From: a virus
Length of the DNA stretch: 51,853 nt
Strand: one strand, 5' to 3'
IMG/VR virus record: IMGVR_UViG_3300019360_000015
Coordinates: 1-51,853 of that record
Below are positions 1 through 51,853 of the stretch, piece by piece (position 1 is the first letter of the stretch; each line of letters starts with the position of its first letter). The position numbers and the translations under genes were made by a program. The notes under the pieces were generated by a model. That model was not told the origin of the DNA. It saw only the letters and a list, made by a program, of their open reading frames with translations, and made no database searches.

Positions 1-83
1 TCCTCAACGAGTTTGAAACTCAGGTACTTAACGACCTGCCTCTGCCGCTCATCCGCTCTAATTATGGCACTTGTTCGCTTCAT
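1..83 (-). CDS. Partial hypothetical protein, runs off left edge
   Basis: A leftward frame starts with ATG at 83 and stays open to the window edge (MKRTSAIIRADERQRQVV...). Its start overlaps, as ATGA, the stop of a 9-codon ORF at 80-109 (MSRCDALKQ), which itself has a good Shine-Dalgarno sequence (AGAGGAGC). The short ORF may be a leader peptide that couples translation, or the real gene may be frameshifted here. The visible 27 residues are basic and helical but give no family. It continues the leftward run of small genes to its right. Confidence 0.45.
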   Translation of the reverse strand, partial: MKRTSAIIRADERQRQVVKYLSFKLVE

Positions 84-140
84 TGTTTCAGGGCGTCGCA
101 ACGCGACATGAAAGCTCCTCTGATAGATAGAATGATTTAC

Positions 141-353
141 TCAATACTTACTTATATCTATATCCGTGACGTGCCCAAACGCCTCTTCCAAGACTTCAAA
201 TTCGCTCTGATAGCCATGCTCTGGGCATTCATCCAGGACAGAACCCGAAAGGTTCCCATTTAAGTCTTCATCAACGATGACCGCGTGTCCCCACACGATC
301 AGCTCATACCTAATACCTCCTTGGTATTCATATTGCTTTTCTATTCTGCCCAT
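141..353 (-). CDS. Hypothetical protein, 70 aa
   Basis: Small acidic protein of unknown function. I chose the ATG at 353 (MGRIEKQYEYQ...) because AAGGAGG lies 6-7 nt upstream; an upstream in-frame ATG at 380 lacks such a site. The start overlaps the end of the gene to its right by 26 bp, as expected inside a tightly packed leftward operon. No motif recognised. Confidence 0.6.
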   Translation of the reverse strand: MGRIEKQYEYQGGIRYELIVWGHAVIVDEDLNGNLSGSVLDECPEHGYQSEFEVLEEAFGHVTDIDISKY

Positions 354-606
354 TTTCCTCCTCCTTATTCCATGAGCCAATTTCCACCTTCTCGGTGGTT
401 AGCTCAACTGGTTTTCCATTCTGATCTAGTTCCAATTTGAAACTAATCAGACGCCTCGACTGTCTGAATTTACCGATAAATTCCCCAGTCTCAGCATCTA
501 CCATTAGATGTGATACATACTGTTCTGCCTCGAGCAGTGTGTTAAACTTCTTGATCATCTCTGTTTTTTCCCTACTAACCACAACTACTTCATATTGATT
601 TTTCAT
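328..606 (-). CDS. Hypothetical protein, 92 aa
   Basis: Starts at ATG 606 with GAGGA 8 nt upstream. The N-terminal half (MKNQYEVVVVSREKTEMIKKF) and the middle look like a small alpha/beta fold with alternating strands, and the tail is charged (WNKEEENGQNRK). No family recognised. It overlaps the next leftward gene and sits 9 nt after the WDGH-type gene, so the three probably share one mRNA. Confidence 0.6.
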   Translation of the reverse strand: MKNQYEVVVVSREKTEMIKKFNTLLEAEQYVSHLMVDAETGEFIGKFRQSRRLISFKLELDQNGKPVELTTEKVEIGSWNKEEENGQNRKAI

Positions 607-615
607 ATTTTTTCC

Positions 616-1011
616 TCAAATGGCTGATTCTAGCCATTTCTGCAACCTATTGATTACATCTTGGGATGTATGACCATCCCATTCTGGCGCATTGGCCAGA
701 GTTTCCCCAGCATACAGATCCCATGCTGATGCTGGGAGATGATATGTAATTGTCTCCGGCCCAAGCTCAAGGCCGGCTATAAACCAGCCTGACCAAGTAG
801 AACCGTCATGGTGCGCCCATGATTTCCATGTCCGAAAGCCGTCTATCTGCGCCTTGGACAACATTTTGGCTATCATACAGAATAGCATGCACCTGTGCGC
901 ATACAATTCATCAAATGTATGGTAGCCGTCCGAGACGAGGTCGGCTTCGTGTGTCAGTTGGATCTCAATCGTGGTACCATCAACGGATGGTACCAATATC
1001 ACTCCTTTCAT
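616..1011 (-). CDS. WDGH-motif conserved phage protein
   Basis: A 131-residue protein of a type I recognise from many phages: a central HHDGSTWSGWFIAG segment (near residue 67), then YHLPASAWD, and near the C-terminus WDGHTSQDVINRLQKWL. The WDGH segment gives the family its informal name; its biochemical role is not known to me. The start at 1011 has GAGGA upstream. It lies in the leftward early-type operon beside other small unknown genes. Identification rests on recalled motif similarity; the function is unassigned. Confidence 0.7.
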   Translation of the reverse strand: MKGVILVPSVDGTTIEIQLTHEADLVSDGYHTFDELYAHRCMLFCMIAKMLSKAQIDGFRTWKSWAHHDGSTWSGWFIAGLELGPETITYHLPASAWDLYAGETLANAPEWDGHTSQDVINRLQKWLESAI

Positions 1012-1020
1012 GCTTGTTCC

Positions 1021-1224
1021 TCAGTAGGATCCGGTGATCTCTACAACCTGATCACCGAACCTATACCAATTATTGCTGCTCACCCCCTGGGTTTGGGTTG
1101 AGCCGCTTGGCAAGTCCTGGTATTCAACCTATTCAAAGCCCTGCGCTTCAAGGGCAAGCGCAATAGCTTCATAATCTTGGCCCCCGTCTTCGGGAACCTC
1201 AAAATACCTCGATAAAGTTCCAAC
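1021..1224 (-). pseudogene. Probable gene remnant with an in-frame TAG
   Basis: The 269-nt gap between two leftward genes holds one frame that reads like protein on both sides of an amber codon at 1129-1131. Before it stand 31 residues ending DYEAIALALEAQGFE; after it 35 residues ending FGDQVVEITGSY and a TGA. A further in-frame TAG at 1225-1227 closes the frame upstream and no ATG, GTG or TTG precedes the amber. The acidic composition resembles its neighbours, so I read this as a decayed small gene. A GTG inside the second half could start a 20-residue peptide instead. Confidence 0.35.
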
Positions 1225-1280
1225 CTAATGTTGAAACTTTTAAAATATGAGAGGGTCATAATGACCCTCTCACATCCAGA

Positions 1281-1700
1281 CTATTCGCCAGTCTGGATAA
1301 AGTACTCAACCCTATCTTTTAGGGCCGAGAAGCTTTTTTCCAGACTATCCGCGCTTAGGTATGCATCCTCGTATCGGCGAGGCCACATACGCAGATACCA
1401 TAGCAAGTCTGCTTGTTTCTCAGTGAGGCCGACCAACTCAGTGGCCGCCTCACTGATCCACATCCTGGGGTTCATCCCTTGGCCATGAACCGCGACGATC
1501 CAGCCGGCCAGGCACATGGTCGTGCCGCACTGGTGGAGACCGTCCGTTTGGACGTCCTTAACCCTGGTTCCGTCGGTTGGCTCCCAGTCCAACCGAATGA
1601 TCCAGTTTGCCATGTTGAACCTATCAAGGTTCAACTCCACCTGTTTCATGGTTTCAATGAGAACCTGCTTGGTTCTCTCATTTACGCTGTTGTGTCTCAT
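1281..1700 (-). CDS. Conserved phage protein with CGTxxCxAGW motif
   Basis: I set the start at ATG 1700 (MRHNSVNERTKQ), which has AGGAG 6 nt upstream; longer versions begin inside the neighbouring gene and lack a ribosome site. The 139-residue product has a HQCGTTMCLAGWIV segment and further on LVGLTEKQADLLWYL...WP. This arrangement, a Cys-Gly-Thr-x-x-Cys-x-Ala-Gly box followed by a Leu-Thr-x-x-Gln-Ala-x-x-Leu box, occurs in many phage proteins of unknown function. The two cysteines might bind metal; that is inference. The gene ends with TAG. Confidence 0.6.
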   Translation of the reverse strand: MRHNSVNERTKQVLIETMKQVELNLDRFNMANWIIRLDWEPTDGTRVKDVQTDGLHQCGTTMCLAGWIVAVHGQGMNPRMWISEAATELVGLTEKQADLLWYLRMWPRRYEDAYLSADSLEKSFSALKDRVEYFIQTGE

Positions 1701-1708
1701 TTTTTCTC

Positions 1709-2011
1709 CTACATGTGGTCGCCAGCGGACTGCGGAAATATTAATTCTATCCGCATACCGTTGGTACCGTTCAAGCACCGTGCCCCGTGGGGCAACGGGT
1801 GTACGCAAGTATCGCAGTACAGCGCCCAACTGGCCTGGAAATATGAGCCAGTCTTGTCGTAGAATTTGTTGAAGCGGTCAACCGCCTCATCGCAGGCTTC
1901 ATCGATTTCCAGCTGCGTAAAGGCTCGCGGGTATCGTTGATCACGGCGGTACTCCCCGTGACCGGCTTCGATAACCCACCACCTAAAGTCATCTTGGGTA
2001 AATGGTGTCAT
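1709..2011 (-). CDS. Hypothetical protein, 100 aa
   Basis: Starts at ATG 2011, overlapping the stop of the preceding gene as ATGA, with GGGAG upstream. The protein begins MTPFTQDDFRWWVIEAGHGEY and contains a YCDTCVHPLPHGARC segment near residue 65 with cysteines that could bind a metal. No family recognised. The ATGA junction points to translational coupling within the leftward operon. Confidence 0.6.
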   Translation of the reverse strand: MTPFTQDDFRWWVIEAGHGEYRRDQRYPRAFTQLEIDEACDEAVDRFNKFYDKTGSYFQASWALYCDTCVHPLPHGARCLNGTNGMRIELIFPQSAGDHM

Positions 2012-2202
2012 TTTTCTCCCATGTTTTCGTCATCTTCGACCTCATACACCATGTGGTCGAAATCCTCGGTTTGCTCATCCCACCCATACTTATCGGCCAT
2101 CTCGCGGTAGAACTGGTTAGCCGCCTCTCTGGCTTCCTCGCGGCTATCGAACGGCGCCCATGTCCCATCCTGATAATCGATACTATATCCATATTTTTTC
2201 AT
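2008..2202 (-). CDS. Hypothetical protein, 64 aa
   Basis: Small strongly acidic protein (MKKYGYSIDYQDGTWAPF...) with a helical middle (SREEAREAANQFYREMADKY) and an acidic C-terminus (YEVEDDENMGEK). Purine-rich GGAGGGATAGGGG precedes the ATG at 2202. A second open frame on the same strand (1989-2192) is a shadow. Function unknown; small acidic phage proteins sometimes mimic DNA or bind host proteins, but nothing here shows that. Confidence 0.6.
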   Translation of the reverse strand: MKKYGYSIDYQDGTWAPFDSREEAREAANQFYREMADKYGWDEQTEDFDHMVYEVEDDENMGEK

Positions 2203-2207
2203 TACCC

Positions 2208-2357
2208 CTATCCCTCCAGCTGCTCTATTTCCTCATCGGTCAGGTCTTCGCCGACCGGTAAGGTGTTCATATCATATTGAGTGGCGACACGGAAGCCGCC
2301 ACCCTCTACTTCTACGATGCAAATACTGGCATCGTCTGAGAACCTAATCTTGTTCAT
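2208..2357 (-). CDS. Hypothetical protein, 49 aa
   Basis: I chose ATG 2357 (MNKIRFSDDASICIVEVEGG) because AAGGAG lies 5 nt upstream; the upstream in-frame start at 2390 has none. The start overlaps the end of the preceding gene by 14 bp. The protein is short, beta-rich at first and acidic at the end (GEDLTDEEIEQLEG). Unknown function. Confidence 0.55.
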   Translation of the reverse strand: MNKIRFSDDASICIVEVEGGGFRVATQYDMNTLPVGEDLTDEEIEQLEG

Positions 2358-2733
2358 GTTTCTCCTTATACGCCTCAATGAATCCAACATGGGCGAACAC
2401 TTGGGATTTCTTCACACTCCCGTCCGCCTGATGCTCTTCCACAGAGCGACGAACAGAGAACGCATATAGAGGTGTTATCTCCCTCGCCCATAGTTGCCTC
2501 TCTAGTGCGCCCATTAAATATGGAGCGCCACCTATCATGGCTGAATCACAGCCAGAAAACCGAACAATATTAGTCAGGAGATGTGCGCGGTGCGCAATCT
2601 CTGGACCTGTCGGTTGCTCATCAAATGTGAGCAGCCTGGAGATCTTGGATTTTAGCTCGGTGGACGGTTCCACCACACCAGCTGTAACCTGATCTGGCGT
2701 GGCCACATGTTGTGTTAGATTTAGGATCTTCAT
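2344..2733 (-). CDS. Conserved 'NLTQH' family protein of unknown function
   Basis: The 129-residue protein opens MKILNLTQHVATPDQ, has a helical middle (FDEQPTGPEIAHRAHLLTNI), then MIGGAPYLMGALERQLW and ITPLYAFSVRRSVEE near residue 95, and ends with a short helical tail. I recall proteins with this order of motifs in phages and bacteria; the GGAPYLMGAL and LYAFS segments look like parts of a Rossmann-like alpha/beta fold. The biochemical function is unknown to me. The upstream sequence GAGGAATAT gives an acceptable ribosome site for the ATG at 2733. Confidence 0.6.
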   Translation of the reverse strand: MKILNLTQHVATPDQVTAGVVEPSTELKSKISRLLTFDEQPTGPEIAHRAHLLTNIVRFSGCDSAMIGGAPYLMGALERQLWAREITPLYAFSVRRSVEEHQADGSVKKSQVFAHVGFIEAYKEKHEQD

Positions 2734-2784
2734 ATATTCCTCTATTCCTCAAATTTCACGCGACTCCATTGCCGCGGTTGGTTG

Positions 2785-2870
2785 GTGGGGGGGGGCGCAC
2801 AGATCGCCACCCCTTGAGTTGGTTACGCCTATACCCTAACCGGAGATCGGTCAGAGTATGCGCCCCCACC
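2785..2870. repeat. GC-rich inverted repeat with G9 run
   Basis: Left arm at 2785-2800 (GGT, nine G, CGCA) is matched by TGCGCCCCCACC at 2859-2870, differing by four extra G in the left arm. The arms enclose about 58 nt. It overlaps the C-terminal end of the leftward gene at 2829-3092. No function can be assigned; it stands out because the rest of the genome is AT-rich. Confidence 0.5.
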
Positions 2871-3092
2871 TATCCGGGCGCACCGAGCCGCGTCGACGGC
2901 GCAATGCTTCAGCGCGCCGTCGACGGATCTGTGGATCACCCCACAAGCTCCGCGTACTGGCCCCTCGCATGTATGGGGGTCGTCCACGAAATTTTCTCTC
3001 TCCCGCTTTAGTTCGCAGGCCCAGCACTCTGGGAACTGCCCGTCAGCGGCATAGTGCTCGCATTCTCTGTAACTCGTATTGCACTTTCTCAT
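2829..3092 (-). CDS. Cysteine-rich hypothetical protein, 87 aa
   Basis: Starts at ATG 3092 with GGGGAG upstream. The N-terminal half is rich in cysteine and histidine (C4, C11, H13, then PECWAC near residue 21, HTC near 41), suggesting a small zinc-binding fold. The C-terminal third overlaps a strong DNA hairpin at 2891-2925 and part of a GC-rich inverted repeat, and may therefore not be an original part of the protein. The stop is TAG. It lies just downstream of the parS-like palindrome. Unknown function. Confidence 0.55.
   Translation of the reverse strand: MRKCNTSYRECEHYAADGQFPECWACELKRERENFVDDPHTCEGPVRGACGVIHRSVDGALKHCAVDAARCARIGGGAYSDRSPVRV
2891..2925. repeat. 12-bp perfect stem, 11-nt loop
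   Basis: CGTCGACGGCGC at 2891-2902 is exactly complementary to GCGCCGTCGACG at 2914-2925. There is no T-run on either side, so it is not a typical terminator. It sits inside the 3' part of the leftward 87-codon gene. Confidence 0.6.
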
Positions 3093-3106
3093 ATTTTCTC
3101 CCCATC

Positions 3107-3130
3107 AAGGTGTTCCACGTGGAACACCTT
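3107..3130. promoter_or_regulatory. parS: parS-like palindrome
   Basis: A 24-bp perfect palindrome lies 14 nt upstream of the leftward gene at 3092. Its 16-bp core at 3111-3126, TGTTCCACGTGGAACA, matches the bacterial chromosomal parS type bound by ParB (TGTTYCACGTGRAACA). No parA or parB gene is visible in the window, so any ParB would come from the host or lie elsewhere. On the + strand the palindrome is followed by TTCTTTT and could fold as a terminator, but no rightward gene needs one here. Confidence 0.5.
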
Positions 3131-3187
3131 TTCTTTTACTGAGATTCGATGGACTCAAATGCCTCTAAATCTAACAACATTAAAGAT

Positions 3188-3415
3188 CTAAAAATTGACT
3201 GACCGACGAGCTTTCCGGGCGGCCCTGCGCGATGGGAACCCCTCGGTCGGTTTCGGCTCGTACCGCGAGCGGAGGAAGCGAACTTTCGCTCCAGCGGCCT
3301 GGGCCACGAGGATCAATGCGGCCCACTCAGCAGCGAACTTTGCCTGCGCTTCAGCGGCTTTCTTCGCCTGGGCTTCAGCAAAAGTGGTTTGTACGTTCAA
3401 CTTAATGACAGTCAT
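3188..3415 (-). CDS. Basic, alanine-rich hypothetical protein, 75 aa
   Basis: I set the start at ATG 3415 (MTVIKLNVQTTF), which has AAGGAG 7 nt upstream; the longer frame from 3469 has no such site. The middle is a strongly helical repeat (AEAQAKKAAEAQAKFAAEW), followed by a hydrophobic stretch and a basic C-terminus (SRRAARKARRSVNF). It could bind nucleic acid, but I recognise no family. A hairpin (AAGATAGA / TCTATCTT) lies in the leader. Confidence 0.6.
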   Translation of the reverse strand: MTVIKLNVQTTFAEAQAKKAAEAQAKFAAEWAALILVAQAAGAKVRFLRSRYEPKPTEGFPSRRAARKARRSVNF

Positions 3416-3526
3416 AGTAATCTCCTTAAAAACCAAGGTTAATCTTTCCAACAAGATAGAATAGAGCATTTCTAATCTATCTTATTATCCCATCAAAAAA
3501 CAAAAAAGAGTTCCGATCTAATCTCC

Positions 3527-3568
3527 AAAATAAAAAATAGGGACGGGCCAGACGGGCCAACCCGTCCC
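3527..3568 (-). terminator. Rho-independent terminator, leftward
   Basis: On the minus strand GGGACGGG and CCCGTCCC form an 8-bp GC stem (3540-3568), followed by TATTTTTTATTTT (3527-3539). It would end transcripts of the genes at 3642-4810. A second perfect hairpin, CCTCAGCA / TGCTGAGG at 3575-3602, lies just before it. Confidence 0.8.
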
Positions 3569-3641
3569 AGAGCGCCTCAGCATCAATGCAAAAGTGCTGA
3601 GGGGAGATTGAGGCATATCAAATAATAGATTCAGCCGCGAG

Positions 3642-3878
3642 TCAAGCTAATTTTTTGCTTGCCCGACCGCAGGATGAGCAAAAGCTGGCGCCCGCGATCC
3701 TATGTTTCTGCCCACATCTTGGGCAGAACGGGGCGACTAAATTCAGCCCCGCAGTTGGGGCATTCTCTAGCGCAGCCCGCGATAATGGCTGCGTCGGCCC
3801 AGAATTTGATGGGCGAGTCAGGGGTTGAGTTGCCCCGAATCGCCCCACCCCACGGAAATTTTTTAAATTAAATATCAT
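3642..3878 (-). CDS. Zinc-ribbon protein, 78 aa
   Basis: The C-terminal 30 residues contain CPRCGQ, then 13 residues later CSSCGR, a typical four-cysteine zinc ribbon. The N-terminal half is low in complexity (repeated PxxxxPTQPLSR) and probably disordered. I favour ATG 3878 (MIFNLKNF) since AGAGG lies 10 nt upstream; ATG 3887 is too close to that site. It overlaps the end of the gene at 3868-4089. Likely a nucleic-acid or protein-binding adaptor; its target cannot be told. Confidence 0.6.
   Translation of the reverse strand: MIFNLKNFRGVGRFGATQPLTRPSNSGPTQPLSRAALENAPTAGLNLVAPFCPRCGQKHRIAGASFCSSCGRASKKLA
3717..3725 (+). repeat. TCTTGGGCA 9-mer, one of ten copies
   Basis: Exact copies on the + strand start at 3717, 7942, 8901, 16571, 23003, 25940 and 34376, and on the minus strand at 6108-6116, 40529-40537 and 51084-51092. 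They occur in coding and non-coding DNA and in several reading frames. The copy at 8901 and that at 6108 share a longer 14-mer, TTTCTTGGGCAAAA. At this base composition fewer than one copy is expected. Confidence 0.6.
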
Positions 3879-4089
3879 AATATCCATTCCTCTCAGCTAG
3901 CACCCTCACATATGCGAGGAAATGGTCGATCTGATATAATTTTTCAAATAATTCCGCTGCCCATTCATCCTGGGTCAGCCACAAATCATTCATGGTCTGC
4001 TCCAGGGCAACTAGAATTTCGGACAATCCCAGTCGTGAAATCCTTGAGGCCGCGAGAAGCGCATCCTCTTCTCTCTTTTTCATGTTCAT
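3868..4089 (-). CDS. Hypothetical helical protein, 73 aa
   Basis: Short helical protein (MNMKKREEDALLAASRISRLG...) ending RNGYYDI. AAGGTGA stands 9 nt before the ATG at 4089, one base after the stop of the preceding membrane-protein gene. No motif known to me. It overlaps the following zinc-ribbon gene. Confidence 0.6.
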   Translation of the reverse strand: MNMKKREEDALLAASRISRLGLSEILVALEQTMNDLWLTQDEWAAELFEKLYQIDHFLAYVRVLAERNGYYDI

Positions 4090-4090
4090 A

Positions 4091-4501
4091 TCATTTCACC
4101 TTTTTGCCCACGGTGAGGGCATATGCCATTGCAACTGCGTTCGCCGCGCAGAGAAGGATAAGCGGCAGAAACCGAATGTTCCCTTTAGCGAAGGTCATCG
4201 CAACTTCAAGTAGGATGGTAAATCCTACAGCTTTGAAAAATCCCATGGACTTCCAGCCACGTGAGCCGTACCACATGCGAGCATAGTCAAAAATGCTTAA
4301 TGATGATACGGTCAGCCCGCCCGCAACGGCGACCCACATATATGGGTTAGCCTGCGCCTCGCCGTGTGCCAGGCTATAGCTGATGACGGGCAGACTGGCT
4401 CCGACCACAGAGCCGACTCCCGCTGCCAAACGATTGCGATTGAATATCTGAATCTGCCTAAGCAGACCAGAATTCATGGAAGGTGTATTTTTCTTCGCCA
4501 T
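4091..4501 (-). CDS. Small multi-pass membrane protein
   Basis: The 136-residue product (from MAKKNTPSM) has about three to four hydrophobic segments: near residues 24-40 (AAGVGSVVGASLPVISYS), 52-68 (WVAVAGGLTVSSLSIF), 85-100 and 108-128 (FLPLILLCAANAVAMAYALT). I chose ATG 4501 because the GGAG ribosome site lies within the first codons of the longer version. The function is unknown; an early inner-membrane protein of this type could alter host transport or superinfection, which is a guess. Confidence 0.6.
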   Translation of the reverse strand: MAKKNTPSMNSGLLRQIQIFNRNRLAAGVGSVVGASLPVISYSLAHGEAQANPYMWVAVAGGLTVSSLSIFDYARMWYGSRGWKSMGFFKAVGFTILLEVAMTFAKGNIRFLPLILLCAANAVAMAYALTVGKKVK

Positions 4502-4529
4502 GATAATCTCCATTTATTTGTTAATTATT

Positions 4530-4581
4530 AGAGAGGCAAACAGTAGAGTATCCGGTACTGGCTACTGAGGTTTGCCTCTCT
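4530..4581. repeat. Long hairpin between two leftward genes
   Basis: AGAGAGGCAAAC at 4530-4541 pairs perfectly with GTTTGCCTCTCT at 4570-4581, and CAGTAG / CTACTG extend the stem inside. A T-run (AATTTTTT) follows only on the + strand, where no transcript is expected. On the minus strand it lies between the genes starting at 4810 and 4501 and may control processing or translation. Confidence 0.6.
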
Positions 4582-4594
4582 AATTTTTTGCCCC

Positions 4595-4810
4595 CTAGCG
4601 GGAGAATTTAAGAAATGTTGAGAACTGGCTGTCGCTGATCTTCTCGATTTGCCAGCCTATCGATCTTGCCATGTCAATGATGGCGTAGTCCATCTCGTAG
4701 TTATGGCTCGGATGCTCGATCAGGAAGTCAAGCCAATCCGCGTCTTGGCTATTGAGGATAAATACCTTGAATCCTTCAATCTTTATTGTCATTTGAAATT
4801 TCTTTGCCAT
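4595..4810 (-). CDS. Hypothetical protein, 71 aa
   Basis: Starts at ATG 4810 with AAGGAG 6 nt upstream. A short alpha/beta-looking protein (MTIKIEGFKVFIL, then DWLDFLIEHPSH, ending FSTFLKFSR). No family recognised. It is the first gene downstream of the palindrome array at 5056-5128, so it probably heads its own transcript. Between 4811 and 5055 I see no gene, only the 7-bp hairpin ATTATGG / CCATAAT near 4974-4992. Confidence 0.6.
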   Translation of the reverse strand: MAKKFQMTIKIEGFKVFILNSQDADWLDFLIEHPSHNYEMDYAIIDMARSIGWQIEKISDSQFSTFLKFSR

Positions 4811-5055
4811 TTAATCTCCTTATATTGATAGATAATAGGGGGCATCATGAATTATTAGCCTGAGTCCCTACTATCCATCATCTGCTCCGCCGTAGACACC
4901 ATGATAGGAAGCAACCCCTGTGCCACATTCCATTATTAAGTGTAAGTATATGGAAATAAAGGACTTAGCCCATTATGGCTTTACCATAATTAGATTAAAA
5001 TATGGGTATATTTTACCTAGTAGCGGTAAATTGTTGAAAATAAAGAACTTCCATC

Positions 5056-5128
5056 GTGTAAGGATTACATACCATTATGTAAAGACTACATAGTGTAAAA
5101 AGTACACTAAGGGTTATAAAAATTACAC
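5056..5128. repeat. Array of four TGTA-N5-TACA palindromic repeats
   Basis: Four 15-bp imperfect palindromes follow the pattern RTGTAANNNNTACAY: 5056-5070 (GTGTAAGGATTACAT), 5077-5091 (ATGTAAAGACTACAT), 5093-5107 (GTGTAAAAAGTACAC) and 5114-5128 (TTATAAAAATTACAC). Start-to-start distances are 21, 16 and 21 bp. A fifth copy lies at 6679-6693. The arrangement fits operators of a dimeric repressor or iterons of a replication origin. The array is upstream of the leftward gene at 4810. Confidence 0.7.
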
Positions 5129-5177
5129 ACATCACAAATTATTGATTGTTGAATTGAAAATCATTTTCATTTAGAAA

Positions 5178-5212
5178 GCAAAAAGAATGCCCACCAAAAA
5201 AGGCAGGCATTG
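5178..5212 (-). terminator. Rho-independent terminator, leftward
   Basis: On the minus strand AATGCC and GGCATT (5186-5191, 5206-5211) form a stem, followed by CTTTTTGCTTT. It would end the transcript carrying the two genes at 5231-5621. Confidence 0.65.
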
Positions 5213-5230
5213 GTTAAATAAAATTTTATT

Positions 5231-5332
5231 TTAATGGCCGAACAATTGGCCACCTAGTAGGCCATTAAAATAAAATAAAATGCCGACTAAAATGAAGCCG
5301 GCAAGAATACGAATTAGAAAATTAATTTTCAT
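5231..5332 (-). CDS. 33-residue single-pass membrane peptide
   Basis: An ORF starting at ATG 5332 overlaps the end of the preceding gene by 11 bp. It encodes a 33-residue peptide with one hydrophobic helix (LIRILAGFILVGILFYF) and a Gly-rich end (NGLLGGQLFGH). No clear Shine-Dalgarno, so translation may be coupled to the gene before it. The last codons fall in a 15-bp perfect hairpin (5225-5275) and a terminator follows. The hydrophobic pattern and overlap suggest a real gene. Confidence 0.5.
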   Translation of the reverse strand: MKINFLIRILAGFILVGILFYFNGLLGGQLFGH

Positions 5333-5621
5333 AATACATCAGTAGGGAATGTGGGATGGACCCCACCCCGTATTCGAGCGCTGAATTTCTCAGCGCCTCT
5401 CGGAGATTCTGCTGAGAGAATTCGATCCACCTCTCAGCAGATGCCCATGATAGGATTATCCCATCATTGGCACATACATGGCCTAAATTACGATAGAATG
5501 AGTCCACCGCATAAAACTCGGGTACCATCACCTCTCCGTTTGGGAGGAGATAGCCGACGAATTGATATTTCTCCCCTCTCAGGGGGTTGAATGCTGTGAA
5601 TTGGTATTTCTCTAGTGTCAT
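5322..5621 (-). CDS. Hypothetical protein, 99 aa
   Basis: Starts at ATG 5621 with TAGGAG 8 nt upstream and a sigma70-type promoter at 5667-5695. The sequence (MTLEKYQFTAFNPLRGEKYQF...) has a beta-rich first half followed by a helical part (ASAERWIEFSQQNLREALRNS). I do not recognise a family. The gene heads a short transcript with the membrane peptide at 5231-5332. Confidence 0.6.
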   Translation of the reverse strand: MTLEKYQFTAFNPLRGEKYQFVGYLLPNGEVMVPEFYAVDSFYRNLGHVCANDGIILSWASAERWIEFSQQNLREALRNSALEYGVGSIPHSLLMYYEN

Positions 5622-5666
5622 TTCAAGCTCCTAATTAATTAGCGGCCACGCTATTGTGGCGATGAA

Positions 5667-5695
5667 ATTAGAGCATGATAGACTATTGAATGCAA
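5667..5695 (-). promoter_or_regulatory. Sigma70-type promoter, leftward
   Basis: Read on the minus strand: -35 TTGCAT (5690-5695), 17-bp spacer, -10 TCTAAT (5667-5672). The leader carries a small hairpin (GCCAC / GTGGC, 5645-5660) before the gene at 5621. Confidence 0.5.
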
Positions 5696-5759
5696 GCAAT
5701 TTTTTGATCTATTTTGATTTTAATTTTGGCTATAACTACTAATAAATTAGTAGTTGAGA

Positions 5760-5790
5760 ATAAAAAATATTCCCATAGACTGTCTATGGG
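5760..5790 (-). terminator. Rho-independent terminator, leftward
   Basis: CCCATAGAC (5772-5780) and GTCTATGGG (5782-5790) form a 9-bp stem; on the minus strand the downstream sequence is AATATTTTTTATT. It lies 10 nt after the stop of the small membrane gene at 5800-5949. Confidence 0.75.
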
Positions 5791-5799
5791 ACTGAATAA

Positions 5800-5949
5800 T
5801 TAGAATAGTAATCTGATCCCTATATATATAAGGATGAGGATTACTATTAGAATTACCAGAAATAATGCCCAACGGGACTGAGCATTATGTCGGGCGTCTT
5901 GTTTGAGGTCGGATGCGACCTCAAGATTTATAGGGTGTATTTTTTTCAT
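5800..5949 (-). CDS. 49-residue membrane protein
   Basis: The ATG at 5949 has AGGAG 6 nt upstream and a promoter at 5976-6003. The product has a polar N-terminus with Asp, Lys and His (EVASDLKQDARHNAQSR) and one C-terminal membrane helix (LFLVILIVILILIYIGI). A terminator follows directly, so it forms a one-gene transcript. Its own promoter flanked by six palindromic repeats suggests tight control. Function unknown; a small inner-membrane effector is possible. Confidence 0.65.
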   Translation of the reverse strand: MKKIHPINLEVASDLKQDARHNAQSRWALFLVILIVILILIYIGIRLLF

Positions 5950-5975
5950 AATTCTCCTATTAGTGGGGCGGGAGG

Positions 5976-6003
5976 ATTATATCATTATTTAAAATAGAAT
6001 CAA
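5976..6003 (-). promoter_or_regulatory. Leftward promoter next to palindrome array
   Basis: On the minus strand: -35 TTGATT (5998-6003), 16-bp spacer, -10 TATAAT (5976-5981), leading to the gene at 5949. The palindromes at 6009-6103 begin 6 bp upstream of the -35 box, a position typical of activator or repressor sites. Confidence 0.6.
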
Positions 6004-6008
6004 GACAG

Positions 6009-6103
6009 TTCTATTTAGGAACATTTCTATTTAAGACATTTCTATATAGAAACATTCTTATATAAGCTGTTCCTATATAGGATAATGTATTCCTATATAG
6101 ATT
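6009..6103. repeat. Six phased TTCTATATAGAA-like palindromes
   Basis: Imperfect palindromes on the pattern TTCTATATAGAA start at 6009, 6025, 6040, 6055, 6070 and 6090, that is 15-16 bp apart for the first five and 20 for the last. Examples: TTCTATATAGAA (6040-6051), TTCTTATATAAG (6055-6066), TTCCTATATAGG (6070-6081). The set abuts the promoter at 5976-6003. It looks like a cooperative binding array for a phage regulator. Confidence 0.7.
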
Positions 6104-7523
6104 ATTTTGCCCAAGAAAGAAATACACCATATGGTATAGTTTTAACAAATTAAATGTTGCGGAAAATCGGCAAAAAATGGCCATTTTTGGGCATGATGTG
6201 AAAAATTAAGTTATTGATTCTAAAGGGCTTAGGGGATCGGCAAATCAAAAATTAAAAACGCATATCTTACCCTAGGGAAAATGAGAAAATCTTCTCATTC
6301 ATGGAGAGCAAATCGTCTAAATCCTTTATAATCAATAGGTTACAGATTTTAACTCTTAAAGTTGGTAAATCCCATAAGTTCTTTATAATCAATAACTTAT
6401 AGTCCATTGACCAGGAAGATGAAATTTGTGGTATAAAATTTGTAAGGGTGGATAATGTGGGATGTGGTATAGGAATTGCTAATAGCAAATCGTGTGCCAA
6501 AATTACCGATTATATAGGTATCTACATAGGGTAGGTATGGCATAGAAATTGTCCAAAGCAAATTACATACCATAGTGAATTAAAATCGTTCAATTTAGCT
6601 GGGTAAATTATGTGCTTTATAATCTTATACTTAGTACGGTTTTGCCCCTATGCTACTATACCTCTCGGATGTCATACGGTGTAAAAATTACATAGTTCCA
6701 ATATGCAAGCTTGATGCCAAGTCTAAATTATATATCTATAATGATTATATTCCTGTAATAATTTAGTCAGACCAAATGCTTAGTAAAATATAATGGTCAG
6801 ACCAACTCTACGAATCATTTCGTAGTCCTAGACGCAAGCAGTATGCCACAAGTTAAATACTTGATTCTAAAGGGGTTTCGGCCCTAATAATAGGCCAAAA
6901 ATGACCCTATATCATAGCATACCCCAAAGCCTAAAAATCGATCCTAGGCCAATTGTGACGAAAGCCTGTAAGTCATTGATTCTAAAGAACTTGTTTGTGT
7001 AATCTGTAATATTAGCGAGTGAGATTAGAAATGAGAGAAATCTATGGCATCATTCTTGCATAAATGCTTGGTACCAAAATTGCAAGGAATAAATACTGTG
7101 CCACAAAATTGTTATGCAATTACTGTGCCAAAAAATATTTATTTCGTTAAATTAGAGAAATAAATTTGCGTGCCAACCATAAGTCTTTTAATATTATATA
7201 TTTATAATATTAAAGATTTTTAATGTGGGGGGAGTAGGGGACGGTGCGATGCCTCTAATTTAGTATCTAGGAAAACTTTCATGGAAAAACTTTTTCCATA
7301 ATTTAGTAGCTAGGAAAAAATTATAAAAAAAGTTTTTTCTTACTTCAATAGCTAGGAAAAATTTCATGAAAAAAGGCTAGTAGGTAAGGAAAATTTATTA
7401 AAAATGATTTGATTTATGATTAATTATGGAAAGAGTTATATTACAAGGGATAAATTTTCCAAAAAAAATAAAATACATGAAAAGTTTTTATTATCTTGGG
7501 TGAGGATTGAAAAAAGTGTTTTT
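6104..7523. other. AT-rich non-coding region with short repeats
   Basis: About 1.4 kb without a credible gene. It holds TTGATTCTAAAG three times (near 6216, 6863 and 6976), TTTATAATCAATA twice (near 6325 and 6381), GTCAGACCA twice (near 6768 and 6795), TACTGTGCCA twice (near 7090 and 7130), and a fifth TGTA-N5-TACA palindrome at 6679-6693. Between about 7258 and 7400 a degenerate 40-50 bp unit containing TAGCTAGGAAAAA repeats three to four times. It could be a replication origin or an early control region. The 77-codon leftward frame here is explained by the repeats. Confidence 0.5.
6679..6693. repeat. Fifth copy of the TGTA-N5-TACA palindrome
   Basis: GTGTAAAAATTACAT matches the consensus of the array at 5056-5128, 1.55 kb away. 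Confidence 0.65.
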
Positions 7524-8381
7524 TTATTTTTGGGCAAATAGCGGTTGATGGAGTTTAAGTTCATTTAAGATGTGTACTATTACGTCTACAGTGAAACTGT
7601 TTCCTAATACTTTGTATCTTTGAGTATTACTGATACAATCAATGTATTCTGGATCAAAGGTTTGTAGTTTTTCACACTCTTTTACAGTTAACTTTCTATA
7701 AGAGATACCATTATTTGACTCAATCCTGACCATTAACCTTCGTTCTGATTGTCCTTTTGGAATAACTTCCATTTTATCATATTTTAATCGGGCAGCTAAA
7801 CTTCCTCCTTTTTTGTAATTGGCGTCTATACAATAAGATTTGTTTCTGTCCACAACTCCATCTTCAATTATATCAGCTAATAGTATCCCTTTGTCTTCTG
7901 GTTGACTGACTGGAAAATTACACCAGTAGTACCTTTTCCTTTCTTGGGCAGAAAGAGTTGCTGAGTTAATTAATATAGGTTCAACTCCCATGTATTGAGT
8001 AATTATATCCCTCCACTCCTTCTTCATCCTTACATTTTCTAATATAAATGCTAAATTAGGATTTCTTTCTAACAGTGTATTTTTAATTTGGGCAAAAGTG
8101 AAGAATAATTTGCTTCTTGAATCATCAAAACCTAGTCTCTTACCCGAAACCGAAAACCCAGTACATGGACTACCACCAATAAGTAAATCTATTCTTGGTA
8201 AATCCCAGTCTTTCCATTTCTCTATGTCCCCTAACTGAATAGTGTCGGGAAAATGCGCATTGACTACCTTTAATGCAAATTTGTCTATCTCAGATGAAAA
8301 ATACTTGTCATAAGAGATATTTGCCCTCCTTAACGCTACCTGAGCCGCTGAAATTCCATCAAAACAACTTAAAATATTCAA
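7524..8381 (-). CDS. DNA (cytosine-5-)-methyltransferase
   Basis: Transfers a methyl group from S-adenosylmethionine to C5 of cytosine in a DNA target; the target sequence cannot be read from the protein. The 285 residues show the family order: motif I LSCFDGISAAQ (residues 4-14), motif IV GGSPCTGFS with catalytic Cys73, motif VI ENV (115-117), motif VIII QERKRYYW (146-153) and motif X LGNSFT (259-264). The target-recognition region between about 165 and 235 is short, as in small phage enzymes. No restriction nuclease is adjacent, so it is likely an orphan enzyme that masks phage DNA from host restriction. Its start overlaps the previous gene as ATGA. Confidence 0.9.
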   Translation of the reverse strand: MNILSCFDGISAAQVALRRANISYDKYFSSEIDKFALKVVNAHFPDTIQLGDIEKWKDWDLPRIDLLIGGSPCTGFSVSGKRLGFDDSRSKLFFTFAQIKNTLLERNPNLAFILENVRMKKEWRDIITQYMGVEPILINSATLSAQERKRYYWCNFPVSQPEDKGILLADIIEDGVVDRNKSYCIDANYKKGGSLAARLKYDKMEVIPKGQSERRLMVRIESNNGISYRKLTVKECEKLQTFDPEYIDCISNTQRYKVLGNSFTVDVIVHILNELKLHQPLFAQK

Positions 8382-8599
8382 GTATTTCTCCTAATGTATC
8401 TCTCCATTAGCTCTTTTTTGTTTTTAAAATGGAAAAATTCCAGAATTAAGTCGTTTAATTCTATGTCACATTGCTTGCAAACACCTAAATAATTGTTATG
8501 GTTTGCGCAAATCTGCCATTGGCTTTGTGAGGGTTTGCCACATCTTTTACATGGTACCCTTCTTATTCCTCTTCTTGTATAAGGAGCTTTTCTTGGCAT
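8378..8599 (-). CDS. Zinc-finger protein paired with the methyltransferase
   Basis: A 73-residue basic protein: MPRKAPYTRRGIRRVPC, then CKRCGK (17-22), QICANHNN (near 30) and CKQCDIELND (41-50), which together form a probable zinc-binding fold. Proteins of this kind occur near methyltransferase or replication genes in other phages, as I recall, without known role. It is the first gene of a transcript from the promoter at 8619-8646 and overlaps the methyltransferase start by 4 bp, so the two are translated together. Confidence 0.65.
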   Translation of the reverse strand: MPRKAPYTRRGIRRVPCKRCGKPSQSQWQICANHNNYLGVCKQCDIELNDLILEFFHFKNKKELMERYIRRNT

Positions 8600-8618
8600 A
8601 ATACTTATCTTTCAAGTC

Positions 8619-8646
8619 ATTTTATCATAAATTTTTCCGTTGTCAA
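8619..8646 (-). promoter_or_regulatory. Leftward promoter of methyltransferase operon
   Basis: Minus strand -35 TTGACA (8641-8646), 16-bp spacer, -10 TAAAAT (8619-8624). It faces away from a rightward promoter whose -35 box starts 8 bp further on. Confidence 0.75.
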
Positions 8647-8654
8647 GAATGATG

Positions 8655-8683
8655 TTGACTCGCTTTTCTCTTAATGGTATATT
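8655..8683 (+). promoter_or_regulatory. Rightward promoter, divergent
   Basis: -35 TTGACT (8655-8660), 17-bp spacer, -10 TATATT (8678-8683), 20 nt before the gene at 8703. Confidence 0.75.
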
Positions 8684-8702
8684 GAAGAGGAAAGGAAATA
8701 TT

Positions 8703-8885
8703 ATGCTTTTAACTCCAGGTTTAGCCAGATTTGCTGGCGGTTCCACAAATAATTATAATAATTCTAAGGCATCTGATAAAGAAGAGCCTATACTCTTTTG
8801 GGGATGTTTTATTGTTTTTGGAATAGGATTTCTTATATGTTGGCTCGGAATTATGGCAACTATTTTATTTGTATATATACTATAG
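8703..8885 (+). CDS. Small membrane protein, 60 aa
   Basis: Starts at ATG 8703 behind GAGGAAAGG and a good promoter. The N-terminal 28 residues are polar with an Asn-rich stretch (GGSTNNYNNSKASDKEE), followed by a long hydrophobic helix or helical hairpin (FWGCFIVFGIGFLICWLG). The upstream in-frame ATGs lie within the promoter. Likely sits in the host membrane; the function is unknown. Confidence 0.6.
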   Translation: MLLTPGLARFAGGSTNNYNNSKASDKEEPILFWGCFIVFGIGFLICWLGIMATILFVYIL

Positions 8886-8974
8886 AAAATGGTTTTCTTT
8901 TCTTGGGCAAAATTAGATACTTATGATATAAGATTATTGTTTTAATTTAATAATACTATGTAAAGGACACGGTT

Positions 8975-9028
8975 ATGTATAAATCAAAGAAAAGAATAGA
9001 AAAATGTGATGGGAACAGTGACTTATAA
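8975..9028 (+). CDS. Possible 17-residue leader ORF
   Basis: ATG 8975 has AAAGGA 7 nt upstream, a better ribosome site than that of the methyltransferase that starts inside it at 9009. The ORF (MYKSKKRIEKCDGNSDL) ends at TAA 9026-9028. It may serve to bring ribosomes to the downstream start. Confidence 0.3.
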   Translation: MYKSKKRIEKCDGNSDL

Positions 9029-9524
9029 AAATCAGCCCGCAATTCATAAAACTAGAGGATCAATACCACTAGTCGGCACTAAACATTTATACACAGTAAA
9101 TAAAGTTTTATGGCCAGAAGAAGTTGAGGATTTTTTAAAGACAAAATTAATAGGCAAAAGTCTGCATGTTTGTTCAGGACATTCTCTTCTTGGCAATATA
9201 AGACTAGATTTGGATTCTTCTGTTAATCCAGATATTATCGCAGATGCCGCTAAATTACCATTTGAAGACGCGTCTTTTGATACAGTTTTTGCCGATCCTC
9301 CGTACAACTTCAAATTCCAACAAAATCATGATATGCTGTCTGAGCTATCTAGGACAGCATCTAAACGAATTATCTTTCAACAATGGTGGCTTATGTCCGA
9401 CCCTTATGGCTATTATAAAAAAGCACAAAGTAGGTTTGCTTTAGCCGAGTTATATGCTTGGCAGCCAAGGACTTATTTTGGAAGATGCCAGCTAATACAA
9501 ATCTATGATAGAATTGAAGAATAA
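9009..9524 (+). CDS. SAM-dependent methyltransferase, DPPY type
   Basis: A class I methyltransferase of 171 residues. The motif I region reads LHVCSGHSLLGNIRLDLD (about residues 52-69), followed by DIIADAAKLPFED and the motif IV box FADPPYNF (about 93-100). DPPY is the catalytic box of adenine-N6 (or cytosine-N4) DNA methyltransferases. The protein is short, without an evident target-recognition domain, so RNA or a small molecule cannot be excluded as substrate. I use ATG 9009; GTG 9006 is in frame. Confidence 0.75.
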   Translation: MGTVTYKNQPAIHKTRGSIPLVGTKHLYTVNKVLWPEEVEDFLKTKLIGKSLHVCSGHSLLGNIRLDLDSSVNPDIIADAAKLPFEDASFDTVFADPPYNFKFQQNHDMLSELSRTASKRIIFQQWWLMSDPYGYYKKAQSRFALAELYAWQPRTYFGRCQLIQIYDRIEE

Positions 9525-9553
9525 TTGTTCTACATTCATAATCATGATATAAT
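9525..9553 (+). promoter_or_regulatory. Promoter for a leaderless gene
   Basis: -35 TTGTTC (9525-9530), 17-bp spacer, -10 TATAAT (9548-9553). Only 7 nt separate the -10 box from the ATG at 9561, so transcription should start at or next to the start codon. Confidence 0.6.
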
Positions 9554-9560
9554 CTATTTT

Positions 9561-9698
9561 ATGGAAAGGAAAATAAAAAGAGTTTTGTATATATGCGGAT
9601 ACAAAGGATGTAGGAATCGAGTCCCGATAAGGGATCTTATTTGCTCATCTTGCATGGCCAAAATATGGGAATTAGTATTTACAATCAAATTTGACTAG
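9561..9698 (+). CDS. Small zinc-ribbon protein, 45 aa
   Basis: MERKIKRVLYICGYKGCRN... carries C12 and C17, then CSSC at 28-31, a compact four-cysteine metal site, followed by a hydrophobic C-terminus. No Shine-Dalgarno is present; a perfect -10 box 7 nt before the ATG indicates a leaderless mRNA. The stop overlaps the stop of the convergent gene at 9695. Unknown function. Confidence 0.55.
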   Translation: MERKIKRVLYICGYKGCRNRVPIRDLICSSCMAKIWELVFTIKFD

Positions 9699-9940
9699 GA
9701 ATGGAGCTGCTTTAACCCTCTCAATCTATTGACTAGGTATCCCCTAAACTCAAAAATATCTTGAACTTGAAAATACTTTCCATTTTCATGGAAGAATATT
9801 CCATCATTCCAGTATATTTTTAAATGTAAAAGTTCGGCAAAATATAAGCAGTCTTCGACTATTGCATAAAAGACCTGTTTTCCCTTAGTCTTGGCCCTTG
9901 CTCCGCTTAATACACATCTTTCCTTAGTTAGAAGTAGCAT
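9695..9940 (-). CDS. Hypothetical protein, 81 aa
   Basis: MLLLTKERCVLSGARAKTKG... with a compact alpha/beta pattern and a WNDGIFFHENGKYFQVQD segment near residue 44. It starts at ATG 9940 inside the end of the small membrane gene at 9924-10040, with no Shine-Dalgarno. TATAGT lies 5 nt upstream, so it may be leaderless or coupled to that gene. No family recognised. It ends tail to tail with the zinc-ribbon gene. Confidence 0.5.
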   Translation of the reverse strand: MLLLTKERCVLSGARAKTKGKQVFYAIVEDCLYFAELLHLKIYWNDGIFFHENGKYFQVQDIFEFRGYLVNRLRGLKQLHS

Positions 9941-10040
9941 TATAAACTATAATTGCAATAATAAACATAATTCCAACGAAAATGAGATGCCCCGTGATGG
10001 AAAAAGTTTCACTATACCATTGCTTTTGTATTTTCTTCAT
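9924..10040 (-). CDS. Small membrane protein, 38 aa
   Basis: ATG 10040 follows a near-perfect promoter (TTGACA, 17 bp, GATAAT) by only 6 nt, which predicts a leaderless mRNA. The 38 residues begin MKKIQKQWYSETF and contain a single membrane helix (HLIFVGIMFIIAIIVY). It overlaps the next gene by 17 bp. Function unknown. Confidence 0.6.
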   Translation of the reverse strand: MKKIQKQWYSETFSITGHLIFVGIMFIIAIIVYNATSN

Positions 10041-10046
10041 GATTTG

Positions 10047-10075
10047 ATTATCTCATCATAATAAACGAATGTCAA
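10047..10075 (-). promoter_or_regulatory. Leftward promoter, leaderless gene
   Basis: Minus strand -35 TTGACA (10070-10075), 17-bp spacer, -10 GATAAT (10047-10052), then CAAATC and ATG at 10040. The -35 box abuts the stop codon of the gene to its right. Confidence 0.75.
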
Positions 10076-10465
10076 CTAAGAAATTGCTAATGTGATCTGT
10101 GGAACCGGTCTAACTAAACCAGTCTCAAAAGTGTAGATTTTTGTATCTGAGCCTATTCCTTGGAAGTCATAATAATAGCCTTTTTCAATGTTTAATGGGC
10201 TTGTAGATGCTGAATTGACTATAAGATTAAAAGTAATTATTCCATCAGGAGAACTGTCTGTCTTTGTAATTTGACCGCTTACTCCGGGGCTTGAGGTTAT
10301 TGAGACTTGGATAACTCCAGGATCAGCGTCTATTGGAGAGCTTTTTACTGTAAAGTAAACTTTTGACATGCTGACCCCTAAAGGAATATTTCCATAACTT
10401 CTATCGAATCTCCATGTATCTCCCGCCGCATAATTTAAAACTCGTAGTCCCGTGAGTGTAGCCAT
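10076..10465 (-). CDS. Beta-sandwich virion protein, baseplate-accessory type
   Basis: The 129 residues form an almost purely beta-strand sequence: AAGDTWRFDRSYGNIPLG near residue 14, SKVYFTVKSSP, IITFNLIVNSAST, GYYYDFQGI and ETGLVRPVPQITLAIS at the end. The GDT...F...P-x-G start and Y-Y-D-x-Q segment resemble the N-terminal domain of BppU-like baseplate accessory proteins, as I recall. It is probably part of the tail fibre or tip region, in keeping with the fibre genes upstream on the same strand. GAGG precedes the ATG, one base after the stop of the gene before it. Confidence 0.5.
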   Translation of the reverse strand: MATLTGLRVLNYAAGDTWRFDRSYGNIPLGVSMSKVYFTVKSSPIDADPGVIQVSITSSPGVSGQITKTDSSPDGIITFNLIVNSASTSPLNIEKGYYYDFQGIGSDTKIYTFETGLVRPVPQITLAIS

Positions 10466-10466
10466 A

Positions 10467-10826
10467 TTATTCCTCTAAAAACCAGTCTAACTTATTAAAA
10501 TCCGCAGCGGTTAATGTGGTTTCTTCGGGCAGATTGGAAATGCTGAATTTATCAAAACCAAACTCAACTTCTTGTTGAAGTAAATCATTGTAATCATTAA
10601 TAAATTGTTGAACATGTTCCTTATTATCCCGCCAATCCTTGCCCTTTTCTTGGTCAAATTGAGCCAAAATTTGATCTTTTACCTTGTCTCCATGCTTAAG
10701 TTCTTTGTCCACTGTTGTTATAAACCTTGATAACTCATATTTCTGTTTTACACTAAGTTTTGGCTCATTTGCCAGTCTTGATAAACTATCAACACTGATT
10801 TGTAATCTTCCTAAAATAACTTTCAT
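10467..10826 (-). CDS. Helical protein, 119 aa, resembling small phage assembly proteins
   Basis: MKVILGRLQISVDSLSRLAN, then KLSVKQKYELSRF and a long charged helix, ending TLTAADFNKLDWFLEE. The pattern (an L-x-x-L-x-x-L start, then 'lp.k..y.lsr') recalls the DUF1617 family found beside minor structural genes in siphophages, but I am not certain. AAAGGA lies upstream and a promoter at 10849-10877. It forms a two-gene transcript with the beta-sandwich protein. Confidence 0.45.
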   Translation of the reverse strand: MKVILGRLQISVDSLSRLANEPKLSVKQKYELSRFITTVDKELKHGDKVKDQILAQFDQEKGKDWRDNKEHVQQFINDYNDLLQQEVEFGFDKFSISNLPEETTLTAADFNKLDWFLEE

Positions 10827-10848
10827 TAAAATATTTCCTTTCTTTATT

Positions 10849-10877
10849 ATTTTATTTCATTTTTGGAAAAAAGTCAA
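10849..10877 (-). promoter_or_regulatory. Leftward promoter
   Basis: Minus strand -35 TTGACT (10872-10877), 17-bp spacer, -10 TAAAAT (10849-10854), 22 nt before the ATG at 10826. Confidence 0.7.
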
Positions 10878-10896
10878 GGAAATCATCCAAAATTTG

Positions 10897-11841
10897 TTAT
10901 ACATAACTCAATTCAGCAACTTTGATCGCCCCGCTGGAATCCTTGATTTTAAATTTAAGTTTGGAGGCGCTTTCATCTAGCCACAGATTAATCTCGCTAT
11001 TTGCTAGCACTCCATCAGCCAACGCCACATCGGGTGTACGCAAAATCAATCCATCCGTAGCCCAACTGAGCGCACGACTGTGTGAGGAATCAGCATACGA
11101 GATGCTGCCGAGTGAATATCTATCACCGGCGGGATCTTCATACACTGCGCCAAAACCGACCTGACTGTTGCGGTAAAAAAGCAGCCCGGCTCCGTCAGAC
11201 TCAAACCCTACCTGACTGATGAAACTACCTGTCGAATCGTATGCGTCAAAGACCAGTGTCGGGCGATCAGGCAAATTCCAGGTTGCGTAATTTGCCCAGC
11301 TCCCTTGGGACCCCACATAACCCAGGTGATAGTTGACAATGCTGGGTGCATTCAAAGTCAGCAAACACGAGTATCCACCGATCAGAGGATGGCCGGACGC
11401 CCCCGACTCGATTAACTCGATTAGCGTTGGTCCATTGCTATTTCCCACCAGCGTGGGATTCCCAGTTGGGCTGTAATTGAAAAGACTAGCGCCGTCCACC
11501 ATTGATCCATTTGCGGGATAATAGGTCAGCTCCCCCGTCAATCCTGGATTAATTGTTCCACCTCCACCGCCTCCAGTTGCCCAAACAAGTCTATTTAATG
11601 AAAGATCATAAATAAGTCCTTGATTATTAAGCGGAACACCATCTATCTGAATTCCTAAAATCGCATTACAATTTTGAATTTGAGAAACACTTAAGGTCTC
11701 AACTCCAAGCTCTATATCACTGTCAGTTGCTGGAATCTCAGACAAGGAGTCAACAATACTCCAAACATCGCCATTTCTTAGTATAACTATCTGCCCAGCA
11801 TTTATTAAATCAATAATTTGATCACGCGTTATAATACTCAT
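10897..11841 (-). CDS. Fibre-like virion protein with shared N-terminal anchor
   Basis: The 314-residue protein has three parts. Residues 1-55 are the anchor module (IINAGQ-like start: LINAGQIVILRNGDVWSI, EIPATDSD, GVETLSVSQ) that is also found at the N-termini of the 1438-residue protein to its right and the protein at 25754. A Gly-rich hinge (near 90) and a beta-rich middle follow. The C-terminal 60 residues include LADGVLANSEINLWLDE and LKFKIKDSSGAIKVAELS, a segment also seen near residue 480 of the large protein. It is probably a second fibre or a cap that docks at the same site. Confidence 0.65.
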   Translation of the reverse strand: MSIITRDQIIDLINAGQIVILRNGDVWSIVDSLSEIPATDSDIELGVETLSVSQIQNCNAILGIQIDGVPLNNQGLIYDLSLNRLVWATGGGGGGTINPGLTGELTYYPANGSMVDGASLFNYSPTGNPTLVGNSNGPTLIELIESGASGHPLIGGYSCLLTLNAPSIVNYHLGYVGSQGSWANYATWNLPDRPTLVFDAYDSTGSFISQVGFESDGAGLLFYRNSQVGFGAVYEDPAGDRYSLGSISYADSSHSRALSWATDGLILRTPDVALADGVLANSEINLWLDESASKLKFKIKDSSGAIKVAELSYV

Positions 11842-11859
11842 AGACCACCTGAAGCTGAA

Positions 11860-11902
11860 ATATACTAGGAAAAGTGACTATAAACCACTTTTCCTAGTAT
11901 AT
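11860..11902. repeat. 17-bp perfect hairpin between fibre genes
   Basis: Arms at 11860-11876 and 11886-11902 are exactly complementary with a 9-nt loop. No T-run follows on either strand, so it is not a standard terminator. It lies 19 nt before the start of the gene at 11841 and might be an RNA-processing or translation-control site. Confidence 0.7.
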
Positions 11903-11936
11903 CAATTATCAATTAATATATAAGAAATTTTCCTTC

Positions 11937-12431
11937 CTAGAGTGTGTATCTGGAGGAAAAGCCCCAAATTAGTATTTTGGCCTTACATACTTGTCCACCC
12001 AAGCCGGTACAAGCTGTGTTTATTTTTAGCTTCACGGGAATATCATCATCCCCATATGGAAGCTGAATGAACGGCAGTTCGTTTTCCAATTGAATAAGCT
12101 TAAGGAGATTCAGAGTTCCGCCAACAGATTTTAACGCCACAAAGTTATTGTAATTTGTAGCGTTGGTTCCAACTGAAACAGTTGGATTGAGCAGAACAGA
12201 ACTCCAATCCGTAGTAACAGCCGCGACTCCCATCACGATGTAGCGAAGACCAAATCCGCTTGACGGATAAGCGACGAATGATCCGATGTCATGTGTTCCG
12301 GTCGCGCTAAAATCAATTTCACCGGTAACAAAGGTAAAAGGTGTGCTTTGCGCGTGCGCCGATGCAGATATAGCCAACGCCAGTATCACCGAAAAAAGCA
12401 TTCTCGCGAAAATGTTTATTGTTTTTTTCAT
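11937..12431 (-). CDS. Secreted protein with Sec signal peptide
   Basis: The 164-residue product begins with a textbook Gram-negative signal peptide: basic MKKTINIFAR, a hydrophobic core (MLFSVILALAI) and an SAHA-QS cleavage site after residue 27. The mature part is beta-rich (FVTGEIDFSATGTHDIGSF, TVSVGTNATNYNNF) with two cysteines near the C-terminus (C139, C148) that could form a disulphide in the periplasm. AGAGGA lies upstream. It stands between two fibre genes. Possible roles are lysogenic or infected-cell surface modification or a fibre-associated factor; unknown. Confidence 0.6.
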   Translation of the reverse strand: MKKTINIFARMLFSVILALAISASAHAQSTPFTFVTGEIDFSATGTHDIGSFVAYPSSGFGLRYIVMGVAAVTTDWSSVLLNPTVSVGTNATNYNNFVALKSVGGTLNLLKLIQLENELPFIQLPYGDDDIPVKLKINTACTGLGGQVCKAKILIWGFSSRYTL

Positions 12432-12468
12432 ATAAAATTTCCTCTCTTTTGTATTTATGTTTTAACTA

Positions 12469-15400
12469 TTAATTCGAGACTTCCCAAACCTCCATCGTAC
12501 TATTAGTCAGGAAGGTTGTTGAGTCTGAGTCAGAAGTCGCCTGTGCCCCCTGCACGCGTAAATTTCCAGAGCCATTACAAACAATGGTAGCTTCCCCCCA
12601 CATAGTGCCTCCAGCGCTATCGGTAGTACTTAGTACGAAAGCTATTGGAGTTGTTCCATTTATGGCCGTGAGTCGAGTAGAAGAGCCTGCGATAGCATCA
12701 CCATTAGATTGAGTATCAAACGCCCAACCAGCCCCTAGCGCAGCCGAGGCCGTGGCAGTTCCTGTTAGGGTAATTTTTGCTCCGCCTCCAGTTGATGATG
12801 TCATGTTGTAGAACACGCATACTCTGACCTTATATGTTCTACCTGTAACCAGGTTAACTGTTAGTCCGGTAATATCGGAGAAGGTTGTACTGCTGGTCTT
12901 GGTCAGATCAGACGTAGATCGTACCAGCCCGTAGTACTTAACCTGCCCATTGCCTCTAATCCTGAAAGTTTCGGTGAGCGCCGAGGCGTTATTGACGTTG
13001 GCGAACGCTATATCCGCCGTCCGCGTTGGATGGTTGGAGTCTGTCCACACAGACCGGATATAGGTAGCGTCTTGAGAATCAGCCGCGCCTGTTCCTGAAG
13101 TCTCCAAGCCAAACACTAAGTTACCACCCAAACCTGCCGCCGCCGTTCCATTGCTATTGACGTTGATTCGGAAAACAGTATGAGCTTGATTGGTATTGGA
13201 TGAATTGACATTGAATTGCCCTAAATCAGCCGAGGAGTTGGAGGCGCTGTCTACGCGAAGGCCGACGCGGGAAGTCGAGCCGCTAGCCGCATGTAGTTGG
13301 GCGCTTACCGTTCCAGATGCGGTATTGATGCCTACAGTTTGCCCGTTAGTCGAGCTTAACACTTGAATGGCCGGCGTTGAAAAGGCGTTATTCGTTCTAA
13401 AAGTGATCGTGCCAGTCGTCGCTGGGCCATTAAACACGACATCGGGAACTGAGGAATCGTATTGCAGGAAAAAGTTGCTGCTGCTGGGCGACGCTGTATT
13501 AACCCCGCCCCACATGGCCGGGTACAAAAACCCTCCACCGTTGTCGAAATACCCAAGCAACCACCTCCCATCGGTGCCACTTGCACCACCAGATGCATTC
13601 CCATTAATAAGTATACCGGCGCCAGCCGCACCGTTCGCCAGAGACCGATCAAACCGAGCAATTGGGTTCGTTGAAGTGGTCGCGTTGCTGAAGAGCAACG
13701 TCCCGGTACCCTTGGGAGAGAACGTCCCACCCGCATTGGTATCCCCTCCTGTAATACTCAACGTCGGCGAGTTACCTGTCGCCGCGTTCGCCACTGTGAA
13801 TTCATTCACCGCGCTGGCGGTCGCCGTAATTGCGAATATTTCATTACCATTGATGTCATCAATGCTAGTAATAAACTTTGGCCTAGTAGCTGCTAGAATC
13901 CCACTGTTAAATGTTTGTGTCGCAGTAAATGTCTCGGCTAAGTCCGTACCGGCAATCGTATAACTGGCGTTTTGAGGAGTCAGAACTCTAGTAGTTCCGG
14001 TTGTAAACCCATCTACCTCAAATCTTAATAGTTTAGTGGCATCTACGCTTCCTTTCACCAGAGCCGTTGTTTGATCATCAAAAGGCGGATTAAAGTCTAT
14101 TGATACTCCATTTTCTCTACACCGAAACTTATTTCCTGTAGAGTTATACCAAATATCACCGTTTGATAATGCTGAAGGATCTCCGGAGACGGAGCCAACT
14201 CTTAATGCTGCGCTAGTTGTAGAAGCCGTTGTGTGAACTCGTCCTCCGAATTGCGAAATGGCAGATCCTTCAGTCTTGATGGCGTAGATATTTGTCGCGC
14301 CAGCCGCCGTTGTCGCTATATCTTGAATCCACAGACCATAAGCGTTAGTCAGCGCACCATTTGTTCTATAAACATCTCCAAACAATGCTGCGGAATTGGT
14401 GACAGTACCAGACGATTTATCGTTTTCATTAATTGCAGCTACACCAAGCATATTAACTACATTGCCGGAATTTCCAGCAGATGCGTATGATGCGACGCCA
14501 TAAACAGAAGTAATATTAGCAGTTCCAGACTCCCAGTTGGCGCTTCCTTGAATCTGCGCCCCTGTAATCCTTTCAGTTGTACCACCAATTTGCTCACCCC
14601 AGACAGATGTAAACGTGCCCCAAAGACTATCATTAGCGCTATTACTGACATTAGTAAAAGCCGCCGCTGCGCTGACTAAAGCTGAATTCGTAGAATTCTT
14701 AATGGCGACCTGTAATCCACTATACTTAAAAGAATCAATCTGTGTAGCTGTGAAATTACTCTCAGGAACTCCTATAAATACAAAAGGATCTTCCAGAGTT
14801 TGTCCAACAGGATCATTGAATGTGGCTTGTCCAGCTTGTACCCATAACGCATACTTGTTCGTCAATATTGCATTTGATCCGCTTAGTGGAGCATTGGTTA
14901 TGGCTACTGTCGCTGCTGTAGTGATTGTATCTGAGCTAGTAAACGCATATGTAGGCGCGCTAAATACATATTCTCTTTGTTGAGGAAAGGTTGAGCCTCC
15001 TGCTGTAAACTGTCGAACTACTGACGCTCCTGATCCATTACCGCCAATATAAATTCCTGGAGCTTCGATGTCAGCGGCAAGCGCTGTATCAGCAGGTGTT
15101 GTTAGCGAAAACCATGGTGCGCTTCCTGAAGTTCTGGGAGATGGAGCAAACGTAACCACCCCACCCGATGTTGAATTTGAACCAGGAATTTCTCCTAATA
15201 CATTACCTAAAGCTTCATAAAGAATTCTACCAGTCGAGCCTGAAGTTATCGTAGTTGTTCCAATATTTAATACATTACCACCGCTTAATGAGAGGGGAAT
15301 TTCACCAAGTTTCAGAGCGCTAGTACTATATTTTACCTTGACTTTGATTTTGTCAGCGCTCTCGTCCAGATAGAACGAGAAAGCAGAATTAGAGAGATCG

Positions 15401-16785
15401 CCATCGGCAGGTGCGGAATCAGGCGCAGTGGCGAAAAGCCTATCACCAAGCTCGACCTTGCCTAATCCAGTTCTGATAGCCCAGTTATTAGTTCCGCCAG
15501 CAATGTCCTCCACTTTTAAGCCATATGCGTTTACTAATGTGCCTGCAACATAGGTCAAACCGGCTCGAATAGCCATAAAATCATTGACGTTTGAGAATAC
15601 CTGACCGGCGCAGTTAAGACTGATCATGGTATCTACCATGCCAGAGAATGCTACTGATTGAAAATCTCCACCAGTAACTTGTGATGCGGAATCGCTTCCA
15701 GCCCATAACGTAATCCCTTGTAACCCAGACAAATTTTGATTAGCTCCGCCTGACCCATTTTGAACTAGAAAAGTTAATCCAGAGACGCTCGTTCCACTCT
15801 GTGTGTTCTCTGGTTTCACGTTTAGCAGTACATTAATACCATAAAACTGAGACAAATTCGTTATAGGATCAGCATCAACTGCTACTATAATGCCATTAGC
15901 GAAGTTGGTTGAAAAATCTCCATTTATACTCTCTTGTATGTCAAGGAGCGCAGCCCCAGAAGGGTATGGATAGATAGAACCACCATTGATTGCGCTCTGC
16001 GCTCCAATCGCGGCGTGTTTTGTGGCTCGAAAATTACCATCTAAGGCTAGTAAATCATTTCCATTGTCCCAAGAGAATTCAAGGAGATCATCAATAGTAG
16101 TTCCGTCCGTCGGATAGTATGCGATCTTACCGGCTAGCCCGTCATTAATTGTCCCTGATCCTCCTCCAGTTTGCCACGAAGGGATACCAGAAGATACTGT
16201 GAGAACTTGCGCATTGGTCCCAATTCCTAATCGGGCAAAATTCCCACTAGAATTCCTGTAATAAATATCTCCGGTAGCATCTGATCCTAGATTAATTATA
16301 GGACTTGTTAATGTTTTGTTTGTGAGAGTTTGTGAACCAGTCAGAGTAGCAACGTCTGATCCAATATCTAAAGTGGGGGTTCCTAATACCCCGTCTCCAT
16401 TTGTAACTGTAATCCTATTTGATGTTCCGACTATTGTCCTAGATATAGTAGTATTCAGAGCAGTTCTAACCAATAACCCATTTGAACCAGGATCAGTTAA
16501 ACCACCTCCACCACTACCAGTTTGCCATTCCATCCTATTAGTAATTGCATTATATGCTAGGCTTTTTCCGTCTTGGGCAGGACCGTCTATTTGCTTTCCC
16601 ATTAATGCATTGGCGTTTAAAAGTTGGCTTATAGACAAAGTTTCTACGCCTTCTTCAATTTCAGCATCAGATGTGGGAATCTCGCCCAACGAATCAATAA
16701 TCGTCCAAATGTCGCCGTTTCTTAGGAGAACAGTTTGGCCATTTGATATTAATAATTCAATTTGAGATTTTGTCAGTACAGCCAT
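12469..16785 (-). CDS. Large tail-fibre-like protein, 1438 aa
   Basis: Probable receptor-binding fibre. Residues 1-55 are the anchor module shared with two other proteins (LISNGQTVLLRNGDIWTI, GEIPTSDAE, GVETLSISQ). There follow a Gly-rich hinge, a TLTGSQTLTNKTLTSP segment of the kind common in fibre shafts, and a long array of beta-rich repeats with the recurring pattern N-A-Y-G-L/K-x-x-D-I (near residues 425, 650 and 860). The C-terminus (TFLTNSTMEVWEVSN) is likely the exposed tip. The gene is on the strand opposite to the main structural operon and has its own consensus promoter. Long open frames on the other strand inside it are shadows. Confidence 0.75.
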   Translation of the reverse strand: MAVLTKSQIELLISNGQTVLLRNGDIWTIIDSLGEIPTSDAEIEEGVETLSISQLLNANALMGKQIDGPAQDGKSLAYNAITNRMEWQTGSGGGGLTDPGSNGLLVRTALNTTISRTIVGTSNRITVTNGDGVLGTPTLDIGSDVATLTGSQTLTNKTLTSPIINLGSDATGDIYYRNSSGNFARLGIGTNAQVLTVSSGIPSWQTGGGSGTINDGLAGKIAYYPTDGTTIDDLLEFSWDNGNDLLALDGNFRATKHAAIGAQSAINGGSIYPYPSGAALLDIQESINGDFSTNFANGIIVAVDADPITNLSQFYGINVLLNVKPENTQSGTSVSGLTFLVQNGSGGANQNLSGLQGITLWAGSDSASQVTGGDFQSVAFSGMVDTMISLNCAGQVFSNVNDFMAIRAGLTYVAGTLVNAYGLKVEDIAGGTNNWAIRTGLGKVELGDRLFATAPDSAPADGDLSNSAFSFYLDESADKIKVKVKYSTSALKLGEIPLSLSGGNVLNIGTTTITSGSTGRILYEALGNVLGEIPGSNSTSGGVVTFAPSPRTSGSAPWFSLTTPADTALAADIEAPGIYIGGNGSGASVVRQFTAGGSTFPQQREYVFSAPTYAFTSSDTITTAATVAITNAPLSGSNAILTNKYALWVQAGQATFNDPVGQTLEDPFVFIGVPESNFTATQIDSFKYSGLQVAIKNSTNSALVSAAAAFTNVSNSANDSLWGTFTSVWGEQIGGTTERITGAQIQGSANWESGTANITSVYGVASYASAGNSGNVVNMLGVAAINENDKSSGTVTNSAALFGDVYRTNGALTNAYGLWIQDIATTAAGATNIYAIKTEGSAISQFGGRVHTTASTTSAALRVGSVSGDPSALSNGDIWYNSTGNKFRCRENGVSIDFNPPFDDQTTALVKGSVDATKLLRFEVDGFTTGTTRVLTPQNASYTIAGTDLAETFTATQTFNSGILAATRPKFITSIDDINGNEIFAITATASAVNEFTVANAATGNSPTLSITGGDTNAGGTFSPKGTGTLLFSNATTSTNPIARFDRSLANGAAGAGILINGNASGGASGTDGRWLLGYFDNGGGFLYPAMWGGVNTASPSSSNFFLQYDSSVPDVVFNGPATTGTITFRTNNAFSTPAIQVLSSTNGQTVGINTASGTVSAQLHAASGSTSRVGLRVDSASNSSADLGQFNVNSSNTNQAHTVFRINVNSNGTAAAGLGGNLVFGLETSGTGAADSQDATYIRSVWTDSNHPTRTADIAFANVNNASALTETFRIRGNGQVKYYGLVRSTSDLTKTSSTTFSDITGLTVNLVTGRTYKVRVCVFYNMTSSTGGGAKITLTGTATASAALGAGWAFDTQSNGDAIAGSSTRLTAINGTTPIAFVLSTTDSAGGTMWGEATIVCNGSGNLRVQGAQATSDSDSTTFLTNSTMEVWEVSN

Positions 16786-16826
16786 GGTTTGTCCCCGTAT
16801 TCTGGATTGATTTTTATGAAAAACTA

Positions 16827-16855
16827 ATTATATCAAAAATCCTCCATTAAGTCAA
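16827..16855 (-). promoter_or_regulatory. Leftward promoter of the fibre gene
   Basis: Minus strand -35 TTGACT (16850-16855), 17-bp spacer, -10 TATAAT (16827-16832). The leader is about 40 nt; a clear Shine-Dalgarno is lacking (CGGGGACAAACC before ATG 16785). Confidence 0.8.
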
Positions 16856-16882
16856 TTGTTTATCAGTACTTGAAAATAGGAC

Positions 16883-16911
16883 TTGACATTTAAATCTTTA
16901 TCAGTTAGAAT
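16883..16911 (+). promoter_or_regulatory. Promoter of structured RNA A
   Basis: -35 TTGACA (16883-16888), 17-bp spacer, -10 TAGAAT (16906-16911). Transcription should begin near 16918. The next rightward gene starts 1.57 kb away, so the direct product is a non-coding RNA. Confidence 0.8.
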
Positions 16912-16917
16912 AAAGAC

Positions 16918-17405
16918 TCGAACATAAAGAATTGCTCTTTTCCAATTTGGAAAATATCTTCAACGTTGTAAGGGCTGAGGTTGCCGTACAAGAAGTCGAG
17001 TTCGTCGGAACCAAAAAAATCCTGTACTCTCTATGTCTGCAACAAACTTCCAAATAAGCTAGAACCAATTAAGAATTGAGTTTCAGAAAAGTTTTAGACG
17101 AAAGTTAGGGAAAAATGCATAGACTGAAGAGAATTTGACCCTCCTCCTTGCAAGCAACGTTGTAAAAATAAATATATTCTAATTGCAAGATTACACCATG
17201 AATTAGTAAGTTAGGGTATCGGGCCGTTACCGAGAGAGCAAGTAGGTAATAAACCGCGCAAGGGAACCGGCAAGTAAACGACCGAAGGGGCCTATACTTA
17301 AAATCTTTTGAGTATGTCTTTTTTGGAAAAAATTTTTACTTTCGACCAGAGGGCTGGTCAAAGTGTCACTTCTCTCAGCTAACCTACCTTAAACAAATTA
17401 TTTAT
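16918..17405 (+). ncRNA. Large structured RNA candidate A
   Basis: About 490 nt without a credible ORF, behind a consensus promoter. Visible stems: TTTTCCA / TGGAAAA near 16940; GGTTGCCG pairing with CGGAACC (16979-17013); a closing stem GTAT-GGCC / GGCC-ATAC around 17217-17296 with GTTACC / GGTAAT inside; and ACTTT-GACCA / TGGTC-AAAGT (17338-17363). The 3' end reads GTGTCACTT...TTAAACAAATTATTTATTAT. The 5' GCTCTTTT-hairpin-TGAGGTTG block, the ACGACCGAAGGGG block and the 3' end recur in RNA B. Size and neighbours resemble the ornate phage RNAs GOLLD and ROOL, but I cannot match it to either. Confidence 0.65.
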
Positions 17406-17740
17406 TATCATAATTTACAATAAAAAAGTTATCTAATTAACAATTCTCCTTTTTAGATGATTTTAGGGAATGATTAGGAGGTAGATGATCTAGATATTAT
17501 GGGCAATAATATAACTAATTTTAATTCTTGATTGTAACATGGGATTTAAATAGTGTAAATAATAGGTTTATAGATCATAATAAGGACTAGATAATAAACA
17601 AAATCTAATTAGAATTAAGATTCAAAATTAGAATTATTGATTGCTAAATAATGAATAGGAGCGTCTAGTTGACATTTAAGGACAGAAATGCTTAAAAACA
17701 AGGGATGGAAAAAGAGATGATTTTGTGAGATGATACGCTC
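17406..17740. other. AT-rich spacer between the two RNAs
   Basis: No gene, strong hairpin or terminator is seen. A TTGACA at 17669-17674 lacks a good -10 box at the right distance. Confidence 0.5.
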
Positions 17741-17769
17741 TTGACAGATTAATTCTTCTGTGCTAAGAT
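17741..17769 (+). promoter_or_regulatory. Promoter of structured RNA B
   Basis: -35 TTGACA (17741-17746), 17-bp spacer, -10 TAAGAT (17764-17769); expected start near 17776. Confidence 0.8.
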
Positions 17770-17775
17770 ATTCTT

Positions 17776-18250
17776 TGATAAATAATGAACTTATTTATTA
17801 TGCTCTTTTAGATCATTAAGCTGGATAGAAAATGATCACTCCGTTTGGATGTGAGGTTGTCCGATTATTAAAACGAACCTGGGAAGTCATACACCCCAGA
17901 TAGTAATTTTAATAGCTTAAGCAAAATTTCCAAGTTAATCTTTGTCATTTCCTACTTAGGATAAAAAAGATTCGGGCCGATAGGCGGCATCAAACTCCTT
18001 CATACTATTATATGAAAGCCGAAAAAGTGTTGTAACCGGGAAGCTTAAGTACCTCTTTAGTGGGACGGAGTATAAATATTTGACCGTGCGCCGAACAGCT
18101 TTAGGCGTATACACAGGCCACTAAACAATAGGACTAGTTAAAAACGACCGACGGGGGGTCAGCTTTCGTTTTGTTTTTACTAATAGACGGTGTATGTCTA
18201 TTAGTGTCCACTCCCTCCGAAAAGTCACCTTTACCTTAATTATTTATTAT
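17776..18250 (+). ncRNA. Large structured RNA candidate B, paralogue of A
   Basis: About 475 nt without a gene. Stems: ATAAATAA / TTATTTAT (17779-17799); GATCATT / AATGATC (17811-17837); AGGTT / AACCT (17854-17880); CTTCATA / TATGAAAG (17998-18018); GCGCC / GGCGT (18089-18109); TGACC / GGTCA closing a domain (18082-18161); and a perfect 10-bp stem ACTAATAGAC / GTCTATTAGT (18180-18206). It shares with RNA A the order GCTCTTTT, hairpin, TGAGGTTG-stem, AAACGACCGA-GGGG, terminal hairpin, GTGTC and a 3' end ACCTTAA...ATTATTTATTAT. No ORF or known RNA family was recognised. Confidence 0.65.
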
Positions 18251-18429
18251 ATAAATTGCCTGATAAGGTAGTAGGATCAAGAATTTAGATAAGATAAAAA
18301 ATCTATTTTAAAAAATCTACTTTTAGGATCTACTTAAAAAAGTTGGGCAAAAATAAGCATTAAAACTAATCTGATCTAAGATCCAACTTAATAATTCCTC
18401 TCCTACCATTAAATAATACCAAATAAATA

Positions 18430-18457
18430 TTGACTTTTCCGGAAAAATGAATAATAA
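18430..18457 (+). promoter_or_regulatory. Promoter with palindromic spacer
   Basis: -35 TTGACT (18430-18435), 16-bp spacer, -10 TAATAA (18452-18457). The spacer holds the 12-bp palindrome TTTTCCGGAAAA (18435-18446), a possible operator. The stretch 18251-18429 has no gene; it contains CTACTTT-like repeats near 18318 and 18332. Confidence 0.6.
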
Positions 18458-18481
18458 TGCCCAGTGAAAGGATATTGCTAA

Positions 18482-18979
18482 ATGTCTGCAAATAAAGGAT
18501 TTAATAGAAAACATTGGCGTGGCGGCCAGGATAGGCATTTATATCCTATTCCGCCAAAAGATGGAAGGATTTTTTATATTGCTATCCACTTGCCTAGAAA
18601 TCCAGGTAATGGAGTATTTTATTGGGCTGAGGTAAGCCAGGTTGGAAACCTTTTGGCCGAATTTGGATGTAGAGTCTCCTCAATCACTAATAACAGGATG
18701 GAAGTTCTGGGTTTAATAGATATAATTGAAAAACATAAAGAGTGTAATAATTTTGTTGTTTATTCCAGTAGTCAATATTTGGTTAATGGCGTAAATGCTT
18801 GGATGTTTAAATGGAAAAAGAAAAATTTTTCCAAAATTAAAAATCCCGATTTATGGTCAAAACTTTATTCCGCTCTTCTTGGCAAGAAAATCACAATGCG
18901 CTGGGTTAAATCTCTTAGTGGTAATAAATGGAATGATTATACTTATATAAAAGCTATGGAAATGTATTACGATTCTTGA
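18482..18979 (+). CDS. RNase H-fold protein lacking catalytic residues
   Basis: The 165 residues align along their length with RNase HI: RNPGNG (39-44), SITNNRMEVLGLI (68-79), VVYSSSQYLVNGVNAWMFKWKK (92-113), KNPDLWSKL and MRWVKSLSGNKWNDYTY (139-155). Of the DEDD active site only the Glu (E74 in TNNRME) remains. The first Asp is Ala34, the Asp of Y-T-D-S-Q-Y is Ser96, the His loop is Leu145 and the last Asp is Tyr155. It should therefore not cleave RNA-DNA hybrids but may still bind them. It lies just downstream of the two structured RNAs and has AAAGGA upstream. A binding or capping role for hybrids or the RNAs is inference. Confidence 0.75.
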   Translation: MSANKGFNRKHWRGGQDRHLYPIPPKDGRIFYIAIHLPRNPGNGVFYWAEVSQVGNLLAEFGCRVSSITNNRMEVLGLIDIIEKHKECNNFVVYSSSQYLVNGVNAWMFKWKKKNFSKIKNPDLWSKLYSALLGKKITMRWVKSLSGNKWNDYTYIKAMEMYYDS

Positions 18980-19012
18980 GCAAGAAAGTTAAAGCCCTTT
19001 AGCCTTTGTATC

Positions 19013-19432
19013 TCATGGCCAAGATTCCTCACTATTAACCCCATCCCTAGTTGTATAGATGATTTCTTCGATTCCGGAAAGTTGAATGGCAATTCTACAG
19101 ATTTCACAAGGACAAGCTAACGCCAAAGAGCCATTTTTATTGAATCTGATTATAAAGATTTTTGACGCATTTTCAATAGGTTTAATTTTCCTATTCCTGA
19201 TAATTCTAGCTAATGCCGCAATTTCAGAATGCAAGAATATCCTACTTCTATTCTTGGTCATAGCCGCTATCCTTGCCTGAAGACTGTGGGTTTTTGAATA
19301 AGAATTATAACCAGTTGCAATAATTCTATATTTTGAATCCAAGACATAGGATACAAGACAATGCCTTTTGTCTTTCATGGTCAAAAAGTCTTTCCTTGCC
19401 TTTTCAATCAGCTTTTTTATTTTCTTATTCAT
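19013..19432 (-). CDS. Cytidine/dCMP deaminase-like protein
   Basis: A 139-residue member of the zinc-dependent nucleoside deaminase fold: LHSEIAAL (H68, catalytic E70) and PCEIC (C109, C112) supply the usual zinc ligands, with alpha/beta elements IIATGYNS and KIFIIRFNKNG between. Phage dCMP deaminases feed dUMP into dTTP synthesis, but this short protein lacks a clear substrate signature, so free cytidine, deoxycytidylate or nucleic acid are all possible. The start at 19432 lies 6 nt behind a -10 box (TTGACA, 16 bp, TATTCT), implying a leaderless mRNA. Expressed divergently from the gene at 19503. Confidence 0.75.
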   Translation of the reverse strand: MNKKIKKLIEKARKDFLTMKDKRHCLVSYVLDSKYRIIATGYNSYSKTHSLQARIAAMTKNRSRIFLHSEIAALARIIRNRKIKPIENASKIFIIRFNKNGSLALACPCEICRIAIQLSGIEEIIYTTRDGVNSEESWP

Positions 19433-19438
19433 GGGGCC

Positions 19439-19496
19439 AGAATACCAGATTCATTTTTGTTGTCAACTTGACTTTTTGGCTGTTATATGTTAATAA
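19439..19496. promoter_or_regulatory. Back-to-back promoters, both leaderless
   Basis: Leftward: -35 TTGACA (19461-19466), 16-bp spacer, -10 TATTCT (19439-19444), 6 nt to ATG 19432. Rightward: -35 TTGACT (19468-19473), 17-bp spacer, -10 TAATAA (19491-19496), 6 nt to ATG 19503. The two -35 boxes are one base apart, so only one polymerase can bind at a time. Confidence 0.7.
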
Positions 19497-19502
19497 TAAA
19501 CC

Positions 19503-19709
19503 ATGAAAAGATTCTGTCTTAGTTGTGACAAAGTTACATCTCATAATAGGGCAGGTGTGTGTACAATTTGTAAATTTGTTTCATTGCAATTGGAAAGGCA
19601 GGAACTTAATAAATCAAAAGAAAATGTGAATAGTTATTTATTATTGATCATTATGCTTTTGCTGTTTTCTGTTGTAATTTTAACGATTATAGCTTTTTTC
19701 TCTGATTGA
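19503..19709 (+). CDS. Zinc-ribbon membrane protein, 68 aa
   Basis: MKRFCLSCDKVTSH...GVCTICKF shows two CxxC pairs (5-8 and 20-23), a small zinc ribbon, followed by a charged linker and one C-terminal membrane helix (LLLIIMLLLFSVVILTII). The -10 box ends 6 nt before the ATG and there is no Shine-Dalgarno, so the mRNA should be leaderless. Probably a membrane-tethered adaptor; the partner is unknown. Confidence 0.6.
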   Translation: MKRFCLSCDKVTSHNRAGVCTICKFVSLQLERQELNKSKENVNSYLLLIIMLLLFSVVILTIIAFFSD

Positions 19710-19732
19710 ATTGAAATTAGGTTGAAATAATT

Positions 19733-20386
19733 ATGAATAATCACGATCATATAACATTTGTTTTAGACCGTAGTGGATCAATGGCGAGTATAAGAAGAGC
19801 AACTATTGACGGCTCAAATAATTTTATTGAATCTCAAAAACTTGGCGATGCTAGTTTTACTTTGATCCAATTTGATGATGAGTACGAGATACTTTACGAT
19901 TCCGTTAACATTAAAGATGTTCCGAAATTAAGCAATGAAACATTCTTTCCAAGAGGGACTACAGCTTTACTAGGGGCGATAGGTAGAGCAATTGATGAGA
20001 CAGGCGCGAAACTTGCCGCTTTGCCCAAATTAAAAAGACCAAGAAAGGTTTATTTTATTGTAAACACTGATGGTCGAGAAAACGCATCTCAATCTTGTTC
20101 TTGGTCAGAGCAATATACTTTGAAAAAAGTGAATGATATGATAAATCATCAGAAATCTGTTTATAACTGGGAGTTTATCTTTCTTGGCGCGAACCAAGAT
20201 GCAATCGCTTCAGCATCAAGTATTGGAATTAGCCCAGAGTGTTCAATTACCTATACTTCAAACGAACATGGAGTAGAAAATCTTTATGATATTGTTTCAC
20301 AGAACTTAATAAGAGCTAGACTTTCAAATACAGGGTTTAATTTCACAGACCAAGATAGAATTAAAATGAAAGCTAGTAGAAAGTGA
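19733..20386 (+). CDS. von Willebrand factor A domain protein
   Basis: The 217 residues make a single vWA domain with an intact metal-binding MIDAS: LDRSGSM (D12, S14, S16), RGTTALLGAI (Thr near residue 76) and NTDGREN (Asp near 110). vWA domains hold a divalent ion and mediate protein contacts. Related stand-alone proteins occur in other phages and in TerY-type bacterial stress or defence clusters. No partner ATPase is next to it. It lies upstream of the terminase genes; its role is unknown. Confidence 0.8.
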   Translation: MNNHDHITFVLDRSGSMASIRRATIDGSNNFIESQKLGDASFTLIQFDDEYEILYDSVNIKDVPKLSNETFFPRGTTALLGAIGRAIDETGAKLAALPKLKRPRKVYFIVNTDGRENASQSCSWSEQYTLKKVNDMINHQKSVYNWEFIFLGANQDAIASASSIGISPECSITYTSNEHGVENLYDIVSQNLIRARLSNTGFNFTDQDRIKMKASRK

Positions 20387-20435
20387 TGCAATTAAGATTT
20401 GTCACCATTAACGCTTGGTCAAATAAGATAAAAAT

Positions 20436-21044
20436 ATGTCGACCTATTTAGTTAGAACTAAACAAGCTATAGAGATAGATAGGGATAGAATTAGAGAATT
20501 AGTCTTAAAGAATAAATCCGCCAGGGAAATTGCTAAGGATCTTAATATTCCTCTTCCCACAGTAATTTCAGATATAAAGGTAATAGTGAAAAGATGGAAG
20601 GAAGAAGTTCCTGATTTTACTCTTATGAGGGGACAGCAGCTTGATAGGTTGAATTTAATGGAAAAAGAGCTTTGGAACGCATGGGAGAAATCAAAAGAAC
20701 AGGCTGGTAAGTCTACTCTAACTATACGGAATGGGCAAAACCCTACAGGTAGAATTGAGACATCAATAGATGAAACTCCCGGTGATGTAAAGTATGTAGA
20801 ACAGATTATGAAAACAGTCCAAGAGAGAAACAAACTTCTTGGAATGTATGCTGCTACAAAAATCCAATCTGAAGTCACGGTTAAAAGAGATGATAGCGCT
20901 ATAAGAGAAGAGGTTTTGAACATTATTGAGGAAGCCAGAAAAAGAAGTCTTAGAAATACGGAAATTATTCAAACTATAGAAACTTCAGCAGGAGACTATG
21001 TTCCTGTAGACTCTCAAAAACAGCTCCCGGAAACTAATGATTAA
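20436..21044 (+). CDS. Terminase small subunit (probable)
   Basis: DNA-recognition subunit of the packaging motor. Residues 14-55 contain a helix-turn-helix (SAREIAKDLNIPLPTVISDI), followed by a helical middle and KYVEQIMKTVQERNKLLGMYA near 130, typical of the oligomerisation region of small terminases. The 202-residue length is normal. It stands 1.9 kb before the large subunit, separated by nucleotide-metabolism genes. TAAGAT lies 6 nt before the ATG, so the mRNA may be leaderless, though the -35 is poor. Confidence 0.7.
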   Translation: MSTYLVRTKQAIEIDRDRIRELVLKNKSAREIAKDLNIPLPTVISDIKVIVKRWKEEVPDFTLMRGQQLDRLNLMEKELWNAWEKSKEQAGKSTLTIRNGQNPTGRIETSIDETPGDVKYVEQIMKTVQERNKLLGMYAATKIQSEVTVKRDDSAIREEVLNIIEEARKRSLRNTEIIQTIETSAGDYVPVDSQKQLPETND

Positions 21045-21313
21045 TGAATGATTTTAAAAATGCTTTAATTAAAGAACTTTTGGAAATTTATTGGGTTTCA
21101 AAGGATTTTTTGAAGGTTAATTCTATTTTTGACCTTTATAGAAATACCGATGATTCCATTATATGTCTTAGTAAATTAAAGTCAGCATTTTCCAAGTGTG
21201 GGTCACCAACAGATAATATACAAAAATTTCTTTTTGATTCATCAAGAAATGGTCAGGAAATTCTTGACATAATGCTGGAAATGTGGGACACTTTTAAAGA
21301 TGAAAATTATTGA
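21044..21313 (+). CDS. Hypothetical protein, 89 aa
   Basis: Starts in a TAATG overlap with the terminase small subunit gene and is therefore probably coupled to it. Helical and mixed-charge (MNDFKNALIKELLEIYWVS...), no motif known to me. Ends inside the start of the Nmad1-like gene. Confidence 0.55.
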   Translation: MNDFKNALIKELLEIYWVSKDFLKVNSIFDLYRNTDDSIICLSKLKSAFSKCGSPTDNIQKFLFDSSRNGQEILDIMLEMWDTFKDENY

Positions 21314-21611
21314 ACTTCATAACTATTTTACTAAAAAAGCCCTTGCGATTATTGAACAAAAGAATAGAGATTATACTAACTCAGATTTGGATGTATATGC
21401 GAATTTTAGAACGTCTCTAATTTTTAACGTCCAGCCGGAGATAGGTTTAATGGGAAGAATGCTTGATAAAATGAAAAGGATTGAGACTTTTGTATCAAAA
21501 AATAATTTGGAAAACGAATCAGTAGAGGATGCGATAGTTGATTTAATCAATTATACAGTTTTGCTTGGAGGTCTTATTCAAGAGAGAAAGGCCAAAAATG
21601 CAGCTTTATAA
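21300..21611 (+). CDS. Nmad1/DUF1599-like protein
   Basis: The 103-residue product has QKNRDYTNSDLDVYANFR (19-36), MGRMLDKMKRIETF (51-64) and ESVEDAIVDLINYTVLLGGL near the end. This order matches small all-alpha phage proteins of the DUF1599 / nucleotide-modification-associated (Nmad1) group, related to MazG-type NTP pyrophosphatases: K-N-x-D-Y, D-x-x-x-R and E-D-x-x-x-D-x-x-N-Y. The acidic residues suggest metal-dependent binding of a nucleotide. The exact substrate is unknown. It overlaps both neighbours. Confidence 0.65.
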   Translation: MKIIELHNYFTKKALAIIEQKNRDYTNSDLDVYANFRTSLIFNVQPEIGLMGRMLDKMKRIETFVSKNNLENESVEDAIVDLINYTVLLGGLIQERKAKNAAL

Positions 21612-22146
21612 TGGTAAATATATTGAAAATTTCTTTAATTTTAATGTTAAAGAGTTTTTTGACGTTGAATCCTTAGCTCATTCTTGCTCTCTCCAGGCTA
21701 GATTTACAGGACATTCTAAATTTCCAATTTGGGTTTCTCAGCATATGCGACTAAGCTCTGAATTAGCGCTTTTGGCAGGAGAATCTACAGACATAGTTCT
21801 TGGATGTCATATTCATGATTTATCAGAGGGATTTTCTGGAGATTTAAATAGATGTATTAAGCATCTTCCTGGTCTTGAAATTTATAAAATAAGAGAAAAT
21901 TTCATAGAACATGAGATTTTTCGCATTCATGGCTTGAAAATTACTGATAGCTTCTTATCAATAATAAAATACTATGACAATGTAACGCTTTCAACGGAAG
22001 CACATTGGGCTATGGATACAAATCTCCCGTGTTGGCAAGAGCATTTATCAAAATTTCCATCAAGAAAGTATATTCTTCTACAAGAAGAGGATTGGAGAGA
22101 AGCTAAGAAGCAATGGTTGGAAAGATATTATTTTTTGACTCAATAA
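21598..22146 (+). CDS. HD-domain phosphohydrolase, YfbR-like
   Basis: I use ATG 21598 (MQLYNGKYIENFF), behind AGAGAAAGG; the upstream start at 21565 lies deep in the previous gene. The 182-residue protein has VSQHM (H49), HIHDLSEGF with the HD pair at 73-74, and GDLNRCIKHLP (81-91), the pattern of HD 5'-nucleotidases such as YfbR, which remove phosphate from deoxynucleoside 5'-monophosphates. With the deaminase-like and Nmad1-like proteins it points to reworking of the nucleotide pool. It converges on and overlaps the deformylase gene by 44 bp. Confidence 0.75.
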   Translation: MQLYNGKYIENFFNFNVKEFFDVESLAHSCSLQARFTGHSKFPIWVSQHMRLSSELALLAGESTDIVLGCHIHDLSEGFSGDLNRCIKHLPGLEIYKIRENFIEHEIFRIHGLKITDSFLSIIKYYDNVTLSTEAHWAMDTNLPCWQEHLSKFPSRKYILLQEEDWREAKKQWLERYYFLTQ

Positions 22147-22669
22147 GTTTTAAAGTTCTTTCATCTAAATCCCATTTGCCCTTATTTTTCAATTTTTTGA
22201 TCTTTTGATTGATTATATTAATATTAAGTTGTGAAATCTCATCCAAAAAGAACTTTTGATGTGCGTGCTCATATTCATGACAGATCAATCTTGCCTGGAA
22301 TCCTTCAAATCCATCCTCTTTTACTTCAAAGTCCTCATTTAAATACCTGACTTTTATCCATCTTGGCCTTAATTTTGGTATATAAATTGAAGGCAATGAA
22401 AGGCATCCTTCCATTTCTTTTACTTGTTCGGGACTTTGCTCAAGAATTTCGCAATTAATGAATGTCTTAATCTGACCATTAATGAATCCGACAAATAATT
22501 CTAGTTTTTCACCTATTTGAATAGCGGAAAGTCCTGCTCCATGATAGAAATAGGTAGAATTCTTTAGGATTTGGATAATTTCGGCCAAATTTTCTGTTTC
22601 TTGTGTGACTTTTTCACATTTTTCCAGTAATAAAGGATTGCCATATTTGATTATTGGTTTAATATTCAT
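22103..22669 (-). CDS. def: Peptide deformylase
   Basis: Removes the N-formyl group from newly made proteins. All three family motifs are present: GAGLSAIQ (44-51), EGCLS (87-91, metal-ligand C89) and HEYEH (131-135, catalytic E132). The 188-residue length is usual, with a lysine-rich C-terminal extension. Phage deformylases are best known from marine phages. It is encoded leftward among rightward genes, so it is likely expressed at another time. TAGGA lies 8 nt before ATG 22669. Confidence 0.9.
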   Translation of the reverse strand: MNIKPIIKYGNPLLLEKCEKVTQETENLAEIIQILKNSTYFYHGAGLSAIQIGEKLELFVGFINGQIKTFINCEILEQSPEQVKEMEGCLSLPSIYIPKLRPRWIKVRYLNEDFEVKEDGFEGFQARLICHEYEHAHQKFFLDEISQLNINIINQKIKKLKNKGKWDLDERTLKLIESKNNIFPTIAS

Positions 22670-22708
22670 GAATTAATCCTAACAGTTATCCGGTTTAAAT
22701 GCAAGCAC

Positions 22709-22737
22709 TTGACAAAATATCATTTTTTTAGTAAATT
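22709..22737 (+). promoter_or_regulatory. Promoter of the packaging operon
   Basis: -35 TTGACA (22709-22714), 17-bp spacer, -10 TAAATT (22732-22737), before the genes at 22774 and 23005. Confidence 0.7.
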
Positions 22738-22773
22738 AATTATGAAATTTTTAAATTGAAAGGAGAAATATTA

Positions 22774-22998
22774 ATGTTAAAACTAATTTTAAGTCTTTTG
22801 GGTGATCGACTCATTCCGACAATCTTTCAATTACTTGGAGATCTTGCGACAAATGCGATTAAGAATCCTACTTCAAGTCAATCTTTAAGGCTTTATTCAT
22901 TTTTAAAACCGTTTGATACTTCAGTGATTAATCCTGTTCTTGCTAAAATTGAAGAAGCAAACCCACAAGGCTCGCTAAAAACAGTTGATTTTTATTAA
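22774..22998 (+). CDS. Hypothetical protein, 74 aa
   Basis: MLKLILSLLGDRLIPTIFQLLGDLA... starts behind AAAGGAG. The N-terminal 30 residues form an amphipathic or membrane-associated helix; the rest is polar. Its frame is the same as that of the terminase, separated by one TAA. Unknown role; small proteins before the large terminase are common. Confidence 0.55.
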   Translation: MLKLILSLLGDRLIPTIFQLLGDLATNAIKNPTSSQSLRLYSFLKPFDTSVINPVLAKIEEANPQGSLKTVDFY

Positions 22999-23004
22999 AA
23001 ATTC

Positions 23005-25533
23005 TTGGGCAACGAAAGATATATAAGAAATCTCATTTATCCGCCTCCTGACAATAGATCAGTTATGGAGAAATTGTCCGATCTTTCATCCGAGGAAAGA
23101 GCGGCAATTATAGATAAGATAGTTGCGGAGAAGTTTAATGGTAACTACGAGGCTATAAAATATGCTTGGGATTTAATTGCGCGTCCTTCACAACTTATTA
23201 GTATTATTCCTGATTCAAATTGGAGAATTGCTTGTTGGTGCGCGGGACGCGGGATTGGAAAAGGCGCTTCATTAAAAACTAGAATTCCTACTACTTTTGG
23301 CTGGACAACTATGGGTCAAATAAAGGTAGGAGATCAGGTTTTTGATGAAAATGGAAATGTTTGTAATGTTACAGCCGTTACAGATGAGTACATGCCAAAA
23401 AAAGCATATAGATTTGAGTTTTCAGATGGAACTTTTATTGATGTTTGTGATCAACATCAATGGATAAGCTGGGATCATTTAGCTAGAAAGTCTTATCTTA
23501 AAAAAGATAGAATAAACCACTTAGAAATCAATAATTTTAAATTCCCAGATGATTGGGTAAACTGGTCTAGGGTATATAGAAAGAGTGTAAATAAGCCGAA
23601 AATAAGAATTTCTGAAGAGATTGTAAATAGTTTTTATTATGGAAAACGTAATGATTTGAATCACTGTATTCCTTTATGCAAACCATTAAAGCTAGATGAA
23701 AAAGATTTACCTATTCCTTCTTATTTACTAGGATTGTGGCTTGGGGATGGAAATTCTAATGCCCCATGTATAACATGTCATATTGATGATTTTCAATTTT
23801 ATAGTTCTTATCTATCTAATCTAGGATTAAAACTTTCTAAATTTAGACCAGATTTTAGGAGTCCTAATACTGGAAAGTTTACTATATATGAAGTATTTAA
23901 GTTGAAAATACTAGATTTATATAAAAATAAACATGTACCAGATTTGTATCTTAGGGGATCAGAAAAACAAAGACTGGAGCTAGTACAAGGATTATTGGAT
24001 AGTGATGGGAATATATGTAAAGAAGGCAGAATAGAATTTTATAATACAAATAAGTTAATTTTTGATGCTGCGTATGAACTTTTAGTTTCTTTAGGACAAA
24101 AACCGATAATATCTACAAGGATTGGTAAATTAAATGGGAAGAGTTATAAATTATGCTATCGGTTAGGTTTTCGACCGAATAGATTTGATTTATTTAAGTT
24201 GCCTAGAAAATTAAAAATACTTAAAGATAGCTTGAAATACTCTCAACAACTTAGAAATCATCACAGAATGTTGATCTCTTATAAAGAAATTTCTCCTCTA
24301 TTAATGAAATGTATACAAGTTGATTCAAAAAATTCTATGTATTTGATTGGAGATGGGATGATTCCTACTCATAATACCTTTTTAGCTAGTCAAGCTATTA
24401 GACAGGCTGTGGAAAGTGGCGGGCATAGAGAGTTGCTTTTAGTTGCTCCGACCAGTAATGATGTCATATCTACTAATATAAATGGTCCTAGTGGTATTCT
24501 TGCTGTTTGTCCTCCGTGGAATAAGCCTGAATGGAGTCCTACCTATAAACAATTAGTTTGGCCAAATGGGGCTAGGATGATTTATAGATCGGCGGATGAG
24601 CCAGAACGTATTCGAGGTGCGAACATAAGTTTTGCCGTTTTGGATGAGCTTGCTGCGGCAAACTATGGTAAAGAGGCATTTGATATGACGATGTTTGCTC
24701 TAAGATTAGGAAATCCAAAATGTATTATAACTACTACTCCAAAACCTCTAGCTTATTTACTTGAAATTTTTTCCCGCACTGACTGTTATGTGATCACTGG
24801 CTCAAGTTTAGAAAATGCCGCAAATATAGATTTGTCTGTATTCTTGGAGCAATATCAAGGAACAAGATTAGGCAGACAAGAGATTTATGGAGAGCTGCTT
24901 TTTGATAATCCTGACAGTTTGTGGAATTATCAGACTATTGAAAAATCCAGGCTTAAGAGGTCAGACAACGTTCCTGAGCTTATTCATATAGTGGTTGCAG
25001 TTGATCCTGCGGTTTCGGTTTCTAAAACTTCCGCCGAGACTGGTATATCTGTTGTCGGATATGGAATAGACGGCCATGTTTATATTCTTTACGCTGATGG
25101 ATTTAAGATGCAGCCCTTAGATTGGGCTAAAAAAGTTATTGAACTTTATGATTATTATAGGGCGGATAGGATCGTAGTTGAAGTAAATCAAGGTGGGGAT
25201 TTGGTAAAATCAAATTTACAACAAGTAAGACCTCTTCTGCCTGTTTATTCTGTTCACGCAACCAGAAAAAAAGCGGTTAGGGCAGAGCCGGTTGCAAGTC
25301 TATTTGAACTGGGGAAAGTTCATTTAGTAGGGTATTTCCCAAAACTTGAAGAACAACTTTTGAACTTCCCTCCGAGCGACTCAAAAACGGTTATTGATTG
25401 CATGGAAAGCTGTGTTTGGGGGGTAACGGCTTTAATGGAATTGACTTCCGGAACTCAAAATTATGCCCCATCTGTTGGTGGTCAAAGAAATAAAGTTTTA
25501 GATTATTTGAAAGATGTTTCTCACATCTATTAA
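23005..25533 (+). CDS. terL: Terminase large subunit with intein
   Basis: ATP-driven DNA-packaging motor and nuclease. The 842-residue precursor splices to 472 residues. N-extein ends CAGRGIGKG; C-extein begins TFLAS, so the joined Walker A reads GRGIGKGT. Walker B is FAVLDELAAA, the coupling motif IITTTPKP, and the RNase H-like nuclease has VVAVDPAVS, DRIVVEVNQGGD and a final acidic Asp in DCMESCVWG. The only start in frame after the preceding TAA is TTG 23005, with no Shine-Dalgarno; ATG 23065 would give a protein 20 residues shorter. TTG lies within a copy of the repeated word TCTTGGGCA, so the start is uncertain. Confidence 0.93.
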   Translation: MGNERYIRNLIYPPPDNRSVMEKLSDLSSEERAAIIDKIVAEKFNGNYEAIKYAWDLIARPSQLISIIPDSNWRIACWCAGRGIGKGASLKTRIPTTFGWTTMGQIKVGDQVFDENGNVCNVTAVTDEYMPKKAYRFEFSDGTFIDVCDQHQWISWDHLARKSYLKKDRINHLEINNFKFPDDWVNWSRVYRKSVNKPKIRISEEIVNSFYYGKRNDLNHCIPLCKPLKLDEKDLPIPSYLLGLWLGDGNSNAPCITCHIDDFQFYSSYLSNLGLKLSKFRPDFRSPNTGKFTIYEVFKLKILDLYKNKHVPDLYLRGSEKQRLELVQGLLDSDGNICKEGRIEFYNTNKLIFDAAYELLVSLGQKPIISTRIGKLNGKSYKLCYRLGFRPNRFDLFKLPRKLKILKDSLKYSQQLRNHHRMLISYKEISPLLMKCIQVDSKNSMYLIGDGMIPTHNTFLASQAIRQAVESGGHRELLLVAPTSNDVISTNINGPSGILAVCPPWNKPEWSPTYKQLVWPNGARMIYRSADEPERIRGANISFAVLDELAAANYGKEAFDMTMFALRLGNPKCIITTTPKPLAYLLEIFSRTDCYVITGSSLENAANIDLSVFLEQYQGTRLGRQEIYGELLFDNPDSLWNYQTIEKSRLKRSDNVPELIHIVVAVDPAVSVSKTSAETGISVVGYGIDGHVYILYADGFKMQPLDWAKKVIELYDYYRADRIVVEVNQGGDLVKSNLQQVRPLLPVYSVHATRKKAVRAEPVASLFELGKVHLVGYFPKLEEQLLNFPPSDSKTVIDCMESCVWGVTALMELTSGTQNYAPSVGGQRNKVLDYLKDVSHIY
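23266..24375 (+). mobile_element. Intein of class 3 type with LAGLIDADG endonuclease
   Basis: A 370-residue in-frame insert between Gly and Thr of the terminase Walker A loop. It begins with Ala (ASLKTRIPTTFGWTTMG) instead of Cys or Ser and ends PTHN before Thr. It carries the Trp-Cys-Thr triplet of class 3 inteins: block B HQW (W66), block F KCIQV (C349) and block G T368 with N370. In that class the block F cysteine makes the first attack. The centre has two LAGLIDADG helices, LLGLWLGDG (154-162) and LVQGLLDSDG (239-248), each with an acidic residue, so the homing endonuclease looks active. Confidence 0.88.
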
Positions 25534-25545
25534 CTATTTCCGCTA

Positions 25546-25574
25546 TTGACTTTATTTTATTTTTCTGATAGAAT
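25546..25574 (+). promoter_or_regulatory. Promoter downstream of the terminase
   Basis: -35 TTGACT (25546-25551), 17-bp spacer, -10 TAGAAT (25569-25574), before the small gene at 25603. Confidence 0.75.
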
Positions 25575-25602
25575 TAAATTTCTATTATTAAGGCTTAAAT
25601 TT

Positions 25603-25725
25603 ATGTATTCAAAATCGGGAAAATTAAGCAAAACTAAAGGCCGTGTCTATAGAAAGTCCAAGTGGAAAAAAGACGACACTCCTAAAAATAAAAAAACTAA
25701 TAGTATTTATAGAAGTTCAAAGTAA
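25603..25725 (+). CDS. Small highly basic protein, 40 aa
   Basis: MYSKSGKLSKTKGRVYRKSK... has 15 Lys/Arg in 40 residues and ends IYRSSK. It follows directly on a consensus promoter, with only a weak ribosome site (AAGG). A longer frame overlapping it in another phase (25643 onward) lacks a start signal. The charge suggests binding to DNA or RNA, for example during packaging. Too short for family assignment. Confidence 0.5.
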   Translation: MYSKSGKLSKTKGRVYRKSKWKKDDTPKNKKTNSIYRSSK

Positions 25726-25753
25726 TTTCTATAAGTTCTTTTTGGAGGATTCC

Positions 25754-26242
25754 ATGGGTATTTTAACAAAGGCAGAAATTACTGCTCTAGTAAACGCGGG
25801 ACAGAAAGTAATTCTTCGCAATGGTAATATTTTTATATTAGTGGATACAAGCGCAGAAATCCCTGCTAGTGATCAGGCGGTTATAGATGGCGCTACTGAA
25901 ATCTTTATTGGCGGCCCGATTAATCTGCTACAAGATACTTCTTGGGCAGAAGGTGTGGATATTGTTTTAGGAACTACTACAGGTAGTAAGATTGGGACTG
26001 GCGCTACACAGAAGTTAGGGTTTTATGGGGCAACCCCGGTTGTAAGGCCGGTTGGAGCTGAGCAAGCTTCTATTACGGATAATTCCGCAGGCTCAGCAGG
26101 GGCTTCGGTTGAAACCGCAGGCGCATCTTATGATGCTACTACGAGAACAAATCTTAATAACGCAGTAGCCACTCTTACTCAGAGAATTAATGCTTTAAGA
26201 AGCGCATTGGTTAGTGTAGGAATTATTAAAGGATCAAGTTAA
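25754..26242 (+). CDS. Virion fibre or decoration protein with shared anchor
   Basis: I chose ATG 25754 with GGAGG 5-6 nt upstream. Residues 1-50 are the anchor module of the two leftward fibre proteins (LVNAGQKVILRNGNIFIL, AEIPASDQ, GATEIFIG). The C-terminal part contains LGTTTGSKIGTGATQKLGFY, GATPVV and a helical end (LNNAVATLTQRINALRSALV), a combination I know from phage head-fibre or minor virion proteins. Placed between terminase and portal, it is probably a head fibre or decoration. Length 162 residues. Confidence 0.65.
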   Translation: MGILTKAEITALVNAGQKVILRNGNIFILVDTSAEIPASDQAVIDGATEIFIGGPINLLQDTSWAEGVDIVLGTTTGSKIGTGATQKLGFYGATPVVRPVGAEQASITDNSAGSAGASVETAGASYDATTRTNLNNAVATLTQRINALRSALVSVGIIKGSS

Positions 26243-26266
26243 TGTTCAGATTTGATCTATTAGAAC

Positions 26267-26506
26267 ATGAGTAGAGAATTTACTTTTACTGTATCAGAGA
26301 CAAAAGAAGATATTATTACTCTCTATTCTGATTCTTTGGATTGGGAGATAGAAGTTCCATTGGATTTCTTTCCTGACCCATTCCATGTAGATATAGATGA
26401 TATTTTCTTATTAAAAACGTCTATATACCAGAATCAGGATATTGTAAATAATAAGCATGAATCTGGTGGAATTATTAAAAATAAAAAGACAAAGTTTAAG
26501 ATTTGA
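26267..26506 (+). CDS. Hypothetical protein, 79 aa
   Basis: MSREFTFTVSETKEDIITLY... reads as a small beta-rich protein with an acidic middle (DPFHVDIDDIF) and a lysine-rich end. There is no clear ribosome site; it is placed between the anchor protein and the portal, with 9 nt to the portal start. Unknown function. Confidence 0.5.
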   Translation: MSREFTFTVSETKEDIITLYSDSLDWEIEVPLDFFPDPFHVDIDDIFLLKTSIYQNQDIVNNKHESGGIIKNKKTKFKI

Positions 26507-26515
26507 GGCTAGTTT

Positions 26516-28024
26516 ATGTCTGTTTCTGCTCAGCGGAAAGAGGTAACAGTAGACCCGACACAGGAATATTTAAGTGGTGGTGTCTTATCAGAGTTTTTTG
26601 GGTTTCCTATTGTTGGGGTTGAAGGCAGCTCTACGTTATTTCCTACCAACGATCAAATTCTTTTAAGACACGGACTCAGTACTTATGAACAAATGATGCT
26701 AGATCCAAAGGTTTCTAAGTGTGTCAATGTTCTCAAGACTGGGGTTTGTGGTGACCAAGTTGAATTAATGCCTTCTGTTGGGGAATCAAATCAGGATTAT
26801 TCAGAAGCCTTAGAAGTTGCGAATTTCTGTATTAGCGCAATAAATAATCTGCAAAAGCCTTTAAGAGAGACTTTGGAAGAGATGCTAGACGCTCTTATTT
26901 ACGGTTATAAAATTGCCGAAGTAACTTATGAGATTAAAGAAGTTGAGGGATTTTCCGGTCAGAAAATGGTTCCAAATAGGATTAAGGTAAAACCATTTAC
27001 AGTAGCCAAGTTTGTAGTTGATAGGAATTATAATGTAATAGCCATAGCTGGCGTTGTAAGTTACAGCTCTTTAAAGCCAGATTCGGATGAGGTTGGATTT
27101 GTACCTATCCAATCTAACTCACTTAGGCCAGAAGTTGAGGGGTTATATTTGGATACTGAATCCGAACAAATGAAGATTATGAATCGTGAGAAGTTCATGG
27201 TTCTAACTTTACGACCAAGAAATGAAGATCCAAGAGGCACAAGTTTTTTGAAGCCAGCTTTTGGGCCTTACTACTTAAAACAACAAATTTATCCTGAATA
27301 TCTGCGTTATCTTTTAATATGCGCAATTCCTCTTCTTGTGGGGTTTACTCCTGAAAATGAAACAATAGCTTCTGATATTCTAAAGGATGCGGATGGAAAT
27401 CCTGTTTTAGATTCTAGTGGTAAAATGGTTCGTTTTAACGCTGTTGCTGCGTTAAGAGGCGCATTGCTAGAGGCAAGAAACGCTACTGCATTGGCATTAA
27501 AAGGTGGATCATCAATTAAAGAGGTGGGTAATCAGGGCAATAATGGAATAGCGTTTTCCAGCGCTATTGAAATATTCAATGAAGAGATAGAGGCTGCTAT
27601 CTTACTTCAGACTTTGGCTACTTCAGAATCAAAATATCAAACAAGAGCGGCTAGTCAAGTTCATATGGGAACTTTAGACCAGTTAATTTGGTCTATTAAG
27701 AATAGTTTAATAGGAATGATTCAAAATGATCTACTGAAAGTGCTGATTAAATACAATTTTGGCGAGTCATATTTAAAGTACATGCCAAAAATCGGTTTAG
27801 GTGACACTGAGAGACGAAATTTCGCTGTGGATTCCTCTGCTGTAAGTAATTTGTTTAGAGTAGGCTACTTTACTGAGGATCAATTAACTTATTTGGATAA
27901 TCTTCTAGGATTACCGATTAGGGATACAGGCGCTCCAAGGGTTGAGCCTGCGGCAAGAGCGGGGAATCCAAGGTCGGATGTCGGTAGTCAGGATAATCCG
28001 CTACCGGGAGCAGTTTATGCATAA
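26516..28024 (+). CDS. Portal protein
   Basis: Forms the dodecameric ring at the head vertex. The 502 residues show the pattern of DUF935/Mu gp29-like portals: STYEQMMLDPKVSKCVNVLK (about 55-74), DALIYGYKIAEVTYEI (about 125-140), the FMVLTLRPRNEDPRG segment, a long stem helix region with AVAALRGALLEARNATAL and an ILLQTLATSESKYQTRAASQ clip-to-crown segment. Position between terminase and protease is canonical. GAGG lies upstream. The last codons overlap a 30-codon ORF. Confidence 0.85.
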   Translation: MSVSAQRKEVTVDPTQEYLSGGVLSEFFGFPIVGVEGSSTLFPTNDQILLRHGLSTYEQMMLDPKVSKCVNVLKTGVCGDQVELMPSVGESNQDYSEALEVANFCISAINNLQKPLRETLEEMLDALIYGYKIAEVTYEIKEVEGFSGQKMVPNRIKVKPFTVAKFVVDRNYNVIAIAGVVSYSSLKPDSDEVGFVPIQSNSLRPEVEGLYLDTESEQMKIMNREKFMVLTLRPRNEDPRGTSFLKPAFGPYYLKQQIYPEYLRYLLICAIPLLVGFTPENETIASDILKDADGNPVLDSSGKMVRFNAVAALRGALLEARNATALALKGGSSIKEVGNQGNNGIAFSSAIEIFNEEIEAAILLQTLATSESKYQTRAASQVHMGTLDQLIWSIKNSLIGMIQNDLLKVLIKYNFGESYLKYMPKIGLGDTERRNFAVDSSAVSNLFRVGYFTEDQLTYLDNLLGLPIRDTGAPRVEPAARAGNPRSDVGSQDNPLPGAVYA

Positions 28025-28109
28025 AGAAGTTAAGATAGATTTAGCGTTTTTTGGTTTCAGTCAGATTTGGAAACCCAAATATGGAATCTGCGGAACCGGC
28101 TTGGACTAG
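28017..28109 (+). CDS. 30-codon ORF, partial duplicate of next gene
   Basis: Starts in the last codons of the portal gene behind GGGAG and encodes MHKEVKIDLAFFGFSQIW... to LD. Its first 40 nt closely resemble the start of the gene at 28139 (MNEEIKRDLAFFATAY), with GATTTAGCGTTTTTTG identical. It is probably the remains of a tandem duplication and may still be translated. Confidence 0.4.
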   Translation: MHKEVKIDLAFFGFSQIWKPKYGICGTGLD

Positions 28110-28138
28110 GGGCTGTGGTTGGTTGAGCGTGGAAAAAT

Positions 28139-28417
28139 ATGAATGAAGAAATTAAAAGAGATTTAGCGTTTTTTGCAACTGCTTATATCAGCGTGGATAA
28201 GCGTAAAAATCTACCATTAAGTGATTTTGGTTGGCCTGAAAGAAGGTTATTTCCAATAATTTCAGCGGCGCATGTAATGTCTGCCGCTAGGCTTATTGGT
28301 AGGGCTAAAAGGGTAACACCTGATATTGCTGAGAAGATTAAGAAAAGAATTATCGCTATCGCTAGAAGGAAGGGGTATCCACTCCCATCAAGTTGGAGTA
28401 AAGAGCTTTCTAAGTAG
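28139..28417 (+). CDS. DUF6582-like small protein
   Basis: A 92-residue helical, basic protein: LPLSDFGWPERRLFPIISAAHVMSAARLI then KKRIIAIARRKGYPLP. The order 'LP-x-S-x-F-x-x-P..R-x-F-P-I...H-V..A..R-L-I' fits a family seen in phage head-gene clusters and sometimes fused to head-maturation proteins (DUF6582, from memory). A role near the protease or scaffold is likely by position. The ATG has GTGGA upstream, a fair ribosome site. Confidence 0.55.
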   Translation: MNEEIKRDLAFFATAYISVDKRKNLPLSDFGWPERRLFPIISAAHVMSAARLIGRAKRVTPDIAEKIKKRIIAIARRKGYPLPSSWSKELSK

Positions 28418-28427
28418 TTGGTACTAC

Positions 28428-28456
28428 TTGACTTAGGTTTATATTTGTGATAATAT
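28428..28456 (+). promoter_or_regulatory. Promoter of the head-assembly genes
   Basis: -35 TTGACT (28428-28433), 17-bp spacer, -10 TAATAT (28451-28456). The leader holds a perfect 8-bp hairpin, ATTAGTAA / TTACTAAT, just before the GGGAGA ribosome site; it may affect translation of the protease-scaffold. Confidence 0.75.
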
Positions 28457-28497
28457 TCACATTCTGATTAGTAAGCTATTACTAATGGGAGAATTTT

Positions 28498-29823
28498 ATG
28501 AGTAAGTTTAATTTAAATCAACATCAAGAGTCTAAAGATGGGAAATGGGTTTGGCGACATGGTTTAATTTTCAAAACTGGAGAATATCCTGATAAGCAAT
28601 TCTCTCTTTCTGAAAAAGAATTAAAAGCCGCTGTTAATCAATTTAAGCCGGTTCCGATTGATGTTGAACATTTGCGGCAAAGTCCTTTGGACGGCAAATT
28701 AGGCAGTCTTGAGCATATAATGATAGGGAATGATGGCAAATCACTTTATGGAACTGTGAGAGTTCCAAAGTGGTTTCATGAGAATGTTTATAGTAATCAG
28801 CCCATGAAAGTTTCCTGTTCTTGGTCAAGAGAACAGAAAAGATTAAGTAAACTGGCTTTAACTGTAAGTCCAAGAATAAATGATGCTGTCTTAATGAGTC
28901 AATTTTCTAAAAATAGGCTTAATTCTGGCGAAGATGAGAAGAAAGTACTAGGGGACTTTTTTGCTTGGTTTGCTGATAAGTATGACTACACAAAGACCAA
29001 CAAAGGTCAAGGTCAGATGCAGGAATTGCACGATCTGGCCGCTAGATTTGGATCTATTTGTAGCAAGTCAAATAAAAATGAAAAGAGTTATTCATATTTT
29101 GGTTCTCAAGAGGAATCAGATGCAATTCAGAAGATCCATGACCTAGCTGTTAAGGCTGGGGCTGGATGTGATTTTAAGCGGGATTATTCCGCTATGTATT
29201 CGGATACAGGAGATAAAACTATGACTTTAAAAGAGAAGTTTGCGAAGTTCTTTGAGTCTTTAGATAAAGAAGAAGTTGAAATTGATGAAACTCCTGAAAC
29301 TAAAGAACTGGAAGCGCTTCGGAAAAAGGTAGAAAAGCTTGAGGCTGAAAAAGACGCCGGTTTTTCCAAAGCTCCGGAGGATGCGCTCTTTGAAGATACT
29401 GAAACTAAGGATGAAAATCCTGAAGTCAAGAAGCTTCGTGAAAGAGTTGCAGCTTTGGAGTTGGAAAAATTAAACGTTGAGGCGTCAGCATTCGCCACAA
29501 ATGAAGTAAAAAGAACTACAATTTCCCCAGCTATTGAAAAGGATGTTGTACGTTTTTATGTTCAACTCGCTGATGATGACGTGTCAAAGTCTACTGAAGT
29601 TACTTTTACCAATAACGGTAAAGAAACAAAGGGTAGTCGAGTTGATGCTTTCAAAGCAATTTTTTCAACCCTAAAACCAAACAATCTGACTCAGGAGGAG
29701 ATTGTTGATTTAGGCGCTGGTATTCTCAACGGAAGTGATTTCAATCAAATGGATGTTGAGAAAGAAGCTGTGGAACAAGCTACAAAGTTTGCCCAACTTC
29801 GTAACAAAAAGGCTAACGCTTAA
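28498..29823 (+). CDS. Prohead protease fused to scaffold
   Basis: The N-terminal 140 residues resemble Mu gpI-type head proteases: PVPIDVEHLRQSPLDGKLG (His near 56), GKSLYGTVRVPKWF and MKVSCSWS (probable nucleophile Ser near 104), then LALTVSPRIND. The middle has two copies of a helical motif (LHDLAARFGSIC and IHDLAVKAGAGC, about 175 and 210). The rest is acidic coiled coil (ELEALRKKVEKLEAEKDA, VKKLRERVAALELEKL), as expected for a scaffold. Such fusions self-cleave after capsid assembly. Confidence 0.75.
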   Translation: MSKFNLNQHQESKDGKWVWRHGLIFKTGEYPDKQFSLSEKELKAAVNQFKPVPIDVEHLRQSPLDGKLGSLEHIMIGNDGKSLYGTVRVPKWFHENVYSNQPMKVSCSWSREQKRLSKLALTVSPRINDAVLMSQFSKNRLNSGEDEKKVLGDFFAWFADKYDYTKTNKGQGQMQELHDLAARFGSICSKSNKNEKSYSYFGSQEESDAIQKIHDLAVKAGAGCDFKRDYSAMYSDTGDKTMTLKEKFAKFFESLDKEEVEIDETPETKELEALRKKVEKLEAEKDAGFSKAPEDALFEDTETKDENPEVKKLRERVAALELEKLNVEASAFATNEVKRTTISPAIEKDVVRFYVQLADDDVSKSTEVTFTNNGKETKGSRVDAFKAIFSTLKPNNLTQEEIVDLGAGILNGSDFNQMDVEKEAVEQATKFAQLRNKKANA

Positions 29824-29840
29824 TGGAGGTATAAATAATT

Positions 29841-30644
29841 ATGTCAAATTATGGATATAATGTAATAGAGCGGGTTGGAATGGGTATTTCAGTTAGCGCA
29901 GATGGTTGCCCACAGGTTAAAGCTGGAGGTATCACTATTGCTTTCAGTCTAATTACCGCAGTAGCAGCCGATGGTGAAGTTCGCCCAGAAGGTGAGACAG
30001 TTGATACTAACTTCCTATCGAATAATAGTCCAGCCGATGACTATGTTTATGCTGGAGAGAAATTTATTCGGTATGGAACAATAATGTCACGCATTAGTGG
30101 AGGCACTTCAGCGGGAAAATTTGTTCCATATGGAACCACACCTGTTGGAGGCGGGACACTGTTAAAAACACCAGGCGATATGTATGTGCTAAACCGCTCA
30201 GTCCACGATTATAACTATTCAAGCGATCATGACGGACAGGCTATGGACGGCGGTCTATGGTATAGGAATCGAATTCAAGTCAATTATGGCACGGTTCAGA
30301 CTCTAACTATTGATGCTACTGGCGGTACATTTACTCTTGCTTATAAGGGTTCAGCCCCAACATCAGCTATTGCCGAAAACGCGGCAGCAGCAACTGTTCA
30401 GACTGCGCTTGAAGGTTTAACTACAATTGGGACAGGAAATGTTACTGTCACAGGTTCGGCAGGAGGCCCATATACAATCACTTTAAGTGATGCTCTTGGT
30501 GTTCATCAACTGTTGACCCCAGACTTTTCATCATTAACTGGCGGCACTGCGTCAAGCATTGTTGCTGCTGCTGATACTACATCAGGCCCAACATTGACTG
30601 AGTTTCTAGCGGCATTTCCAAATGTTCGTTTTGTAAATGACTAA
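29841..30644 (+). CDS. Capsid decoration-like protein with Ig-like module
   Basis: Residues 1-140 resemble small head decoration or stabilisation proteins (GMGISVSADGCPQVKAG, VRPEGETVDTNF, KFIRYGTIMSRISGG, GKFVPYG). From about 147 to 225 stands a Thr/Gly-rich module (TVQTLTIDATGGTFTLAYKG, AAAATVQTALEGLTTIG, GNVTVTGSAGGPYTITL), found repeatedly in phage virion proteins and thought to be Ig-like surface domains. The gene sits directly before the major capsid gene, as lambda D-like genes do. AUG 29841 has GGAGG upstream. Confidence 0.7.
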   Translation: MSNYGYNVIERVGMGISVSADGCPQVKAGGITIAFSLITAVAADGEVRPEGETVDTNFLSNNSPADDYVYAGEKFIRYGTIMSRISGGTSAGKFVPYGTTPVGGGTLLKTPGDMYVLNRSVHDYNYSSDHDGQAMDGGLWYRNRIQVNYGTVQTLTIDATGGTFTLAYKGSAPTSAIAENAAAATVQTALEGLTTIGTGNVTVTGSAGGPYTITLSDALGVHQLLTPDFSSLTGGTASSIVAAADTTSGPTLTEFLAAFPNVRFVND

Positions 30645-30658
30645 GGAGGATATTAAAT

Positions 30659-31771
30659 ATGTTACTTAAAGGCTGGAGATTTCTAAATAGCGTAAAAATT
30701 AACATGCTAGTCCGCACCTTAGCCGATCAGTTGGAAATGCGTCAAAGACTCATCTTCCTTGAACGTACTGAGATCGTTGATGCGGATGATAGTGATATAA
30801 TCGGTAAATATAAAGGACAGGTTTTTGCCGCAGACATTATTGCTGACGGCCAAGAAGCTGTAACTTATGAATCTGGCAGTTTTGAGTTTGTAAACAACAC
30901 AATTCCGAATCTTAAAATCGGCCATCCCCTGACTCAGGGAGTTATCAATCGTCTACAGAGTTTAAGGCGAACTGCTACTCCTACGGTTGCGGACAATGAT
31001 TTTATTCGGAATTGGGAAAGTCAAACTGCCGAAACTCTAGTGATGGGACTTCGCCATCGGATTAACTCGCTAATTTGTGGTATGCAGCTTGATGGCACTG
31101 GCTATAACCGTCTTGGCATTGACCTAACAAGTGTCACTTGGGGCATGCCTTCGGATCTGAAGGTTACTTCGGCTGTTTCTTGGGACACCCCAGCAACTGC
31201 TACTCCAATTTCAGATATGCAGTTGATCATAACTGAAGTTGGGCCGGATAATTACGGTGAGCAATACAACCGTGTAACAATGGGAGCAAAAGCTTTCCGT
31301 TTTCTGACTCAGACTGCCGAATTCCAAAATAGGATTTCAGGCGAGCTGCGTTACAACTTTGGCACAGGTCAGTTAAATACTAGGGACACTGGAGCTATGC
31401 TCTCACTTCTTTCCAATATTCTTGGGGTAGAAGTTGAAGTTTATGATGGCACTTTTTGGGAAAGAACAAATAACGGCGCAAAAGTCCGTTCAAGAGTTCT
31501 TCCTGCCAACAAAGTAATCTTCTCAAGTAGTGAGGATGATAACAATCGAATGGCAATGGACTTTGCCAACGGTGTGGTTACTGAGAGCATTGTTGGAAGT
31601 GTTCTTGGTCTTAGTGGATTTACAGGCGAGCAATTTGGCCCAGTTTCATATTATACTGGGAACTATAATCTAAATCCGCCTGACTTAGTAGCTTGGGCTG
31701 TAGTACGCGGATTTCCAAGAAAATTGAGGGAAAGCTGTACCGCAGTGTTAACTGTCGGAAGTTTCAGTTAA
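30659..31771 (+). CDS. Major capsid protein
   Basis: The 370-residue product fits a lambda E-like member of the HK97 fold: an N-terminal helix, a region like an E-loop (VFAADIIADGQEAVTYESG), then LKIGHPLTQGVINRLQSL, GLRHRINSLICGM, MGAKAFRFLTQTAEFQN, and late ILGVEVEVYDGTFWE with RVLPANKVIFSSSEDD, typical of capsid P- and A-domains. AAGGAGG lies 10 nt upstream. It follows the decoration gene by 14 nt. An HNH gene is inserted after it. Confidence 0.85.
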   Translation: MLLKGWRFLNSVKINMLVRTLADQLEMRQRLIFLERTEIVDADDSDIIGKYKGQVFAADIIADGQEAVTYESGSFEFVNNTIPNLKIGHPLTQGVINRLQSLRRTATPTVADNDFIRNWESQTAETLVMGLRHRINSLICGMQLDGTGYNRLGIDLTSVTWGMPSDLKVTSAVSWDTPATATPISDMQLIITEVGPDNYGEQYNRVTMGAKAFRFLTQTAEFQNRISGELRYNFGTGQLNTRDTGAMLSLLSNILGVEVEVYDGTFWERTNNGAKVRSRVLPANKVIFSSSEDDNNRMAMDFANGVVTESIVGSVLGLSGFTGEQFGPVSYYTGNYNLNPPDLVAWAVVRGFPRKLRESCTAVLTVGSFS

Positions 31772-31778
31772 ACTCCGC

Positions 31779-31807
31779 TTGACTTTCACAGCAGCTTGAG
31801 TTATAAT
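31779..31807 (+). promoter_or_regulatory. Consensus promoter after the capsid gene
   Basis: -35 TTGACT (31779-31784), 17-bp spacer, perfect -10 TATAAT (31802-31807). It drives the HNH gene at 31873 and possibly the genes after it. Confidence 0.8.
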
Positions 31808-31872
31808 TAATTTAGGATAAGGGGAGTTTAAACCTTCCCTTAGACTTAAAATTAAAAATAAAGGAAGCTGAT

Positions 31873-32580
31873 ATGAAAGAAAATTTAGATAGTTCTTTGA
31901 AAAAATGTAAGAAGTGTGGTGAGTCCAAACCTGTTGATTGTTTTCGACTCTCTCTTAGTAAGAATAAACAGTACTCTTATCCAAGAAATACTTGTAAGGA
32001 TTGTGAAGCTTTAAGGCTTAAACAATACGAACTAGAAAATAAGGAAAAGAGAGCTATGCAGCATAAGCAGTATAGAGAAAGAAATATAGATAAAGTTCTT
32101 GCTAGAGAAAAGGAGTATAGAGAAGCTAACAAAGAAAAGGTTACTAATGCATCTAAAAAGTGGAGGCAAGAAAATCCAGAAAAGGTTAAAGAAAGATGGA
32201 AAGCTGAATATAAGAAGAATAGAGAGTACTATCTTTTAAAAGAAAAGCAAAGATGGATAAACAAGAAGGAGGAACTTCAAGCCAAAAATAAAGCTTGGCG
32301 TGAAGCCAATCCAGAAAAAGTTAAAGAGTACCGTAGAAAGTACAGATTAAATATAAAGGATTCTTTAACTCTTGATTATTGTGAGTTTCTTTTGACAAAG
32401 CCTTGTACTTATTGTGGCGGAAAATCTGAGGTTTTAGATCACATTGTTCCTCTTTCAAAAGGTGGTACACACACTTTCGACAATCTAACTCCTTCTTGTG
32501 AGAAATGCAACAATGAAAAGAAGGCGAAAGATTTAGAAACATTTTTAAAAGTAAAAGAAGTTGAAATAAAGGCCCTGTAA
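31873..32580 (+). CDS. Free-standing HNH homing endonuclease
   Basis: 235 residues. An N-terminal zinc finger (CKKCGE...CKDC, 12-43) is followed by a long basic helical region with repeats of the kind E-A-N-x-E-K-V (EKYREANKEKV, ENPEKVKERW, EANPEKVKEYR), probably DNA-contacting, and a C-terminal HNH nuclease: CTYCGG, LDHIVPLSKGGTHTFDNLTPSC, EKCNNEKKAKD. The gene lies between the capsid and connector genes with its own promoter and GGAAG ribosome site. Such genes spread by cutting phages that lack them. A hairpin (CAAGC / GCTTG, 32587-32613) follows. Confidence 0.85.
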   Translation: MKENLDSSLKKCKKCGESKPVDCFRLSLSKNKQYSYPRNTCKDCEALRLKQYELENKEKRAMQHKQYRERNIDKVLAREKEYREANKEKVTNASKKWRQENPEKVKERWKAEYKKNREYYLLKEKQRWINKKEELQAKNKAWREANPEKVKEYRRKYRLNIKDSLTLDYCEFLLTKPCTYCGGKSEVLDHIVPLSKGGTHTFDNLTPSCEKCNNEKKAKDLETFLKVKEVEIKAL

Positions 32581-32642
32581 AGCCGCAAGCACTATCCTTC
32601 ATGGATCTTGCTTGTTGAACATAGAAAGGAAAAAAGGAAAAG

Positions 32643-32975
32643 ATGATGTTAACTTTGCAAGAAATGAGACAAATAATCTTATCCAATAACGCATCAGTTG
32701 CTTATGGTGGAAAAGTTATTAGTAAATCAAACATTCATGACTTACCATCTGAAGCTGAGTGGGCTTTGGCTGCCGGACAGGATTTAGGGAAGGTAAAGGC
32801 TGATTTGGAGTCCGAGAAATTAAAACTTGAGGCTCAAATAAAGTTAGTAGAGAGCGCTGAAAAAGCGCCGATTAAGCCTGAAACCAAAACCGCTGAAACC
32901 AAAAAAGCGGCAACCAAAGTCAAGTCTATTGAAGAAGAGTTGAAGGAAGTTTTTAGTTCTAAAGACGTTTCTTAA
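32643..32975 (+). CDS. Hypothetical protein after capsid, 110 aa
   Basis: MMLTLQEMRQIILSNNASVAYGG... then a charged, Lys/Glu/Ala-rich C-terminal half (PIKPETKTAETKKAATKVKS) that is probably disordered or coiled. AAAAGGA precedes the ATGATG start. By position it could be a head-completion or capsid-associated protein; the sequence does not show it. Confidence 0.5.
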   Translation: MMLTLQEMRQIILSNNASVAYGGKVISKSNIHDLPSEAEWALAAGQDLGKVKADLESEKLKLEAQIKLVESAEKAPIKPETKTAETKKAATKVKSIEEELKEVFSSKDVS

Positions 32976-32993
32976 TTCCAGAGAGGTGTGGCC

Positions 32994-33518
32994 GTGTTAA
33001 ATTATCAAGTTATAGTTGATGAGCCTGATTATTTATCTCCTGTAACAAAAATGCTGGTTAGAAATCTACTCAAAAGAAACTATCTATATCAGCTAGAGGT
33101 TATAAATTCAGGTGATACGATTGCAGCTAAATTGGATGCGGCAAGTGGAACTCCACAGGGGCAATTTATAAATGCGCTTGTAAAACAAATTCAAAGTTTT
33201 GGCGGCCAATACTCGGTAGAGATTAGAGGGGATGAGGATGCTTTATGGTACTCGATTCCCAAAGAACTGGATGAAATTCTAAATGAGATGTTCTTTGTTC
33301 TTTATGATTTCAAGGCTTATCTTGACCCTTCTCTTGGTTCGGGGAAAGGCGTGGTTCCTTCACAATCGCTCTGGGGAGATTGGGCAGCTACTGGTCAAAG
33401 ATGTGTTTATACCAACAAATGTTTATCTTGTGGATGTCTACCATGTTCAGGTAAGTTATCAACTTGTTCTCAGAAAAAAATGCCACGTCATTGGCTGGAC
33501 GTAGCTGGTTGTAATTAG
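32994..33518 (+). CDS. Probable head or neck protein, 174 aa
   Basis: I favour GTG 32994 (MLNYQVIVDEPDY) because GAGAGG is 7 nt upstream; GTG 32988 is too close. The body is alpha/beta (LVRNLLKRNYLYQLEVINSG, GQYSVEIRGDEDALWYSIP), and the C-terminal 40 residues carry six cysteines in a cluster (CVYTNKCLSCGCLPC), plausibly a metal-binding end. Its place between capsid and connector genes suggests a virion role. It is directly followed by an HNH gene. Confidence 0.5.
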   Translation: MLNYQVIVDEPDYLSPVTKMLVRNLLKRNYLYQLEVINSGDTIAAKLDAASGTPQGQFINALVKQIQSFGGQYSVEIRGDEDALWYSIPKELDEILNEMFFVLYDFKAYLDPSLGSGKGVVPSQSLWGDWAATGQRCVYTNKCLSCGCLPCSGKLSTCSQKKMPRHWLDVAGCN

Positions 33519-33520
33519 TT

Positions 33521-34498
33521 ATGCGATTGGTAGATTTAACAGGTCAAAAATTTGGGAAGCTCTTGGTAAAGTCTTTATGCGATGAAAGACATTGCGGTAA
33601 GGCGAAATTTCTTTGTGAATGTGAGTGTGGAGCACAGGTTGAGGTTCTATCATATGCTTTGGTGAGTGGAAATACTAAAAGTTGTGGATGTAATAGAGCT
33701 AATAATTTAGTTGGTCAAAGATTTTCAAAGCTTTTAGTAATAAATAGAGCTAGTAATAATGGCCCTTATGTTATGTGGAATGTTGTCTGTGATTGTGGAA
33801 ATTCCTTAAAAGTTAGAGCAGACAGTTTAGCTGATCGTAGTACGCAGTCTTGTGGATGTTTACATAAAAGCATTGTAACCGCAAATGTTGTTGGAAAAAG
33901 ATTTGGTAAATTATACGTATTAGAGGCCACTAATGAAAGAAAGAACGGCTCTGTTGTCTACTTAGTAATATGTGATTGTGGAAATATAAAGACGATTTCT
34001 GCGGCTGGACTATTGAGTAGCAGAATTAAAAGTTGTGGATGCTTAATAAAAGATGTTACTATAAAAAGATGTGCTAAACCACTAGGTGAAGCCGCATTTA
34101 ATGCTGTTTATGGCCAGTATAAAAAAAGTGCTAATAAGAGAAGCTTGAAATTTGATTTAACCCGTATAGATGCGAAAAATATGTTTCAATCCAAGTGTTT
34201 TTATTGTGGAGCCGCTCCTTCTAGGATTCGTAAATCTGGAGATAGTACAGGTGAATTTAAGTTCAGTGGTATAGATAGAATAGATAGTTCAAAAGGATAT
34301 ACTTTAGATAATTGTGTCCCATGCTGTAGTGATTGTAATTATGCTAAGCGTATAAATACTGTTGATGAGTTTAAATCTTGGGCAAAGAGGTTATACGATA
34401 ACTTATATTCAAAGGAAGCATCAAAGGAGCCTGGATTTAAAAACAGTCTTGACTATAGAAATTTTGATTGGTTAGCTGAAACAGTAATTTATCTTTAG
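33521..34498 (+). CDS. HNH endonuclease with three zinc repeats
   Basis: 325 residues. The N-terminal half has three repeats with the pattern G-x-x-F-x-K-L ... C-x-C(D)-C-G ... S-C-G-C (DLTGQKFGKLLV, LVGQRFSKLLV, VVGKRFGKLYV, each closing in SCGC), likely zinc-bound DNA-reading modules. The C-terminal half is an HNH nuclease: CFYCGAAP, GIDRIDSSKGYTLDNCVPCC, CNYAKRINTVDEF. Two bases separate it from the preceding stop and no ribosome site is seen, so it may be translated poorly or by coupling. Paralogue of the gene at 36295. Confidence 0.85.
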   Translation: MRLVDLTGQKFGKLLVKSLCDERHCGKAKFLCECECGAQVEVLSYALVSGNTKSCGCNRANNLVGQRFSKLLVINRASNNGPYVMWNVVCDCGNSLKVRADSLADRSTQSCGCLHKSIVTANVVGKRFGKLYVLEATNERKNGSVVYLVICDCGNIKTISAAGLLSSRIKSCGCLIKDVTIKRCAKPLGEAAFNAVYGQYKKSANKRSLKFDLTRIDAKNMFQSKCFYCGAAPSRIRKSGDSTGEFKFSGIDRIDSSKGYTLDNCVPCCSDCNYAKRINTVDEFKSWAKRLYDNLYSKEASKEPGFKNSLDYRNFDWLAETVIYL

Positions 34499-34508
34499 AG
34501 GTAAGACT

Positions 34509-34871
34509 TTGGGACTCAATTTAACACAGGTTTTTGGAGTTGTGAATGATCTGAAAAAGAATTTGTTCTTTGAAACAGATGAACAGGAGTTTAATGAGCT
34601 TGTGTTTAAAAACTTAAACAACGTTATACTTACTTTAAGCTCTGGTTTTTATATAAGTAAAAACAGTACTTCTAAGAGTCCACAAGATAATGAAGAAAGA
34701 AGATGTTCTATAGTTGACCTTCCGGATGATGTTGATATGGATGAGATTGTGAAACTTACTACAAGTATTTCCTATGGGCCTGAGAATTACAAACTAAAAC
34801 GTTATATCAGACCTAGAGGATCTACTTTAAAATATAAGTTGCTGCTTGAGGCGACAGGGCAGGATTCTTAA
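34509..34871 (+). CDS. Probable head-tail connector protein
   Basis: 120 residues starting at TTG 34509, with AGAGG upstream. MGLNLTQVFGVVNDLKKN..., then NEERRCSIVDLPDDVDMDE and GPENYKLKRYIRPRG near the end. No clear family from sequence. Its size and place between the neck protein and an HK97 gp10-like gene suggest a head-closure or connector role. Confidence 0.45.
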   Translation: MGLNLTQVFGVVNDLKKNLFFETDEQEFNELVFKNLNNVILTLSSGFYISKNSTSKSPQDNEERRCSIVDLPDDVDMDEIVKLTTSISYGPENYKLKRYIRPRGSTLKYKLLLEATGQDS

Positions 34872-35347
34872 TGGCTGCGCTTTCAGTAAATATTACTGGT
34901 GATATTCAGGATATTGCTAATCTTGAAAAAGTTACAACGACAAAAACTAATATTTTTGCGTCAAAGTTGGCTGATATTCTTAGAGAGAATGTTAAATCAG
35001 CGATTATTGATACGGATGCGCTTGCAAGTAGAAACATGTTCCGTTCTATAAGTGTTCAAATTATAGAACAGTTCAATCAGTTTATTGAGATTCAAGTTGG
35101 GAGTGATGTTCCATATGCGGAGTTTGCCGAAGAAGGAAGGCCTTCTGGCAAGCAACCACCAGTAGATGTAATTATGAAATGGATGCTTGATAAAGGAATT
35201 GATAGCCCTTATGGCCTTGAATCCGGAGCATATTTGATTGCTAGAAAGATAGGAAGAGAGGGTAGTAAGGGAAAGCATCCATTTGCAATTGCTCTTGAAA
35301 GAACTGAGCGTCAAATATCTTCAATTGCTGAGAGAGTTTTCTCATAG
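34871..35347 (+). CDS. HK97 gp10-like tail-completion protein
   Basis: 158 residues that overlap the previous stop as TAATG. The diagnostic segment is DVPYAEFAEEGRPSGKQPPV (about 77-96), followed by VIMKWMLDKGI, YLIARKIGREG and KHPFAIALERTE. 'Y-A-x-F-x-E-x-G-x-P' with a helical C-terminus is typical of gp10/neck proteins that join head and tail tube. Position fits. Confidence 0.75.
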   Translation: MAALSVNITGDIQDIANLEKVTTTKTNIFASKLADILRENVKSAIIDTDALASRNMFRSISVQIIEQFNQFIEIQVGSDVPYAEFAEEGRPSGKQPPVDVIMKWMLDKGIDSPYGLESGAYLIARKIGREGSKGKHPFAIALERTERQISSIAERVFS

Positions 35348-35358
35348 GATATTAAATA

Positions 35359-35907
35359 ATGACTCCATCAGATTCACAGGTTAGAGTTAATATCAAGTCG
35401 GTTATAGATACTGCCTTGAACACTCTTTATGTTGGGAATACCAGTCCTAGAGTATGGTCAAGATGGATACTATCACTTAATTTAGGTGAAAATGCCGCTG
35501 CTCTTAGGGCATTATCAGGAAACAGCAAAGGTAAAATTCATGGTTGGATGATAGGGACAGGATCGGTATTAAGGCAGAGACCGGATATTGGAGATGGTTT
35601 CAATACTCAAAGTATTCAGAAAAGAGGCCCAACGAGAAGGGATGTTATAAAAGGATATAGAGTATGGGCTTTTATGCAGTATCGTGAAGGTGATGAGTCT
35701 ATAAACTCTGAGAATGATTTTCTTGCCGAACTTGAGTACATTCAAGATGCAATAGATAAAGCGCCTACCTTAAATTTTACAGATATTGAGGTTAGGGGAC
35801 ATAAATCATTAATTTTCCCAACAATAGATGTCTATCCATTTGGGGATACTAGAATTCATCTTGCCCAAGGAGTATTGGAAGTTGTTTTCCATAGACATCT
35901 TATATAG
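35359..35907 (+). CDS. Probable tail terminator protein
   Basis: 182 residues: MTPSDSQVRVNIKSVIDTAL at the start, a helical and strand-rich middle (RRDVIKGYRVWAFMQYREGD) and a C-terminal pair of strands (HKSLIFPTIDVYPFGDTRIH, GVLEVVFHRHL). A short alpha/beta protein at this place, after gp10 and before the tail tube, usually caps the tail (lambda gpU type). The assignment rests mainly on order and the strand pattern. GGA precedes the ATG. Confidence 0.5.
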   Translation: MTPSDSQVRVNIKSVIDTALNTLYVGNTSPRVWSRWILSLNLGENAAALRALSGNSKGKIHGWMIGTGSVLRQRPDIGDGFNTQSIQKRGPTRRDVIKGYRVWAFMQYREGDESINSENDFLAELEYIQDAIDKAPTLNFTDIEVRGHKSLIFPTIDVYPFGDTRIHLAQGVLEVVFHRHLI

Positions 35908-35921
35908 TTAGAAAGGATTTT

Positions 35922-36116
35922 ATGACAGAAAAAGAAAAATCGAAGCCTATTATTGAAGTAGCACAGATGGTTCCACGGTTAATTGAAATTACTCTTGCAA
36001 AGGATATTACAGATGCGGGTGTCCTAAGAAAAGCAGGAGAGAAGATTTCTGTGACTCAACCCGTTTTTGATTTCTTGGTTCAGAATGGGTGTGTTGACAT
36101 TAAGATTAGAAGTTGA
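35922..36116 (+). CDS. Hypothetical protein, 64 aa
   Basis: MTEKEKSKPIIEVAQMVPRLIEITLAK... with KISVTQPVFDFLVQNGCVDIKIRS at the end. AAAGGA lies upstream. A short SH3-like or strand-rich protein of unknown role between tail terminator and tail tube. The 178 nt that follow hold no gene; TAGGCTTAT occurs twice there (near 36152 and 36168). Confidence 0.5.
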   Translation: MTEKEKSKPIIEVAQMVPRLIEITLAKDITDAGVLRKAGEKISVTQPVFDFLVQNGCVDIKIRS

Positions 36117-36294
36117 AATTTTATTTAATTTGTGTTAATATATCTCTGTAGGCTTATTAGATTCTTAGGCTTATAGGTATTTGTTAGAGTTGTATTTCAT
36201 TGGAGAGTCTATAGTAATTTCAATTAATTTGTTATCATGGATGATTTAATTAGAAATTATAGGTTTTTAATAGTATTATTGAAAAGAAAAGTTT

Positions 36295-37161
36295 ATGAGG
36301 AAGAGTGCTTTTAAAGATTTAACAGGGATGACTTTTGGAAGATTAACTGTTATTGGACTAGATTCTTTGGAAAATTGTGGGATACGTAGATGGAAATGTC
36401 AATGTTCTTGTGGGAAAACGCTGGTTGTAGCTGGTACTTCATTAACTAGAAAACGTTCAACAAAGAGTTGTGGTTGTATCTCTAAAGAAGTGCGTATAAT
36501 AAAGGGGCGGATAGTTGATCTTACTAATAGAAAGTTTGAAAGGTTAACTGTTATTTCAAGAGCATCAAAGACAAGTTATGGTTCAGCTACATGGAACTGT
36601 ATTTGTAAGTGCGGTAATAAATGTGTGGTAGCAAGTACTCATTTAATTAATGGTAATACATCTTCTTGCGGTTGCTTACATAAAGAGAAAGCAGCTAAGC
36701 ATGCTATTTTTAATAATAAGCAATTGGCTGGTCGAAACTTTAAGGTGGATAAACAAGTAGATACTACTGTTTTAGATTATGTAACTAAATCTACTTTAAG
36801 TAATATATACAATAGATACAAAAGAGATGCTTTAAGAAGCAATAGAGTCTTTTCTTTATCAAAAGATTATGTCTTAAAACTTGTTACATCAAATTGTTTT
36901 TATTGTGGGAAAATACCATACAATATCTCAAGTAGAGATCATAAAGGAAATAGATGTTATTATACTGGAATTGATAGACTTGATTCTAATGAAGGGTATT
37001 TGCAAAGTAACGTAGTTCCATGTTGCTCACGGTGCAATTATTCAAAGAATAATGCTAGTTTAAATGAATTTGAAGTAATGGTTATTGATATTTATAACAA
37101 CCTAGATTTGGGTGCAACTAAAAATAGTGAAAAATATATTTTGAGTGCTCTAAGTCTATAA
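36295..37161 (+). CDS. HNH endonuclease adjacent to the group I intron
   Basis: 288 residues, two zinc repeats (DLTGMTFGRLTVIG...KSCGC and DLTNRKFERLTVIS...SSCGC) followed by an HNH domain: CFYCGKIP, GIDRLDSNEGYLQSNVVPCC, CNYSKNNASLNEF. It is similar over its length to the gene at 33521. It ends 25 nt before the split tail tube gene, whose intron carries no ORF. That neighbourhood fits an endonuclease that cuts intron-less tail tube genes and so moves the intron together with itself. AAAGAAAAG is a weak ribosome site. Confidence 0.85.
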   Translation: MRKSAFKDLTGMTFGRLTVIGLDSLENCGIRRWKCQCSCGKTLVVAGTSLTRKRSTKSCGCISKEVRIIKGRIVDLTNRKFERLTVISRASKTSYGSATWNCICKCGNKCVVASTHLINGNTSSCGCLHKEKAAKHAIFNNKQLAGRNFKVDKQVDTTVLDYVTKSTLSNIYNRYKRDALRSNRVFSLSKDYVLKLVTSNCFYCGKIPYNISSRDHKGNRCYYTGIDRLDSNEGYLQSNVVPCCSRCNYSKNNASLNEFEVMVIDIYNNLDLGATKNSEKYILSALSL

Positions 37162-37185
37162 ATTATTGGTTTTGGAGGTTTTACG

Positions 37186-38177
37186 ATGGCAAGTATTTAT
37201 TTTTCGGGTTACTTTGGCCCCGCTTACTAGTAATAGTAAGATGAAAACTTTCTCTGATTAAGCTAAACGCTGAGATGCCGATAGACTGGAAGATAAGATC
37301 ACCAGTAGAGACTGAGCGAGAAAGGAACCCTAGTGGTTTATGCGACAGTCCGAACTTACGGGAAATGAACCGTAAGAGATTAGCAGAAATGACTAATCTC
37401 GCAACTTAGGTTGTTGATAACAAATAGCAAGGTGTTGTATACGTAGCAGATCGAGGGACTGATGGTACTGTTTCTACTTTCGTAGATGTAGGTAACGTTC
37501 CCAATTTAACAGTTACCTTGGAAACAGAGGTTACTGAACATAAGGAATCAAGGACTGGTCAACGTTTGATCGACTTTAGGCTGTTCACCCAAAGAAGTGG
37601 TACAGTTACCATGACTTTAGAAGAGATCAAGGCTAAGAACTTAGAATTTATGCTTTATGGTACAGAGCAGAGCGCAAGTGTTACGCCTGTAACCAACGAG
37701 GCTTTGCCTTCAGGTATTGTGGTAGGAGACATTGCATCCACAAAGAAATATCCATTTGTTACGGCTGGATTTTCAATCACTGATAGCGCAATTATTCCTG
37801 CTACTTTAACATTGGGTACTCATTATTCAATACTTGATAGGAAGGTTGGTCTGGTTACTTTCTTGAACTTAGGATCGTTTGTACAACCATTCAAGTTTAA
37901 CTATACACCAGAAGCTGCTGATCTTGTTACAATGTTTACACAACCGGCTAAGGAAAGATTCTTACGCTTTAGTGGTCTAAATACCGCGAACAGTAATGAT
38001 CCGGTAGTTGTTGACCTATATCGTGTAATTTTCGATCCTGCTGCAAACGTAGCATTGATTAACGATGAGTTAGCACAGTTTGAATTATCAGGCTCAGTTC
38101 TATTTGATAGTACTAGAAGCGCCGATTCTCAATTAGGCGGATTTGGACGTATTATTGCGGCAGAACTTGACTTTTAA
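37186..38177 (+). CDS. Major tail tube protein, split by an intron
   Basis: Join 37186-37209 and 37428-38177, 257 residues. Exon 1 encodes MASIYFSG; exon 2 resumes QGVVYVADRGTDG, giving the IYFSGQGxVYxADR start typical of this family. Then GNVPNLTVTLETEVTEHKES, SGTVTMTLEEIKAKNLEFML and a beta-rich C-terminus (FELSGSVLFDST) as in siphovirus tube proteins. GGAGG lies 8 nt before the ATG. Unspliced mRNA stops after 14 codons (TAG 37228), so splicing is needed for tail formation. Reading from TTG 37518 would lose the N-terminus. Confidence 0.85.
37210..37427 (+). mobile_element. Group I intron, 218 nt, ORF-less
   Basis: Splice sites follow from pairing. P1: exon GGGU (37206-37209) with GCCC (37217-37220), leaving the required U-G pair at the 5' site. 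P10: exon 2 CAAGG (37428-37432) with CUUUG (37212-37216). The last intron base is G 37427. Core: P2 CTTACTA / TAGTAAG (37223-37240), P3 CGCT / AGCG (37268, 37315), P6 ACTGG / CCAGT (37285, 37302), P7 GACTG / CAGTC (37310, 37346), P8 AACC / GGTT, then AGTCCGA and P9 CTTACGG / CCGTAAG (37355-37376), P9.1 AGATTAG / CTAATCT (37377-37399). Small size means no endonuclease inside. Confidence 0.88.
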
Positions 38178-38209
38178 TCTAAACTAAAGTTAATAGCATT
38201 TCAGATTGA

Positions 38210-38243
38210 GTCGTACATATAGGAAATCGTCTATATGTACGAC
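38210..38243. repeat. 13-bp perfect hairpin after the tail tube gene
   Basis: Arms 38210-38222 and 38231-38243 are exactly complementary around an 8-nt loop. No T-run follows, as for the hairpin at 11860-11902. Confidence 0.65.
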
Positions 38244-38264
38244 CTCACCTAATAATCTCCTCCA

Positions 38265-38293
38265 TTGTGGGTTTCTACAAACTATGATATAAT
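38265..38293 (+). promoter_or_regulatory. Promoter of tail chaperone genes
   Basis: -35 TTGTGG (38265-38270), 17-bp spacer, -10 TATAAT (38288-38293) preceded by TGA, an extended -10 form. Confidence 0.6.
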
Positions 38294-38317
38294 TAACCTT
38301 AGAAAGGACAAATATAA

Positions 38318-38788
38318 ATGTCAGATATTAAAGATTTAGATACATTAGTTCCTGATGAAGTCTATGTGACTATAAAAGGAGAGCAGATTGAGATCAGGCC
38401 GTTTAAGTTCTTAAATTTGCTTAAAGTTTTAAAAATTCTTTTTAAAATGATGGAAGGGTTTAGTTTAGAACTTTTAGATCAATTTAGTATAGTAAAGATG
38501 TTGGCTGAAAATCCTGATGATATGTTGAAGGTTTTCAGTTTAGCGACAGGAAAACCAGAAAAGTTTTTTGATGATATTGATGCGGATGAAGGTGTAGATG
38601 TTATAACTACAATCTACAAAACTAATCAAGATTTTTTCGTCCGGAAACTTCGGCCAAAGCTGGAAAAACTAAACGCGTTATCAAACTCACAAGAAAGCCA
38701 GATGATTTCGGAGCAATTGCAGAGCGACGAAGAGCAAGAGCAGCCGCCGAAGAACAAGTTAGAAATTACGACAGAGATGACGGAATAG
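38318..38788 (+). CDS. Tail assembly chaperone, short form
   Basis: 156 residues with AAAGGA upstream. A helical protein (FKFLNLLKVLKILFKMMEGF, MLKVFSLATGKPEKFF) with an acidic, Gln-rich end (SDEEQEQPPKNK). Located between tail tube and tape measure, it corresponds to lambda G. A -1 slippery heptamer lies at codons 105-107 and most ribosomes read on to TAG 38786. It is thought to coat the tape measure protein during tube growth. Confidence 0.8.
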   Translation: MSDIKDLDTLVPDEVYVTIKGEQIEIRPFKFLNLLKVLKILFKMMEGFSLELLDQFSIVKMLAENPDDMLKVFSLATGKPEKFFDDIDADEGVDVITTIYKTNQDFFVRKLRPKLEKLNALSNSQESQMISEQLQSDEEQEQPPKNKLEITTEMTE

Positions 38789-39048
38789 AAAAGAAACCAA
38801 CAAATGAATCTGAAGGTTGGTTTCAAATAATTGATGAGCTTCACTCTTTTGGACATTCAAGAGAGGAAATTAACAACATGACTTTAGCCGAAATAAAAGC
38901 TTTTCTTAAGGTAGGTCAAAAACGAAGAATAAGTGAAAAGCTAGAAGATTTGACTTTAACAGCAATCGCAAGTCAATCGGATTCCAGAGGAATAAAGAAA
39001 ACATCCAAGGAACTTGAGAGACTGATTGATAAGATTGATAGTAATTAG
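38318..39048 (+). CDS. Tail assembly chaperone, frameshifted long form
   Basis: Join 38318-38638 and 38638-39048 after a -1 shift, 243 residues, corresponding to lambda GT. The -1 frame is closed upstream by TAA at 38622-38624 and stays open to TAG 39046. It reads RPETSAKAGKTKRVIKL..., then EGWFQIIDELHSFGHSREEI, MTLAEIKAFLKVG and KELERLIDKIDSN. No separate start with a ribosome site is seen for the second part, supporting frameshift expression. The T extension is expected to bind the tape measure and tube proteins. Confidence 0.85.
38632..38638 (+). promoter_or_regulatory. -1 ribosomal frameshift site T TTT TTC
   Basis: The heptamer follows the X XXY YYZ rule in the reading frame of the chaperone gene (GAT TTT TTC). 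A short stem CCG / CGG with a 7-nt loop begins a few bases later (38643-38655). Confidence 0.85.
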
Positions 39049-39056
39049 AAATTAAT

Positions 39057-42000
39057 ATGGCACAAACCTTCAATGTAGATATTATTATAAAGGTTCTTAA
39101 GGAACAATTTGGAAATCTTCAAGATGTCCTTGAAGGTTTTGATGCCTTATCTGATGCCGCAAGACAGATTAATGGGCTTAAGGTCAGTACTAGAATTGCG
39201 GATGATTTTGCTAGAATTGATAAAAGAGTTAGAGAATTAACTGATGACATTGATAAACTAAATAAGACAGAATTCAGAGTTGATGTTGCTGCTACAATTT
39301 CCGCTCAGCTTGAATTTGCGATTAAAGAGCTAAGAACTCTACAGGCTGAAGCAAGAAACGTAAATGATCAACTTCAGTTTGATAATTTATCCATTGCTAT
39401 TTCAGGCGCAAGGGAGCTAAAGACTCAGCTTGATCAAGCTACTAGAAGCGCAAGAAGCGTCTCCGATAATTTTGAAAGATTCCGAATTAAGGCAGTCCTT
39501 TTCAATGAACTAAGTAAATTTAACAGCGATATTAAAACAATGAATGCTGAATTAGATGACGCTATTAAAAAAGGCGACTTAGTAAGGATTACTAAGATTG
39601 AGGAGGACATATTAAAGAATAAAAGATTACTGGAGCTTCTTCGGAACGAGTTTACTAAACTAGGAGATTCTGCAAAATTACAAGTTGTACTTCAGGGTGT
39701 GGAAAAGTTAGATGATTTAAAACAGAAAGTCGCCGGTATTACAGAAGATGTTTTACAAGCCAACCGAAGAAAGATTGTTATACAAGCAGAAGCGCAAAAT
39801 GAATTTGCAACAATAAAAAGAGATCTTAATCAGCTTAGAAATATCATTGATAAGATTGGAAATAAGCCGATAAAAGTCGAGGTTCAAACTGAACTTCAAC
39901 GAGGAGTACAATCATTAAGAGCGAGGTTACAAGGAGTGACTTCATCGTTGGGAAGAGGAGCAGAAAAGGATGTTTTAAAAGTTGGCGCAGGAATTAGAGA
40001 TGTTCAGGGGGCTATAGGGAATTTAAGAGTTCCTACAGGTTTCTTTGAAAGGTTTAGACTAGGAATTTCAGAAATTTCTAAAAATGTTGGTGGTTTTAAT
40101 GCCGCTGCTAAAGGCTTAGCAACCACATTTAGGCTTATTGGTACGACAGCCTTTGTTGCTCAGTTAAGAACTTTGGGATTTGCATTTACAGCTTTAAGCA
40201 GTGTTACCCAAAATCTTCTTCCCATCATTGCTAGACTTAGCCAATCTTTCGCCAGCGCAGGGCCTTTTGGAATAGTTGTTGGAGGAACATTAGCTACTGC
40301 AGTATTAGGCTTGGCTTCAGCATTAGCCGTACTTACTGTACAATTAGGAGCTACTTTTGGAGCTATTGCTTCTATTATACCAACAGGTATAGAATTTAAT
40401 AATCTATTAGAAAGAGCAAGGAACGCCACAGCAGCGGTTGCCCAGGAATTCCTGTCTTTTACTGTTGACGGTCAAAAATTTAGTGATATTATTTCAAATG
40501 ACTCTGAAGCTTTAGAAAAATTCCAAATTGCCCAAGAAGCTGCTGGTCAACAACTAGAAGCGCTACAGGGACAAGCTTTAACTTCTCTGTTTACTACTGA
40601 GGAGTTGTTTCAGACTTTTCAAAACTTAACTATAGCTCTTGGCGAGTTAAACCCATCTTTAGATGAAACTACACAATTAGCCGGACAATTTGCTCGTGTA
40701 GGAGGCATCCTTGGCCTATCTTCCGACAAATTAGCATCATCAATCGCACAGGTTGTCGCCGGAACTGGTAGGGTAACCAACTCTCTACAAAGGCTGTTCA
40801 ATAAAACAAGAGATACTGAGGGAAGACTTTTAAATCCAAAAAGGATTAGAGAGTTAAGGGCCGCAGGCGGTGATCGTTTATTTGACGAATTAACCGCCGC
40901 GCTTGGTAGATATGAAAAAGCCGCAAGAGAAGCTAATAAGCAGTCATTTCAGGGAGTTATAAGCAACTTCCAAGATCTATTTCAAATTCTTAGTGGTAAG
41001 GCGACTAAAAGCGCATTTGAGAGTGTGACTAAGGGATTAAATGCAATATTTGACGGTTTAGTTAAGGAGACAGAGAAGGTTAAAAAGACAATAGATAGAT
41101 TTGGACAGAGAAAAGATATAAAAATTCCTGTAGTACTTATAGATACTGAGCTACTACGCGTAGTTGAAATTATTGATTCTTTTTTGGATAGAATTGTTAA
41201 GGAATTAACTCCAAATCTTAGAACTGTTAATGATATTATTAAATTTATAGGAGATTTTCTTGAAGGGAATTTTAATGTTTTAAGCGATACAGTAGATCTG
41301 GCCATAGAGCTTGCTAAGTCTTTTGGTGGACTGCTTCTTGACTTTAGTAAAATAGTCACTTTTGGCGCAACTGCTAATACGAATTTTAGTGTATTTAACC
41401 GTATTCTTGCGGCGATTGTTGGCACAGTAAACCTTATTAGACTGGCTTTTGGTCAAGTGCTTATTCTTATTGGCCAGTTTAAAAACGCATTAGTAGATAT
41501 AGGTCGGTTTCTTTTAGAAATTGTTAAATTTCAAATCTCTATTGATCCCACAGGATTAACAGCTTTATTCTTAGGTTCAGCGGTCGGTAAGTTTGATAAA
41601 GCATTAAATAATTTGGCGAAGTCCGGTGTTAGAAATGTTGTTGAAGGTCTTAAAACTATTTTAGACGCTCAAAATAGTTTACTAAAAATAGGTAAGATAC
41701 TAGATACTGAGGTATTTCCCAGGAAGAGGCGGGAAAAGAGAAGAGATATTTCTACTACCGCCCAAAAATTTCAGAGTGAGGATGAAGAGAAGGCTGAAAG
41801 AGAAAGAATTAAACAGACTCTAAATCTTGAGCTGTCTTTAGCAGAAGCGCTGAGAAAACTTGCCCAACAAAGAGAAGCGAATGAGTTAAGGCTTGTACAA
41901 GAAAGGCTGAAACAGACACAGGCGTTAACAGAGGAGGCATTAAATCAAAACATAATAGCTCAGGAGACCGCAGCTAGAAAGATTCTTGAAATCCAACAAA

Positions 42001-44801
42001 AATCAATAGATAACGAGATAGCATCAAGAAGAGGCGCACTAGCTTTATTGAATCAAGAAAGGCTTGATAAAGAAAAGATATTCGCAGATGAGCTACAAGA
42101 ACTGGTTATACAGGCTCAAACAGATGCTGGGAAAGGGAGGCTTACAAAAGCTGAGCTGCAAAATAGAATTGCTCAACTTGGATTAAAGCAGGAGAAAGAA
42201 AGGGTAGAGTTAGAAACTCAGGAACTTGTTATACAAGGGGATATTGCCGAATTAGAACTTCAAAGAAACAACAGCCAAAGAGACTATATAGCTGGATTAG
42301 TTAAAAGAGGTACAGAGTCAAGAAAAGAGCTTGAAAATCTACGTCTGACTGTCTCTGAATTAAAAGGACAAAATACTGAACAAACCTTAAATCTTAGATT
42401 ATTACAAGTCGTCCAAGAAAGACTTGATAATATTACCAAGCTTGATAGAGAAATAAATGCTTTAAGAGGCGCTAGAAGAAATACTATTGATCAAGCCCAA
42501 CTTGCACTAATTGATCAGCAATTATCTAATAACAAAGAACTTAGACAGTTGCTTGAACAGGAAATAGTTCTTAGACAGCAAATATTAAGATTTCAAGCAT
42601 CCCAAGAGATTGCTGACAATGCGAGGTTTAGAACAGAAAGAACTCTTAATACTATTCAAAGAGAAGTAGCAAATGGAGTTATTGATGAGAGAGAGGGATT
42701 AATCCGCGCTACTGCTGAAAGAATTAAATTAAGAAAAGCTCTTGAACAGATATTAAAAGTCCAAGAAGATATTCTAAAGAGTAATCCTTTTGATAAAGAA
42801 GCTCAGAAAAATGTTGCTTTATTAAAGGAAGAAATAGCGGATTTAAATAGTCAAGTTACAGATGAAGGACTACTAAAAGGTCTGGATGATGCTAGAGATA
42901 GTTTTACTGATTTCTTTGTCAAGATTCAGGAGGATATTGGAAGCGCAAAAGATGCTTTTGCTGATTTTGGTAGGAGTATTTTAAATACATTTAGAAAGCT
43001 TTTAGCAGAGGAAGTAGTAAACCAGTTTTTTTCATTCCTATTTCCGAAAAAAGGACAAACACAAGGAAGTCCTACAGGTGTTATTGCAGATATTTTTAAG
43101 AGTATAGGACTAAATAGAGGGCAAAAACAGCAACAAGAGGCTGAGAGAAGGGCTGGGGCTGGAACACAGCTAGAGCAATCAGAGCAGCAGCTACTTGAGC
43201 AAATAAAGAAAGGCGCTTTAAACAGGGAGCAAGTTCTTGGGAACTCTATTGAAAGCCTATCTCAAGTAATTTTTAATGAAACTGAAGTTCTTAGAATAGC
43301 GCTTAATAATCTAATAACTTCAATAGACTCGGCAGCAAATAGTCTTAATCCAATTGCTAATGACTTAGAAGGAATTTTGCCCGACTTAAGTAGTATTGAG
43401 GATATTATTAATCCTATTGTTTCAGGAAGAAGGTCTACTTTAGGTAGGGCGGGTGGAGGCTTAATCCCAGCCAGAGTTTCTAATGGTGAGTATCGGATGG
43501 GCGGTCAAGCTGTTAAAAAGTACGGCACACGCTTCATGGATATGGTTAATTCTTATGCAGATGGTGGACTTACTAGACTAATAGATTTAGCTAAATTTGA
43601 CTTCTCAGGTGGAGGAGCTAGATTAAGAAATAGACCGACACCAAATATTGGAAGACTTCCTGCTGTTAAAAAGCCAAATAAAAAGAGAGGGTTCTTTGGA
43701 AATCTTTTAAGTTTTGCCGCCCCATTTTTAGGATTAATTCCAGGAATAGGACCTTTCTTACAGTTAGGATTAGGCGCATTAGGAGGAGGTCTTACAGGAG
43801 GATTAGGAGGAGCAATATTTGGAGGCTTGTCCAATCTTGGAGGTTTTAGTGGTAAAGGAGGACCTTTAGGAAGGATTGGAGATTTTTTTAGTAAGGGCAC
43901 TGGAGCATTATTGACCAAGATTCTTGGCGGACGATTTGCGAATGCTGGCGGATTTGGTGGAGGAGTATTACTTGAAATTCTTAAGAAATTGGGATTATTT
44001 AGAAGTAGAGGTTCTTTAGTGGATTCTCCAATTCCTAATCTTAGAGGGCTAGGAGATGTGTTTGCTGCCAAAGGTGGTTTAATTAGGGGATATGCTGGTG
44101 GAGGTTCTTCAAGCAGCTCAGGTGGTTTAAGCACGACGATTTTATCAGGTATCTTTTCACTTCTTGGTCTTTTAAATAAACCAAAAGCGCCTAAAACTCC
44201 AACATTTATTGAAGACCCAGACCTTGTAAATATTAATAGATTTGGGACTGCTTTAAAGCCATTAAGACAGGCCGGAATAATACCAGATTTCTTATTCACA
44301 AAGGAATTAGACGCAGCATTAACTGCTCAAGAAAGTGGTAGAGGAGATACTGGCAGCCAGAATCAAAACTCCAGCAGATTTGGAGACATATTAGCTGGTT
44401 TATTGCCGTTTATCTTGGCCATTTTCAGTAATAAGCGTAAGGCTGATGGAGGCTTAATATCCGGCCCAGGAACAAGCACAAGTGATTCTATTCTTGGTCT
44501 ACTATCACCTGGTGAATATATAATAAGAGCTTCTGCCGTTAGAGGATTAGGAACTAGCATACTTGATTCAATTAATGTGGGAAGGTTTGCTACCGGAGGA
44601 TTGGTAGGAAATGATACAATAACGACGCTTCCATCAGGTGATAATCCTACGAGTCTGAATGTAGAGAGTAAAACAAATGTAATCAATGTTTTTGATGAAA
44701 AATTACTAGGAAATTATATAAATAGTACAGACGGAACAAAAAATATCATAAATTTAATCAGCAGGAATCCACGCGCATTTAGAGGCGCACTTGGGTTATA
44801 A
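39057..44801 (+). CDS. Tail tape measure protein
   Basis: 1914 residues, the longest gene here; its length sets tail length. The first 330 residues and the segment from about 920 to 1330 are charged coiled coil. Hydrophobic helices that could enter the membrane occur near 395-475 and 765-830. From about 1540 the sequence is Gly-rich with hydrophobic blocks (LSFAAPFLGLIPGIGPFLQL). The end has two copies of GGLI...S-x-G-E-Y (NGEYRMGGQAV, LSPGEYIIRASAV), common in tape measure C-termini. It directly follows the chaperones. Antisense ORFs inside are shadows. Confidence 0.9.
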   Translation: MAQTFNVDIIIKVLKEQFGNLQDVLEGFDALSDAARQINGLKVSTRIADDFARIDKRVRELTDDIDKLNKTEFRVDVAATISAQLEFAIKELRTLQAEARNVNDQLQFDNLSIAISGARELKTQLDQATRSARSVSDNFERFRIKAVLFNELSKFNSDIKTMNAELDDAIKKGDLVRITKIEEDILKNKRLLELLRNEFTKLGDSAKLQVVLQGVEKLDDLKQKVAGITEDVLQANRRKIVIQAEAQNEFATIKRDLNQLRNIIDKIGNKPIKVEVQTELQRGVQSLRARLQGVTSSLGRGAEKDVLKVGAGIRDVQGAIGNLRVPTGFFERFRLGISEISKNVGGFNAAAKGLATTFRLIGTTAFVAQLRTLGFAFTALSSVTQNLLPIIARLSQSFASAGPFGIVVGGTLATAVLGLASALAVLTVQLGATFGAIASIIPTGIEFNNLLERARNATAAVAQEFLSFTVDGQKFSDIISNDSEALEKFQIAQEAAGQQLEALQGQALTSLFTTEELFQTFQNLTIALGELNPSLDETTQLAGQFARVGGILGLSSDKLASSIAQVVAGTGRVTNSLQRLFNKTRDTEGRLLNPKRIRELRAAGGDRLFDELTAALGRYEKAAREANKQSFQGVISNFQDLFQILSGKATKSAFESVTKGLNAIFDGLVKETEKVKKTIDRFGQRKDIKIPVVLIDTELLRVVEIIDSFLDRIVKELTPNLRTVNDIIKFIGDFLEGNFNVLSDTVDLAIELAKSFGGLLLDFSKIVTFGATANTNFSVFNRILAAIVGTVNLIRLAFGQVLILIGQFKNALVDIGRFLLEIVKFQISIDPTGLTALFLGSAVGKFDKALNNLAKSGVRNVVEGLKTILDAQNSLLKIGKILDTEVFPRKRREKRRDISTTAQKFQSEDEEKAERERIKQTLNLELSLAEALRKLAQQREANELRLVQERLKQTQALTEEALNQNIIAQETAARKILEIQQKSIDNEIASRRGALALLNQERLDKEKIFADELQELVIQAQTDAGKGRLTKAELQNRIAQLGLKQEKERVELETQELVIQGDIAELELQRNNSQRDYIAGLVKRGTESRKELENLRLTVSELKGQNTEQTLNLRLLQVVQERLDNITKLDREINALRGARRNTIDQAQLALIDQQLSNNKELRQLLEQEIVLRQQILRFQASQEIADNARFRTERTLNTIQREVANGVIDEREGLIRATAERIKLRKALEQILKVQEDILKSNPFDKEAQKNVALLKEEIADLNSQVTDEGLLKGLDDARDSFTDFFVKIQEDIGSAKDAFADFGRSILNTFRKLLAEEVVNQFFSFLFPKKGQTQGSPTGVIADIFKSIGLNRGQKQQQEAERRAGAGTQLEQSEQQLLEQIKKGALNREQVLGNSIESLSQVIFNETEVLRIALNNLITSIDSAANSLNPIANDLEGILPDLSSIEDIINPIVSGRRSTLGRAGGGLIPARVSNGEYRMGGQAVKKYGTRFMDMVNSYADGGLTRLIDLAKFDFSGGGARLRNRPTPNIGRLPAVKKPNKKRGFFGNLLSFAAPFLGLIPGIGPFLQLGLGALGGGLTGGLGGAIFGGLSNLGGFSGKGGPLGRIGDFFSKGTGALLTKILGGRFANAGGFGGGVLLEILKKLGLFRSRGSLVDSPIPNLRGLGDVFAAKGGLIRGYAGGGSSSSSGGLSTTILSGIFSLLGLLNKPKAPKTPTFIEDPDLVNINRFGTALKPLRQAGIIPDFLFTKELDAALTAQESGRGDTGSQNQNSSRFGDILAGLLPFILAIFSNKRKADGGLISGPGTSTSDSILGLLSPGEYIIRASAVRGLGTSILDSINVGRFATGGLVGNDTITTLPSGDNPTSLNVESKTNVINVFDEKLLGNYINSTDGTKNIINLISRNPRAFRGALGL

Positions 44802-44883
44802 ATAAGAACATCAGATGATGAAGTTAAACGATCTACATATAAAAAAATTAAAGAATAGTTTTTTGGGAACATGGAGGTAAGCT

Positions 44884-45858
44884 ATGCCAACCGACACTGG
44901 TTTTGCAAGTGATCATACAGATTTATTGGATAAGTTAAAGATATTTGCTTTAGCTAATGGAGCAACTTCTTTAAGGTATGATACATCCATTTCTGGAAAT
45001 GAGGAGTTGATTCTTCAACTTCCAGGATCTGGCAGTGACGAGATCATTTTTGGTATGAGGTGTTACAGTTTTGTAGCGGAAGATAGATATGGTTGGGAAC
45101 TACAGGGAATGACAGGTTTTAATAATACACTGTCTTTTCATGAGATGCCAGGAACTATTGCGCTGTCAACTAATCCTCCTTGTCTACCTTTGCATAAGAA
45201 TACGCCATCGGACTCAAACACTATTAAGTACTGGTTTGTTATGAATACTAGACGGATTATTATAGTTGCAAAAATAGGATCGACATATCAATCTAATTAT
45301 ATGGGTTTTATTTTACCATACGGCATTCCGACTCAGTGGCCTTATCCACTGATGGTCGGTGGTAGTACCAACAGAGTGACGAATATATTTGCGCCTGATT
45401 TTGGAATCCCACTTCGTTTCTCTGATACCACTTGGCAAACCGCTGCTTACTGGTATAACAGGGTGGATGATAATGCTATAGGTACAGCTTGTCTTAGAGA
45501 ACCAGGAGGAGTATATTTGAGATTTCGCAACCAAAGTCAAAGTAGTGATGGTGAGCACAATTCAGGATGGACAGGAACATGGCCTTACACTGAGAGGTTT
45601 AATGACTTTGGAGGTGATGCTTATCAAGGGTTTGATAATATGAGGACTACTTTAGACGGAAGTTATACATTACAACCAATAATGTACATTAATGGCTCGA
45701 CTGACAATGTTTATGGTGAACTAGATGGAGTGAAACATGTTTCAGGTTTCGGCAACGCTCCGGAAAATACGATAACGGTCGGTACGGATGATTGGTTAGT
45801 AATACCAAATATCACGCGCAATGGCACTGGGGAGATCTCGGCAGTAAAACTGGTTTAG
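44884..45858 (+). CDS. Conserved tail structural protein, paralogue 1
   Basis: 324 residues, GGAGG upstream. It has an N-terminal HTDLLDKLKIFALANGA, then GMRCYSFVAEDRYGWELQG, and a strongly conserved-looking block MNTRRIIIVAKIGSTYQSNY with MGFILPYGIPTQWPYPLMVGG (residues 119-160). The 'Y-x-S-x-Y-x-G-F-x-L-P-Y' block is known to me from structural proteins of many siphophages. Probably a distal tail component. About 80 nt without a gene precede it. Related in its N-terminus and length to the next gene. Confidence 0.6.
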   Translation: MPTDTGFASDHTDLLDKLKIFALANGATSLRYDTSISGNEELILQLPGSGSDEIIFGMRCYSFVAEDRYGWELQGMTGFNNTLSFHEMPGTIALSTNPPCLPLHKNTPSDSNTIKYWFVMNTRRIIIVAKIGSTYQSNYMGFILPYGIPTQWPYPLMVGGSTNRVTNIFAPDFGIPLRFSDTTWQTAAYWYNRVDDNAIGTACLREPGGVYLRFRNQSQSSDGEHNSGWTGTWPYTERFNDFGGDAYQGFDNMRTTLDGSYTLQPIMYINGSTDNVYGELDGVKHVSGFGNAPENTITVGTDDWLVIPNITRNGTGEISAVKLV

Positions 45859-45901
45859 TAAATATGTTTTTAACCAAGAAGGAAGAAATTGGAGGTATCA
45901 C

Positions 45902-46876
45902 TTGTATACTCAAGGTTCTAGTACAGATGCTTTAGATTTAATTACAGATATGAAAGATTTTGCCGTTGCTAGTGGATGGACTTTAAATGATTTTAGCACA
46001 GAGGGCAATGGAAAACGTCTACATATCAATAAGGGTAGTATGTATTTTAATTTTAGATACTATCAAAATGAGGCTCCTAGTTTTGGAGGAGGTACAATAG
46101 AAAATGGAATTTTTTGCAACGGCTCGACAGGCTATAATGGAGCCAATCCTTGGCATACACAGCCAGGCGCGCCTACTGTTCCTTCAGTAGCAAATGGAGG
46201 TATAAATCAACTAAATGGCGCAATTCCTTCATGGCACTTCTTCTCTTTTAATAATGCTAGCTGGGAAGGTCTTTATTTTATTGTAGAAAATCCAGCCGGG
46301 ATTTACCAATGGATTCTTTGTGGGAGTTTAGATAAGACAAAGTATGGAACCTCAACAGGAGGAATGTTTTCAACTGGGTTACTGAAAAGCAACCAAGGAA
46401 ATGAAAGCGCGTCTCCAGTTGGGTTTTTTGGGAACTCTCCAAGAGGATGGTCGTTTAATCCTCGTGGTTTCTTGTATATAGACAATGGGAGTGGGGCTAA
46501 ATGGGCTTGTTCTTTTGAAGGTGGCGGGGTACTAGCAACTCCTAGGTGTTTTGATTCAATTTTTAGAAGTAGTAGTTTTCTTTATGACCAGCCTAATAGC
46601 TTCAACTCTTTACCTATTTTAGTACCGATAAGTGTGAATGTTTTTGTGGATGGTAATAACTTTTTTACTAATACCCCTTGGTCTCCGGTTGGAGAGTTGC
46701 CATATGTTTATTGGGTGAATATAAAAACTTTGAATCCAGCTACAACTTTTACAATTGCAAGCGATCAGTATAAAGCATTTCCATTTTTAAAGAAGACTAC
46801 GGTTGGACAACAAAATGCAGGTAATCCAAGGCTCGGTGGAACCGAGTACATGGGTTTTGCGATCAAAACTAATTAG
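45902..46876 (+). CDS. Tail structural protein, paralogue 2
   Basis: Also 324 residues, starting at TTG 45902 with GGAGG 6 nt upstream. STDALDLITDMKDFAVASGWTL parallels the start of the previous protein (HTDLLDKLKIFALANGATSL), and both contain a GWxLN/GWELQ-like strand and a late NxF...P block. The rest has diverged (ENPAGIYQWILCGSL, GFAIKTN at the end). The pair probably arose by duplication and may form mixed rings or alternative tail-end parts. Confidence 0.55.
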   Translation: MYTQGSSTDALDLITDMKDFAVASGWTLNDFSTEGNGKRLHINKGSMYFNFRYYQNEAPSFGGGTIENGIFCNGSTGYNGANPWHTQPGAPTVPSVANGGINQLNGAIPSWHFFSFNNASWEGLYFIVENPAGIYQWILCGSLDKTKYGTSTGGMFSTGLLKSNQGNESASPVGFFGNSPRGWSFNPRGFLYIDNGSGAKWACSFEGGGVLATPRCFDSIFRSSSFLYDQPNSFNSLPILVPISVNVFVDGNNFFTNTPWSPVGELPYVYWVNIKTLNPATTFTIASDQYKAFPFLKKTTVGQQNAGNPRLGGTEYMGFAIKTN

Positions 46877-46956
46877 TAAAATTATAGAAAGATTAGGCTA
46901 ATAAGTAAGAATTGACATAGAAATGTTTTTGAGCCTTGCTTTTATAATTAAAATTT

Positions 46957-48693
46957 ATGGCAGATCCCGGATTTGAAATAAAAGAACCATTTATATTAGA
47001 TCCCACTGATTTAAGTGCTAATATAGGCTCGTTTACCGGAGATTTTACTGAAACTGCTAGAGTTATAGGACAATGGTGGTTTAGTGGATCAAAAACTTAT
47101 GTTGTTGATATTCAATACCCACAATCTGCATATACGGGATTTGAGATAACTTCGTATGCGGATATATTTTATAATAGAATCTGGGTTATTCCTGCCTTTA
47201 TAGACTTGAATGGAGTTCCATTAACATTTACTACAGAAGTAATTGTTTGGAACTCTTATTTTGTTACGAAGAGCCTAACTAGCATAGTTCCGACAAATAT
47301 AATAAATATAGGTTTAATTGGTCCTACTTCTCATACTTTTACTCCTTTAGAGACGGTTTCCTATACTGTATCACTGCTTCCTGGAGCGCCGCCAAAGGTT
47401 AATGGAAACTTTCAGTTTATATTTTCTGATGCTGAAGATCCATTTCTTGTATTAGAAGGAACTATTGCAGATATTGTAGTTCTTCCCCATGATTGGAATC
47501 AGCCTATAATAGAAAGAGTTGCTTATTTAACAGATGTTCTTGAGTCAAATTCGGCTGAGGAGCAAAGAATAAGATTAAGAAAGTATCCAAGGAGGCAGTA
47601 TGAATACAGTATATGGACTGCAACAAATCCTGACCCTTTTAATCAAGGTGTATTGAGAGCTTATTATAGAAATAAAATGTCTTATGGGTTAGGAAAGACT
47701 TTTGTGGTTCCTATTTGGACAGATTATCAAGTATTACAACAAGATATTTTAACCCCTGGAACAACCACAATCCCTGTAATTACAGGAAATTATGATTATT
47801 TTGTTGGAGGTTTTGTTGGGATCATGAGGGATTATATTAATTTTGACATACTTCCAATAAATAATGTAAATTCAACCAGTTTAATTGTAGATGCGCCAGG
47901 AACAAGCAGGCCCTGGAGAATGGGTGATACAGTTGTCCCGATTAGATTAGCAGAAGTTTCCGAAGATTTATGGAAGGGGCAAGCTCGGACAGATACGTTT
48001 GAAATTTTTGCCGAAAGTTGGGATGTTTTAGTTACAGATCATTTAGTGGGCAATAGAGTTGTAAACAATCCTCCTGCATTAATTTATCAAGGATATGAGG
48101 TTCTTTATAAAAGAAATGAATTTTCACAGGATCAAAATGTAGAAATTTATCAGACTTTAAGAACTCTTGATAATGCTGTAGGTATTCCAAAGCAGGATAA
48201 TAGATACTCTATTGGAAGAGATAGAACTTCTTTTGGAGTACTATTTAAAGACAGACAAGAGTTTGCTGAATTTTTAGGATTTTTTGATCGTAGAGTAGGA
48301 AAATTAAATCCTTTTTGGTTGCCTACTTTTAATAATGACTTTCAAGTTCTTAATACCGGTGGGGATACAGTTAATGGTATTGATGTTAAATTTATTGGGT
48401 ATTCCCAATATATAAAGCAACATCCTAATAAAAGGGATATAATGTTTTTGCCTAAAGGCGGAAATCCTATTTTTAGAAGAATTGTGGATTCAGATAACGA
48501 CCCAGATGATGATTCTGTAGAAAAAATTACTTTAGACAACGCATTGGGAATTCCTTTTAATCCTGATACATTTGAGCTAGTTTGTTATGTTAGATGGGTC
48601 AGGTTAGATAATGATGTTTTAGAAATAAATTGGGAAAGTAGTAGTGCGGCTAGAACTAGCTTGAGTATTATAGATGATTTTAGCCCGCCATAA
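46957..48693 (+). CDS. Tail protein, 578 aa (hub region)
   Basis: Beta-rich protein: an early Ig-like part with a GNFQFIFSD segment, then RIRLRKYPRRQYEYSIWTAT (about 205), FEIFAESWDVLVTDH and RDRTSFGVLFKDRQEFAEFLGFFDRR (about 430), and a FWLPTFNNDF segment. 'R-x-R-R-x-Y-E-Y' followed by 'F-x-F-L-x-x-R-x-G' and 'FWLP' resembles the tail-tip protein that precedes the BR0599 gene in many siphophages. TATAAT stands 8 nt before the ATG and no ribosome site is evident, so the mRNA may be leaderless, though a -35 at the right distance is lacking. Confidence 0.6.
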   Translation: MADPGFEIKEPFILDPTDLSANIGSFTGDFTETARVIGQWWFSGSKTYVVDIQYPQSAYTGFEITSYADIFYNRIWVIPAFIDLNGVPLTFTTEVIVWNSYFVTKSLTSIVPTNIINIGLIGPTSHTFTPLETVSYTVSLLPGAPPKVNGNFQFIFSDAEDPFLVLEGTIADIVVLPHDWNQPIIERVAYLTDVLESNSAEEQRIRLRKYPRRQYEYSIWTATNPDPFNQGVLRAYYRNKMSYGLGKTFVVPIWTDYQVLQQDILTPGTTTIPVITGNYDYFVGGFVGIMRDYINFDILPINNVNSTSLIVDAPGTSRPWRMGDTVVPIRLAEVSEDLWKGQARTDTFEIFAESWDVLVTDHLVGNRVVNNPPALIYQGYEVLYKRNEFSQDQNVEIYQTLRTLDNAVGIPKQDNRYSIGRDRTSFGVLFKDRQEFAEFLGFFDRRVGKLNPFWLPTFNNDFQVLNTGGDTVNGIDVKFIGYSQYIKQHPNKRDIMFLPKGGNPIFRRIVDSDNDPDDDSVEKITLDNALGIPFNPDTFELVCYVRWVRLDNDVLEINWESSSAARTSLSIIDDFSPP

Positions 48694-48713
48694 GGAAATG
48701 TGAGTAAAGAAAT

Positions 48714-49568
48714 ATGAGTTATCTTGAACACGAGGTATCAAGCTTAGGTGGTTTCCCTATGGAGGCGTATAAATTCTCCAGTAATGGTTTCGCTGCGCCT
48801 TATCTTTACACTAATATAGATGAGGATACATCAATAGGTATTGATGCTTATAAAGCCATTTATATAAGAAGATCACAGCCGGAACTTTCTAGGGATACAA
48901 GGGCGCAGCAGTTAACAATTACTGTAGACAGAGAAAATGAGTTGGCAAGAAGATGGTTGATTACGGTTCCTCCTCAACCCGTGTTCTTGACTATTTTCAG
49001 GATACATAGAAACGATGGAGGTACTCCTGAAGTTGCGACTTTTTGGCAGGGTAAGGTTAGGAGTGTTGATTTTGTAGATAATGAGGCGCAATTTACCGCC
49101 CAGCCGATTGATTTTAGCTTTACTAGAGTTGGGTTAAGAAAAAACTTCGGCCCAACCTGTTCACACATGCTTGGAGATTCAGGATGTAAGCTTCTATTAG
49201 CGGATATTAGTGAGTTAGTCACAGTTGAGACTGTTAGTGGAGTTACAATCACGTCTCTTGATTTTCAATTTTTTCCAAGTTCATCTCTACCGACACCTAA
49301 TGGTTGGTATGTTACAGGAGTATTGCAAAAACTTTCTACTGGGGAACAAAGAATGATACTAACACATGTAACAAATACAATTACTGTGCTTAGTCCCTTT
49401 GAGGATTTACAGATTGGCGACCAGTGTAGAGCAATCTTTGGAGATGATCATGCTCAAACAACATGTGAAATTAAGTTTAATAATTTGATTAACTACTCAG
49501 GCTATAATTTTGTTCCTGGTGAAGACAATAACCCATTTTCAAGAAGCCTATTGCAGACAGGAGGTTGA
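48714..49568 (+). CDS. BR0599/DUF2163-like tail-tip protein
   Basis: 284 residues. Early beta-rich region (LTITVDRENELARRWL), then FGPTCSHMLGDSGC (about 143-156) and a C-terminal block GDQCRAIFGDDHAQTTCEIKF (233 onward) and NLINYSGYNFVPGEDNNPF. The Cys-x-(10)-Cys pairs and 'F-x-N-x-x-N-F/Y-x-G-x-x-F-x-P-G' end are diagnostic of the phage BR0599 / DUF2163 family, known also from gene transfer agents, where it forms part of the tail-tip hub. Confidence rests on that C-terminal block. Confidence 0.8.
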   Translation: MSYLEHEVSSLGGFPMEAYKFSSNGFAAPYLYTNIDEDTSIGIDAYKAIYIRRSQPELSRDTRAQQLTITVDRENELARRWLITVPPQPVFLTIFRIHRNDGGTPEVATFWQGKVRSVDFVDNEAQFTAQPIDFSFTRVGLRKNFGPTCSHMLGDSGCKLLLADISELVTVETVSGVTITSLDFQFFPSSSLPTPNGWYVTGVLQKLSTGEQRMILTHVTNTITVLSPFEDLQIGDQCRAIFGDDHAQTTCEIKFNNLINYSGYNFVPGEDNNPFSRSLLQTGG

Positions 49569-49593
49569 TTAAGTTAGAATTTTCTGATATACT
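49565..49593 (+). promoter_or_regulatory. Promoter for a leaderless membrane gene
   Basis: -35 TTGATT (49565-49570) overlaps the stop of the preceding gene; 17-bp spacer; -10 TATACT (49588-49593) with TGA before it. The GTG start is only 5 nt further. Confidence 0.65.
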
Positions 49594-49598
49594 TATTT

Positions 49599-49787
49599 GT
49601 GTTTTCATCAGAATTAATTCTAATTATCCTGCTTTTTATTATAGTAATTTTAATAATCAGATTAGTTTTAGATGCTCCTTCTCCAGAAAGTAGAGAAGCT
49701 GGAGGGGTAAAAATTAAGGTAGGGGTCTTGATTTTTTTAATGTTTCTTATATTTGCGCTTATGGTTTTATCTAATAAGATTAATTAA
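49599..49787 (+). CDS. Two-helix membrane protein, 62 aa
   Basis: GTG start at 49599. Two membrane helices (LILIILLFIIVILIIRLVL near residues 6-24, and VGVLIFLMFLIFALMVL near 42-58) with a charged loop (SPESREAGGVKIK) between. The -10 box 5 nt upstream predicts a leaderless mRNA. Size and shape would suit a holin, but it lies inside the tail-tip cluster, so an entry-related or unknown function is equally possible. Confidence 0.6.
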   Translation: MFSSELILIILLFIIVILIIRLVLDAPSPESREAGGVKIKVGVLIFLMFLIFALMVLSNKIN

Positions 49788-49825
49788 TAATAATCTGAAG
49801 TTATTAAATCATTATAAGAACTTGT

Positions 49826-49888
49826 ATGAAACTACGTTGGTTAAATTTTAAGAATAAGTTTATAACTTCTTTATTTTCAAAGAGTTAG
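49826..49888 (+). CDS. 20-codon leader ORF
   Basis: MKLRWLNFKNKFITSLFSKS ends in TAG that overlaps the strong GGGAGG ribosome site of the next gene, a layout typical of translational coupling. TATAAG stands 7 nt before its ATG. Coding status is uncertain. Confidence 0.3.
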   Translation: MKLRWLNFKNKFITSLFSKS

Positions 49889-49899
49889 GGAGGTGCGCC

Positions 49900-51853
49900 G
49901 TTCCTTTCTGGATTTTATTAGCCCTATTGCTAGCCAGTATTATAATTGGAGAACTCCTTCGTCCAAAAGTACGTGATACCAGCCGTCCGGCATCGTTAAA
50001 GGATTTTGATGTTCCTACTGCCGATGCTACGAGACATATTCCCGTAGTATGGGGAACTGTACTTCTTGATGGGCCTAATGTTACTTGGTATGGAGACTTA
50101 CAAACTGTAAAGCTTACCAAGAAGGTCAAGACAGGGATATTTTCCAGTGACAGAATTACTTTAGCTTTTAGATATTCAATAGGTATACAATTAGTCCTTG
50201 CTCATGGCCCATTAGATCAACTTCTTGAATTTAGAACTGACAACAAAGTCGCATTTTCAAGCACTACTTTAACCGATCCAACTAATCTAGGTCAAGCATT
50301 TACTGTTGATGCGAGGACAATTTATGGCGGTGATTCTGAGGATCAGCTCCAAAATGGCGGTGAGGGTGGAATTTACGCTACTTGTACCTTTTATAAAGGC
50401 ACGGGTCAACAGCTTTCCAATCCATATATGGAAGGAGTTTTAGGCGTAAATCTTCCTGCTTATAGAGATGTTTCCTATATAATGTGGAATGGGCCTTCAT
50501 CTGGCGACAAAGTTTACAATCATGCCCTTAATGATCCAACAGAAATATTTACAAGAGAGCCTTTTCTCTCTGGTTATGTTGGAGATAATCCAAATCTCAA
50601 ACCTTTTTCTTTTGTAATAAAGAGGACTCCAAACTATCTTAGTGGCGCACTAGATAACTTTTTTAATATAAATGGAAGCGCTAATCCTGCCGACGTAATT
50701 TACGAACTTTTAACTAGTGATAAATGGGGGGCGGGACTGGCGCCTGCCCTTATCAACGTCCCAAGTTTTAAGACTGCTCAGACCACATTATTTAGTGAAG
50801 GATTAGGATTTTCAGCTATTTGGGATACGCCAAAAGCTATAAATGACGTAATTGACGAGGTTCTTGGTTATATTGATGGGGTAATATTCACAGATCTTCA
50901 GACCGGACTAATTACGCTTAAATTAGCTAGAGGTGATTATAATCCTAATATTCTACCTATTTTTGATAAGAGCAGTATTAATCAAGTGACTTCTTATTCA
51001 AGATCAGGCTGGGATGAAACTACGAATGAAGTGCGACTGAACTTTACAGATAGGTTTGACAACTTCAAAGATAAGCCGGCTATTGCCCAAGATCTAGCGA
51101 ACCAGAGAACTCAAAGCGCCACTATTTCAACTAATGTCTCTTATGTTGGTATTGATAATAAAGATACAGCATCAAAGATTGCCTTTAGGGATTTAAGGGC
51201 ATTAACGATTCCATTAGCTAGGGTTACCTTAAAGGCAAATAGAGAAGCGATAATTTTAAGGCCGGGTGATGTATTTAAATTTATTTGGGATGAGTACGAT
51301 CTGGGTACAGTAATCCTTAGAGTCACTAAAATTGGCTATGGAGAATTTGATAAGGGGATAATTGAGATTGATGCAGTCCAAGATGTATTTTCATTATCAT
51401 CATCAATTTATGCTGCCCCTCCGGATACAAATTTTACTAATCCTATTGGAAACGCCGCTGTTCCGACTCTATTTGAATCTATAGAAGCTCCTTATGTATT
51501 TTCTGGAGATTCACAAAAGATAGAAGTCTTCACAGCAAGACCAGACGTAAGTCAATTATCTTTTAATACCTATACTTCTCCAGGAAGTTCATCTGGCACT
51601 TATACTCAAGTAGATTCGGGGGATGCGTTTACTCCAACAGCTACTTTAGACTCTACTTATCCACTGATTACATCAGACGTTTCGACTACTGACATGGTTG
51701 TAACAGCTACTACCCCGGATATGCTGACTTTTCTGAAGAATTTTAGCCCTTCCTATATTGAGAATCGGGAAAATCTGTTTTGGATTGTCAGCGCAAGTAC
51801 CAAAGAGTTATGCGCTTTTGAAGAAGTCCTACCTGACACCCCGTCAGTAGGAA
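49900..51853 (+). CDS. Tail tip/host-specificity protein, partial at right edge
   Basis: The frame is open to the window end (at least 651 residues). It begins with a hydrophobic segment (WILLALLLASIIIGELL), then LKDFDVPTADATRHIPVVWG, LLDGPNVTWYGDLQT, KKVKTGIFSSDRITL and LVLAHGPLDQLLEF, which match a widespread siphophage tail-tip protein. The start is odd: GGGAGG is placed correctly for a codon at 49900, which is GTT; the first standard in-frame start is TTG 49927, which would cut the hydrophobic segment. The later part (YVFSGDSQKIEVF onward) is likely Ig-like. Confidence 0.8.

Follow-up and report, generated by a model that had tools for sequence, protein, structure and literature searches.

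Organization of the locus

The window analysed here is a linear virus record of 51,853 bases from an uncultured phage. Protein scans of this contig found the tailed-phage genes for the terminase large subunit, a Mu-type portal, and head and tail proteins. Gene direction is mainly minus to the left of 16.8 kb and mainly plus to the right of 18.5 kb. The gap between these two parts is flanked on the left by a minus-strand gene that starts at 16785 and encodes 1438 aa without a Pfam match, and on the right by a gene for an RNase HI-like protein. The ORF scan found no reading frame of at least 60 aa within 16786–18322; from there to the start of the RNase H-like gene the sole such frame is antisense and overlaps the start of that gene. 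An earlier note on this DNA had described two gene-free stretches, each behind a promoter-like site, and both the ORF scan and the promoter scan bear out this description. The two stretches are termed RNA1 and RNA2 (Table 1). The tRNA scan found no tRNA in the 51.8 kb window.

Exact matches to TTGACA-N16-18-TAnnnT are rare in this contig: there are four on the plus strand, two of which are promoters 1 and 2. In both cases the first hexamer is located 35 nt upstream of the matching RNA 5' end. RNA1 is followed by a gene-free spacer of 330 nt and then by promoter 2. No classical terminator was found at the inferred 3' end of either RNA. Each RNA contains an internal U tract, which in RNA2 is terminator-like according to the terminator scan.

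The RNase H-like gene has its own promoter-like site upstream (TTGACT-N17-AATAAT at 18430). In the alignment of its product to the E. coli RNase HI, the glutamate of TNNRME is kept, and serine is found in place of both D70 and H124; when the ends of the alignment were extended by hand, alanine was found for D10 and tyrosine for D134. Judged by these residues, the protein is probably a pseudoenzyme.

Several other features of the contig are outside the RNA locus. The GC content is 0.43–0.53 at positions 1–5000 and 11000–16000, and 0.30–0.43 in most of the remaining parts; the markedly higher values suggest segments of different origin. The gene of the terminase large subunit (23005–25533, plus strand) may be split by an intein, since a LAGLIDADG-like match at residues 323–374 precedes the Terminase_6N match at residues 459–591. 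Three HNH or endonuclease VII-like genes (31873–32580, 33521–34498 and 36295–37161, plus strand) are scattered among the structural genes and perhaps encode homing endonucleases. The phage also encodes a peptide deformylase (22103–22669, minus strand).

Table 1. Coordinates of promoters, RNAs, structural elements and the adjacent gene. For helices formed by distant strands both strands are given.
Feature	Position	Strand	Description
Promoter 1	16883..16911	+	TTGACA - 17 nt - TAGAAT, 11/12
RNA1	16918..17412	+	about 495 nt; ends predicted by means of the promoter spacing and the end-to-end helix
P1, RNA1	16924..16933 with 17396..17405	+	9/10 pairs; joins the RNA ends
GCTCTTTT box and P2 hairpin, RNA1	16934..16954	+	TTTTCC/GGAAAA
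P4, RNA1	16961..16968 with 17155..17162	+	CAACGTTG/CAACGTTG, long-range; then ATAAATAT at 17168
TGAGGTTG box, RNA1	16976..16983	+	GAGG can pair with CCTC 17140-17143 (P5); or local GGTT/AACC
AAACGACCGAAGGGG conserved motif, RNA1	17276..17290	+	followed by AT-rich hairpin and U tract
Hairpin F, RNA1	17338..17364	+	ACTTT-C-GACCAG AGGG CTGGTC-AAAGT, then GTC
Promoter 2	17741..17769	+	TTGACA - 17 nt - TAAGAT, 10/12
RNA2	17776..18256	+	diverged copy of RNA1, about 481 nt; ends predicted
P1, RNA2	17778..17786 with 18239..18247	+	9/9 pairs
GCTCTTTT box and P2 hairpin, RNA2	17802..17837	+	GATCATT/AATGATC
P4, RNA2	17838..17844 with 18065..18071	+	ACTCCGT/ACGGAGT, long-range; then ATAAATAT at 18072
TGAGGTTG box, RNA2	17852..17859	+	GAGGT can pair with ACCTC 18051-18055 (P5); or GGTT/AACC
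AAACGACCGACGGGG conserved motif, RNA2	18142..18156	+	followed by U tract
Hairpin F, RNA2	18179..18205	+	ACTAATAGAC GGTGTAT GTCTATTAGT; same length as in RNA1
RNase HI-like protein, next gene	18482..18979	+	E 1.6e-14

Paralogy of RNA1 and RNA2

The Smith-Waterman comparison of 16918–17412 with 17776–18256 gave a score of 587; dinucleotide shuffles scored 452 ± 26, and 0 of 500 reached 587 (z 5.1). As shuffling can flatter real sequence, each copy was also compared with real windows of the contig. Among about 1,650 such windows from both strands, the best scores were 552 and 553, both below 587; against GC-matched real windows the z-scores were 4.6 and 5.4. The similarity of the two stretches is above chance on either null. 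The similarity is carried by short collinear words, namely GCTCTTTT, TGAGGTTG, ATAAATAT, AAACGACCGANGGGG, TTTTTACT, AGTGTC, ACCTTAA and (A)ATTATTTATTAT, and these shared words follow the same order in both copies. At the level of standard searches the similarity is too weak: blastn did not link RNA1 and RNA2, and nhmmer with RNA2 placed the 3' domain of RNA1 only at E 2.5, which does not link the copies. The contig was also scanned with a small 3'-domain model, and no third copy was found.

Shared secondary structure

The proposed helices recur in both copies. The end-to-end pairing P1 is formed in RNA1 and RNA2 by different bases, and the long-range helix P4 is likewise kept with different bases. 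P2 of RNA2 is in the same place as P2 of RNA1, with other bases and another length. In both copies, the fold defined by P1, P4 and hairpin F also lets the TGAGG box form P5 with CCTC, which lies just 5' of the 3' strand of P4. The local alternative for this box had been read as a compensatory AGGTT/AACCT stem; this reading fails, because the GGTT/AACC bases are identical in both copies, and the TGAGGTTG stem is an example of conservation, not of covariation.

Hairpin F is the best single piece of structural evidence. It occupies exactly 27 nt in both copies, beginning with the ACT of TTTTTACT and closing with the AGT of AGTGTC, both of which are invariant motifs. If one bulged C is admitted in RNA1, a hand count gives ten pairs common to the two copies; six of them are changed on both sides, which confirms the compensatory relation suggested earlier between GACCA/TGGTC and ACTAATAGAC/GTCTATTAGT. 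A random 21-mer pairs as well as an arm of hairpin F with a probability of about 0.0045. Since no homologue was found, covariation is measured here between two sequences only and does not amount to a true covariation test. In RNA2, the hairpin F loop (18189–18196, GGTGTATG) is complementary to the loop of an upstream hairpin (17888–17895, CATACACC), and its GGTGTA is also complementary to the TACACC loop of RNA1 near 17192. These complementarities are putative kissing contacts.

Tests on whole RNAs gave a graded picture. Single-sequence folding energies are ordinary (z -0.9 and -1.5), so neither fold is unusually stable. Structural alignments were made with a Sankoff-type aligner written in C. 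When unanchored, the alignment of whole RNAs was no better than that of shuffles (z -0.2); by domain, the 5' and 3' parts scored slightly above shuffles (z 1.6 and 2.1, respectively) and the middle part scored worse, and no common structure of the middle domains was detectable. In the anchored test the shared words were fixed and everything between them was shuffled to obtain the null distribution. The sense-strand score was 14,249, compared with 8,831 ± 1,620 for the null (z 3.3, reached by 0 of 100), whereas the antisense strand, which has equal sequence similarity, gave z 1.6 with five of the 100 nulls reaching its score. Part of the sense-strand signal is residual sequence similarity; the difference between the strands points to RNA.

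RNAalifold gave no signal on the sequence-only alignment, in which the helices are misaligned. Imposing P1, P4 and F together costs 1.6 and 1.0 kcal/mol in the two copies relative to the free minimum. Shuffled controls carrying the same strands were equally cheap in 6/60 and 18/60 cases, that is, the RNAs do weakly better, and the low cost of the helices is consistent with the shared fold, not decisive for it. The duplex energy of RNA1 with RNA2 was no better than that of shuffles.

Search for homologues

When the window was scanned against Rfam, no model attained its gathering score, and a permissive scan limited to the RNA region found nothing relevant. In particular, neither scan matched GOLLD, ROOL, OLE, HEARO or group I and II introns, most of which had been named in the earlier note as families to be scanned for; the permissive scan admitted E values up to 5. 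With no repeats, no Rfam match and no reverse transcriptase match among the proteins scanned, the locus is not read as a CRISPR, a retron or an intron. By these scans RNA1 and RNA2 are members of none of the known RNA families tested.

Searches with blastn against phage and plasmid records yielded nothing meaningful. DNA patterns were run against 2.9 million viral contigs: AAACGACCGANGGGG with GTGTC, the same together with the loop before it, the 5' boxes, and the 3' hairpin. Each match examined fell within a gene, on a GC-rich contig or on an apparent RNA phage, and none had the other motifs in place; the 3' hairpin pattern had zero matches. Among 84,980 prokaryote species, one pattern had four matches, all inside long open frames. 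The relatives reached by way of the terminase and of a conserved hypothetical protein are remote, and the RNA motifs are absent from them; the 3'-domain model found no homologue in six remote relatives, and queries with a tail protein and the RNase H-like protein found no relatives. Exact patterns miss diverged relatives, and the collections may lack near relatives of the window, so that the RNAs are orphans within the viral, genome, phage and plasmid collections searched.

Interpretation

The best-supported reading of the sequence is a tandem pair of paralogous, promoter-driven structured RNAs, which makes them candidates for a new class of RNA, with evidence from a single contig. More specifically, we consider it reasonably probable that these are two separately transcribed, trans-acting non-coding RNAs of about 490 nt that descend from one duplicated ancestral RNA gene. 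Duplication of this gene would have given two independent RNAs. The promoter sites are present in the DNA, and the host sigma-70 RNA polymerase would transcribe each RNA from its own promoter. Each RNA is predicted to fold such that P1 joins its ends, P2 forms a 5' hairpin and the long-range P4 encloses a large arm, and its 3' domain would hold the AAACGACCGANGGGG motif and the terminal hairpin F. The comparison of the two copies supports this shared fold of P1, P2, P4 and the 3' domain. The two copies agree in their ends and 3' domain and differ in their central arms, from which we infer a common scaffold with a copy-specific arm. The scaffold may serve self-assembly or bind a partner common to both RNAs. 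As stable RNAs they would act in trans while the phage infects its host, as has been proposed for ROOL and GOLLD. We speculate that the two RNAs could enter a mixed RNA-only or RNA-protein particle with a shared scaffold and different arms, possibly bound by the apparently inactive RNase H-like protein, but consider this elaboration quite doubtful.

Alternatively, RNA1 and RNA2 could be cis-acting leaders, which would form the 5' portions of longer transcripts, influence the very polymerase that makes them and control readthrough to the RNase H-like gene and its operon by attenuation or processive antitermination. Each element begins right at its promoter, and a paralogous pair at two promoters recalls putL/putR; in each copy the GGGG motif precedes a U tract, and the 3' ends have no strong terminator. 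We nevertheless regard leaders as unlikely, given that about 490 nt far exceeds the size of the put elements, that paired 5' and 3' ends fit a self-contained RNA, that RNA1 is followed by the gene-free spacer and a second promoter, and that the RNase H-like gene is preceded by a separate promoter-like site.

Chance or non-RNA similarity is a still less probable explanation, in which AT-rich spacers, DNA-level sites or gene remnants happen to share a few words. The ordinary folding energies, the unanchored alignment of whole RNAs and the failure of nhmmer and blastn to link the copies would all be expected from it. It is opposed by the collinear similarity exceeding that of the real windows, by hairpin F, which is compensatory, holds an equivalent position in both copies and has a low per-arm probability, by the promoters being in register, and by a structure signal specific to the sense strand.

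Very improbable are replication primers, that is, R-loop transcripts near an origin trimmed like ColE1 RNA II or the T4 oriF transcripts: both gene orientation and cumulative GC skew turn at the locus, the 3' ends are AT-rich, G runs and U tracts are present and an RNase H-like gene is next, but the skew simply tracks gene direction, the apparent loss of the D10, D70, H124 and D134 equivalents argues against trimming by the RNase H-like protein, and the iteron-like repeats at 6.2–7.0 kb are a better origin candidate. With these residues lost, this protein would be at most a candidate RNA-binding protein and is a possible partner of the RNAs. The iteron-like repeat, built around TTATTGATTMTAAAG..CTTA, occurs in several copies in both orientations at 6191–6992, with a related copy at 5027–5050; the array lies in a gene-poor AT-rich stretch and is a candidate origin or operator array. 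In the same stretch, a 41-nt repeat (TAATTTAGTAKCTAGGAAAA...) occurs three times in tandem at 7256–7381.

A pair of separately transcribed structured RNAs remains our preferred reading, and the pair appears real enough to merit an expression test. The diverged paralogues provide a natural comparison, in which the parts that are kept would mark the functional core.

Comparison with known RNA systems

The put RNAs of phage HK022 (putL and putR) are paralogous RNAs located just downstream of early promoters that antiterminate the transcribing polymerase. RNA1 and RNA2 resemble them as two paralogous structured RNAs, each right behind a phage promoter, and differ in being far larger, end-paired and separated by the 330 nt spacer. 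ColE1 RNA II is a primer RNA of about 550 nt, at whose 3' end replication starts after RNase H trimming. The common features are a promoter-driven structured RNA of about 500 nt and, here, an adjoining RNase H-like gene; in contrast to ColE1, the RNase H-like protein looks inactive and there is no evidence of an origin at the locus. OLE and HEARO (omega) RNAs are also structured and several hundred nucleotides long, but neither has an Rfam match to RNA1 or RNA2, and no OLE partner or IscB/TnpB-like gene was found among the contig proteins scanned.

To our knowledge, phages have so far yielded very few large structured RNAs, of which ROOL and GOLLD are the best studied. Many members of GOLLD exceed 800 nt. 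ROOL, found in phages and prophages, is about 580 nt long and forms an RNA-only nanocage, and we know of no protein partner for it. ROOL and GOLLD have been described as large phage RNAs that form RNA-only cages of unknown function and are often found near tRNA islands (PMC12286853). The likeness to these two families drawn in the earlier note stands as to size and phage setting, but not as to an Rfam model match or a tRNA neighbourhood. Like GOLLD, RNA1 and RNA2 are phage-encoded and better conserved in the 3' region; unlike GOLLD, they have no Rfam match and no tRNA in or near them, and are much shorter (495 and 481 nt, as inferred). With ROOL they share the character of a large structured non-coding phage RNA without a known protein partner. 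They differ from it in having no Rfam match and no nearby tRNA, and in forming two diverged copies side by side. If expressed, they would represent a new family beside ROOL and GOLLD, showing that such RNAs can duplicate and specialise.

Follow-up and report, generated by a model that had tools for sequence, protein, structure and literature searches.

A phage RNase HI-like protein lacking its catalytic residues, a candidate non-cutting binder of RNA/DNA hybrids

Inactive RNase H folds and the phage gene

In E. coli RNase HI (RnhA), DEDD carboxylates hold metal ions, and the single substitution H124A is enough to reduce activity substantially (PMC8900815). Incomplete active sites have been documented among RNase H-like proteins (Majorek et al., 2014; PMC3985635), and domains without a site persist in, e.g., CENP-B and the connection (tether) domain of retroviral reverse transcriptases (PMC3985635; PMC9040795; PMC11363490), the latter being the classic inactive RNase H case (PMC9040795; PMC11363490). 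A catalytically dead RNase H1 has found use as a hybrid probe, according to work cited in PMC10639055. The phage protein described here resembles the connection domain in having a predicted RNase H fold that has lost its active site, but that domain is part of a polyprotein in eukaryotic viruses, whereas the phage protein is free-standing and retains the sequence motifs of its family.

The protein (165 aa) is encoded by ORF 18482–18979 on the + strand of a 51,853-base IMG/VR virus record, analyzed over its whole length (the window), whose portal, head, terminase, and tape-measure genes mark it as a tailed phage. A Shine-Dalgarno-like GAAAGGA lies 5′ of the ATG (+ strand, approximately 18467–18473), and a promoter-like TTGACT-17-AATAAT, identified by consensus match only, lies directly 5′ of the gene (18430–18458, + strand). 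The product matched Pfam RNase_H (PF00075; E 1.6e-14, 54.7 bits vs. a cut-off of 25.8) and PHROG 531 “Rnase H” (8.9e-23), and phmmer aligned it with E. coli RNase HI chains at ∼4e-13 and with variants of that enzyme down to 4e-14. It shares about 30% identity with bacterial and phage RNase HI of these families, E. coli RnhA included, along with the motifs NPG, TNNRME, SQY, W...W, KNxDLW, and WVK and residue N130. Judged by these sequence matches, the protein is a member of the RNase HI family, as the original prediction had held on the strength of its scaffold motifs, all of which are present. It differs from RNase HI equivalogs in scoring 78.8 bits against the NCBIfam “ribonuclease HI” model NF001236, far below the cut-off of 160. 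A single-sequence AlphaFold2 model was of too low confidence to be relied on (pLDDT 42), although its strand and helix order from residue 62 on fits the RNase H fold.

Downstream of the gene, a dCMP deaminase is encoded on the opposite strand; genes for a VWA protein and for nucleotide metabolism also follow, as does one for a helix-turn-helix protein that is small-terminase-like by position and whose PHROG is labelled RNase E. Several features elsewhere in the window were recorded as separate observations. The large terminase (23005–25533) carries an intein in its Walker A motif (GRGIGK / GASLKTRIPTTFGW...MIPTHN / TFLAS), which lacks a Cys at position 1, contains one in “MKCIQVDS,” and is followed by Thr at +1, features reminiscent of class 3 inteins. 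The proteins at 10897–11841, 12469–16785, and 25643–26242 have in common an N-terminal module of ∼50 aa with the pattern L...QI..LI..GQ.V.LRNGD.W.I.DS..EIP..D..IE.G, which probably attaches tail or fibre proteins. Three free-standing HNH-like proteins among the structural genes (31873–32580, 33521–34498, and 36295–37161) are probably homing endonucleases; in two of the three, an LTG..FG.L.V module is repeated. Positions 1–5000 carry minus-strand genes and have a G+C content of 0.48–0.52, vs. 0.31–0.38 in much of the remainder; this segment is possibly a recent acquisition.

Catalytic positions, scaffold, and origin

Alignments to both E. coli RNase HI and relatives from phages, with the register anchored on NPG, TNNRME, SQY, KN.DLW, and WVK..SG...N, placed A34, S96, L145, and Y155 of the phage protein at E. 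coli D10, D70, H124, and D134, in agreement with the four replacements originally named. The serine in place of catalytic Asp70 is codon 96 (18767–18769, + strand). E48 corresponds to E74, the sole catalytic residue retained, and the series D10-E48-D70-H124-D134 thus reads A-E-S-L-Y. In place of the metal-binding DEDD carboxylates of a functional RNase HI the protein has A34, E74, S96, and Y155, and the loop histidine, present in 168 of 168 homologues, is L145. G11 and G21, which lie beside the active site, are lost too, a point against a maintained pseudoenzyme. In some MAFFT runs D27 (of “PKDG”) was aligned as the D10 equivalent. This candidate was rejected because a relative on contig L037, “PPPPKDSYIIYTDGSALENPG,” carries both a D27-like D and, eight positions after K, the catalytic D; at that spacing D27 is not D10, and A34 occupies the D10 position. 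A register based on phage RisingSun would put D10 on L37 instead, and, since residues 29–40 (RIFYIAIHLPRN) hold no acid, the first strand is acid-free in either register. Continued nuclease activity from a relocated active site is scarcely credible: E74 is retained, and the RNase H-like superfamily offers examples of migrated acids in Tex and YqgF (PMC3985635), but the first and fourth core strands are both acid-free and H124 is gone as well.

DEDHD was intact in all 168 homologues examined, which are about 25–40% identical to the phage protein and were taken from IMG/VR (the best 80 of 443 confirmed), GTDB genomes (80 of 586), and named phages (eight loci); with none of the five residues lost in any of them, the loss in the phage protein exceeds chance. 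Homologues were collected with patterns that specify TNN-ME and partly W...W; as these patterns require none of D10, D70, H124, and D134, they are blind to the loss. A DNA pattern of TNNRME-like codons with a non-GNN codon before SQY yielded no other inactive homologue, returning 35 stretches, of which only two had RNase H matches, both DEDHD. Single-sequence scans with the RNase H-like protein, the portal, and the major head protein found no close relatives in viral contigs, the major head protein had no match among named phages, and the RNase H-like gene had no relative in 80 large-terminase-related contigs plus the named phages. The protein is thus a singleton in the collections searched, which may omit records very close to that of the window. 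These collections yielded no sibling sharing its catalytic loss, so long-standing maintenance of the inactive form is no more than a possibility, and the open papers searched described no free-standing phage RNase HI with such a loss. Free-standing RNase HI proteins without catalysis but with the binding scaffold appear rare (0 of the 168 homologues).

To compare catalytic and other conserved positions, we used 98 non-redundant homologues, in which 25 columns were at least 95% conserved, five of them catalytic. The phage protein retains 18 of the 20 non-catalytic positions vs. 1 of the 5 catalytic ones (Fisher p 0.0055, a descriptive value because the protein was chosen for its loss). With the columns of the collection patterns left out, 11 of 13 non-catalytic positions are kept and 0 of 4 catalytic ones (p 0.0063). 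In each homologue all five catalytic positions and at least 18 of the 20 others are kept; by this sequence comparison the phage protein equals its active relatives as a scaffold at the conserved non-catalytic positions. Its codon usage lies within the range of the phage's other genes, in that frame only.

These results bear on a rival explanation, relaxed selection, under which RNase HI activity is no longer needed because the host enzyme suffices and early decay has struck the active-site residues first. All relatives are intact, the protein is a singleton, and among the 143 sequences of the tree it has the longest tip (1.81, against 1.23 for the next longest and a median of 0.23). That tip makes faster overall change clear, and it would also be expected under relaxed selection, so that it counts against a maintained pseudoenzyme. 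The losses, however, cluster on catalytic positions rather than being spread, and a frame of 165 codons has stayed open, with phage-like codon usage, despite great divergence. We regard relaxed selection as possible but rather unlikely; a constrained pseudoenzyme fits better than general decay, and the pattern is the one that retention of the scaffold, not decay at random, would be expected to leave, in support of the earlier claim. That claim had been set against intact homologues combined with loss scattered here: the former were found, whereas the losses are not spread along its length. The proposed check whether the same four positions are always lost among homologues came out negative, all 168 being intact.

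The N-terminal tail provides a link to a known enzyme. Codons 1–28 (18482–18565, + strand) encode a basic tail, MSANKGFNRKHWRGG...PPKDG, which aligns as MSANKGFNRKHW...PIPPKDG with MTWHKGKNKKHW...YPPPKPG in the RisingSun enzyme, an RNase HI from an Erwinia phage (score 58; 0 of 5000 shuffles as high), the two having KGxNxKHW in common upstream of a PPK. The tail on the 229-kb contig L037 is a weaker match (0.0046), and a pattern search with the tail gave five matches, of which RisingSun alone is an RNase H. In their cores the RNase HI proteins of RisingSun and Joad (L005 and L063) and of L037 are similar to the phage protein, but they keep DEDHD, which it does not. Compared with RnhA-type enzymes, the phage protein has both the replaced D10, D70, D134, and H124 and the added basic tail. 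Because its tail matches the intact RNase HI of RisingSun, an Erwinia jumbo phage, the phage protein is, on sequence grounds, a descendant of an active RNase HI of jumbo-phage type. Its neighbor in the tree is L077 (support 0.87) and not RisingSun; since the relatives are intact whichever of these is nearest, activity was lost on this phage's own lineage.

The upstream gap and its putative RNAs

A 1.7-kb gap (16786–18481) separates the RNase H-like gene from an upstream gene in the opposite, diverging direction. The cumulative GC-skew minimum falls within it, at 17066, and the gap is a possible replication origin. Two regions of higher G+C, both on the + strand, may be real small RNAs: putative RNA 1 (16918–17400), behind a promoter-like TTGACA-17-TAGAAT at 16883–16911, and putative RNA 2 (17777–18230), behind TTGACA-17-TAAGAT at 17741–17769 and with a terminator-like element at 18150–18178. 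Promoter-like matches numbered 17 against 9.5 expected, so single matches are weak evidence. The gap also contains AT-rich tandem repeats at 18295–18322. The 15-mer AAACGACCGA[AC]GGGG is common to both blocks (17276–17290 and 18142–18156; 14/15 identical), and a search with its pattern gave four unrelated places.

The original prediction called these RNAs structured and proposed that the protein binds them. Rfam gave no match at the gathering threshold in the whole window, and sub-threshold matches in 16750–19020 were implausible ones only (E 1–2.5). Folding was no better than that of shuffles (z −1.46 for RNA 1 and −0.71 for RNA 2), with no 150-base window at a z below −3, and blastn against phages returned short, chance-like matches only. 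We thus find nothing to sustain the description as structured. Specific binding of the two RNAs, whether as an RNA-protein unit or at an R-loop-primed replication origin, is very improbable. The adjacency of gene and putative RNAs, the promoter-like site ahead of each block, the GC-skew minimum inside the gap, and the shared 15-mer speak for it. Against it, no relevant Rfam match appeared even at E 5, the folds equal shuffles, no related RNA turned up beside any of the homologues or in the searched collections, nor is the neighborhood shared by any relative, the gene has a promoter-like site of its own and is preceded by a gap of 250–300 nt, and the skew minimum coincides with the switch in gene direction. 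That the pseudoenzyme was selected to bind and protect hybrids of these adjacent non-coding transcripts at an origin, acting as a natural R-loop stabilizer, is likewise very doubtful.

A candidate non-cutting hybrid binder

We consider the best reading to be an RNase HI pseudoenzyme that binds nucleic acid, specifically RNA/DNA hybrids, and does not cut them, a proposal about evenly poised between right and wrong. It is favored because the catalytic residues are absent, the hybrid-contact positions are kept, and dead RNase H1 serves as a probe. The positions kept include N16, T43, N44, N45, Y73, W81, W85, and N100 (E. coli numbering), which we take to be among the hybrid-touching residues of RNase H1; E48, the sole acid kept, presumably also contacts a 2′-OH there. 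The contacts are attributed to the structures of RNase H1 with hybrid reported by Nowotny and Yang (Nowotny and colleagues, 2005 and 2007). The protein is basic, with a pI of 9.8 and a core net charge of +10 (homologue mean 3.8, sd 4.3; 8 of 169 as high).

In the proposed course of events, an active RNase HI of jumbo-phage type would have lost metal binding and cleavage and been kept as a nucleic-acid binder. Because D10, D70, D134, and H124 are absent, no cleavage is expected; without D10 and D70 neither catalytic metal would be held. The hybrid (or A-form RNA) could still be gripped in a groove formed by N40, T69–N71, Y99, W107, W111, and N121, with help from the basic N-terminal tail. In the cell, such a protein might shield or mark hybrids, e.g., replication primers or R-loops, or compete with the host RNase HI.

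An alternative that we judge improbable is that the fold was kept to contact another protein or to serve a structural purpose, and not to bind nucleic acid. The inactive connection domain of reverse transcriptases is a precedent, and nucleic-acid binding by the phage protein is itself a prediction, but the kept residues include those on the hybrid-facing side of RNase HI, and the protein has a basic charge. For the hybrid-binding pseudoenzyme, the likeness to dead RNase H1 lies in the expected behavior, a hybrid-binding surface without catalysis; D210N is one engineered change, whereas the phage protein carries four natural ones. D210N labels R-loops poorly in live cells (PMC10639055), which counts against the hybrid-binding reading.

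That reading rests on one sequence and could about equally well prove right or wrong; a single sequence is a lead, not a system. If the protein does bind hybrids without cutting them, nature would have its own version of the engineered dead RNase H1 with which R-loops are mapped, and protection of hybrids, rather than their removal, would be suggested for some phages.
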